A stretch of DNA of 35,050 nt from Verrucomicrobiota bacterium (GTDB lineage: Bacteria; Verrucomicrobiota; Verrucomicrobiia; Opitutales; Puniceicoccaceae): contig JBCDMB010000029.1 in assembly GCA_038744685.1 (NCBI GenBank), forward strand, positions 1 to 35,050, given 5' to 3'. The first letter of the stretch is position 1; every line of letters begins with the position of its first letter. The position numbers and the translations under genes were made by a program. The notes under the pieces are model-generated. The model had not been told where the DNA came from. It saw only the letters and a list, made by a program, of their open reading frames with translations, and did not search any database. Of the stretch, positions 1 to 35,050 are shown in pieces.

Positions 1-1
1 C

Positions 2-2989
2 GGAGCTGCAGGTGTCGTCTATCGAGCCAGGCAAACCAGCCTGAACCGCGAAGTGGCGGTTAAAGTCATTTTAGGCTCGTCATGGACAAGCGCTGCGGGT
101 CGACGACGTTTTCGCGCTGAAGCCGAGGCGGCCGCCAGTTTGAATCACCGCCACATCGTTCCGGTCTATGAAATCAACCACGCAGAGGGGCACGACTTTT
201 ACAGTATGGCTTACGTCCGTGGGGGCACATTGGGCGACCATCTCAACCTGATTCACCAGGACCGTAGAAAGGCAGTTACCTTGATGGCGAAGGTCGCCCG
301 CACAGTGCAAGTTGCACATGATCACGGCATTCTCCATCGCGACTTAAAGCCAGACAATATATTGCTGGGTGAAGATGGTGAGCCGCTCATTAGCGATTTC
401 GGACTCGCCTTTGATTTACGTCGTAGCGATGGCCTTACCCTCACTGGTCAGATTCTGGGGACACCTCAGTACATGGCACCCGAGCAAGCGTGGACTCATC
501 TTGGAGGGATTACCGCGCAAACTGACATTTACGGATTGGGAGCCATTCTCTTCCACCTACTGTCTGGTCGCCCGGTAATTGAGGCCGACAATGTTATGGG
601 GGCGATCCAGACGCTTATTTCAGAGCCCGTTCTGCGACTCCGATCAATCGATCCTGGCATCCATAGTGATCTGGAAACGATTGTCGCAAAGTGCCTCGAG
701 AAAACCCCTACGGATCGCTACGCATCTGCCCGAAGCCTGGCCGAAGACCTTGAGGCTTGGCTTGATCGCCGCCCGATCGCCGCCCGCGCACAGACACCGA
801 CCCAGAGGTTTTTCAAGTGGATTCAGAGGAAGCCCGTTCACGCCGGTCTACTCGCATCTATCCTTCTTCTGCTACTGTCCTTCGGCATTGGCGGCCCACT
901 TTTCGCCTTACGACAGGCATCTTTACGAGAGATCGCTGAAAGCGCAAAGGCAGAAGCTCTGGAAGCAGCCGGGCTCGCAAATAGACAGGCGAACGCAAAC
1001 CGCCGACTCGCCTACGCCTCGAATATGCGCCTCATCAACATGGCAGCTCGATTCGGGACGACCCCGAAAATGGCAACGCAAACCATGTTGAAGGCTCTCC
1101 GCCCGCGAGATGGCGGAGATGATTTTAGGGATTGGGAGTGGTACTACGTCTATGGCAAACTACACTCCGCACCGATTCACATTGAACATAAGCCAAAAGG
1201 CCCGATCAATTCCCTTGGTTTTTCGCCATTTGGTGAGTCTTTGCTCGTCAGTAGCCCAAAGGGCACCGAGGTCTTCGATTCGGTCAACCGGGTCATGGGA
1301 CGAAAGTTTATCGATGGCGAAGAGCACCTGTTTTCTGCCTGGAATCCGGACGGCAGGTCGATTGTAACTCTAGGAAAATCCGGTAAGGTGAAATTGTGGA
1401 ACTCCAAAACTGCTGCGCTGGAATTTTCTCTTTCCGAAGACGTTCCAGCCAGATCGGTAACCTGGAGCCCCGATGGGAAACGAGTCGCAATCCTCCATGC
1501 GAATAACACGATCGGAATTTGGACTATTGAGGAATCGTTCCAGCTAGATCAAGAGCTCGTGCGCCCATCCGCTGAACTTGAACAGATCGCATGGAGCCCA
1601 AACGGCCGATACCTCGCTGGCATTGGCAAATCCGATCTCGTCTTTGCCTGGGATCTCGACCCGGAATTCTCGGAAGATTCCCTGGAAACGTTTCAGGGTC
1701 ATAATAGCCCTCTTACCTCAATTGCCTGGATGCCCAGCGGCGCTTGGCTAGCCACTGGAAGCATCAATGGAGCAGTTAGAATTTGGGGTGTTCCCGGAGG
1801 CCGCAGAGTCGCTAACAGCGGCATGAACTACGGACGCGGGGCCGTGACCGCCCTCGCCTGGAGTCCTGATGAGCACGTCTTACTCAATACGATCGATGAT
1901 TGGGAGGGTCTGCTCCGGCTCGATTTTGCCATGAACGACCATACGATTTACCATGAGTTTGAGGGCGTGACCTCAGCAATGGCCTGGAATGCGCATAGTC
2001 ATGCTATTGCAGCCGGTAACGAAGATGGAAAAGTTACCATCTGGCGCGAGGGGCTAGCGGCGCCTTCACGCGTCCTTTGGGAAAGCGGTAAAACACTCAA
2101 CTCCATTGATTGGAGTCAAGACGACTTGATTCTCCTTTGCCAGGATACATCAGGAGAGATCACCGCTATGAATGTAAATAGTGAGGATGTTGCCTGGTCG
2201 ATTGAAAACCTGTCAGCGACAGCAGGTTCTTATGCCAGAAGCCCGGATGGTAACCAAATCGCCGTAATCTCAAAGTATCGGAATACTTTTCGCGTTGAAA
2301 TCATTGATACCGTTAATGGGCAGCGACTGAGCTTGATCGATCTCAAGACGATCATGCCTTCAAGTATGATTTGGCCAAAGCAAGGCGAGATTCTAATTTT
2401 GTCGGGAAACGGTGGAATCGTTCGCTTTTTTCCGGAATCTGACCGAGCGCCCGAACAACTTAGGCCACCGCAAAAGAATGTCGCCTTGGCAAATCCGAAA
2501 ATATCCATGAGTCCGGATAATCACCTGATCTTGGTGAGCTGTGAAAATGGCAACCTCCAGCTTCTATCGGCTAGCTCTGGCAAAGTCATTTTTGAATCGC
2601 CGGGAGAAGAGAGATTGAAGCCAGTTGTCGTTTCTCACGCTTGGCATCCGAATAATACAAACTTCGCTACGTTGGGTAGTGATGGAATGATCTCAATTTG
2701 GTCCGTTTCAGAAAAGCGTGTCATCAGAGCGTTTCGAGCACACAGCGGTGAAACCGGTTCATTGGCCTGGCACCCGGATGGCAATCGCCTTGCATCGGGT
2801 GGAGAGAATGGAGATGTATTTATCTGGGACTGGGAAAACGGAGAACGCCTTCTAGAGCTTGAAGGTCATGCAGATATGATTTATGACCTCACGTGGGACC
2901 GTGCAGCACTTCGTCTTGCCTCCGCTAGCCGAGACGGCGAGGTCAGGCTCTGGGATGCTACAGCCGGAGTCCTCCTCAGTCTCGAATGA
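2..2989 (+). CDS. Ser/Thr protein kinase with C-terminal WD40 repeats (5' end outside window)
   Basis: Membrane-anchored Hanks-type kinase, truncated by the window edge. The frame is open from base 2 and already encodes the end of the glycine loop (GAAGVVY), so the GTG at 53 is internal and not the start. Counting from that GTG, the catalytic lysine is K4 (VAVK), the catalytic loop HRDLKPDN is at 95-102, DFG at 115-117 and the APE motif at 142-144. One membrane helix lies at about 262-286, followed by an Ala/Glu/Arg-rich linker. From about residue 375 to the end there are many WD40-like units, such as SPDG...IW and HPDGNRLASGGENG. The kinase domain should face the cytoplasm and the propeller the other side, or the reverse; topology is inferred. 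This architecture is common in Planctomycetes and Verrucomicrobia, often beside an ECF sigma factor, as here. Substrate unknown. Confidence 0.93.
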   Translation, partial: GAAGVVYRARQTSLNREVAVKVILGSSWTSAAGRRRFRAEAEAAASLNHRHIVPVYEINHAEGHDFYSMAYVRGGTLGDHLNLIHQDRRKAVTLMAKVARTVQVAHDHGILHRDLKPDNILLGEDGEPLISDFGLAFDLRRSDGLTLTGQILGTPQYMAPEQAWTHLGGITAQTDIYGLGAILFHLLSGRPVIEADNVMGAIQTLISEPVLRLRSIDPGIHSDLETIVAKCLEKTPTDRYASARSLAEDLEAWLDRRPIAARAQTPTQRFFKWIQRKPVHAGLLASILLLLLSFGIGGPLFALRQASLREIAESAKAEALEAAGLANRQANANRRLAYASNMRLINMAARFGTTPKMATQTMLKALRPRDGGDDFRDWEWYYVYGKLHSAPIHIEHKPKGPINSLGFSPFGESLLVSSPKGTEVFDSVNRVMGRKFIDGEEHLFSAWNPDGRSIVTLGKSGKVKLWNSKTAALEFSLSEDVPARSVTWSPDGKRVAILHANNTIGIWTIEESFQLDQELVRPSAELEQIAWSPNGRYLAGIGKSDLVFAWDLDPEFSEDSLETFQGHNSPLTSIAWMPSGAWLATGSINGAVRIWGVPGGRRVANSGMNYGRGAVTALAWSPDEHVLLNTIDDWEGLLRLDFAMNDHTIYHEFEGVTSAMAWNAHSHAIAAGNEDGKVTIWREGLAAPSRVLWESGKTLNSIDWSQDDLILLCQDTSGEITAMNVNSEDVAWSIENLSATAGSYARSPDGNQIAVISKYRNTFRVEIIDTVNGQRLSLIDLKTIMPSSMIWPKQGEILILSGNGGIVRFFPESDRAPEQLRPPQKNVALANPKISMSPDNHLILVSCENGNLQLLSASSGKVIFESPGEERLKPVVVSHAWHPNNTNFATLGSDGMISIWSVSEKRVIRAFRAHSGETGSLAWHPDGNRLASGGENGDVFIWDWENGERLLELEGHADMIYDLTWDRAALRLASASRDGEVRLWDATAGVLLSLE

Positions 2990-2998
2990 GCGTGTCTG

Positions 2999-3040
2999 GT
3001 AAGACTGGGAAAACAGTAAACTATTTTCGCACGGTCTTAC
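2999..3040. terminator. Bidirectional hairpin between convergent kinase and sigma genes
   Basis: A nested inverted repeat. The outer arms are GTAAGAC (2999-3005) and GTCTTAC (3034-3040). The inner palindrome runs from GAAAA (3009-3013) through AGT-aa-ACT to TTTTC (3024-3028). A-rich and T-rich inner arms flank the loop, so it could end transcription from either side. It overlaps the last codons of the sigma factor gene. No energy was calculated. Confidence 0.45.
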
Positions 3041-3645
3041 GAATCGTTGGAGAAGTCAGTTTTGAGTTCTTCTTTGAGCCAGGCTTTCGCATAGGCCCAG
3101 CGCCGCGATACCGTTCGGTAGGAGACACCTGTCGCATCGGCGATTTGCTGGAAAGAAAACCCGGAAAAGAAACGCATTCTGACCAAATCAGCGCTTTCCG
3201 GGTCGACTGCCTGCAGCTTGGGTAAAACCTCATTCACCGCCAGTATTAGATCATCGCTCGCTGGAGCAATAATCTGCGATTCGGAGAGCGGCACCCTTTC
3301 CAAGGAGCCACCTTTCTTAAGCTGTTTGCGCGCACGTGCACGGTCGACGAGAATCCACCGCATCACTTCCGCAGCGGTCGCAAATAAGTGGGCCCGATTA
3401 CGAAAACGGCTCATACGGCCAGCATCGGAGGAAAGACGGAGGAATACTTCGTGAACCAGCGATGTGGCACTTAGAGAGGAGTTGATCGGCTCGTTCGCGA
3501 CTTTGAGACGAGCGAGATTTCGAAGTTCGTTGTAGACGCCCTGAAAAAGTTCGTCCGGGTCTTCAGCAGGACCACTGTAACTCAATTCTTCAGTTTGCTG
3601 ATCTTGATCGTTATGTGTCCTTGGCTTACTGGACATAGGTTTCAA
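3037..3645 (-). CDS. ECF-type RNA polymerase sigma factor (TIGR02999/Sigma70_ECF family)
   Basis: A 202-residue extracytoplasmic-function sigma factor. Region 2 spans about residues 29-105 and carries the family pattern TSLVHEVFLRL (61-71) followed by FATAAEVMRWILVDRARAR. Region 4, at about 140-190, has the helix-turn-helix FSFQQIADATGVSYRTVSRRW. This variant is typical of Planctomycetes and Verrucomicrobia and is often encoded next to Ser/Thr kinases with WD40 or TPR domains. Here it converges tail to tail with such a kinase. A functional link (kinase phosphorylating the sigma factor or a partner) is inference only. The start is ATG at 3645, or the ATG three codons later. No anti-sigma factor gene is adjacent. 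Confidence 0.92.
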   Translation of the reverse strand: MKPMSSKPRTHNDQDQQTEELSYSGPAEDPDELFQGVYNELRNLARLKVANEPINSSLSATSLVHEVFLRLSSDAGRMSRFRNRAHLFATAAEVMRWILVDRARARKQLKKGGSLERVPLSESQIIAPASDDLILAVNEVLPKLQAVDPESADLVRMRFFSGFSFQQIADATGVSYRTVSRRWAYAKAWLKEELKTDFSNDS

Positions 3646-3894
3646 TTACTTGTTCGGATATAGGTTTAAATGTGGTCGATGCAAGCTAGTTGGCTTGCTC
3701 TTTTGCCTCGTTTGGGAGACGCGTTTTTTACTCGGACTCTACAGTGTATTTATCGCCGAGCGAGGGTTCTCTTCTTTACCGCTGACAGACGATAACAGAT
3801 TTTCTATTTATTCTCTCATTTAGATTGGCGTTCATTCGCAGCTTCAAAATCAGCATATTCGACTCCTCTGCATTACCTTAGTCATCAATCGTAG

Positions 3895-4260
3895 AGACGA
3901 GACGTTTTGGTCAGATTACTCTTTCCGCAGGAGCAAAAACGGGTCTTTCCGTATATTCAGATGTGGGGTCGTAGAATGATCTTGAAGCGCGAAGACTATA
4001 TCGAGAATTGGCATAGAGCTCCTGACTTCGACTTGATGGTCAAGGAATTTTAGACATCCATACTAAGCCGCTTATCGTATTCACCGATCAACTACGCAAG
4101 GGTAACTGACATCCACAAGCACAACCTCGATTTACTTCGCTCATTTCCGACGCAGTTGGGTGAAGCCAGGAGGGTTCATAATGCAAAATACAAAGATGGC
4201 CCTATTGCGCTATCTGAAGATGGGTAAAGGGTCTACGTGATTTGTTTGGTGAATGAATAG
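3895..4260 (+). pseudogene. Possible decayed gene in one frame with two internal stops
   Basis: The 729-base stretch 3646-4374 has no intact gene. Within it, frame 1 reads as protein-like sequence from 3895 to 4260, interrupted only by TAG at 4051 and TAA at 4225. The pieces include VRLLFPQEQKRVFPYIQM, EDYIENWHRAPDFDLMVKEF and HNAKYKDGPIALSEDG, then RVYVICLVNE. Both stops are one base change from a sense codon (CAG; CAA or AAA), and the frame is kept across them, which fits a gene decaying by point mutation. Open runs of 50-57 codons can also arise by chance. No family was recognised and no start is defined. An alternative is a 19-codon ORF at 4181-4240 behind an AGGAGG box. Confidence 0.33.
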
Positions 4261-4307
4261 AATTTTTCCGATTTTGCGGTTGATCCTTTTTAGGCCTTCC
4301 TGAGAAA

Positions 4308-4338
4308 TTGACCCTCAGCGGGCGGGCTGTGCTACAAT
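4308..4338 (+). promoter_or_regulatory. Sigma-70-like extended -10 promoter
   Basis: TTGACC at 4308-4313 and TACAAT at 4333-4338 are separated by 19 bases. The -10 box is preceded by TGC (4330-4332), making an extended -10 that would tolerate the long spacer. The element ends 36 bases before the PDZ gene start. Confidence 0.45.
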
Positions 4339-4374
4339 TCTTTCCCCGCCGACGATCCGATTTGAAGAAAGCAA

Positions 4375-5448
4375 ATGATCAACCAAGCCATTTTGCTTGC
4401 CTGTGTGCTTCATGGGATTTCCCACGAGTCAGTCAAAGACTTCGGACGGTTTGCTGAAACCTTAGAGATCCCGGCTTCACAAGCAGTCCAGCACCGTCAA
4501 ATCTATTTCGAAAGCAGCTCTGAGACGGGCGTGGGTCGGATGGTTGATTGGGTTCCGAGCCTCAACCTATGGAGGGATGTGAGCCTGAAAATCCCTCAAG
4601 GAACTGAGATTGGCGATCTGGATGGATTGGATTGGGAAGAGAGCCTGATTTTTGGAACATTTTGGGATGGGAAAACGGGGTTTACTCGTTTTGGACAGAA
4701 CGAAAAGGGGTGGCGAAATTATGGACATCGGGGTGGGTCACTAGCAGTCCAGAATCTACTGTTTTACTCCAAAAGGCAGGCGATTCATCTCGCGAAGCTT
4801 ATCGAGGCTAGGATCAAATTCTATTCTGGGAAGTTTCATGATCGTGTCGGGCTGAGAAAAGCGATCGACGAAAATGAAAGAATGGGCAGGTTTCTCGGTG
4901 ATCAGAACTTGGACTCTTTTAAATTGAATCTAGTGAAACCTGTAGGCGGAAACCTGGTAAACGTGGATCTAGTGATTAAAGACGGGGGTTGGATTGAGAG
5001 CGTTTCGCATCTCGGGACGGAGGAGTTTTTCCATGCAGAAAACAAAATCGTGCCCATTGAGGACGTCTTGGCATTGGTTGACCTTAACCAAATTGAAATT
5101 GAGCCAGACTCTGAGCTCGATGTATGGCTCGAGAGGAATGGAAGGGGGAGGCTCGGGGCTTACGTAGAGCCTCATCCAGTGGGCTTCGTTGTAACTGAAG
5201 TCATTGCGGGCTCTGCAGCAAAGACAGCCGGGATCTTGAAAGGAGACGTTTTGGTTGGGCTCGACTCCATTTCACTATCTGGTCTTGAAAAAGGCCAACT
5301 GAGAGATCTCTTTCTAAGCAGGCAAGACGGAGTGACCATACGGCTCATGCGAGGTTCGGATGTTATTGCGGTCGAGAACGTGGTGCCTAGGACCCAGTTC
5401 GAGGAACAAATGAACCATCTTTTTTACGGTGGCGGCGGTCAACGGTGA
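4375..5448 (+). CDS. PDZ-domain protein of unknown function
   Basis: A 357-residue protein with a C-terminal PDZ domain at about residues 258-345. The domain shows the usual features: VVTEVIAGSAAKTAGILKGDVLVGLDSISLSG, read as shorter blocks GFVVTEV, AGSAAKTAGI and KGDVLVGLD, then VTIRLMRGS. The remaining 250 residues match no family I recognise. They are rich in Trp and Gly (FGTFWDGKTGF, GWRNYGHRGG) and lack protease motifs, so this is probably not an HtrA- or Ctp-type enzyme. The N-terminus (INQAILLACVLHG) is weakly hydrophobic and may be a poor signal peptide. An in-frame TGA 12 bases upstream prevents an earlier start, and ATG at 4375 follows a weak GAAGAAAG box. A good promoter lies just upstream. 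Confidence 0.75.
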   Translation: MINQAILLACVLHGISHESVKDFGRFAETLEIPASQAVQHRQIYFESSSETGVGRMVDWVPSLNLWRDVSLKIPQGTEIGDLDGLDWEESLIFGTFWDGKTGFTRFGQNEKGWRNYGHRGGSLAVQNLLFYSKRQAIHLAKLIEARIKFYSGKFHDRVGLRKAIDENERMGRFLGDQNLDSFKLNLVKPVGGNLVNVDLVIKDGGWIESVSHLGTEEFFHAENKIVPIEDVLALVDLNQIEIEPDSELDVWLERNGRGRLGAYVEPHPVGFVVTEVIAGSAAKTAGILKGDVLVGLDSISLSGLEKGQLRDLFLSRQDGVTIRLMRGSDVIAVENVVPRTQFEEQMNHLFYGGGGQR

Positions 5449-5600
5449 GGCCAACGTTGATCGGGTATGACCCGAATGCCCCTAATGTAAGCGTTGCCAG
5501 CTTTTGACCCCTCTTTAGCCTTTGCTTTTTCGGCCAATACGAACCAAAAAGGACACATCGAACTCTCGATCAAAAATTGAATTTCAAATCCGTTAAAGCC

Positions 5601-6134
5601 ATGCCTCGTTGGACCCATCTATTTCTTACTGTCGCCTTCTTTGCCTGCGGGTCACTGCAAGCAGACGAAAAGGAGGAGCTGATTGCCCATGCCGAGAAGG
5701 TGGCCAAGCAGATTGAACAGGCGCTTGAAACCAACCTGCTCTCCGAGGCTCAGATCTACACTTATCTGGCCGTTATGGCTGGTTACGACGAAAGGGTCTA
5801 CGGATCTGCGCTCGCGTTCAACCCGGCGTTTCTGCAAGGGCATACCTTTTTTCTACAAGAAAACATCACCGAGGACGGTCGCATCCTCTACTGTCCTTAC
5901 GTCTACCGTGACGAAGAGTTTCTGATGCGTGCATTCGACATTGGCAATATCCGGAGGGATCACGGCTACGATTACACCACTTGGGATTGGTACAAGACTC
6001 CGATGACCCAGCAGAAACCCCACTGGACCAAGCCTTACTTCGACGACGGCGGCGGTGGAATCAACATGGTCACCTATTCGATCCCGATCGGAGAGACGGC
6101 GATCCTGACGTTCGATATGCGGGTCGAAGAATAG
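5601..6134 (+). CDS. Secreted stand-alone dCache-like sensor domain protein
   Basis: A 177-residue protein from ATG 5601 (an in-frame TTG at 5577 would add eight residues; neither has a clear Shine-Dalgarno sequence). A signal peptide (HLFLTVAFFACGSLQA) precedes about 155 residues resembling the extracellular dCache/MCP_N-like sensor domains of chemoreceptors and RsbU-type phosphatases. Shared hallmarks are VYGSALAFNPAF, the YCPYVYRD block, GYDYTTWDWYKTP, KPHWTKPYFDDGGGG and MVTYSIPI. In known proteins this domain is followed by a membrane helix and a HAMP, PP2C or MCP output module. Here the gene stops right after the sensor fold (TFDMRVEE), so it would be a free periplasmic binder. It is either a truncated remnant or a soluble sensor partner. 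The PDZ gene ends 152 bases upstream on the same strand. Confidence 0.75.
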   Translation: MPRWTHLFLTVAFFACGSLQADEKEELIAHAEKVAKQIEQALETNLLSEAQIYTYLAVMAGYDERVYGSALAFNPAFLQGHTFFLQENITEDGRILYCPYVYRDEEFLMRAFDIGNIRRDHGYDYTTWDWYKTPMTQQKPHWTKPYFDDGGGGINMVTYSIPIGETAILTFDMRVEE

Positions 6135-6137
6135 TCG

Positions 6138-6174
6138 TTGGAATTCGTTCCAAAGCCAGTTCTTCGCCAGAACT
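6138..6174. terminator. Two tandem hairpins between convergent genes
   Basis: TTGGAA-TTCG-TTCCAA at 6138-6153 is a six-bp stem capped by a TTCG tetraloop, starting three bases after the dCache gene stop. AGTTCT-TCGCC-AGAACT at 6158-6174 follows directly. Neither has a long U tract, so termination strength is uncertain. Confidence 0.4.
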
Positions 6175-6205
6175 AGATGCTGCAATGGATTGAGGAAGCG
6201 GCCCG

Positions 6206-6646
6206 CTACATCCTTCCTTCTTCCATATCGTAAATATCGAAGAAGAAGTGGGGATAATTTCCGGGTAGGTAGTTTGGCCAGTATTCGTCCTCCATATACA
6301 CTTGGACTTGGCTTGGCATTTCGCTCATCCGTGAGTCGCGCATCTTGAAGTTCCAGGCAACTACTTCCTCGCGAGTCTTTTCCGACGCGTTCTCTTTGAT
6401 CCATTCGGCGACGGCTGAATCCTCTGCACCGGTCTCGACGAAATCCTTAAAAGCGTTGGAATCGACACCGGAGAATTCAAAGAACATTTGATCCAAAGGA
6501 CAGTTGAAGTGATACTCGCCCGCTGTTCCCGCGAGGGTTGCCCGGCACTTGTCGAGCGCTCGCGCTGCAATGACGTAGCCCGCAATGGTTTCCTTTGGGC
6601 TGCGTGGATATTCTGTGGTGAGGTCTTTGGCTACTAGTGTGGTCAT
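6206..6646 (-). CDS. DUF5069 family protein
   Basis: A 146-residue cytoplasmic protein matching DUF5069 over nearly its full length. The N-terminal pattern is DLTTEYPRSPKETIAGYVIAARALDKCRA, seen as the blocks DLTTEYPRSP, AGYVIAARALDKCRA and GEYHFNCPLD. These are followed by QMFFEFSGVDSNAFKDFV and a WIKE helix. Members are frequent in Verrucomicrobia and Planctomycetes; their biochemical role is not established as far as I know. The gene is divergent from a TetR regulator starting 89 bases away, and a palindrome in the gap suggests the regulator controls it. ATG at 6646 has no obvious Shine-Dalgarno sequence. Confidence 0.85.
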   Translation of the reverse strand: MTTLVAKDLTTEYPRSPKETIAGYVIAARALDKCRATLAGTAGEYHFNCPLDQMFFEFSGVDSNAFKDFVETGAEDSAVAEWIKENASEKTREEVVAWNFKMRDSRMSEMPSQVQVYMEDEYWPNYLPGNYPHFFFDIYDMEEGRM

Positions 6647-6708
6647 ATCGGTTTTTGGTTTATTTTATACTGAAAGATACAAAATAAATAACTCTCGACC
6701 TCCTGGTC

Positions 6709-6727
6709 AATCAGTTTTTTACTGATT
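6709..6727. promoter_or_regulatory. TetR operator candidate (7-5-7 palindrome)
   Basis: AATCAGT-TTTTT-ACTGATT is a perfect inverted repeat ending eight bases before the TetR start. On the minus strand its edge overlaps TTGACC (6710 to 6705), a possible -35 box for the DUF5069 gene, so binding could control both directions. Confidence 0.5.
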
Positions 6728-6735
6728 AGTAAATT

Positions 6736-7317
6736 ATGGGGCGGCCAAGACAGTTCAACGAATCGACGGTGGTGAGTGCGGCGACTGAGGTGTTTTGGCA
6801 GAAGGGTTATCGAGCGACGAATCTGACGGATCTTTGCAGCGCGACAAAGATGAACCGTCCGAGCCTCTATGGGGCTTTTGGCGATAAAGAGGACCTGTTT
6901 ATCCGCTGCCTTGAGGATTACCAAGAGAGGTTTGGGAAGCAGCTCGCAGAAGCGCAGGAAGAAGAAGACAGCGCGTTGGGCAAGATGGTTGCCTTGCTGG
7001 GGAGGACGGCTGAGTTTTTTGATTCTGAGGGTAGTCCCGGTGGTTGTTTGGTGGTTCTCAGTATGGGAGAGTCCAGAGGTTTATCACCCCGGCTGAGATC
7101 AGTTATGGAGAACATTCACAGAGAGAACCTACGGAATTTCTCTTCTTTGCTCGAGGAGGCGATTGAGGCGGGGGAGCTACCGGCGACGATTGATGTGGAA
7201 TCCGTCGCAGAGTTTCTCGTCACTCAGATTTACGGTGCTGCCATCCAGGCATCGGTGAATCCCGGTCATGCGAGCCAATCGATTTCAGTCGCAGTGGACT
7301 TTTTGAAGTCCTTGTAG
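6736..7317 (+). CDS. TetR/AcrR family transcriptional regulator
   Basis: A 193-residue regulator. The N-terminal DNA-binding domain (residues 1-60) begins GRPRQFNESTVVSAA, with the helix-turn-helix TNLTDLCSATKMNRPSLYGAFGDKEDLF (read in blocks: TNLTDLCSATKMNR, SLYGAFGDKEDLF). The C-terminal ligand/dimer domain includes SPGGCLVVLSMGESRG and ends in an amphipathic helix. The N-terminus resembles the GRPR subgroup of TetR regulators; its ligand cannot be predicted. It diverges from the DUF5069 gene with a shared palindrome just before its own start, suggesting autorepression and control of DUF5069. ATG at 6736 lacks a strong ribosome-binding site. Confidence 0.9.
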   Translation: MGRPRQFNESTVVSAATEVFWQKGYRATNLTDLCSATKMNRPSLYGAFGDKEDLFIRCLEDYQERFGKQLAEAQEEEDSALGKMVALLGRTAEFFDSEGSPGGCLVVLSMGESRGLSPRLRSVMENIHRENLRNFSSLLEEAIEAGELPATIDVESVAEFLVTQIYGAAIQASVNPGHASQSISVAVDFLKSL

Positions 7318-7354
7318 ACGGGCCTCGGTAAGCCAAAGGCGTTTTGCACGGGAA

Positions 7355-7909
7355 TCAACTGCCCTTGATCGTCCTCACGATCGTTTCAGCGACGGAGTCG
7401 ATCCATGTCTGATCCTGGGTTAAGGCGGCAAGGCCCATTGCTCCTTCCAGTGCTACATAAACCATTTGGGCCCGCTGCGCAGACGTCTCCCGATTCTCCC
7501 CGGGTCTTTGCAGCGCTTCGGTGAGCCAGTTGATATTCCTCTCAACGAATGACTCGACTTCTGACCTCAACTCATCGGAAAGGGTTGAGGCCCCCCTCGC
7601 CAGCATTCCGCAGAGGCAGGCTTTCCCCGATCTGCGAAAGGCTTCCTGAAACACGGACGCGTAGTGCTTCGCTATTTCCTCAACATCCTGATCTTTCCTT
7701 TTCGGCGGACCCAGAACGCGAAAAAACTCCTCAATATACCGTCGCGCAGCCGCCAAAGCCAAAGAATCTTTGGTCGGAAAGTGATGATGGACGGAGGCGC
7801 TCTTGATCCCTACGACTTTCGCTATCTCTCTGAAGCTGAAGCCATTGTAGCCACGCTCCCGGATCATACCTTCTGCAAGGTCCATGATTTGTGTGCGTGT
7901 ATCTTCCAT
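7355..7909 (-). CDS. TetR/AcrR family transcriptional regulator
   Basis: A 184-residue TetR-type repressor. The DNA-binding domain at residues 4-50 carries GYNGFSFREIAKVVGIKSASVHHHFPTKDSL, seen as FSFREIAKVVGIKSASVHHHF followed by PTKDSLALA. The C-terminal domain holds an ACLCGMLARG segment with two cysteines that could sense electrophiles or metals; this is speculation. It is divergent from an SDR oxidoreductase, and the 111-base gap contains two closely related palindromes, a typical TetR-controlled pair. It converges on the preceding TetR gene with 37 bases between them. ATG at 7909 is used. Confidence 0.9.
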   Translation of the reverse strand: MEDTRTQIMDLAEGMIRERGYNGFSFREIAKVVGIKSASVHHHFPTKDSLALAAARRYIEEFFRVLGPPKRKDQDVEEIAKHYASVFQEAFRRSGKACLCGMLARGASTLSDELRSEVESFVERNINWLTEALQRPGENRETSAQRAQMVYVALEGAMGLAALTQDQTWIDSVAETIVRTIKGS

Positions 7910-7916
7910 TTGAAGA

Positions 7917-7934
7917 ACCTATCACTAGATAGGT
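7917..7934. promoter_or_regulatory. TetR operator candidate, site 1
   Basis: ACCTATC-ACTA-GATAGGT, a perfect seven-bp inverted repeat with a four-base centre. It lies eight bases before the TetR start and shares the 12-bp core ACCTATCACTAG with site 2, in opposite orientation. Confidence 0.6.
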
Positions 7935-7969
7935 GTTGACGAAAGGCAAATTCTTCTCTTCATCCTAGT

Positions 7970-7987
7970 CTACCTAGTGATAGGTAG
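7970..7987. promoter_or_regulatory. TetR operator candidate, site 2
   Basis: CTACCTA-GTGA-TAGGTAG, a perfect seven-bp inverted repeat whose reverse strand contains ACCTATCACTAG, the core of site 1. The two centres are 53 bases apart, about five helical turns. The site sits 33 bases upstream of the SDR start. Confidence 0.6.
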
Positions 7988-8020
7988 ATCAAGTCAAAAT
8001 CTCAACGAAACCAAAATACT

Positions 8021-8770
8021 ATGAATGGAACAACATACATCATCGGCGGATCAAAAGGAATGGGACTAGCCACCGCACGCAGGCTAGTCGTCAAAGGACA
8101 AGGGGTCACTCTTGTCGCTCGGGATCAGGAGGCTTTGGATAAAGTCGCTTCCGACTTAGGCGGTGACGTCGAGACGGTGGTCGCCGATCTATATAACGAG
8201 GAATCGGTAAACCAGCTGATCGACCGAATCGAGAAGGAGCCTCGCGAGATCAGTGGACTGGTTAACGCCGCCGGTTACTTTTTCCCTAAGCCTTTCCTCG
8301 AGCAGTCCCGCGAAGACTACCGCAACTACATGGACCTGAATGAGGCCTTTTTCTTTATCACTCAGGCAGTCGCCCAGAAGATGAAGACCACTGGGCGTGG
8401 CGCTATCGTTAACGTAGGTTCGATGTGGGCGAAACAAGCCATCAAAGCCACTCCCTCCAGTTCCTACTCGATGGCCAAAGCTGGGCTCCACTCATTGACC
8501 CAGCACCTCGCGATGGAGCTCGCTGACTCCGGTATTCGGGTCAACGCGGTTTCTCCTGCCGTGGTCGTGACTACAATCTACAAATCCTTCATTGAGGAGG
8601 ATAAGATTGAGGAAACGCTCGCAGACTTCGACGGCTTCCATCCGATCGGACGGGTCGGCCAGGCAGATGATGTGGCTGCATCGATTGAGTTCCTCCTCAG
8701 CGACGAAGCATCCTGGGTCACTGGAGCGATTTGGGATGTCGATGGTGGCGTGATCGCTGGGCGTAACTAG
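8021..8770 (+). CDS. Short-chain dehydrogenase/reductase (SDR)
   Basis: A 249-residue classical SDR, expected to be an NAD(P)-dependent oxidoreductase in the cytoplasm. It shows the nucleotide-binding GGSKGMG (9-15), the NAAG motif (82-85), a catalytic serine in VNVGSMW (S134), and the YxxxK pair Y149/K153 in YSMAK. Arginines following strand 2 (VARDQ) suggest a preference for NADPH. The C-terminus keeps the usual GAIWDVDGG. The substrate cannot be told. It is transcribed away from a TetR gene and is probably derepressed by that regulator's ligand, perhaps the enzyme's own substrate. A strong terminator follows. Confidence 0.92.
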
Positions 8771-8778
8771 AAGGAACC

Positions 8779-8854
8779 AATCCCCATTCTTTGGGGATTC
8801 CTCTTCCGAAAAGAACCGGGAGTGCTGGGCCTAAACCCGCGCTCCCGGTTTTGC
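8779..8854 (+). terminator. Rho-independent terminator after SDR
   Basis: Two hairpins. AATCCCC/GGGGATT (8779-8785 with 8793-8799) is followed by AACCGGGAG/CTCCCGGTT (8814-8822 with 8842-8850), whose interior also pairs GGG with CCC. A TTTTG run follows the second stem. Confidence 0.7.
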
Positions 8855-8911
8855 CTTTCAAAAAAGGGTGAAAAGCGAATTACTAACCCGAGAATTCGTA
8901 ACAGTGATTTC

Positions 8912-8937
8912 GTAGCATCCGCCACCTAGGCGGATGA
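8912..8937. repeat. REP-like palindromic element, single copy
   Basis: GTAG followed by CATCCGCC (8916-8923), a five-base loop and GGCGGATG (8929-8936). The same GTAGCATCC...GGCGGATGA pattern recurs three times at 26429-26600. It is an extragenic palindrome of the kind moved by RAYT transposases elsewhere; no such transposase is in this window. Confidence 0.65.
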
Positions 8938-9247
8938 CTTTGAATTTACGAGCATTGCCAGCTTCCAATGGCCATCGGTCTTGGTGCCCGATGCTACCAA
9001 GCGGCATCCAAAAATCTGCTTAAGTTACTATCATTCACATTTGATTCCTCTTTACCCCTTTTGCCAAAGACTTCACCGCCGCCCTGCTTCCTCATGAATC
9101 GATACAAAGACAAGGTCCTGACTGGTTTGTGAGCGTAAGCGAGACGACCATCTCACGCAATCCTGTGAAAATTGACATTCGACAAATTGGGCGTTTTTCT
9201 TGCTCTCCCGCTCGCTGCTTGGATCAACTATAGCCTAACCCAGCAAT
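8938..9247. other. Intergenic region upstream of cassette copy 1
   Basis: No gene seen in about 310 bases. It holds a small inverted repeat CTTGGT...ACCAAG near 8982-9003 and a TTGACA hexamer at 9172-9177 that could be a -35 box; no matching -10 at the right spacing was found. It does not resemble the region in front of cassette copy 2. Confidence 0.3.
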
Positions 9248-11356
9248 ATGAAAAAACACGTTTTACTCACCTTAGCTGTCTTCGTAGTGGCTGCGCAAGC
9301 GCAAGACTCTGTGCCCACTACCATTCCCTACCAAGGTCTCATTGAGGTCGATGGCGAGCCCTTCACCGGCACCGGCCAGTTTTATTTCATGCTGGTTTCC
9401 AAGAATCCGCTGACCAGCACACCCACGACTGCCTCTGCCACTGTGACCAGTCGGGTGGATGGCGGGATAGAGGAAATCACGGTGAACACGGCGGGTTCGG
9501 GTTACACATCCGTTCCCGACGTAACCATCAGTGGCGGCGGTGGCTCCGGGGCAGCCGCGATCGCATCTATTTCAAGCGGAGGAATAATCACGGGTATCAC
9601 AATCACGGATTCGGGAACGGGTTACACATCCTCACCCACCGTTACGATCTCCAACCCCCAACCAGCGGAGCGAGCGATCTGGACAAACGAATCCGGGGCT
9701 CCGTCATCACTCTCACGCCCAAGCCAGTTCGAATCAATCCCGATCGTCGAAGGGAATTACTCTCTGCGGCTGGGTGACCCAGACCTAATGCCTGCTATCT
9801 TTCCGTTTGACCTCGATGATCCAGAGATATTCCTGAAGATCTGGTTCGACGACGGTACCAACGGAATCCAACAGCTTAGCCCAGATCAGCCCATCGGTTC
9901 GACGCCTTTTTCTTTAATCGCTCGGACGGTCATTGGAGCAGGCTCTGTCGCCTCGGGAACAAGTGCTGTCGCCATGGGCGACTTCACGACGGCCAGTGGC
10001 TTTGCCGCTACTGCCACGGGTAACCGCACGGCTGCCAGCGGCAGCGAGTCTACAGCCATGGGTAACAGCACGACTGCTAGTGGCTTTGCCGCTACCGCCA
10101 TGGGTAACCGTGCGACTGCCAGCGGCAGCGAGTCTACTGCCATGGGCGACAGCACGGTTGCCAGCGGTATTCACGCAACTGCCATGGGCGACCGCACGAC
10201 AGCCAGCGGTAATAACGCTACAGCCATGGGTAGAGAATCAACTGCCAGCGACTTCGCTGCTACCGCTATGGGCAACTTCACGATTGCCAGTGCCGGCGCT
10301 GCTACCGCAATGGGTGAACGCACGACTGCCAGCGGCGGAGAGTCTACCGCTATGGGCGCCTTCACGATTGCCAGCGGCGAGAGGTCTACCGCCATGGGTA
10401 ACAGCACAACAGCCAGCGGTCGTGTTGCTACCGCTATGGGCGTGGTTACGGTTGCTTCGTCTTTCTCTGAGACGGCGATCGGACTTTTTAATACAACTTA
10501 CACGCCAGCATCGACGTCATCGAGAAATAGCAGCGACCGCCTTTTCGTGATTGGCAATGGCTCCTCTGTTAATAACCGCTCCGACGCACTTATTGTTGAG
10601 AAAAGTGGTCAAGCCTTCTTCAAAGCGGATCCCGGCGCTGTCGATGGATTCTTTCCGAACAACTATGCGGCCGTAATTGAAAATACCGATGCCACTATTG
10701 GTGGTGATGCGCTCGCTATTAAAGTTCAAACGGTTACCCCCAATAACGCTGTCAATTTCCTAGCCTTCTTTGACGGAAACGACACCATCTTAGGTGAAAT
10801 CGACGGTAATGGGGCTGGTGGCGTAAGATTTCAATCCAACGGAGCCGACTATGCGGAATACCTCCCGGCTCTCGATCCGGATGAAGAACTGGAGGCCGGC
10901 GACCTCGTGGCCGTCCGCTCTGGCAAGATCACTCGGGACACCTCCTCTTTTGACCAACTGATGGTCATTTCGACCAATCCCATCGTGGTCGGGAACCGTC
11001 CAGAGGACTCCACGGGCTACCACAAGGTTGCCTTCATCGGCCAGGTGCCAGTGAAGGTGAGCGGTCCCGTCCGTTCCGGAGACTACCTTCTCGCCTCCGG
11101 GCTGAACGATGGCACGGCGGTCGCCAAGCCTGCCGAAGAAATCCGCGCCAGCGACCGCAGCCGCATCATTGGCCGCGCCTGGGACAGCAGTGATGCCGCA
11201 GGCGAGAAACTCATCAACGCTGCCGTCGGTTTGGATCTTGGCGAAGCCCTCGTCTCGGAGATTGAACAGCTCCGGTCCCAGCTGAGTCTCGTTATCGCAA
11301 GGCTTCAAAAGCTGGAAAACTCCGGAAGCGGAGCAAGTCCTACGACGGCCCCCTGA
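9248..11356 (+). CDS. Large secreted surface protein A1: YadA-head-like repeats and IMC-like C-terminus
   Basis: 702 residues. A signal peptide ends near AQAQ (about 19). Next comes an N-terminal beta domain (IPYQGLIEVDGEPFTG to LSPDQPIGSTPFSL, about 25-225) common in bacterial adhesin or tail-fibre-like proteins. It carries an insertion of two GSGYTS-type repeats (83-135). Residues 233-414 are thirteen 14-residue units of the TTASGxxSTAMGNx type, as in the left-handed beta-roll heads of YadA-like trimeric adhesins. Residues 532-660 (GADYAEYLP, STNPIVVGN, GQVPVKVSGPVRSGDYLLASG) resemble the intramolecular-chaperone/Peptidase_G2-like end of tail spikes. A short coiled coil (IEQLRSQLSLVIARLQKLE) follows. 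No YadA beta-barrel anchor is present, so it is probably secreted or held by another protein. Gene B1 begins 24 bases after it. Confidence 0.85.
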   Translation: MKKHVLLTLAVFVVAAQAQDSVPTTIPYQGLIEVDGEPFTGTGQFYFMLVSKNPLTSTPTTASATVTSRVDGGIEEITVNTAGSGYTSVPDVTISGGGGSGAAAIASISSGGIITGITITDSGTGYTSSPTVTISNPQPAERAIWTNESGAPSSLSRPSQFESIPIVEGNYSLRLGDPDLMPAIFPFDLDDPEIFLKIWFDDGTNGIQQLSPDQPIGSTPFSLIARTVIGAGSVASGTSAVAMGDFTTASGFAATATGNRTAASGSESTAMGNSTTASGFAATAMGNRATASGSESTAMGDSTVASGIHATAMGDRTTASGNNATAMGRESTASDFAATAMGNFTIASAGAATAMGERTTASGGESTAMGAFTIASGERSTAMGNSTTASGRVATAMGVVTVASSFSETAIGLFNTTYTPASTSSRNSSDRLFVIGNGSSVNNRSDALIVEKSGQAFFKADPGAVDGFFPNNYAAVIENTDATIGGDALAIKVQTVTPNNAVNFLAFFDGNDTILGEIDGNGAGGVRFQSNGADYAEYLPALDPDEELEAGDLVAVRSGKITRDTSSFDQLMVISTNPIVVGNRPEDSTGYHKVAFIGQVPVKVSGPVRSGDYLLASGLNDGTAVAKPAEEIRASDRSRIIGRAWDSSDAAGEKLINAAVGLDLGEALVSEIEQLRSQLSLVIARLQKLENSGSGASPTTAP
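9944..10489 (+). repeat. Thirteen 42-bp in-frame repeats in A1
   Basis: Thirteen consecutive 42-bp units encode 14-residue head repeats; the unit pattern is [T/S]xASGxxxTAMGxx. Units 2 and 4 (SGFAAT) and units 3 and 5 (SGSEST) look like a duplicated 84-bp pair. The array can grow or shrink by unequal exchange without changing frame. Confidence 0.9.
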
Positions 11357-11380
11357 GGCGCACCTAACTCTTCATTTGTC

Positions 11381-12010
11381 ATGAGAACTCTACTCGCTTT
11401 CTTTCTCACGGTTTCCAGTGTCTCCGCTCAGCAGAGCAGCACCAATTACTCCATTCCAATCTCCAGCATTGATGGTGGAAACGGCACGTCCTCTTCCAGC
11501 AACTATACGATCGTCACTAGCTCCATTGGGGGGATTTTTGGACGAGGCAGCTCGACGAGCTACTCGGTGAGGAGCGGTTATGTCGAGCAGTTCTCCTCGT
11601 TAGCCGACTTCATGCAGGGCATTGACCTGCGGGACTACGACAGCTGGAGTACTCAATTCCCAGGCACGGATCTCACCGACCGTCAGGGTGATGCTGACGG
11701 CGACCGCGTCAGCAATGAAGATGAGTTCATTGCGCTGACTGACCCCACCGATCCCAAATCCTTCCCATTCCTGGAGATTTTGTCCGTCGATCTGATCAAT
11801 AACACAGTTGAGCTTCGCTTCTCGCCCTACGAGACAGACGCTACCTTACGAACTTATCTCCTCCTCAGTCAGGAAGGCCTCACTGGAAGCTTCTTGCCGG
11901 TTCCCGGTGTCGTCCCAGTCGCATCCGGTGATGATGGCACTTTCACAGATTCCCGGACGGCCCCGGAACGACTGTTCTACCGGCTACGGATTTCCATCCC
12001 GAGCGAATAG
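11381..12010 (+). CDS. Secreted partner protein B1 with SSxNY repeats and a calcium-loop motif
   Basis: 209 residues with signal peptide (ending VSA|QQSS). The first 75 mature residues hold three copies of a Ser-rich motif: SSTNYSIPISSIDGG, SSSNYTIVTSSIGG and SSTSYSVRSGYVEQF. This pattern is seen in secreted proteins of several phyla, function unknown. Next is DLTDRQGDADGDRVSNEDEF, read as DADGDRVSNEDEF, an EF-hand/thrombospondin-3-like calcium loop. The TDPTDPKSFPFLEILSV stretch and a C-terminal beta domain ending LFYRLRISIPSE complete it. It starts 24 bases after A1, so the two are probably co-transcribed and may interact. Its mature part differs from B2 at only six residues. Confidence 0.8.
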   Translation: MRTLLAFFLTVSSVSAQQSSTNYSIPISSIDGGNGTSSSSNYTIVTSSIGGIFGRGSSTSYSVRSGYVEQFSSLADFMQGIDLRDYDSWSTQFPGTDLTDRQGDADGDRVSNEDEFIALTDPTDPKSFPFLEILSVDLINNTVELRFSPYETDATLRTYLLLSQEGLTGSFLPVPGVVPVASGDDGTFTDSRTAPERLFYRLRISIPSE

Positions 12011-12057
12011 AGTGGGGCGAATCCTGGGATGCCCACCCTCGAGTTCGGATCACTTTC

Positions 12058-12291
12058 ATGCTCATGAAAATCACTGCAACCCTTTGTATCACCTTAGTGC
12101 TTTTTTCGTTGGGTTGTTCCAGTCTTCTCGTGGGCTTCGAAGAAGACGCGTTGAGGAAGCAGTATCTCTCCGGGGAGATATCCGGCGACGAGTATTGGAG
12201 CCGGCTGGATCATCTGAGGACCAAGGAGAAGGAGATGCAGGCATGGGATGGACCGCTGTTCGGTGCCGAATCGGGCAAAAAAAGCCTCTGA
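12058..12291 (+). CDS. Small lipoprotein with SHOCT-like helix pair
   Basis: 77 residues (or 75 from the second ATG at 12064). A lipobox LFSLGC with the cysteine at residue 20 predicts a lipid-anchored protein. The mature part contains LRKQYLSGEISGDEYWSRLDHL, visible as LRKQYLSGEIS and DEYWSRLDHLR. This resembles the SHOCT short C-terminal domain, a two-helix module at the ends of many membrane proteins. No other domain is present. The gene lies 47 bases after B1 and could belong to the same transcript. Function unknown. Confidence 0.65.
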   Translation: MLMKITATLCITLVLFSLGCSSLLVGFEEDALRKQYLSGEISGDEYWSRLDHLRTKEKEMQAWDGPLFGAESGKKSL

Positions 12292-12406
12292 CGAGAACGA
12301 TAAAGACGGCAGGGATTGATCGAAAGGGATCAAACTGAGAATACAGTGCTAGCGAATTGCTGCGCTGGAGAAATGTAGGAGTTTACAGACTCTCAGCTAT
12401 GCTTCC

Positions 12407-12493
12407 TTACCGAAGAGTCTGTTGCATCACCGCCCGTATCTTCCCACGAACCGTTTCAGGTTCGTTGATCTTTTTCTTTAGCGCCTGATCCAT
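12407..12493 (-). CDS. Possible 28-residue small protein or gene remnant
   Basis: A short minus-strand frame beginning ATG at 12493 and reading MDQALKKKINEPETVRGK then IRAVMQQTLR. AGGA lies seven bases before the ATG and a TAA directly precedes it. The composition is strongly protein-like, basic and helical, but no family was recognised. It may be a genuine micro-protein, the end of a lost gene, or chance. Confidence 0.22.
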   Translation of the reverse strand: MDQALKKKINEPETVRGKIRAVMQQTLR

Positions 12494-12541
12494 TTAGTTT
12501 CCTATTTGACCCACTACTGTTTTCTTAATCCTGAGTCATTT

Positions 12542-13042
12542 ATGAAGACTATTTTGGTACTTGCGTGTTTCCTCTCTATTTCAGGCTCTGTTGCACCATT
12601 TGACCATATTGGGGAAAACTATTGGGTCATATTTGAGGATTTTACGGGAGATGCTCGCACAGATATTGCCATTACCTCGGCGCGCCCTTGGGGAAATGCT
12701 GGGATGTGGTGGTGGATTTACTCAGCACAACCCGATGGCAGCTACACTTATTTCGACGATGTATTCTTTCACCCCAAAGCCTTCCGCATCTATCCACTTG
12801 AAAAAAATGGGGCAGAACTAGTCACATACTATCGGTCGGATTCTAACTCTGGAAGTCTCATTACCTACCGAATTCAAGATGAGATCGAAGAGACCTCAAA
12901 GGTTACGATTTATCCTAAAGAAGGTGATCAAGAGTTATACGAAGATCACTTCTCCTATCTATGGAAGTTTCCTAGAGCGCTCAAGATCCCTACCAATAAG
13001 ATAAGATTCGATGGTAATTCACTGTCGATACAGGAACACTAA
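12542..13042 (+). CDS. Secreted hypothetical protein with FG-GAP/VCBS-like segment
   Basis: 166 residues from ATG 12542, chosen because it gives a clean signal peptide (MKTILVLACFLSISGSVA); an in-frame TTG at 12506 would put 12 polar residues in front. The mature N-terminus reads GENYWVIFEDFTGDARTDIAIT in blocks: YWVIFEDFTGD and ARTDIAITSARPWGN. The DxTGDxxxDIAIT form recalls FG-GAP/VCBS repeats. A Trp-rich GMWWWIY and many acidic residues follow. It is too short for a whole propeller. Likely exported; function unknown. Neighbours give no clue. Confidence 0.65.
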   Translation: MKTILVLACFLSISGSVAPFDHIGENYWVIFEDFTGDARTDIAITSARPWGNAGMWWWIYSAQPDGSYTYFDDVFFHPKAFRIYPLEKNGAELVTYYRSDSNSGSLITYRIQDEIEETSKVTIYPKEGDQELYEDHFSYLWKFPRALKIPTNKIRFDGNSLSIQEH

Positions 13043-13197
13043 CGAGTCCAAGGACGGGTACCTAGGAGTGTGACGAACTCAGTAAACCGCGAGGCCGTAA
13101 GTAATACTTTAATTGTTCGCATTCCAGGGAAAGAGACTGATTGGATGATCGGAATCGGGATGGGCCTTTGCAGAATAAGATATATGGGAGGCACATT

Positions 13198-13217
13198 CAC
13201 GGCGACTGAGCGCCGTG
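13198..13217 (-). terminator. GC-rich hairpin after the GT4 gene
   Basis: CACGGCG-ACTGAG-CGCCGTG, a perfect seven-bp stem placed two bases beyond the GT4 stop codon. It has no U tract after it on the minus strand, so it may stabilise the 3' end instead of terminating. Confidence 0.4.
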
Positions 13218-13218
13218 G

Positions 13219-14439
13219 CTACCTCTTGGATTTTTCGTAGTTGAATCGGTTCTTCGCTTCTATCCAACGGCTCATGTATTCCGTGCTGCGGTGGTGGTGG
13301 TGGCGGAGCATTTGGCCGACGAAGTGGTTTTTGCGGTTTTCGGTAGTAAGGGATTTTAATTGTTCGATCAGGCTGGGTGCCCATTCCTTGGCGAGGAAGC
13401 GGTCTTTGACGATGCGGTAGCCTTGGTGCTGAACCGTTTTCCATAGATCCGGCTTCGTGTAGAGCTCCACAGCGGTTTGGGCGAGACCGGGTGCATCGGC
13501 GTGTATCAGGCAGCCCCAGTCGATGGGCCCGTTCATCGATTCCGCTGCAATGGGTGTGACTACTGTCGGCGTGCCGGAGCAAAAGCCGTCAGCGACCTTG
13601 CCTTTCTGTCCGGCACCGAAACGGAGAGGTGCGAGGTTTACCCGGTAACGTCCGAGCGTTTTCATCGACTCCTCGGCTCGACCGCAGAAGTAGATTCCGT
13701 TTGCGGCGTTCTCTAGTTGCCGGACCTTTTCCGGCTCATAGGAGCCGTATAGGTGAAGCGCGGCGTCGGGTAATTGCTGGCGGATGATCGGCCAAATTTG
13801 ATCACAACACCAGTGGACGGCATCCCAGTTGGGTGCGTGAAGGTAGTTACCTATCATCACGAAGTCTTTTCGGTCTTCGAAAGTGGATGTCGAAGGTAGA
13901 GGCGAATCCAACATCAGAGGCAGATAACTCAACTGAGTGGCAGGCACTTGAAAGACCGATTGTAGGCATTCGATTTCGAACTCGGAAATGATCCAGCTCA
14001 GATCGGAACGAAAGATCGCTGCAATCTCACGGAGTGCCACGTCATTGAAAAGATTCAGGTTACCCCCGTGCTTCAACTGCTGCTCGCGTGCTTCCCGTAG
14101 ACAGTGGAGATCAATGGTATCGAGAATTCGTAAGGTATCGGGACAGGCTTTTTCGATTCGCCAGCCGAATTGCTCTTCCGTCATGTAGCGGTCAAACACT
14201 ACGAAGTTTGGCGCCAGCGATCGCACCCAATGATCGAAAGCGTCATCGTTGACTTGTGATTTTCTGGTCGAAACACCTTTCTTGAGGAGGTCGTCGGAGT
14301 GCTCGGTGGGCTCTGCCGTTGTCGTAAAGGTCACTGACCAATTTACGGTTAAGAACGCATCGATAAGCCCCATCGTCCGGGTGCCAGCAGCACTCGAGAG
14401 GGGCTCGGGGTAGACTTTGCCGATGACTAAGACTTTCAT
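13219..14439 (-). CDS. Glycosyltransferase, GT4/GT1-like family
   Basis: 406 residues, GT-B fold. The N-terminal Rossmann half begins KVLVIGKVYPEPLSSAAGTRTM, the start typical of GT4 enzymes that bind an acceptor near the GxR loop. The C-terminal half shows FVMIGNYLHAPNWDAVHW, LHLYGSYEPEKV and the donor-binding loop APLRFGAGQKGKVADGF followed by SGTPTVVTPIAAESM. It should transfer a sugar from an activated donor, probably for surface polysaccharide. Sugar and acceptor are unknown. It stands alone on the minus strand with ATG at 14439. A second glycosyltransferase (GT9) lies 2.7 kb away, in a different operon. Confidence 0.87.
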   Translation of the reverse strand: MKVLVIGKVYPEPLSSAAGTRTMGLIDAFLTVNWSVTFTTTAEPTEHSDDLLKKGVSTRKSQVNDDAFDHWVRSLAPNFVVFDRYMTEEQFGWRIEKACPDTLRILDTIDLHCLREAREQQLKHGGNLNLFNDVALREIAAIFRSDLSWIISEFEIECLQSVFQVPATQLSYLPLMLDSPLPSTSTFEDRKDFVMIGNYLHAPNWDAVHWCCDQIWPIIRQQLPDAALHLYGSYEPEKVRQLENAANGIYFCGRAEESMKTLGRYRVNLAPLRFGAGQKGKVADGFCSGTPTVVTPIAAESMNGPIDWGCLIHADAPGLAQTAVELYTKPDLWKTVQHQGYRIVKDRFLAKEWAPSLIEQLKSLTTENRKNHFVGQMLRHHHHRSTEYMSRWIEAKNRFNYEKSKR

Positions 14440-14550
14440 TCAGTCGAAGTGGAGGTAAATTGTTATAAGGATGAAACAGGATTCAACTTACGTCCGCAGG
14501 CGATCCTGAATGTGCGTTGCCTTAAAGAAAGCTGGGGACGAAAGAACTTC

Positions 14551-15059
14551 TCTCACAGAGGCGCAGAGCGCACGAAGGATGTTGAGAATAGGATGGTTAT
14601 TCTGGATTTAGATTTCCATGGATTATTCTGGTGATTCCGTTCTTCATCAGTTCCTCCCCAAAATTTAGAAGGTAACCAAGGCGGCAATCGGTGAGTTTCA
14701 AATAGGTAAGAAGCTGCTTCTTGTGCGCCGGATGAATCTTCTCAACCGACTTTAATTCAATGATGACTTTCTCGTTCACGAAAAGGTCCGCACGAAAACC
14801 CTCATCAAAAGTCATTCCGTCATATTCAATGCGAACGGGGTGCTGGCGCTTTGCGGGTAGACCTTCGTTCTCCAAAGAACGAGCAAGGATGGTCTCATAA
14901 ACCGATTCAAGGAGCCCGGGTCCAAGTTTCTGGTGAAGTTGGATAGCGGCAGTAACGATGATTGATCCAATATTGTTTTAGTTCATCAAAATATATACAT
15001 GTGTTCACTATTTTTAATATGCAAGCTTTCTGCTCCGTGGGCTCTGAGCCTCTGTGAGA
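14551..15059. mobile_element. Inverted-repeat-bounded unit around GxxExxY gene
   Basis: A 509-bp segment bounded by 24-bp inverted repeats at 14551-14574 (TCTCACAGAGGCGCAGAGCG plus CACG) and 15036-15059, which match at 22 of 24 positions when one is reversed. The only gene inside is the GxxExxY gene on the minus strand. No target-site duplication was seen. The structure suggests a small cassette mobilised in trans, but the ends may equally be copies of a dispersed repeat family. Confidence 0.5.
14597..14986 (-). pseudogene. GxxExxY family protein, broken by a stop at codon 3
   Basis: The frame from ATG 14986 reads M-N-stop-NNIGSIIVTAAIQLHQKLGP then GLLESVYETILARSLENEG. It continues to the natural end at 14597 with EYDGMTFDEGFRADLFV, VIIELKSVEKIHPAHKKQLLTYLKL and GYLLNFG. 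The signature GLLESVYE (G-x-x-E-x-x-Y) is present and the rest of the family is complete, so only the TAA at 14980-14978 departs from the usual MNENEIG-like start. One change (GAA to TAA) would explain it. Translation could still begin at ATT 14971 or at the TTG at 14875; the latter would lose the signature. Function of the family is unknown, though it looks nuclease-like in parts. It is enclosed by inverted repeats. Confidence 0.72.
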
Positions 15060-15104
15060 ATTTTTTAAAAGGATAAGCGTCAATAAGCGCTGCATAAGCG
15101 GTTT

Positions 15105-15117
15105 CCGGCTACGCCGG
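15105..15117. repeat. Short CCGGC/GCCGG palindrome before gene at 15134
   Basis: CCGGC-TAC-GCCGG, a five-bp stem with a three-base loop 17 bases upstream of the next ATG. It could be the end of a dispersed repeat or a small structured leader. Confidence 0.25.
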
Positions 15118-15133
15118 ACCTCTGACCCTTTAC

Positions 15134-16069
15134 ATGATCCCTGAAATTTGTGAAATACTGACTATGGAGTCCACGATCACCAGCGGTGCGGTCTACCCGC
15201 AGGAGGTTTGGCGGGCGATTGCTCAGCGTCAATATGAGCGCGCAAATCAGTGGACGGATCCCTACCGCGAGAGAAGAGCGAGTGGAACACTTCATCCTGT
15301 CTACGATTTTCTGTTTGTTTATTATCGGGTCAGGCCGACTCAGCTCGAAGTCTGGCATCCGCAGTTTGGCATCACCCTTACTGGTGCTGGTGAGGAGACC
15401 TTCTATCAACATCGATTCTACCGGCATGATTCGAATGACGCGACGCTCGATCCGAGTCGAATGGAGCCGAGTGCGCGCCACCGTCTTGAAATGGCCCTCC
15501 GACTTTGCGAGACGGTTTACGAACGTCCGCCCAAGTTTGGCTGTTTCGGGATGCATGAATGGGCGATGGTCTATCGCGGAGACTTCGAGGGCGAGATCCG
15601 CCATTCGGAACAACTGCCTCTCCGACTAAGCCAGAAGGAAACTGACGCGTTCGTGCGGAGCCAACCGATCGCTTGCAGCCATTCCGATGCGTTTCGATTC
15701 TTCAGCGAAGGGGCAAAACCCTTTAACCGAGTCCAACCCACCAAGGAGACCCGAATCGACCATGAGCAATGTGGCTGCCTTCATACCAATATGGATCTTT
15801 ATAAGATCTGCGGTCAGTGTATGCCCTGGGTGGGGAGCGACCTCTTGTGGCGGTGTTTCGAATTCGCGATCGAGGCACGCATCCTCGATATGCGGGCAAG
15901 CCCCTATGATTGCCGTTCTCTCGGTTTCGATCCCATTCCCATTGAGACGCCCGAGGGAAGGGCTGACTACGAGCGGCTTCAGCGGGGACTCCACGAGCGG
16001 GCGCAGCCGCTACGGAAAGAAATCATCGACTGTCTTCAGGATGTCTTGGTAAGAGGCAAGAGGGGTTGA
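15134..16069 (+). CDS. Protein of the family often labelled '3-methyladenine DNA glycosylase'
   Basis: 311 residues (301 from the second ATG at 15164). It belongs to a conserved family that databases often name 3-methyladenine DNA glycosylase, although it lacks the motifs of AlkA, Tag or MPG, so the name should not be trusted. Conserved blocks visible are HPVYDFLFVYYRVRPTQLE, WHPQFGITL, PPKFGCFGMHEWAMVYRG, CSHSDAFRFF, EQCGCLHTNMDLYK and DMRASPYDC. The many conserved His, Cys and Asp residues suggest metal binding. Likely cytoplasmic. No clear Shine-Dalgarno sequence for either start. It converges on the GT9 gene with 59 bases between. Confidence 0.7.
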   Translation: MIPEICEILTMESTITSGAVYPQEVWRAIAQRQYERANQWTDPYRERRASGTLHPVYDFLFVYYRVRPTQLEVWHPQFGITLTGAGEETFYQHRFYRHDSNDATLDPSRMEPSARHRLEMALRLCETVYERPPKFGCFGMHEWAMVYRGDFEGEIRHSEQLPLRLSQKETDAFVRSQPIACSHSDAFRFFSEGAKPFNRVQPTKETRIDHEQCGCLHTNMDLYKICGQCMPWVGSDLLWRCFEFAIEARILDMRASPYDCRSLGFDPIPIETPEGRADYERLQRGLHERAQPLRKEIIDCLQDVLVRGKRG

Positions 16070-16128
16070 AAGAAAGTTTATCCCGGATCTAGCCTAGGGC
16101 AGCAGTGGGGCGTTTCGCAAACCCTTCG

Positions 16129-17160
16129 CTAGGTTGCCGTCAATAGCTTCTCAGAACTGGATGGGTTTTCCGCTTGAAGGTCCAGGCCGGTCAGGCATCG
16201 GTCGAGCACACTTTCTGTGGAAATCGTGGACAAGTCTCCGCCGGGTAGTGGATCGATGGTCCAGTCGCGATGACGGTAGGGTATGGAACATCCGGGAGTG
16301 TCCGCACTGCGATTTAGAACCATCAGCACACGGAGTTCGAGCGCTACCGCCAGATGAAGAATGCCGGTATCTCCTCCAAGAACCATGCGAGAAAGAGAGA
16401 GGAGGCCTGCGGTTACTAAAAGGGAGTGGCCGGCAAATACAGGATAGGCCTTGGATCGAGCATTTTCGAGCCGGAGTCTGTCTGACGGGCCGCCGCAGAA
16501 CGCGACCTGCACTCCACGGGAACGGAGTTGATCGGCAACCGTTAGAAACCTTTCGAATGGCCAGTCCTTCCTGACGCTACTGGTGAACGGCTGAATCATT
16601 ACTGTGTGTCGATCCGGGTAGAGTCCACATTCATTGAAGAGAGCCGCCGCCTGTTGTCGGTAGCGGTTGGGAAGAACAAACCGGTTGTCAGGTGAATCTT
16701 CCCGAAGTCCACATTCTCTCAGCAGCGTCAGATTCCAATCAATTGTATGGCGGTCGAGTTTCCGAAGAACGGGGCGCGTGTAAAACCGACTTCTCGAGTC
16801 TTTGTACACCGATCCCCATCGCTCTTTGGCTCGACTAAATCGCGTGATCCAGGCAGTTTCTCCATAACCCTGAAAATCGATCACGTGGGTGAATCTCTTG
16901 CTTCGAATCAGGCTGAGAAGCGAAACAAGAACCGGGACCGCAGGCCAAAATTTCTTAACGGCAGGTCGATCAATTGCCATCACTTCATCAACGGATGCGA
17001 ACCCTTCCAGCAATGGGGCGATGGACTTGCATACAAGGAAGGTGATGTGAGCGTTGGGCCTGTTCTTTCGGACTGCGTTCACCGCTGGGAGCGTGTGAAG
17101 AACGTCGCCGATCGATTTGAACCGGATAATGAGTATCCGTTCTTGATGAGAGTCGTTCAT
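16129..17160 (-). CDS. Glycosyltransferase family 9 (heptosyltransferase-like)
   Basis: 343 residues from ATG 17160; the open frame extends 75 codons further upstream but that part overlaps the histidine kinase gene and is not protein-like. The start ERILIIRFKSIGDVLHTLPAV is the classic GT9/WaaC-WaaF beginning (IIRFKSIGDVLHTLP). The C-terminal half has VMIQPFTSSVRKDWPFERF, VAFCGGPSDR and the donor site LSLSRMVLGGDTGILHLAVAL, seen as VLGGDTGILHLA. It probably adds a heptose or related sugar to lipopolysaccharide core on the cytoplasmic face. It is the last gene of the mipA-RR-HK-GT9 operon, 25 bases after the kinase stop, which links envelope sugar transfer to this two-component system. Confidence 0.9.
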   Translation of the reverse strand: MNDSHQERILIIRFKSIGDVLHTLPAVNAVRKNRPNAHITFLVCKSIAPLLEGFASVDEVMAIDRPAVKKFWPAVPVLVSLLSLIRSKRFTHVIDFQGYGETAWITRFSRAKERWGSVYKDSRSRFYTRPVLRKLDRHTIDWNLTLLRECGLREDSPDNRFVLPNRYRQQAAALFNECGLYPDRHTVMIQPFTSSVRKDWPFERFLTVADQLRSRGVQVAFCGGPSDRLRLENARSKAYPVFAGHSLLVTAGLLSLSRMVLGGDTGILHLAVALELRVLMVLNRSADTPGCSIPYRHRDWTIDPLPGGDLSTISTESVLDRCLTGLDLQAENPSSSEKLLTAT

Positions 17161-17185
17161 CCGGAACGTGGCAGCGCAACAGATC

Positions 17186-18397
17186 CTAGAGGACAGATTC
17201 TGGATTCTTTGCTGGACGAAACCCAATCCGCACGGTGAGTCCTTCGCTGGCATCAAAAGACAGGTTCCAATCCATTCGTCGGCAGATGCGGGCGACAAGA
17301 GCGAGGCCAAGGCCGCCGCAGGGTAGGGGATGGCCGCGGTCGAGGGCGTTCTGGATCTCGGCAAGTCCATCCATTCCCCGGCCATTGTCGCGGACGGTCA
17401 GGCATTCTTCGGTAAGGGAGACTGTGATCGTATTCGCTTCAGCGTGCTGGATGGCGTTGTGTAGCAGGATTCCAGCGACAAGGATCACCATCCGAACTGC
17501 AAGAGGTTCCAGTGGATCCCATTCCTTTGCATCCGATAATGTTCCTGCAAAGCTCTCGCGGTATTCTGCGATCATGGTTTCCCATTCGTGGTCAAGGCTG
17601 GCGCCGGACAGGTGTTGCTCCTGGCGCGCGAGGGCAAGGAGGCCTTCCACGGTGTGCTCCATGCGTTGGACCGACCTTTTCAGTCGTTCGAGGCCGTCTG
17701 GGGAGAGTCCTTGTTCTTCCGCGATTTCACTGAGGCCTTTGATGATGTTGATTGGATTGCGCAGCTCATGGCTCGCTTCACGGAGAAACGCGCGTTCCCG
17801 ATCCAGTTGGCTGGTGCGTTGAACCAGATAACGCTCCAGCGCTTCGGAGAGTAAGCGGGTTTCCGCGTCCGGCAGATTTTTTGGGGGCGCCTCGGTAGGG
17901 TCATCTCTCTGGAGCCATTGCGTGAGTTCCTCAATTGGGCGAACGGAGATTCTGGCAATTAGGAGACCGATGAGAACGCCCGCCGCAGAAAGACCCAATG
18001 CACCGGCCCAGATGACTCCTGTGGCTCTCTTCTCCAACGCTTCAATTTCCGGTGTGCGCATGATGGCAACCATACGGGTGCCGTCTGATTCGGATACGAT
18101 GAGAAGGTGGAGTTCTTCGGCTGTCTCGACGTTTTCCTTGGGGTGGGAGAACTCATGGTATCCATCCTCTAACGTCGCAATCCTTTCCGCTAACGCTGTT
18201 GGAACGTCCTGTTCAGGAGTGACGATTACCAAGGGAGGTTCCGTCTCACCACTCTGTGCGTTCGCCATGACCTTCGCCAATTGCTTGCGGTAGGTCCAGT
18301 CCTCGGTCTCGTGGTAGACGAGGAAAATCAGAAATCCGAACAAGGATGCGAGCCCGATGGAAAAAAGAGCAAACGCCCAGATCAACCGCTTACGCAT
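17186..18397 (-). CDS. Sensor histidine kinase
   Basis: 403 residues from ATG 18397 (the frame is open eight codons earlier). Two membrane helices (about 7-28 and 127-149) flank a periplasmic region of about 95 residues with no recognised fold. A short HAMP-like segment (ISVRPIEELTQWL) follows. The H box is REASHELRNPINIIKG with H210 as phosphorylation site. The ATPase domain has the N box LLHNAIQHA, the G1 box DNGRGM and the G2 box GGLGLALVARI. The start overlaps the response regulator's last codons by eight bases, indicating translational coupling. With the upstream MipA gene, an envelope or cation signal is likely, but this is inference. Confidence 0.93.
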   Translation of the reverse strand: MRKRLIWAFALFSIGLASLFGFLIFLVYHETEDWTYRKQLAKVMANAQSGETEPPLVIVTPEQDVPTALAERIATLEDGYHEFSHPKENVETAEELHLLIVSESDGTRMVAIMRTPEIEALEKRATGVIWAGALGLSAAGVLIGLLIARISVRPIEELTQWLQRDDPTEAPPKNLPDAETRLLSEALERYLVQRTSQLDRERAFLREASHELRNPINIIKGLSEIAEEQGLSPDGLERLKRSVQRMEHTVEGLLALARQEQHLSGASLDHEWETMIAEYRESFAGTLSDAKEWDPLEPLAVRMVILVAGILLHNAIQHAEANTITVSLTEECLTVRDNGRGMDGLAEIQNALDRGHPLPCGGLGLALVARICRRMDWNLSFDASEGLTVRIGFRPAKNPESVL

Positions 18398-19067
18398 GGC
18401 GTGCTTGGACGGCGTGACCATAGCCGCGGATAGTGTGGATTAACGGATGGGAGAATGGTTTATCCACCTTTTGCCTGAGTTGATAGATGTGTGTGCGGAT
18501 CGTCTCATCCTCGACGAAGGTCTCGTGCCATACCCTCCTGGCCAGTTCTTCTTTGTTGATCGCTTCGGGGCTCATGGCGCAGAGGGTTGCGAGCAGGTCA
18601 AACTCGAGTCGGCTCAGATCGAGTGGCTTACCGTCGCGCTTGGCCGAACGGACGTCGAGGTCGAGGAGAAGGTCAGCCACCTCGATCTGTCGAGTGGTGA
18701 TGCCCTGACTGCGTCGGACTAAAGCTTGCAGCCGGGCATGTAGCTCCGCCAACGCGAAGGGTTTGACGAGATAATCATCCGCCCCTGTGCTTAATCCCTC
18801 GACCTTGTCTTCGATGGTATCCCGGGCGGTTAGCATGATGATGGGAAGATCGGCCTTGGCATCCTTGCGCAACTTTTGACAGAGCTCCAATCCGGAGATG
18901 CCCGGAAGCCCGATATCAAGGATGATCGCGTCCGGAGTCGAAGTGGTGGCTAGATGCAAACCGCTCAGTCCATCATAGGCGTGGTCCGATTCCACCCCAC
19001 GGGCAGACAGGTACTCTGCAATGGTCGTGGAAAGATCCACATCATCCTCGATCAATAGCACCTGCAT
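18390..19067 (-). CDS. OmpR/PhoB-family response regulator
   Basis: 225 residues from ATG 19067 (a TTG codon directly before it is in frame). The receiver domain has the acidic pair D8/D9 in LLIEDDVD, phospho-acceptor D51 in AIILDIGLPG, T80 in MLTARD and K102 in YLVKPFA. The C-terminal winged helix (about 125-222) reads LDLSRLEFDLLATL, then RRVWHETFVEDETIRTHIYQLRQKVD (blocks RRVWHETF, RTHIYQLRQKVD) and IHTIRGYGHAV. It starts nine bases after the MipA stop and overlaps the kinase gene. A direct repeat with an 11-bp period upstream of mipA matches how this family binds DNA, so it probably controls its own operon. Confidence 0.95.
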   Translation of the reverse strand: MQVLLIEDDVDLSTTIAEYLSARGVESDHAYDGLSGLHLATTSTPDAIILDIGLPGISGLELCQKLRKDAKADLPIIMLTARDTIEDKVEGLSTGADDYLVKPFALAELHARLQALVRRSQGITTRQIEVADLLLDLDVRSAKRDGKPLDLSRLEFDLLATLCAMSPEAINKEELARRVWHETFVEDETIRTHIYQLRQKVDKPFSHPLIHTIRGYGHAVQARHA

Positions 19068-19076
19068 CAATTGACC

Positions 19077-19877
19077 CTACCAACGGATGAAGACTCCAGC
19101 AACACTTGCTGCGGTCAAATCACTCATCACCAAAGGACTGTCTGCTGCTTCGCCCAAATACTGCTCCAGCTGAATCAAGGTGAAAAAGCTGAAATGTTCG
19201 GTGAAGTCGTATTGGAATTGAACTACGTATTCGATGTTCTTGATTCCGGCCTTGGGATTGTATTCGGGCAGACCCGTCCGCTCCGACTCTTGGGCGGTGA
19301 TATTGAATTCGGTCTCCATATGGGTTTTGTCCCCTCCCGTGAGACCAAGGCGCTGGCGGAAAGCGACCCGGTCGGTGATTTGCCAGTCGTAGCCAGCACC
19401 GGTAAACCAGACGAGGCCTTTTCCCCTGCCCAGAATATCGGGTTGAAGGGAGCCGTAGACGTAAAAACTGTCCCATTTGTAAGAGAGTTGAAAGTTCCCG
19501 TCGAGCGTATCATCGATTTCGTCAAGACCTTCGAAGTCCGCGCTCTCACCATCTCCTCCTGCCTCGTATTCAATCGCGACGAAAAAGTTGAAGTCCTCCG
19601 TGATGTCGAATGATCCGGAAACCCCGATCGGATAGACCGCGTATCGGTTGTTCCACTTGTCTTTCACTGAGAAACGCAAGAACGGAAAAATTTCACCTTC
19701 GGTTTCATCTGATCCCGGGTAAGTGGGTTCGATCCCCCACCCAAGGAATCCGTCGATCCACCACGGCTTCTCCTCATAGTCCTGCCGATACCAAGGGCCG
19801 AACGGGTTGCGATTTGTATCCGCAAACAGGGTCGTTGCGCACAGCAAGAACAAGAGGATAGATAGATTTCGTTTCAT
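19077..19877 (-). CDS. MipA/OmpV family outer membrane protein
   Basis: 266 residues with signal peptide (SILLFLLCATTLFA). The mature protein alternates polar and aromatic residues as in a beta barrel. It has the family hallmarks GIEPTYPGSDETEGEIFPFLRF (short form: EPTYPGSDE, FPFLRF) near the N-terminus and YLGEAADSPLV near the end, and it ends in FIRW with a C-terminal aromatic typical of BAM-assembled barrels. MipA is a scaffold for murein enzymes in E. coli; OmpV-like relatives vary, so the exact role is unknown. It is the first gene of a four-gene operon with a two-component system, which suggests the regulator adjusts this protein's level. Confidence 0.85.
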   Translation of the reverse strand: MKRNLSILLFLLCATTLFADTNRNPFGPWYRQDYEEKPWWIDGFLGWGIEPTYPGSDETEGEIFPFLRFSVKDKWNNRYAVYPIGVSGSFDITEDFNFFVAIEYEAGGDGESADFEGLDEIDDTLDGNFQLSYKWDSFYVYGSLQPDILGRGKGLVWFTGAGYDWQITDRVAFRQRLGLTGGDKTHMETEFNITAQESERTGLPEYNPKAGIKNIEYVVQFQYDFTEHFSFFTLIQLEQYLGEAADSPLVMSDLTAASVAGVFIRW

Positions 19878-19922
19878 AGATTGCCGCTTGTGAGTAGGAG
19901 ATGAGGAGTCTGCCAGAAGGCA

Positions 19923-19940
19923 CGTGAAGAAAGCGTGAAG
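19923..19940 (-). promoter_or_regulatory. OmpR-type direct-repeat binding site upstream of mipA
   Basis: CGTGAAG-AAAG-CGTGAAG on the plus strand: two identical seven-base copies with four bases between, an 11-bp period. OmpR/PhoB-family dimers bind this arrangement head to tail. It lies 46 bases upstream of the mipA start, a suitable place for activation. Confidence 0.55.
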
Positions 19941-20186
19941 TCCGCGTCATGGTTTCATAAAGAGTGAGGATTCCTCTTAGGGAAGCGCAGGGCGCGCGGA
20001 GTCTCGTTTTCATCTCTGGGAGGTCCTCGTTTGTTCTGGTGGAGAATGTTCTTGGAACGTTGGAATCACCACGAAGAGCACCGAGTGTCACGAAGCTATT
20101 AGTGGCTTGGCTCTCTTTCGTTCTTTTCTCGAACGATTTTTTGAACCTCGGTCTCTTGGGTCTTTACTCAACCGAGGTTTTGAGGA
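19941..20186. other. Intergenic region with a CACGAAG repeat
   Basis: Apart from the direct repeat above, this gap between divergent genes contains ACCACGAAGAGCACCGAG...CACGAAG at 20068-20095. It is a degenerate tandem motif similar in style to the ends of the GxxExxY unit (CAGAG...CACGAAG). No gene seen. Confidence 0.3.
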
Positions 20187-20201
20187 GTGTCCTTGCAGCC
20201 A

Positions 20202-21149
20202 ATGACTGAATCCGGCCAATCACTACGAAGAATCACCCGTTCGCTCATCCAATTTCTGATTTCGTGGAAAGGATTGATCCTCGCTGCGGTGGTTTTGTTC
20301 CTCGCCTACAGTATTCTGAATACCCGGCTCGGTGTTCACCTTGTGCTGGATGTTTTCACTGAGCTTGGGGAGGAGGAGGAAGTGATCCGCCCTGCTTCCC
20401 AAGGGCCGCTAAAGATCTCAGCCGTTCTAACGCCGGTCGAGACGATTCCCCTCCCAGAAGGAATCGAACAACCTTCCGGCATCAAACATCGAAACAGAAA
20501 GGTTTATATTTCGACTGATCAGGTGGAACTCTTTGTGTTGGGGGTCGACTTTAAGGAAACCAAGAGTTCTACGGTATTACGAAAGGGACCCCTTCTGTTT
20601 AAACAGGGGATCCTGGAGGGAATTGAGGTTCAGGAGGGTCGTCTGATTGGGGTCGGCGAGCTGGGAGAAATTCCTGTTTGGGTCAAGGATAGCTATGGAG
20701 GGTGGCTGGAGGTTGCGCCCCTTTCGGTGTCTCATCCGGTAAAAGCTCTTGAGTTCACCGGGATTGCTCAAACGCCGGATGGACTTGTTGCAACCGTTGA
20801 GGGCTCTCTGGAGTTGCTCGCTTTGAAAACGGCCACTCCGATCCAACTCTCTTTTGGCTCTTTTGTGAAGGAGGACGGGGATTTACTCGGACTCGCGTTT
20901 TCCGGTATCGCCTACCATGACGGAGCTTACTTCCTCCTGACTGAGCAATACACCTCGGTTTTGGTTTTCGGTGCAAAGAGCGCCGCCCTTCAGTATGTGT
21001 TCGAGGTTGAGCCCTCTGCCGCGGCGGATCTTTCCTATTACGACGGGAAGATCTACGTCGTGATCGATCATAATTACAACGAGCCTCGGCCCGATGTTCA
21101 GGTTTATGATATTGAAGCTGCGATGGCTGAATTGGATTCTGAATCGTAG
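20202..21149 (+). CDS. YjiK-like (SdiA-regulated domain) membrane-anchored protein
   Basis: 315 residues from ATG 20202. A GTG at 20187 and a TTG at 20193 are in frame; GAGGAG at 20182-20187 is best spaced for the TTG, so the start is uncertain. One membrane helix (GLILAAVVLFLAYSIL) near residue 30 is followed by a periplasmic beta-propeller-like domain of the SdiA-regulated/YjiK family. Its blocks are LPEGIEQPSGIKHRNRKVYISTD (short: EQPSGIKH, KVYISTD), LEGIEVQEGRLIGVGE, FSGIAYHDGAYFLLTEQ and LSYYDGKIYVVIDHN. These propellers resemble those that follow and display bound ligands, but no activity is known. It is divergent from the mipA operon. Confidence 0.75.
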   Translation: MTESGQSLRRITRSLIQFLISWKGLILAAVVLFLAYSILNTRLGVHLVLDVFTELGEEEEVIRPASQGPLKISAVLTPVETIPLPEGIEQPSGIKHRNRKVYISTDQVELFVLGVDFKETKSSTVLRKGPLLFKQGILEGIEVQEGRLIGVGELGEIPVWVKDSYGGWLEVAPLSVSHPVKALEFTGIAQTPDGLVATVEGSLELLALKTATPIQLSFGSFVKEDGDLLGLAFSGIAYHDGAYFLLTEQYTSVLVFGAKSAALQYVFEVEPSAAADLSYYDGKIYVVIDHNYNEPRPDVQVYDIEAAMAELDSES

Positions 21150-21954
21150 CGGATTCATTCGTCATCTCATTGGTTTGGAAGTAGCGGGTGCAAGGCTAGT
21201 TGACTCGATGATTGCGCTCCCTCGAGCGAGCCACCATCTGGGTTTTTCCTTTTTCTGGTGAACACTTGGTAGATGGGTTCCTGAACCCGATACAGATCAG
21301 TGTAGAAGATGGCACAGGCACCTAGCCGGAACCAAACGTGTGGATCGTCCATGCGAGCAACAGGGCAAAACTAGGTAGCAGTGACTAGGCTGGTTAGTTC
21401 TGCGGTCGCACCAATCAGACGTCCAAGGAAAGGATGATCACCATACAAACGCTCAGAAATGGAGAAGGTGCGCATTACGGTTGGTCGAGATCACGAGGCC
21501 TACTTAACCCACTGAACGATCCCATAGAATCTTAGAGTCAACCGGCAGGCTGAGCCTTTTCGATGTTGCAGCCATTCGGCCTTCGCTGTAGGGGTCTCTC
21601 CAGATGGTTTGCTTGATTCTTACGGCTCTGGAAGACCTGTCAGGACTCGATTGCCTATGCGGCTTCAAAGTATGTGGTTGCCACGGCTCGAAGATGCAGA
21701 GTTACACCCATTTGAAATGGTGAGGTGCTGTCGGTTTCTCCCATGAGCATGGAACTCAAACGCATCCCATTTGACCTCTTCGCCACTGTCCCGCGTCCAC
21801 TAAGGTCCCTTCAAAGAGTAGCTTCACACGGTTCCGTCGGTGTAGGCGTTTCGATTTTCACGCTCAATCCTGTTGAAGTGGGCTTCCGACGGTTTGAACG
21901 CTTCCTCTCTTTCCGAATTCACTGCGTGAATCCATCCACATCCAGTCCAATCAC
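21150..21954. other. Gene-poor 805-bp region upstream of cassette copy 2
   Basis: No intact gene recognised. On the minus strand one frame from 21535 to 21167 gives protein-like pieces broken by TAG 21502-21500, TGA 21493-21491 and TAG 21373-21371. They read FSISERLYGDHPFLGRLIG, TAELTSLVTAT and DDPHVWFRLGACAIFYTD followed by LYRVQEPIYQVFTRKRK. This could be a decayed gene, but no family is evident. A perfect ATTCAC-TGC-GTGAAT palindrome lies at 21917-21931, 24 bases before the A2 start, and may be an operator. The 77-codon frame at 21725-21958 overlapping A2 is probably not real. Confidence 0.25.
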
Positions 21955-24069
21955 ATGAATAAACACGTTTTGCTCACCTTTGCCGCAGCCATCTTCCTAG
22001 TGACTGCACAAGCTCAAGACCAAGTGCCCACTACCATTCCCTACCAGGGTCTCATTGAGGTCGATGGCGAGCCCTTCACCGGCACCGGCCGGTTTTATTT
22101 CATGCTGGTTTCCAAAAATCCTCTGACCAACACCCCCAAGACTGCCTCTGCCACCGTGACCAGTCGGGTGGATGGCGAGATCGATAGAATCATCCTAAAC
22201 TCAAGAGGATCAGGTTACACATCCGTTCCTACAGTCACCATTAGTGGCGGCGGTGGTTTCGGGGCAGCCGCGAGTGCATTCATCTCAAGCAGAGGACTAG
22301 TCACAGCTATCACAATCACGGATTCGGGAACAGGCTATACATCCTCTCCCACCGCTACGATCACAGCTCCCCAACCAGCGGAGAAAGCGCTTTGGACTAA
22401 CGAAACCGACTCCCCATCATCACTCTCACGCCCGAGCCAGTTCGAATCAATCCCGGTCGTCGCAGGGAATTACTCTCTGCGGCTGGGTGATCCGGACATC
22501 ATGCCGGGTATCTCCGGAAGCAACGTCTTCCAGCCCGATGTCTTCCTCAGGATCTGGTTCGATGACGGTAGCAATGGCATCCAACAGCTGAGTCCAGATC
22601 AGCCCCTCGGTTCGACGCCTTTCTCCCTAACTGCTCAAACCGTCATTGCCCCGGATTCTTCCGCGACGGGATTCCGTTCCACTGCCATGGGCTCTAGAAC
22701 AACTGCCAGCGGCTTTTACTCTACCGCAATGGGCGATAGCACGACTGCCAGCGGCTTTTTTTCTACCGCAATGGGCCAATTAACGACTGCCAGTGGCGGC
22801 GTTGCTACCGCCATGGGTGAACGCACGACGGCAAGCGGCGTCCGCTCTACCGCCATGGGCAACGGGACGACTGCCAGCGGCGACGAATCTACCGCCATGG
22901 GCAACAGCACGACTGCCAGCGGAAAGAATTCTACCGCCATGGGCAACGGGACGACTGCCAGCGGCTTAAACTCTACCGCTATCGGCTTTTTAACGACTGC
23001 GAGCGGCGATAGCGCCACCGCAATGGGCTTTTTCACTACTGCCAGCGCGAACAGCGCTACCGCCATGGGCCGGAACACGACTGCCAGCGGCTTAGACTCT
23101 ACCGCCATGGGCTTTTTAACGACTGCGAGCGGCGATTTCTCTACCGCCATGGGTGCCGATACGATAGCTCCGTCCTTCAGTGAGACCACGGTTGGGTCCT
23201 ACAATACGATATACACGCCAGTATCCAACCTCTTAAGCAATCCCATTGATCGCCTCTTCGTCATCGGCAACGGCACCTCTAATGGTAACCGCTCCGACGC
23301 TCTGATTGTCGAGAAAAGTGGTCAAGCCTTCTTCAAAGCGGATCCCGGGGCAATCGATGGGAGCTTAACCACCGACTATGCGGCTGTGATTGAGAACACC
23401 GACGCCACTGAGGGTGGTGACGCGCTCGCTCTGAAAGTTCAGACGGTTAACCCCACCAGTGCCTCCAATTTCCTCGCCTTCTTTGACGGAGACGACACCG
23501 TTTTGGGCGAAATTGACGGCAACGGGAGTGGTGGCGTCAGATTTCAATCCACTGGGGCCGACTACGCGGAATACCTCCCGGCTCTCGATCCGGATGAAGA
23601 ATTGGAGGCCGGAGACCTGGTGGCCGTCCGCTCTGGCAAGATCACTCGGGACACCACCTCATTTGATCAACTGATGGTCATTTCGACCAATCCTATCGTG
23701 GTCGGAAACCAGCCAGCGGACTCCACGGGCTTCCATAAGGTTGCCTTCATCGGCCAAGTGCCGGTGAAGGTCAGTGGTCCCGTCCGTTCCGGAGACTACC
23801 TTCTCGCCTCTGGGCAGAACGATGGTACGGCGGTCGCCAAGCCCGCCGCAGAAATCCGCGCCAGCGACCGCAGCCGGATCATTGGCCGCGCCTGGGACAG
23901 CAGTGATGCCGCGGGCGAAAAACTCATCAACGCTGCCGTCGGCCTGGATCTTGGCGTAGCCCTCGTTTCCGAGATCAAAAGCCTCAACGAAGAGGTGGAG
24001 CAACTTCGCTCCCAACAGAGTCGTTTCAACGAGCGGCTTCAAAAGCTTGAAGGCCCTGGAAATGAGTGA
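21955..24069 (+). CDS. Large secreted surface protein A2, paralogue of A1
   Basis: 704 residues with the same domain order as A1: signal peptide (ending AQAQD), N-terminal beta domain with two GSGYTS repeats, thirteen 14-residue head repeats (235-416), a GADYAEYLPALDPDEELEAGD-type C-terminal domain (short: GADYAEYLPALD) and a coiled coil. Compared with A1, the N-terminal and C-terminal domains are nearly the same, while the head units differ in almost every variable position. A2 units are more regular (TTASGxxSTAMG). The coiled coil is five residues longer (SLNEEVEQLRSQQSRF), while A2 lacks the short Ser/Gly tail of A1. The signal peptide and upstream DNA also differ, so expression of the two may be separate. 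Gene B2 follows after 95 bases. Confidence 0.85.
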   Translation: MNKHVLLTFAAAIFLVTAQAQDQVPTTIPYQGLIEVDGEPFTGTGRFYFMLVSKNPLTNTPKTASATVTSRVDGEIDRIILNSRGSGYTSVPTVTISGGGGFGAAASAFISSRGLVTAITITDSGTGYTSSPTATITAPQPAEKALWTNETDSPSSLSRPSQFESIPVVAGNYSLRLGDPDIMPGISGSNVFQPDVFLRIWFDDGSNGIQQLSPDQPLGSTPFSLTAQTVIAPDSSATGFRSTAMGSRTTASGFYSTAMGDSTTASGFFSTAMGQLTTASGGVATAMGERTTASGVRSTAMGNGTTASGDESTAMGNSTTASGKNSTAMGNGTTASGLNSTAIGFLTTASGDSATAMGFFTTASANSATAMGRNTTASGLDSTAMGFLTTASGDFSTAMGADTIAPSFSETTVGSYNTIYTPVSNLLSNPIDRLFVIGNGTSNGNRSDALIVEKSGQAFFKADPGAIDGSLTTDYAAVIENTDATEGGDALALKVQTVNPTSASNFLAFFDGDDTVLGEIDGNGSGGVRFQSTGADYAEYLPALDPDEELEAGDLVAVRSGKITRDTTSFDQLMVISTNPIVVGNQPADSTGFHKVAFIGQVPVKVSGPVRSGDYLLASGQNDGTAVAKPAAEIRASDRSRIIGRAWDSSDAAGEKLINAAVGLDLGVALVSEIKSLNEEVEQLRSQQSRFNERLQKLEGPGNE
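22657..23202 (+). repeat. Thirteen 42-bp in-frame repeats in A2
   Basis: The same number and length of units as in A1 (546 bp), but with different variable residues. Two GFLTTASG units (8-9 and 11-12) and two NGTTASG units suggest internal duplication. The unit pattern is TTASGxxSTAMGxx; the last unit (TIAPSFSETTVGSY) is degenerate in both arrays. Confidence 0.9.
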
Positions 24070-24164
24070 AGCAAAGCAACGAAATCATGAGATAAGGAGA
24101 ACTTGATGCCACATCTCTTCGGGCAACATTCTCCACCTGAATCGCATTAGACTTGGTATTCATT

Positions 24165-24794
24165 ATGAAAACTTTTCTCGCTCTCTTTCTTGCTGTTTCG
24201 AGTGTCTCTGCTCAGCAGAGCAGCACCAATTACTCCATTCCAATCTCCAGCATTGATGGTGGAAACGGCACGTCTTCTTCCAGCAACTACACGATCGTTA
24301 CTAGCTCCATTGGGGGGATTTTTGGACGGGGAAGCTCAACGAGCTACTCGGTGAGGAGCGGTTATGTCGAGCAGTTCTCATCGTTAGCCGACTTCATGCA
24401 GGGCATTGACCTGCGGGACTACAACAGCTGGAGTACGCAATTCCCAGGCACGGATCTCACCGACCGTCAGGGTGATGCTGACGGCGACCGCGTCAGCAAT
24501 GAAGATGAATTCATTGCGCTGACTGACCCCACTGATCCCCAATCCTTTCCATTCCTGGAGATTTTGTCCGTAGATCTGATCAGTAACACAGTTGAGCTTC
24601 GCTTCTCGCCCTACGAGACGGACACTACCTTACGAACTTATCTACTCCTCAGTCAGGAAGGCCTCACTGGAAGCTTCTTGCCGGTTCCCGGTGTTGTCCC
24701 AGTCGCATCCGGCGACAATGGCACTTTCACAGATTCCCGGACGGCCCCGGAACGACTGTTCTACCGGCTACGGATTTCCATCCCGAGTCAGTAG
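24165..24794 (+). CDS. Secreted partner protein B2, near-identical paralogue of B1
   Basis: 209 residues from ATG 24165 (TTG at 24153 is in frame but gives an unlikely signal peptide). Same layout as B1: signal peptide, three SSxNY-type motifs, the DADGDRVSNEDEF calcium-like loop and a C-terminal beta domain. It differs from B1 at four residues in the signal peptide and six in the mature chain: D/N in RDY[D/N]S, K/Q in TDP[K/Q]S, N/S in LI[N/S]NT, A/T in TD[A/T]TL, D/N in GD[D/N]GT, and the last residue E/Q. Most DNA differences are silent. Such conservation next to a diverged head fits either strong constraint or recent gene conversion. Confidence 0.8.
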   Translation: MKTFLALFLAVSSVSAQQSSTNYSIPISSIDGGNGTSSSSNYTIVTSSIGGIFGRGSSTSYSVRSGYVEQFSSLADFMQGIDLRDYNSWSTQFPGTDLTDRQGDADGDRVSNEDEFIALTDPTDPQSFPFLEILSVDLISNTVELRFSPYETDTTLRTYLLLSQEGLTGSFLPVPGVVPVASGDNGTFTDSRTAPERLFYRLRISIPSQ

Positions 24795-24889
24795 CAGGGA
24801 GTTTCCAAAAGCCTTCCGACAGGCAGAAACAGAGACGACTTCAGGCCTCAGTGCAGCGTTCTCTGGATGAGTTGACTTGTGACTCATTC

Positions 24890-24905
24890 GTGCAAGGCTT
24901 TGCAC
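24890..24905 (+). promoter_or_regulatory. VapB operator candidate abutting the start codon
   Basis: GTGCAA-GGCT-TTGCAC is a perfect six-bp inverted repeat that ends on the base before the VapB ATG. TTGACT at 24872-24877 may be a -35 box. No Shine-Dalgarno sequence fits between, so binding here would cover the transcription or translation start. Confidence 0.5.
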
Positions 24906-25106
24906 ATGTCAACCAACATAGAATTAGATGAACCACTTTTGAAGAAAGCGATGCGTCTGGGAGGTTCGAAGACCAAGAAGGAGGCAGTTCATCGGGCTCT
25001 GTCAGAATTTGTCCAGAGGAGGGAGCAGCTTAAAGTTCTGGATTTTTTTGGAAAGGTAGAACTGGACACTGGGTTCGACTACAAGAAACAGAGAAAGGTA
25101 AAGTGA
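24906..25106 (+). CDS. vapB: VapB-type antitoxin
   Basis: 66 residues from ATG 24906 (nine further codons upstream are open but unlikely). The N-terminal half, TNIELDEPLLKKAMRLGG then SKTKKEAVHRALSEFV, is the ribbon-helix-helix-like form of the type II VapB family (PF09957/DUF2191). It should bind its own promoter. The C-terminal tail (LDFFGKVELDTGFDYKKQR) is the expected toxin-wrapping part. It overlaps the VapC start by four bases (GTGA), a typical coupling. A clean palindrome touches its start codon. Confidence 0.85.
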   Translation: MSTNIELDEPLLKKAMRLGGSKTKKEAVHRALSEFVQRREQLKVLDFFGKVELDTGFDYKKQRKVK

Positions 25107-25516
25107 AGGTTCTGGTCGATACCGACATATGGTCAGAGGCTCTTCATAAGAAGAAAGGAAAGAAATCGTTCTACGTGGACGAGCTGGTTGATCTAATCCA
25201 AGAGGGCCGGCTGGAGATAATCGGGCCCATCCGAATGGAGATACTATCAGGGATTCGAGACGGTCGAACATTCGATGCTTTTTCAAAGAGTTTATCGGCA
25301 TTCGTCGACCGGATAGTTCCCTCGGAAGCTTATATCTTAGCAGCCAAGTTTTTGAATCTCTGCAGAGGGAAAGGCATACAGGGGTCGAATACTGATTTTG
25401 TAATCTGCGCATGCTCGGTTCATTGGAGCATTCCGATTCTTTCGAAAGACAAGGACTATCTCTCGTACAGAAAGCATCTACCGATTGAGCTCATCGAACC
25501 AAGAAAGAAAGGATGA
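25103..25516 (+). CDS. vapC: VapC-type PIN-domain ribonuclease toxin
   Basis: 137 residues with GTG start inside the VapB stop. The PIN-domain acidic residues are present: D6 and D8 in VDTDIW, E46 in RMEILSG, D98 in NTDFVICA and D116/D118 in SKDKDY. It should be a Mg2+-dependent endonuclease acting on RNA, inhibited by VapB. The length is usual for VapC. The pair sits directly after cassette copy 2, so it may stabilise that region, though no evidence of mobility is seen. Confidence 0.9.
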   Translation: MKVLVDTDIWSEALHKKKGKKSFYVDELVDLIQEGRLEIIGPIRMEILSGIRDGRTFDAFSKSLSAFVDRIVPSEAYILAAKFLNLCRGKGIQGSNTDFVICACSVHWSIPILSKDKDYLSYRKHLPIELIEPRKKG

Positions 25517-25681
25517 ATTGGAAGGCGGGTGAGCCATGTAAGGCGGCCAGAAATCGGTTTAAGCTAGCTCGAATCCACCCTGGAACAGAGTTCATAGGCC
25601 ACAAAAATTCGTATGCCAAAGTGTTCGTCCTTGTCCGGTGTTAGGGCGGGTTCTAGATTCGTGTTTCTGGGAAAAGGGGAA

Positions 25682-26338
25682 ATGAAAAAACAGATGATTC
25701 AGAAAAAACTGTCTTCAGCGGCGACCGTGGCCGGACTCTTCTCAGTAGCCTCGGAAACAAGTGCCGTTATTCAGGTCAACACTAACGGTTTTATCGTCGG
25801 GGATAACGAAGCATCGCAATTCGACTGGGATATCGATGGAGACGGGGGTAGGGAGACCCGAATCGCAGAAAGTGTTTCCGGGCCCTACAATTCAATCGGA
25901 AATAGTTTGGCGACTATCCAGTTTGGCTTCCAAGTGAGCAATAGCAGACTCGTCAATCTTCCAACGAGCGTCTACGTCGGCGCAGGGAATACGTTTCGAA
26001 ACTTCATTGGGGGAATCATCGAGTACGGTGCGATTAATATAGCTACGGGTTTCACGAGTGGTGAGACGGGTTATATTGGGTTTCAATTCGACTCGAATGG
26101 AACGACTGTTTACGGGTGGGCCGAAGTAGTTTTGACCAATACAACCGTTTTCAACGGGAACGGAAATTTTGAAGTGATCGAGTGGGCCTATCAGGATGAC
26201 GGTAGCGCGATCAGGGTGGGCACTATACCAGAGCCCGCGAACGCTACGGTGGGACTCGGTCTTCTCGCACTGGGTGCAGCCGGTTTGCGCCGGTGGCGAA
26301 GGAGTCGAGAAACCGGAGCACCGCCTTTGCCAAACTAG
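25682..26338 (+). CDS. PEP-CTERM sorting-domain protein
   Basis: 218 residues from ATG 25682, chosen for its AGGGGAA box; the open frame begins 69 bases earlier. A long signal peptide (KKLSSAATVAGLFSVASETSA) precedes a beta-rich domain. That domain carries a DWDIDGDGGRETRIAES segment and GETGYIGFQFDSNGTTVYGWAEV (short: GYIGFQFDSNG, VYGWAEV), often seen in verrucomicrobial secreted proteins. The C-terminus has the sorting signal IPEPANATVGLGLLALGAAG (first part IPEPANA) followed by LRRWRR. The PEP motif, a hydrophobic stretch and a basic tail are the substrate of an exosortase. The exosortase gene is not in the window. It is probably exported to the cell surface or matrix. Confidence 0.85.
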   Translation: MKKQMIQKKLSSAATVAGLFSVASETSAVIQVNTNGFIVGDNEASQFDWDIDGDGGRETRIAESVSGPYNSIGNSLATIQFGFQVSNSRLVNLPTSVYVGAGNTFRNFIGGIIEYGAINIATGFTSGETGYIGFQFDSNGTTVYGWAEVVLTNTTVFNGNGNFEVIEWAYQDDGSAIRVGTIPEPANATVGLGLLALGAAGLRRWRRSRETGAPPLPN

Positions 26339-26714
26339 ACAGCTACGGCCCACCAACGGGTTAGGTCAGATTGCGGGGGATGACCGGTTCGGAGGAGGCC
26401 GGTATCCGTTGGCTAGACCTTTGATTTGGTAGCATCCCGCCGTGAGGCGGATGATCAGAGGGGTTTGTAGGTGTGGGCTAACTTTTGGTCATCCACATCC
26501 GCGATTCTTGGCATCCGCCTTACGGCGGGATGCTACATTGTGTCTCCTGTCATCCGCATGAGCTTCTCTCGTCATCCGCCTCATGGCGGGAGGCTACATT
26601 CGGTTCCTTTGGATCAGTTGACGCCTTCGCGTTGAAAGTCATCCTTCCCGTAACTTTAGCCTAGCCTTTTCCCGCGAAATCGGGATGCTTGCCGTTGTTG
26701 GTTGCTGATACGTT
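26339..26714. other. Intergenic region upstream of cyoA
   Basis: Besides the REP cluster, it contains an ATG at 26685 in the cyoA frame that reads MLAVVGC and then stops at TGA 26706-26708. No convincing promoter for the cyo operon was found; TTGAAA at 26632 with a weak TTTAGC at 26655 is the nearest guess. Confidence 0.3.
26429..26600. repeat. Cluster of three REP-like palindromes
   Basis: First, GTAGCATCCCGCC-GTGA-GGCGGATGA at about 26429-26456. Then two in the opposite orientation: GCATCCGCC-TTAC-GGCGGGATGCTAC at about 26511-26536 and CATCCGCC-TCAT-GGCGGGAGGCTAC at about 26573-26597. Each is a stem of eight or nine bp with a four-base loop and one bulged C. They match the single element at 8912 and lie between the PEP-CTERM gene and cyoA. 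Confidence 0.7.
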
Positions 26715-27647
26715 TTGATTGCTGAATTTCCTTTGTTTGTTGCAGTGGCGGATAGCTTTTTGCAACCCGCCGGTCCGGTAGCCGAGGCGCAGTTGGAGCA
26801 TTTGAAGACGGTTACGATACTGACTTTGATCGCAATCATTCCTCCGCTTTTGGCGACTCCCTGGGTTCTTTGGCGTTTTCGTCGGAAGAAGGGCAAGGGG
26901 AGATATTTGCCGGAGTGGGAGTCGAATAAGACGTTGGAGTGGCTGATGTGGGGAGTTCCCATTCTCGTAGTGATTTTGATGAGTGTGAGTCTGGCCCGGA
27001 TCACCCTCCGCCTCGACCCCTACAAAGAGCTGGGGGACGACCCGCTCCAGATCGATGTCATCGGTTTGAACTGGAAGTGGATCTTTATCTATCCCGATGA
27101 AGGAATCGCCCTAGTCGATGAGCTGATCGTGCCGGATGGGAAAGCGGTTGAGTTGACCCTTACGACGGACACGGTGATGCAGAGTCTTCGCATTTCGGCA
27201 ATCGTGGGTCAGATTTACGCGATGCCGGCAATGACTACAAAATTGAATTTTATTGCTGACGGGGTAGGGGAGTCGCGGGGAATGAACACCCAGTTTACTG
27301 GTGAAGGTTTTTGGAAGCAGAAGTTCCCGGTCTATTCGGTCTCTGAAGAGGAATACCGCAAGCGGATGGAGGAAGCCAAACAGAGTACCCTCGAGCTAAC
27401 GGCAGAGACTTACGCAATCCTGGCCGAACAGGGAACTTCGGAAGATGCAAAGAAGCCGCTAGGAATCGAGGGTTTGGAGGGGCCTATCGAAATGGTGTTG
27501 GGAGACCCGGAGATCTTCAATAGGGTTCTTGCGCGGTATATGACTGGAGAGGGTATGACCCCTGAGAGTCAGCCGGGCAGTCCCGAGTACGATCCGAAAC
27601 AGTCTCCACTCCCTCCGGCATCGGATATGCCGATGATGCACATGTAA
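26715..27647 (+). CDS. cyoA: Cytochrome bo3-type quinol oxidase subunit II
   Basis: 310 residues. Two membrane helices (about 33-53 and 75-95) anchor a periplasmic cupredoxin domain with QIDVIGLNWKWIFIYPDEGIA (short: VIGLNWKWIF) and VGQIYAMPAMTTKLNFIA. The latter matches E. coli CyoA (GSQIYAMAGMQTRLHLIA). The CuA-binding Cys and His residues of cytochrome c oxidases are absent, so the enzyme takes electrons from quinol. The start is unusual: only TTG at 26715 is available, with no Shine-Dalgarno sequence and no lipobox cysteine as in E. coli. An in-frame ATG further up is cut off by TGA. The C-terminus has a Pro/Met-rich tail (PMMHM) that may bind metal. First gene of cyoABCD. Confidence 0.9.
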   Translation: MIAEFPLFVAVADSFLQPAGPVAEAQLEHLKTVTILTLIAIIPPLLATPWVLWRFRRKKGKGRYLPEWESNKTLEWLMWGVPILVVILMSVSLARITLRLDPYKELGDDPLQIDVIGLNWKWIFIYPDEGIALVDELIVPDGKAVELTLTTDTVMQSLRISAIVGQIYAMPAMTTKLNFIADGVGESRGMNTQFTGEGFWKQKFPVYSVSEEEYRKRMEEAKQSTLELTAETYAILAEQGTSEDAKKPLGIEGLEGPIEMVLGDPEIFNRVLARYMTGEGMTPESQPGSPEYDPKQSPLPPASDMPMMHM

Positions 27648-27648
27648 T

Positions 27649-29727
27649 ATGGTTGATCCGCTTTTTGGAAAACTTTCTTGGGACTCGATCATCCTCGTCC
27701 AGGAAATCGAGAACCCGAATCTGAATCTTCTCATCACCTCCGGTGCCGCGGTGATGATTCCGGTAGGCGGTGTACTGCTCATCGCCTTGCTCTGGTGGTT
27801 GAATTGGTGGAAGCCCTTGCTCGGATGGTTGACCAGCGTGGACCACAAAAAGATCGGGGCGATGTACATCATCTTTGCGGTGGTCATGCTTTTCCGGGGA
27901 GTGGTGGAAGGGACGCTCATGCGGGTGCACCAGGCGACGGCGCTGAATGGAGGGTTTCTCTCGTCGGATCACTTCAACCAGCTCTTCACGACCCACGGGA
28001 CCAATATGATCTTTTTCGTGGCGATGCCGTTTTTGATCGGATTGATCAATATCGTGGTGCCGTTACAGATTGGGGCGCGAGACGTAGCGTTTCCCCGATT
28101 GAATCAGATCAGTCTAGGGCTCACCGGGGCCGGTGGTTTTCTCATTACCATTTCTCTCCTGATTGGCGAGTTTGCGACGGGTGGATGGACGGGCTATCCA
28201 TCTTACAACGGTAAGTTGATCAATCCTGGGGTTGGCCCGGATTACTGGCTCATCTCGCTTGGGATTTCGGGGATCGGTTCGACCCTGACCGGGGTGAACT
28301 TTGCGGTGACGATCTACAAGATGCGGGCCAAAGGGATGACGTTTATGCGAATGCCGCTTTTTACCTGGACCGCTCTTTGTACCTCGATCCTGCTCATCTT
28401 TGCCATGCCTCCACTCACTGCCTGCTGCGTGATGCTGGGGCTCGACCGCTATCTGGATTTCCACTTCTTCACCAACGACATGGGTGGAAACCTTATGAAC
28501 TTCATCAACCTCTTCTGGATGTTTGGTCATCCGGAAGTCTATATCCTGATTCTGCCGGCGTTCGGAGTGATGTCGGAAATCTCACCGACCTTCTCGGCAA
28601 AGCGTCTCTACGGGTACACCGGGTTGGTGGCAGCGACCATGTGTATCGCGGTGGTTTCCTTTATGGTGTGGCTGCACCACTTCTTCACGATGGGCCAGTC
28701 TGCCACGGTGAATGCGGCTTTCGGAATCGCCACACTCCTGATCGGGATTCCGACCGGGGTAAAGGTCTACGACTGGCTGGCGACACTTTGGGGTGGGCGG
28801 ATACGCTTTACGACCCCGATGATTTATCTGATCGGGTTTTTCTTCCTCTTTGTGATCGGTGGCTTGAGCGGGGTGATCCTGGCGAATCCAACCCTCGACT
28901 ACCAGCTACACAACAGCCTGTTTCTCGTTGCCCATTTCCACAATGTGATCATTCCTGGAGTGCTCTTTGGAATTCTGGCGGGGATTCACTACTGGTTCCC
29001 GAAAGTATTCGGATTCCGCCTAATGGAGAGCTACGGAAAAATCACTGCGGTTTGTTGGATCATCGGATTCTGTCTCACCTTCCTTCCGCTTTATCCGTTG
29101 GGAATGATGGGAATGACCCGCCGGACTGTCGACTACTCCGATCCCGCCTACGTTCCCCTCATGATGGTTTCGGGCGCGGGAGCACTCTTTCTCAGTCTCG
29201 CCTTCACCTTCATTGTCATCCTTTTCTGGCGAAGCATCGTCAACCGGAAGAAGTTGGCGATTCCGATGGGAGATCCCTGGGACGGGCGCACTCTCGAGTG
29301 GTGGACACCTTCCCCGGCGCCCGATTGGAATTTTGCGATCCTGCCGGAGGTTCATTCCCGCGACCCCTTCACCGAGGCAAAAAAGGATGGAACTGCTTAC
29401 CAGCCGATTGAGAAATACGAGGACATCGAACTGCCTTCGACGACTTACTATGGATTAATCATCGGAGTGCTGGGGTGTGGGTTGGGCTTTGGCCTGGTCT
29501 GGTACATCTGGTGGATGGCACTTGCCAGTTTCCTTGGGTGCGTGGTGACCGCAATGGTTTACGGATTTCTCCCCAAAAAGGAGATAGTGATTCCGGCCGA
29601 AGAGGTGCGGAAAGTGGATGAGGCATGGCGTGCCGAGGCCAGGGAAAGTCAGGGTGTGACCCGTGATGACGAATCCACTGAAGCCAATAAAGGCCTCGCA
29701 AGGCCGGATGCATTGCCAGCCGTATGA
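27649..29727 (+). CDS. cyoB: Cytochrome bo3-type quinol oxidase subunit I
   Basis: 692 residues; the catalytic subunit with two haems and CuB in the inner membrane. It reduces O2 to water and pumps protons. Metal ligands seen are H116 in TTHGTNMIFF, the CuB site GHPEVYILILPAFG with its cross-linked His-Tyr pair, the WLHHFFTMG double histidine and AHFHNVIIPG. The glutamate within HPEVY marks the A1-type D-channel. The quinol site aligns to E. coli R71, D75, H98, Q101 as R83, E87, H108 and Q111, so the aspartate is replaced by glutamate. It starts one base after cyoA and overlaps cyoC by four bases. It is slightly longer than the E. coli protein because of its C-terminal tail. Confidence 0.95.
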   Translation: MVDPLFGKLSWDSIILVQEIENPNLNLLITSGAAVMIPVGGVLLIALLWWLNWWKPLLGWLTSVDHKKIGAMYIIFAVVMLFRGVVEGTLMRVHQATALNGGFLSSDHFNQLFTTHGTNMIFFVAMPFLIGLINIVVPLQIGARDVAFPRLNQISLGLTGAGGFLITISLLIGEFATGGWTGYPSYNGKLINPGVGPDYWLISLGISGIGSTLTGVNFAVTIYKMRAKGMTFMRMPLFTWTALCTSILLIFAMPPLTACCVMLGLDRYLDFHFFTNDMGGNLMNFINLFWMFGHPEVYILILPAFGVMSEISPTFSAKRLYGYTGLVAATMCIAVVSFMVWLHHFFTMGQSATVNAAFGIATLLIGIPTGVKVYDWLATLWGGRIRFTTPMIYLIGFFFLFVIGGLSGVILANPTLDYQLHNSLFLVAHFHNVIIPGVLFGILAGIHYWFPKVFGFRLMESYGKITAVCWIIGFCLTFLPLYPLGMMGMTRRTVDYSDPAYVPLMMVSGAGALFLSLAFTFIVILFWRSIVNRKKLAIPMGDPWDGRTLEWWTPSPAPDWNFAILPEVHSRDPFTEAKKDGTAYQPIEKYEDIELPSTTYYGLIIGVLGCGLGFGLVWYIWWMALASFLGCVVTAMVYGFLPKKEIVIPAEEVRKVDEAWRAEARESQGVTRDDESTEANKGLARPDALPAV

Positions 29728-30368
29728 GTAAGGCCCAAGCAGGATCGCTTCACCCCGGATTGAATCTGGGAGAAGAGCACGGAGATGATCACCTCGAAGC
29801 GGAGACTTCGGTTTTTGGCTTTTGGGTTTTTATGATGAGCGATCTGGTTACCTTTGGGATGTTCTTCATCATTTTTGCGTCGAGTGCGCACGCTCTTGCG
29901 GGCGGGCCCGGACCGAAGGAGCTTTTCGATCTTGGAAGTGTGGCTTGGCAGACTGGTTTTCTTCTCGTCTCCAGTCTGACCAGTGGTATGGCGGTATTGA
30001 GTCTGAAGCAGGACCATGCGGATGAGCGGGGATCACGGAAGAGACTCGTTTTCTGGCTGGTGATCACGATCCTTCTCGGGTGTGGCTTTCTTTACCATGA
30101 GATTGCTGATTTTGTTTCGATGGCCGCCGCTGGGGGTGGGCCTACCCGTAGCGGTTATTTGACCGCGCTTTGGTCTTTAGTGGGTTTACATGGTTTCCAC
30201 GTGAGTTGCGGAATTCTCTGGTGCATCGTGATCATCGCGGGGGTCCTTTTCCAAGGGGTGAACCGGGACTGGAAACTAACGATCCTTCGGTGGGCGGTTT
30301 TTTGGCACTTTCTGGACGTGGTCTGGATCGCGATCTTTAGTTTTGTTTTTCTGGGAGGGCTTATTTGA
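29724..30368 (+). CDS. cyoC: Cytochrome bo3-type quinol oxidase subunit III
   Basis: 214 residues with five predicted membrane helices, as in CyoC. The family pattern is FGFWVFMMSDLVTFGMFF near the N-terminus, then WQTGFLLVSSLTSGMA, LGCGFLYHEIADF, LVGLHGFHVSCGILW and WAVFWHFLDVVWIAIFSFVF. It stabilises subunit I and may guide proton or oxygen entry. The start overlaps the cyoB stop by four bases (ATGA) and its stop overlaps cyoD the same way. Confidence 0.93.
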   Translation: MSKAQAGSLHPGLNLGEEHGDDHLEAETSVFGFWVFMMSDLVTFGMFFIIFASSAHALAGGPGPKELFDLGSVAWQTGFLLVSSLTSGMAVLSLKQDHADERGSRKRLVFWLVITILLGCGFLYHEIADFVSMAAAGGGPTRSGYLTALWSLVGLHGFHVSCGILWCIVIIAGVLFQGVNRDWKLTILRWAVFWHFLDVVWIAIFSFVFLGGLI

Positions 30369-30658
30369 TGGAAAAGAGCAAAGAATTTCACCACTACCTG
30401 ATTGGCTTTGTCCTCGCTACCATCCTTACGGTGATTCCATTTACCTTGGTAGCCACGGTAGGTGGAACCACGTCCTACGTGGTTCTGGTAATTTGTGCGG
30501 TCTTGCAAGCAGTGGTCCACATGCGCTTTTTTCTTCATCTGTCTTACAAAGGTCAGCAGAGGGAGGACCTTCAGCTGGTCCTATTCACTGGTTTGATCCT
30601 TTTGATCATGGTGGCCGGATCGATTTGGGTGCTGGGGAGTCTGTACGCTCGGATGTAG
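30365..30658 (+). CDS. cyoD: Cytochrome bo3-type quinol oxidase subunit IV
   Basis: 97 residues with three membrane helices (HHYLIGFVLATILTVIPFTL, VVLVICAVLQAVVHMRFFLHL, LVLFTGLILLIMVAGSIWVL in blocks of those positions). The VQAVVHMRFFLHL-type segment, here LQAVVHMRFFLHL, is the signature of CyoD, which helps assemble the CuB site. It overlaps cyoC by four bases. No cyoE (haem O synthase) or assembly gene follows within the window, so this factor must be encoded elsewhere. Confidence 0.92.
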   Translation: MMEKSKEFHHYLIGFVLATILTVIPFTLVATVGGTTSYVVLVICAVLQAVVHMRFFLHLSYKGQQREDLQLVLFTGLILLIMVAGSIWVLGSLYARM

Positions 30659-30821
30659 TGTTTGACGGTGCGCAATTCAATCTTGGGGGTAAGTTCATTT
30701 ATTTTTCGGTAGAGAGCACTTCTCCGTGGTCCGCGTGTGGGAGTGTTCGCCCAGCCGAAAGGATTTGTGCGGGACAGAGCCCGTCCCTCACCCCAATACA
30801 CCGCATAAAAAAATAGACCTC

Positions 30822-30855
30822 TTCTGAAGTCTGTAAGAGTGGTTGCTCTTCAGAA
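30822..30855 (+). promoter_or_regulatory. Competing hairpins upstream of MYG1-family gene
   Basis: TTCTGAAG (30822-30829) pairs perfectly with CTTCAGAA (30848-30855). Between them AAGAG (30835-30839) can pair with CTCTT (30846-30850), which shares bases with the outer arm, so the two stems exclude each other. It lies 21 bases before the next ATG and could be a leader switch or just a structured end of the cyo transcript. Confidence 0.3.
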
Positions 30856-30876
30856 ATCCGTTAGCAGTCTTTCGGA

Positions 30877-31758
30877 ATGCCGTTTGTCGTTCCAATTGAG
30901 AGAATCGTTACGCACCCGGGGAGTGCTCATAAAGATGAGGTGCTTGCCTGCGCAGTCTGTCTGGCTGTTCACCCAGTCGTCATTGAGCGGAGAGATCCGT
31001 CGATGGAGGACTTGGAAGATCCGTCCGTGGCGGTGATTGATGTGGGGGACCGGCACGAGCCCGAACTCAACAATTTTGACCATCATCAGTTCCCTCGGGA
31101 ACAGGCTCCGACTTGTTCGCTGTCACTCGTCTTGCGTGCTCTTGGGAAGTATGAGGCCGCCCGAAGATTCTGCTCCTGGTTGGAACCCACGGAGTGGTTT
31201 GACTGTCGAGGTCCGAAGGAAACTGCGGAGTTTCTCGGCGTGCCTCGGGAAGCCATTCATCAGCTCAACTCTCCCATCGATCTGACGATCCTTCGGCGAT
31301 TTGCTGATCAAGTCCGGATCGAACCAGGAACAACGATTCACTCACTCCTGACCATGATTGGTGAGGACCTTCTTGGATACATTGACGGACTGCAGCAGAA
31401 ACTCGCCTTCATCGAGAAACACTCTGAGATCTGGGAGGTGGTCGAAGGGGTCCAAAAGCGATCCGTGTTATTTCTTCCGCGAACGGACCCCATGCCGCCT
31501 GAACCCTCCGCAGGGATCGGTTTGTTCGTTGAGCAAGCGGGTTTGGAGGGAGAGGTGTCGGGTTTGGTCTATCCCGATCGCCGAGGTAACGGTTACGGGC
31601 TGTCGAGATTCAACGATTCGCCGTTGCTGGATTTTACGCGAATTCGTGAGGAGTCTGATGTTCATTTTGCTCACGCGCAGGGATTCGTGGCGAAAACCTC
31701 GGCCACCGCAGAAGATCGGTTGAAGGAACTCATTCGGAAGTCCTTCGCTGGTAGATAG
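30877..31758 (+). CDS. MYG1/UPF0160 family protein (DHH-like nuclease)
   Basis: 293 residues matching the MYG1 family, which in eukaryotes is a 3'-5' RNA exonuclease of the DHH type. Key residues are H13, H18 and D20 in THPGSAHKDEVLACA, D55 in VAVIDVGDRHEPELNNFDHH, and the DHH triad D68-H70 in NFDHHQF. A C-terminal GLVYPDRRGNGYGLSRF block binds substrate in homologues. These would hold a divalent metal. The bacterial role is not settled. It stands after the cyo operon with its own possible leader; ATG at 30877 lacks a strong Shine-Dalgarno sequence. Confidence 0.87.
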   Translation: MPFVVPIERIVTHPGSAHKDEVLACAVCLAVHPVVIERRDPSMEDLEDPSVAVIDVGDRHEPELNNFDHHQFPREQAPTCSLSLVLRALGKYEAARRFCSWLEPTEWFDCRGPKETAEFLGVPREAIHQLNSPIDLTILRRFADQVRIEPGTTIHSLLTMIGEDLLGYIDGLQQKLAFIEKHSEIWEVVEGVQKRSVLFLPRTDPMPPEPSAGIGLFVEQAGLEGEVSGLVYPDRRGNGYGLSRFNDSPLLDFTRIREESDVHFAHAQGFVAKTSATAEDRLKELIRKSFAGR

Positions 31759-31773
31759 AATGCATTCGATCGT

Positions 31774-32247
31774 ATGAAGTACTCGCTAAGAATTTTAGTC
31801 GTTTCACTGGCGGTTGTGTTTTTTGGAGTTTTTTCCTTTGCAGTATTTTCAGGGATTTGGATCAAGTCTTCGTGGGATCGGTTTACTCAGGAGGTAACAT
31901 TAAATAGTATTACTCTTCCGCAAGGTCTGATTCTCAACCTCATAAGCGTGCCAACAGATTCATTCAACAGCGGTGTCCGTGCCGAAGTTTCGCGGGATGG
32001 ATTTACGGTAAATAGGACTGGAATACTCTACTACGAGCAGACCGAGCGATATTCCGAGCCATTCGAGTGGAGGTATTCAGAGAATCAGTCGCTTGCCGAA
32101 GTCTTTTATCCAGCAGATCCGGATAGGGTTCTTTTCAGCGTAGATCTCAGGGATAGAATAGTACTGGATCCGTTTGAAAGAGAAAGTTCTTTCGGAAGCT
32201 CAGAGCAGTCTGCTATCGAAACAGTGAGAAACGGGAACGACGACTAA
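31774..32247 (+). CDS. Hypothetical protein with N-terminal membrane helix
   Basis: 157 residues. The N-terminus (SLRILVVSLAVVFFGVFSFAVFSG) is a membrane anchor or uncleaved signal. The rest has beta-type segments such as SITLPQGLILNLISV, FTVNRTGILYYEQTERY and RVLFSVDLRDRIVLDPF, probably outside the cytoplasm. No family recognised. It lies 15 bases after the MYG1-family gene and could be in one transcript with it and the next gene. Start at ATG 31774. Confidence 0.6.
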   Translation: MKYSLRILVVSLAVVFFGVFSFAVFSGIWIKSSWDRFTQEVTLNSITLPQGLILNLISVPTDSFNSGVRAEVSRDGFTVNRTGILYYEQTERYSEPFEWRYSENQSLAEVFYPADPDRVLFSVDLRDRIVLDPFERESSFGSSEQSAIETVRNGNDD

Positions 32248-32269
32248 AGCGTTCTTTCGAAAACTCGTT

Positions 32270-32962
32270 ATGGAAGTAGGCTCAGCACCGTACCTTTTAG
32301 GAAAAAGGACTGGACGAATTCGTAGCCTTCCCGGTTTCCTAAAAGGTAGGCACCATGAGCCTGATGGATTTTTCCCTGCGGCATCCGAATTTGTTCGGAA
32401 AATCGGAGAGGAATTTCTCGAAAAGGAAGCGAGCGAACTTTACCGCAGTTTTCGTGATGGATTTGAACTTCGGAGGAAGGAATTGGAATTCACCCGGGAG
32501 GTTGGAACCGCGACCATTCAGACCTCTGATTTTTCGGTTCACTTTGCCCTTGGTCAGGACTCGGAAGACTGCCGTCACTACTTTCTGGAGACACGAGTGA
32601 GTTCGAAGGGTCCGGCGAATGCGCTAGATGACGATACCTTACTCGTCATATTCTCAGGACGGGTTTCCGAGTTCGTTTTCCCGTTCATTGACCGACCGAA
32701 TTTAGAGGCCACGATAGATCTGGTCGAGGAGATCCCGCAGCTGCGAGAGGCTTTGGATTACCTGCCAGACGCGAGCCAGATCACGATTGAAAGAGATGGA
32801 ATCCGTCTCTGTATCGATGAAGAAAAGGCATCTTTTTCGAGAACTGGTTCCGTGAGTTTGAAAGACCTCGTCGCTGGTGGACTTGAGATCTGGGCCTCGA
32901 TCAACGTGCAGCCTGAAGCAGCTGATGAGAATCCTACTGAAATTTTGGATGGGTCTCGGTAA
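32270..32962 (+). CDS. Hypothetical protein, 230 residues
   Basis: Likely cytoplasmic, acidic. After a basic N-terminus ([21 protein letters not shown]), a helical part ([35 protein letters not shown], visible from about residue 40) leads to beta-rich segments ([51 protein letters not shown]). No family was recognised. The first 80 bases of the gene hold a perfect 14-bp inverted repeat. ATG at 32270 has no Shine-Dalgarno sequence. The gene before ends 22 bases upstream. A downstream start within the first 30 codons is possible. Confidence 0.6.
32291..32348. repeat. Perfect 14-bp inverted repeat at the 5' end of a gene
   Basis: TACCTTTTAGGAAA at 32291-32304 and TTTCCTAAAAGGTA at 32335-32348, with a 30-base loop. 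It starts 21 bases into the coding region and would form a strong stem in the mRNA, or could be a protein-binding site. Confidence 0.6.
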
Positions 32963-32994
32963 GGCGTATCTTCGGTAGGGGTGATCGGTCCTCA

Positions 32995-33555
32995 ATGAAT
33001 CTTGCCAACGGTTGCGGGACGTTTGAGGATAGCGGCGAGATGGCTGGCTCTAGCAACACTTCCTCTTCTCCCTTGGTAGGGATCATTATGGGCAGTCGCT
33101 CCGATTGGGAAACGATGGAGCATGCGACGAAGACCCTTGAAGAATTGGGTGTTTCCTACGAAGCGAAGGTAGTGAGTGCCCACCGGACTCCGGATCGACT
33201 CTTTGAATACGCGAAGTCGGCGGAAGAGAGAGGGTTGAAGGTGATCATTGCAGGAGCAGGGGGTTCGGCCCATTTGCCGGGCATGGTAGCCTCAATGACG
33301 CTCGTTCCCGTTCTTGGTGTGCCGGTCCAATCCAAAGCTTTGAATGGTATGGATTCTCTCCTTTCTATCGTCCAAATGCCGGCAGGTGTACCCGTTCCAA
33401 CGCTTGCGATTGGTCGTTCCGGAGCAGTCAACGCTGCGCTCAGTGCCGCGGCTGTCATTGGCCTGGAGGATGGGAAGGTGCGGGAAGCACTTCGCAGTTT
33501 CCGGGAAGAACAGACGAAGAAGGTAGCGGAACACGACGACCCAGCCAGTGCCTGA
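32995..33555 (+). CDS. purE: N5-carboxyaminoimidazole ribonucleotide mutase (class I PurE)
   Basis: 186 residues; converts N5-CAIR to CAIR in purine synthesis, working with PurK. Signature blocks are [13 protein letters not shown] (residues 29-41), the catalytic histidine H63 in [25 protein letters not shown] and [15 protein letters not shown] followed by [14 protein letters not shown]. Its coupling to PurK marks it as the class I form. The first 25 residues are extra compared with many homologues; ATG at 33040 would give a more typical length, and neither start has a clear Shine-Dalgarno sequence. Overlaps purK by eight bases. Confidence 0.95.
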
Positions 33556-34732
33556 CTCAAGTGGGATGGCCGCGGTAAACGAGCGAATCCTCCCCCCTGC
33601 GACGATCGGTATTATCGGTGGCGGACAGCTTGGCCGTATGACTGCACTTGCGGCACGAGCAATGGGGTATCGAATCGTGGTTTTGGAACCAAAGAAGCCC
33701 TGCGCATGCACCGCGATTGTGGATGAGCAAATCAGTAGTGCCTATGACGATCCAGAAGGGTTGGAACGTCTTTTCGCGGTTTCTGATGTCGTCACTTTTG
33801 AATTTGAGAACGTTCAGCGTGAACCTCTGGAGCGTTTTCAGGGAAAGAAACCGATCCGTCCTTCGGCCCAGGTTCTTTCGATTGCGCAAAACCGGCGTCG
33901 GGAGAAGGAGTTCCTTGAGTCGAGCGGTTTTCCGGTAGCGCCTTTCCGCTTGATCGAGAACGTGTACGACGTCGATGAGGTGACGAAGGAAGGCTTCGCC
34001 TTTCCAGCCATTCTCAAAACAGCTGACTTTGGTTATGATGGAAAGGGCCAGAAGAACGTCGAATCGGCCTCAAAACTTGCGGAAGCGTGGGCCGGTTTTG
34101 ATGGAGCGTCTGCAGTATTGGAGGAGAAGATTGAGTTCTCGGCTGAATACTCGGTCATCGCCGTGAGGAGTCCCTCTGGGGAGGTGGTTGTGTATCCGCT
34201 CTGCCAGAACATTCACCGAAACCACATTCTGGACGTAACTTTTTCGCCTCCAATCGAATCGTTAGACAACGCTGAGGAGGCAGAAGCGATTTCCCGTCGC
34301 CTCGTGGAAGAGTTGCAATTGGAGGGAGTTTTGGTGATCGAGTTTTTCCTGACGAACGATGGAAAGTGGATCATTAATGAGATGGCCCCCCGGCCTCACA
34401 ATTCCGGCCACTTTAGCCTCGATGGTTCCGTCACTTCACAGTTTGAGAATCACGCCCGGGCTGTCTGTAATCTCCCGTTGGGCAGTCCGCAAAGTTTGGG
34501 GAGCGCAGCGATGCAGAATCTTTTGGGCCAAGACCTTCGGAAAGCTGGTGAGTCACTCGCTGAGTCCTCACTTTCCGGTGAAGGGTCCCATCTCCACCTT
34601 TACGATAAGGGGGAAGCGAGCACGGGCCGCAAGATGGGGCACATCAACTTGCTCGCTTCTGACCCAGCGGTGCTGGACCGTCAGGTCAATGAGTTGCGTG
34701 AGAGGCTCGGTCTGCCGCGGCTCAGAGAGTAG
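33548..34732 (+). CDS. purK: N5-carboxyaminoimidazole ribonucleotide synthase (PurK)
   Basis: 394 residues; an ATP-grasp enzyme making N5-CAIR from AIR, ATP and bicarbonate. The N-terminus has the fold start [19 protein letters not shown], then TFEFENV. The ATP-grasp core has [33 protein letters not shown], and the metal/phosphate loop [10 protein letters not shown] then [15 protein letters not shown]. The GTG at 33548 overlaps the purE stop, giving translational coupling; ATG 33566 is an alternative. Length is slightly above the usual 355-380. No other purine genes follow in the window. Confidence 0.95.
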
Positions 34733-35050
34733 TCGGTCGTAGAATCATGATCCCCGGTTAACGACCTGTTGGAAGAGGGTTTATTCCTCAGACCGACCAT
34801 GGCAGGCCCTATCCGGAGTGGTTGGGAGTGACGAAGGAAGCTCCTTGGGAATAATAGAATCGGGTGTTCCTCTTCGAATTTTTGTTCTCGGGAACTGCTT
34901 TTCGAGGGGTAAACCCTAATGCCATTGCATAATTAGAGAGCCCATTTGGGAGCTTACATTTTTTCGTAAAAAAGGCTGTACCTTCGTTCAGTGTTGTGCT
35001 GCAAGATTGGGATGCACGACACGGATCTATCCTATATCGACATAAGAGGA
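34733..35050. other. Terminal gene-poor region
   Basis: No confirmed gene. GGTCGT/ACGACC (34735-34740 with 34761-34766) may form a weak hairpin after purK. A short frame at 34762-34854 reads GFIPQTDHGRPYPEWLGV then TKEAPWE and ends in TAA-TAG; with an in-frame ATG at 34747 it is interrupted by one TAA. It looks like a fragment of a gene but was not recognised. The last 100 bases show a CCCATTTGGG palindrome and nothing else. Confidence 0.3.

Follow-up and report, generated by a model that had tools for sequence, protein, structure and literature searches.

Organization of the two cassettes

The window analyzed in this study is a stretch of 35,050 nucleotides from a Verrucomicrobiota bacterium. 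The first-pass annotation had described two pairs of genes in it, here called A and B, and we confirmed their open reading frames: both pairs lie on the + strand, in the same orientation, 12.7 kb apart. A1 (9248..11356, +) encodes a predicted secreted fibre protein of 702 aa and is followed by B1 (11381..12010, +), which encodes a predicted secreted partner of 209 aa. The second pair consists of A2 (21955..24069, +; predicted secreted fibre protein, 704 aa) and B2 (24165..24794, +; predicted secreted partner, 209 aa, 95% identical to B1). The start codon of B2 that is homologous to that of B1 is the ATG at 24165, not the TTG at 24153. Similarity between the cassettes at the DNA level extends from the start codon of A to near the stop codon of B, and the flanks are unrelated. 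No third close copy was detected in the 3.64 Mb genome, in which only these two copies matched.

The neighbours of the cassettes are ordinary chromosomal genes (among them glycosyltransferases, a histidine kinase, MipA, VapB, COX1 and PurK). The VapB antitoxin gene (PF09957) is located directly behind B2 (window positions 24879-25516), and an overlapping downstream ORF probably encodes VapC. At positions 53-2989 the window encodes a Ser/Thr protein kinase fused to WD40 propellers. Contig C11 of the same genome carries a third, distant A-B pair (L068:4201-7379), whose A-type gene has the same N-domain and an S74 end and overlaps the B-type gene by one base.

Architecture of protein A

Protein A is composed of a signal peptide, an N-domain, 13 YadA-type repeats, a connector, a Peptidase_G2 intramolecular chaperone domain and a coiled coil. 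The N-domain of A1 (aa 22-225; 9311..9922, +) is MAT_N-like and carries a GSGYTSxP insertion; that of A2 lies at 22024..22635 (+). The head is built of 13 units of 14 aa in both proteins, and a Pfam search detected YadA_head repeats (PF05658) in A1 (9923..10528, +; E = 1.2e-21) as well as in A2 (22636..23241, +; E = 4.8e-35). The best PDB matches of the head were BpaC and BoaA-type heads. A C-terminal membrane anchor barrel was absent from A1 and A2 in the Pfam search, and their C-terminus is formed by the G2 domain and the coil. These domains agree with the earlier description of A as a putative fibre of surface type that has a YadA-like head but lacks a barrel.

The Peptidase_G2 domain (PF11962) was placed at aa 515-665 of A1 (10790..11242, +; E = 1.7e-5, family alignment) and at 23503..23955 (+) of A2. 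The gathering score of 25 was reached by A2 (28.4 bits; E = 9.4e-8 for the domain alone), while A1, with 24.7 bits, was 0.3 below it; the domain is 95% identical between the two. An alignment of G2-type fibres contains an invariant ADYAE motif. It resembles the SDYAE found in the chaperone domain of a phage tailspike in PDB (E = 0.017), which we treat as a lead only. The C-terminal coiled coil was recognized in the sequence of A1 (11243..11353, +) and corresponds in A2 (23956..24066, +) to helix 667-703 of the AlphaFold model. Models of A were obtained from shallow alignments and were poor in the C-terminal half, and Foldseek with the model gave nothing at E < 0.001. We considered an ice-binding head and rejected it (PF21300 below cut-off). 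A lost barrel as the origin of A was also rejected, since the copies are intact and the outgroup cassettes are likewise without barrel.

Likeness of protein A to known systems

Type Vc YadA-type trimeric autotransporter adhesins share the 14-residue YadA_head repeats with A; in contrast to them, A has no C-terminal membrane anchor barrel and ends with the chaperone and coiled coil. Phage tail spikes with a Peptidase_G2/IMC chaperone (phi29 gp12 type; D4 domain of Dpo31) similarly end in a G2 domain that contains a DYAE motif, whereas A is chromosomal and has a signal peptide and the partner B.

The first-pass annotation knew of no named system with this composition; this has to be revised in that the mosaic adhesive trimer (MAT) fibres of Bdellovibrio resemble A (PMC10769870). 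Like A, they have a signal peptide, a conserved N-terminal beta-rich domain and a long fibre, and they lack a membrane barrel (PMC10769870). Their tips are interchangeable, as in A-type proteins, and comprise S74 chaperone and C-type-lectin types among others (PMC10769870). Their base attachment and base partner are stated there as unknown (PMC10769870). In contrast to MAT fibres, the N-domain of this subgroup has an insertion of approximately 85 aa, and A combines a YadA-type head with a G2 chaperone and has a fixed small partner gene, B. The curated MAT_N cut-off (NF053851, 60 bits) was not reached by A2 (E = 0.0077), A1 (no match) or relatives (at most 29.6 bits), nor in any of 145 phylum genomes. 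Subthreshold MAT_N matches were present in 7 of 7 relatives (E from 5e-7 to 0.0035), one of them spanning positions 4-145 of 162. The combination of a shared base with interchangeable tips, a feature of the MAT superfamily, was found here as one N-domain type with many ends. We conclude that A, a possible member of the MAT superfamily, is built like a MAT fibre and would work like one. No named two-gene system of A-B composition and no literature on verrucomicrobial fibres of the A kind were found.

Protein B and its C-terminal module

Protein B consists of a signal peptide, a Ser/Asn/Tyr-rich N-module, a TSP3/EF-like loop and a C-terminal module that weakly resembles Fn3. In B1 the calcium-like loop (DADGDRVSNEDEF) is located at 11690..11728 (+); it was recognized in the sequence, and TSP3_bac matches 10 of 35 relatives of the C-terminal module. 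The module itself (11771..12007, +), which was found through B, ends with FYRLRISIPSE. Bacterial TSP3-containing secreted proteins have a comparable TSP3/EF-like loop; B differs from them in that it has no Pfam match itself and no Pfam model covers the Fn3-like part of its C-terminal module. NCBIfam matches of B to Amuc_1099 and PamT were partial and below cut-off, and we found no literature on PamT. Searches of PDB profiles with alignments of B and of the C-terminal module gave just weak EF-hand and Fn3 matches. The AlphaFold model of B, based on a shallow alignment, was poor (pLDDT 47).

We observed that the C-terminal module ends no more than 8 aa from the stop in 55 of 56 full matches, the proteins being otherwise unrelated. 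It occurs in approximately 20 other proteins of the window's genome (contigs L243-L270), nearly always at the C-terminus, and is present in 46 of 96 phylum genomes. This suggests a role of the module in sorting or attachment, analogous to that of other C-terminal sorting domains.

Association of A-type and B-type genes

In an order-wide search the strongest B matches adjoined A-type genes, and weaker ones adjoined a lamin-tail protein (L113) or an FGE-sulfatase protein (L115). Some of these loci had been chosen through A, therefore separate A-only and B-only tests were made. In the B-only search of 289 phylum genomes, 14 of the 15 B genes fetched had an A-type neighbour and one had none; these genes were hand-picked as short, near full-length matches, and the proportion applies to that subset. 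Direct adjacency on the same strand was observed for 12 of the 15 (in L198 and L199 the A gene matches the N-domain weakly), one pair had an intervening gene (G416, L185) and one was divergent (G396, L187). In the A-only scan, B was found beside all 8 uncut S74/G2-ended fibre genes, compared with 4 of 16 genes with other ends, where the B of L134 was read from DNA and one B is common to two fibres in L142. Many non-chaperone A-type genes have no adjoining B. In G093, B is likewise missing from two G2 fibres; its tandem G2-ended fibre genes (L074:3812-18938) have no B gene nearby. A search of genome contigs with B alone gave no relatives; these were found by the A-based search.

The A-type genes beside B end with G2, S74, FGE-sulfatase, tail collar, kelch or GDSL domains. 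Since these ends vary, the shared element is the N-domain of A, and B tracks the N-domain and not the head. The A-B adjacency anticipated for related genomes was thus observed, and the A-B pairing is a real conserved module recurring across Verrucomicrobiota. At three loci (L144, L140, L117) an A-type N-domain with an FGE-sulfatase (C-type-lectin-like) end stands beside B; these may represent a variable-tip class.

The anchoring role suggested for B by the first-pass annotation is plausible. In our opinion, the view that B acts in trans to anchor the base of the fibre falls somewhat short of an even chance. Its main rival gives B a dedicated role in assembly or export, as a periplasmic chaperone or as a plug at the base, which we consider possible but doubtful. 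Such a factor would fit with one B serving the two neighbouring fibres of L142, and with the most regular presence of B beside chaperone-ended fibres. However, many large, unrelated proteins also have the C-terminal module of B at their very end, as would be expected of sorting or attachment and not of a single-client chaperone. An extended form of the anchor view, which we put forward only tentatively, is that B could be the so far missing anchor at the base of MAT-like fibres in Verrucomicrobiota, with its C-terminal module as an undescribed phylum-wide sorting or attachment domain, acting in trans because a chaperone or tip occupies the C-terminus of the fibre.

Divergence between the two copies

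We compared A1 with A2 and both with two outgroup cassettes of A(G2)-B structure from other genomes, L190 (13 repeats) and L239 (7 repeats), assigned to the same class, not the same order. The protein identity of A1 and A2 was 79% for the N-domain, 59% for the head, 78% for the connector, 95% for the chaperone domain and 67% for the coil. The ends of A had been described as almost the same in both copies, which holds for the chaperone domain and less so for the N-domain. Identity to the outgroups was 42-53% for the N-domain, 48-54% for the head, 79-85% for G2 and 44-48% for B, so the heads of the two copies are about as different as heads between lineages. Divergence of the copies relative to the two outgroup cassettes was lowest for B (0.04; 0.01-0.08), followed by G2 (0.27), the N-domain (0.32) and the head (0.81; 0.66-0.96). 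The dS values between copies had the same order (B 0.15, G2 0.32, N-domain 0.43, head 0.82). The expected head-specific peak of divergence was therefore present, and dN was highest in the head (0.35). A codon-level scan had been proposed as well; it gave this dN peak, but dS peaked in the head too, and the dN/dS of the head was 0.43, not above 1.

B1 and B2 differ at 10 residues. Six of these lie in the mature protein, the number given in the first-pass annotation. B is 44-48% identical between lineages but 95% identical between copies; therefore it is not slow-evolving, and the copies are young or homogenised. The constancy of B reflects recent duplication, homogenisation or gene conversion and not strong constraint, so that of the two causes proposed earlier, selection and gene conversion, the former, taken as strong selection, is not sustained. 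Neither a donor nor a conversion tract was directly identified.

According to another explanation, the whole cassette was duplicated recently and one head was then replaced by recombination from an unseen third cassette. We observed three apparent ages in one cassette and similarity that starts and ends abruptly, as such a replacement would produce. Nevertheless, we are inclined to doubt it, as there is no third related head in this genome, and more than one event would be needed since dS of the N-domain and G2 (0.32-0.43) exceeds that of B.

Head repeat arrays

The 13 head repeats had been reported to keep number and length and to differ in their variable residues. This was observed, as only 3 of 48 variable residues in units 1-12 agree by position; however, the head does not behave as an array that is hypervariable position by position. 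For units 1-11 of A1 and A2 the same-position identity was 0.675, compared with 0.678 after permutation. Framework codons had a weak positional signal (0.651 vs 0.588, P = 0.019), variable codons none. The best four-unit block matched A1 units 8-11 with A2 units 3-6, i.e. with a shift of five units, at 80% identity, as in the flanks (P = 0.004 at this block length, one of four tried). Tandem periods determined with TRF also differ (42/84 bases in A1, 42/126 bases in A2).

The raised dS of the head, the lack of a position match and the outgroup with 7 repeats favour repeat turnover. Turnover together with substitution is the simplest account of the head and fits better than pure diversifying selection; it was not complete, as indicated by the weak positional signal of the framework. 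Diversifying selection on a position-preserving head, in which repeats stay in register, exposed residues are replaced and the rest is under purifying selection, is unlikely in our view. It would explain why repeat number is equal in A1, A2 and L190, and why framework codons retain some positional signal while variable codons are fully randomised. It is opposed by the head dS (0.82, compared with 0.15-0.43 elsewhere) and the dN/dS of 0.43, by the shifted best match without positional identity over units 1-11, by the 7 repeats of L239, and by the fast evolution of B between lineages.

Proposed model

Taken as a whole, the reading that the cassettes encode a secreted trimeric fibre A and a secreted partner B as its anchor, with copies diverged as a mosaic, has in our estimation an even chance of being correct. 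A would be exported and would then trimerise with the aid of the Peptidase_G2 intramolecular chaperone. Its N-domain would form the base and the YadA-type repeats the exposed, changeable part, presumably at the cell surface. B would bind the common N-domain of A and hold the fibre on the cell surface via its C-terminal module; it would be needed in trans because the chaperone or tip occupies the C-terminus of A. The two cassettes would have arisen by duplication. The likeness of B and of the ends of A would be due to recent duplication or gene conversion, whereas the head arrays would have diverged as repeats were gained, lost and copied and as substitutions accumulated. A prophage tail fibre or a broken trimeric autotransporter is highly improbable: YadA-type repeats and G2/S74 chaperones do occur in phage tail proteins, but A and B have signal peptides, the neighbours are ordinary chromosomal genes, the copies are intact and the outgroup cassettes also lack a barrel. 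Phage origin was rejected, as the cassettes are not set in a phage gene context.

As tips change across the phylum while the partner gene stays with the fibre base, the question of MAT base attachment becomes testable in culturable relatives, e.g. Cerasicoccus frondis (L142). If B fixes the fibre to the cell surface, it would address the open question of how such fibres are held. Its C-terminal module, found on many large verrucomicrobial proteins, is a candidate general surface-sorting domain, and the twin cassettes offer a natural comparison of head change with homogenised ends.

Separately, we noted that the GSGYTSxP insertion of the A N-domain recurs as repeats in very large ORFs of two genomes (G051:C2, 9178 aa; G071:C25, 6472 aa).

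Follow-up and report, generated by a model that had tools for sequence, protein, structure and literature searches.

Inverted arms around a GxxExxY nuclease-like gene suggest a minimal mobile element of undescribed kind across many bacterial phyla

At positions 14551 to 15059 of the window, by which we mean the whole 35,050-nucleotide stretch of Verrucomicrobiota DNA analysed here, a single nuclease-like reading frame lies between two inverted arms. The left arm (14551..14577, plus strand) is built from 8-9-bp units (CACAGAGG/CGCAGAGCG/CACGAAG) and has TCTC as its outer end; the right arm (15033..15059, minus strand) is its reverse complement at 24 of 27 nucleotides. The near-perfect inverted ends (22/24) reported by a sequence-only reading of this DNA are present over the outer 24 nucleotides of arms that extend to 27. 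First-order Markov simulation of both 250-bp flanks reaches their inverted-repeat (IR) score of 21 in 3 of 5000 runs. No transposase lies inside the arms, and the unit is neighboured by a glycosyltransferase gene on one side and an uncharacterised gene on the other. A lone arm of a different cassette type, made of ATAAGCG units and a CCGGC hairpin, follows at 15071..15120 (plus strand). Rfam families gave no match in window positions 13000-16500.

The enclosed frame (14600..14977, minus strand; 126 codons, stop codon at 14597-14599 on the same strand) matches the GxxExxY profile TIGR04256 with an E value of 1.9e-41 and 141 bits (curated cut-off 35) and PF13366 with 1e-40 and 139.2 bits (cut-off 22), and these profiles together with its PD-(D/E)XK residues place it in the GxxExxY/PF13366 PDDEXK_3 family. 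It lacks a usual start. Directly upstream, a remnant start reads ATG-AAC-TAA (14978..14986, minus strand), and no ATG, GTG or TTG follows until 14875, beyond the GxxExxY motif. Because codon 3 (14978-14980) is an in-frame stop and no usual start precedes the motif, this copy is probably decayed, or else a rare start codon is used or the assembly is in error. The sequence-only reading's claim that the unit contains only a GxxExxY gene holds for the number of genes, but the copy looks damaged.

The fold model of the window protein (pLDDT 93.1) has as its best solved match 4ic1 (SSO0001; Foldseek E 6.8e-4, Z 9.5, 101 residues), which we take to be a Cas4 protein, followed at lower Z by restriction-enzyme-like and Hjc resolvase entries; a search of solved structures by sequence returned one weak match. 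Residues E24, D64, E74, K76 and Q88 are invariant in 43 sequences, and Q88 with Y92 presumably resembles the RecB/Cas4 QxxxY motif. The protein is thus predicted, from the modelled fold, to be a small RecB/Cas4-like PD-(D/E)XK nuclease. Folds of the RecB/Cas4 type often belong to exonucleases and not to site-specific cutters.

The source genome holds six PF13366 matches, one of them a fragment. Each gene stands between inverted arms whose sequences differ, with CACAGAGG-, ACGCAAAG-, CCGCAGATT-, GGACACTGAT- and CCGCTCATT-like units of 8-10 bp; the arms are weak at the fragment and at C5. It had been suggested that the window's 24-bp end might also flank other GxxExxY genes. The exact end flanks none of the other five, each of which has its own arm sequence of a common design, so that a search with one literal end would miss the rule. 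When the literal 18-bp end is sought in the source genome with at most 3 mismatches, 17 matches are found vs 5 for the reversed control. The window element accounts for two of these, and three gene-less mini-elements with the window arm type (C10:102061-102122, C11:10477-10538, and C47, with one end at C47:257) for five. We rejected one literal end as a general rule.

Arms of this design are general around GxxExxY genes. Several searches yielded 139 distinct genes, 131 of them full length and 128 with both flanks. An IR score of at least 18 is found around 93 of the 128, compared with 1.6% of shuffles and 18 of 270 (6.7%) control ORFs in the same loci; the remaining 35 of 128 fall below it. 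In a first survey, limited to 80 of 574 relatives listed and biased to the alignment used, 64 of the 79 loci with flanks reach this score, vs 6.5% of shifted placements (n=509) and 27% of mispaired flanks (n=790), the latter rate being high because the motif is shared. Among these 80 of 574 listed relatives, the 64 framed loci span about 15 phylum-level groups, as grouped by hand from record titles, with framing in 18/21 Verrucomicrobiota, 4/4 Cyanobacteria, 6/11 Bacteroidetes, 5/8 Planctomycetota and 0/1 Neomarinimicrobiota. Each arm consists of about three 8-10-bp units, the sequence of which varies between protein subfamilies. Genomes carry multiple, divergent GxxExxY copies (up to 11 matches). 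Plasmids and phages were considered as vehicles and rejected, as 7 of 72,556 plasmid records and none of 50,697 phage records searched have a match; two loci lie in viral contigs.

Arm and protein similarity are correlated across the 128 genes (Mantel rho 0.318, reached by 0 of 999 permutations). When arms are permuted within multi-copy genomes (113 of 146 genes, IR score at least 17), the observed cross-genome rho of 0.325 compares with a permuted mean of 0.156 (sd 0.045, maximum 0.297; 0/999). Since within-genome permutations never reach the observed value, arm type, on these statistics, follows protein lineage, and host alone does not suffice to explain it. Such covariation could reflect recognition of the arms by the protein as well as co-inheritance of both as one unit.

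The arm pattern CRCNRAGNCRCNRAGNCRC was counted in 35 relatives. In the 17 that bear a GxxExxY gene there are 443 matches vs 26 for the reversed control, and in the 18 without such a gene 9 vs 7. One genome, G010, in which the arms also frame other cargo, accounts for 381 of the 443, many of them in long tandem arrays; with G010 left out, the gene-bearing genomes give 62 vs 22. The sequence-only reading took a motif scattered without relation to GxxExxY genes to speak against a cassette. Gene-less copies do exist, yet among these relatives the excess over the control is confined to gene-bearing genomes, often as inverted pairs. In G010 (e.g. L310, L305-L309), arm units have expanded in the manner of a microsatellite, with as many as about 14 CACAAAGG copies in tandem.

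At the window site, three genomes of the window genus were compared. In G002, a glycosyltransferase gene and the orthologue of 15134-16069 flank the site and the cassette is absent. In G001, the orthologue of 15134-16069 adjoins a GxxExxY cassette from a different subfamily, which has ATAAGCG arms and gene-less copies next to it. The window's lone arm at 15071-15120 is of the type that frames this cassette's gene (by blast, the intergenic region matches four places in L038 at 87-93% identity). Empty sites in relatives, which the sequence-only reading had envisaged, thus occur here (G000/G002) and, as described below, in Flavobacterium (G109/G101). In G002 (L326), the place between the orthologues of window positions 13219-14439 and 15134-16069 is filled by tandem copies of an unrelated unit, each many tens of bp long. 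Upstream of the G001 cassette (L038), a transposase-like gene, presumably ISL3-like, stands beside gene-less ATAAGCG arm copies.

A site in Flavobacterium shows the same alternation of states. Of 150 genomes searched with a 2.2-kb query, 131 matched and 39 intervals were read: 19 from 30 loci, 11 of which had a single flank, and 20 further stretches, with G146, G096, G206 and G194 (gaps of 2.2-2.4 kb) left out of the census. Classed by eye, nine intervals hold a cassette, eight a gene-less arm hairpin, 15 no element and seven other genes. Two cassettes have CGCAAAG arms and seven have CATTAAG-type arms; in the latter type the gene lies between two equally oriented arms, behind a full hairpin. 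Two of the hairpin-only copies are short (G125, G098), and 13 of the 15 element-free sites show an ordinary terminator hairpin. Across 600 bp on each side, the flanks of G109 (cassette) and G101 (native terminator) are 95.7 and 96.3% identical. We also observed (L330-L344, L357-L369) that sites with an element usually lack the native terminator hairpin, as though terminator function had passed to the arm hairpin; G210, one of the hairpin-only genomes, retains its native terminator beside the arm hairpin.

Exchange is also seen in Dolichospermum. At one intergenic site examined in 16 genomes, the flanks are adjacent in 12, which hold a type i cassette (3), a type ii cassette (5), a type iii cassette in reversed orientation (3) or a gene-less hairpin (1); the flanks lie apart in G058, G059 and G061 and are absent in G060. 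Flanks are 96-97% identical among G035 (type i), G057 (type ii) and G052 and G053 (type iii, reversed), with 92-100% identity in the 50-bp bin nearest the site in the pairs profiled, whereas the cassettes share 71-77% identity between types and 89-99% within a type. A second Dolichospermum cassette family is present without the query's flanks, and its matches stop at the arms. Eight copies were read: six have their right flank in common, and the other two each have a context of their own (three contexts in all). A third locus (L257), considered as an empty site, was uninformative, its flanks lying apart in other genomes. Within the three types dN/dS is 0.03-0.35, and in the second family the ratio of means over 21 pairs is 0.12. 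The GxxExxY protein is, by these ratios, under strong purifying selection, and the protein therefore matters.

A second protein family occurs in like arms. In the 35 relatives, 21 of 29 four-helix-bundle (TIGR02436) genes (L156-L185; flanks were usable at 29 of 30 loci) have inverted arms scoring at least 18, mostly of 7-bp units, compared with 2.8% of shuffles and 3.0% of mispaired flanks. One contig of G010 carries a four-helix-bundle cassette and two GxxExxY cassettes of the same arm type. Arms common to both gene families can therefore spread with another protein or in trans, and this sharing weighs most heavily against the idea that GxxExxY alone recognises them. We also note that 12 of the 13 relatives with four-helix-bundle genes have GxxExxY genes, vs 17 of 35 overall, and that small genomes lack both.

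What emerges is a bounded unit of arms and gene that is gained or lost, exchanged at fixed sites and relocated, and gene-less hairpins of the same arms are found in close relatives. The bounded mobile cassette proposed from the window alone is well supported by the generality of the framing, by presence, absence and exchange at fixed sites, and by relocation with matches that end at the arms, and we hold it very probable that the GxxExxY unit is a mobile or exchangeable cassette. With much less assurance, we lean towards the nuclease being the engine of the cassette through a putative action on the arms. The joint reading that we modestly favour is that the window holds a decayed copy of a widespread self-acting nuclease cassette, REPIN/RAYT- or homing-like and belonging to neither.

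It is also conceivable, though we think it unlikely, that the arms are MITE-like and are moved in trans by a transposase or recombinase, with GxxExxY and four-helix-bundle genes as cargo that benefits the host. The numerous gene-less arm pairs, the framing of four-helix-bundle genes and the fact that in G010 the same arms enclose genes of two unrelated families speak for such cargo. However, no target duplication is seen in 103 elements, taken from the 113 genes of the permutation set (mean 3.42 vs 3.59 for mispaired flanks), and no transposase lies inside the Dolichospermum and Flavobacterium cassettes read. Cargo moved in trans also sits poorly with arm sequences that follow the GxxExxY lineage within genomes and exceed the control only in gene-bearing ones.

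Improbable, too, is that cassettes are no more than alleles at fixed intergenic sites, exchanged among strains through ordinary homologous recombination in flanks and arms, while the nuclease serves some other function, for instance in defence or repair. Turnover at one and the same site, seen in two phyla, agrees with this, as do the G109 flanks, which are 86-88% identical to those of G101 over the first 100 bp on each side and 92-100% further out, with the left 100 bp being 94% like cassette-bearing G201. This pattern would fit either plain homologous recombination or transfer accompanied by co-conversion; the resemblance of the near flanks to another species means that plain homologous recombination may suffice for spread within a site. 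Relocation to new contexts with matches that stop at the arms, the reversed orientation at the Dolichospermum site, the multiple divergent copies per genome and the dispersed arm hairpins all argue against it as the whole explanation. Least credible by far is that the gene does not move and the arms next to it are ordinary terminators or regulatory repeats, which would account for Flavobacterium arms that have T-runs and take the place of the native terminator hairpin, but which is contradicted by empty and exchanged orthologous sites and by the far better match between the left and right arms of one gene (mean 25.5) than between arms of different genes (mean 14.9; 79 loci from 80 of 574 listed relatives).

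For the self-acting nuclease cassette that we favour, we propose that the nuclease would recognise its own arm units or the arm hairpin and would cut or process DNA at the arms, and that host recombination would then copy the cassette into the cut place. Arm hairpins, often at the position of a transcription terminator, may act as landing sites. Alternatively, a hairpin might be left behind upon gene loss, which could go by recombination between like arms because the CATTAAG-type gene stands between equally oriented ones. We extend this proposal more tentatively, as a possibility short of our preferred reading: GxxExxY proteins may be the engines of an undescribed mobile-DNA superfamily, in which a Cas4/RecB-fold nuclease reads its own 8-10-bp units, cuts arm hairpins (often terminators), homes in and replaces cassettes in either orientation, with S23-type four-helix-bundle cassettes (7-bp units) as a sister class that would explain 23S rRNA intervening sequences.

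The arrangement, which recurs across many bacterial phyla, suggests a minimal mobile element of a kind so far undescribed. In the portions of the literature covered for GxxExxY, PDDEXK_3 and the arm motif, with subscription papers outside this coverage, no description of such cassettes was found, and GxxExxY appears in passing mentions. A motif-named and often multi-copy family of many phyla would thereby gain a likely role as a mobile-element core gene, and the arms would explain many scattered hairpins of 8-10-bp repeats in bacterial genomes. The natural series from empty site to hairpin to cassette A to cassette B makes the mechanism directly testable.

Terminal inverted repeats and short gene-less copies are shared with MITEs and insertion sequences, but the GxxExxY cassette has no target duplication, transposase or single conserved end. 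PD-(D/E)XK homing endonuclease elements likewise have a nuclease gene that a given site may carry, lack or exchange, and occupied and empty alleles of one site are found here (G109/G101; G000/G002). Unlike such homing elements, the cassette has no intron, intein or conserved coding target, its arms are divergent and cleavage of a target is only putative. REPIN/RAYT systems (PMC3116915) resemble the cassette in that one small enzyme gene lies next to inverted palindromic repeats, further copies of which are dispersed as gene-less hairpin doublets, and in that the repeat type matches the enzyme lineage. RAYTs are described there as single-copy Y1 (IS200-like) transposases incapable of self-mobilisation, whereas the GxxExxY enzyme is PD-(D/E)XK by profile and fold and not a Y1 HUH tyrosine transposase, its arms are built of successive 8-10-bp units, and complete cassettes occur in multiple copies and replace one another at fixed sites.

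The intervening sequences of 23S rRNA with an S23 four-helix-bundle ORF, for which PMC4990558 lists a transposition remnant and a self-mobilising ORF as hypotheses, resemble the cassette in their length of a few hundred nucleotides, single small ORF and terminal inverted repeats (about 28 bp in the intervening sequences). They lie inside 23S rRNA and are excised by RNase III (PMC4990558), whereas the GxxExxY cassette is intergenic and its protein is unrelated. Stand-alone four-helix-bundle genes in the relatives nonetheless show the same inverted-arm architecture, with 7-bp units, which ties together two orphan small-protein families and, with them, the question of where 23S rRNA intervening sequences originate.
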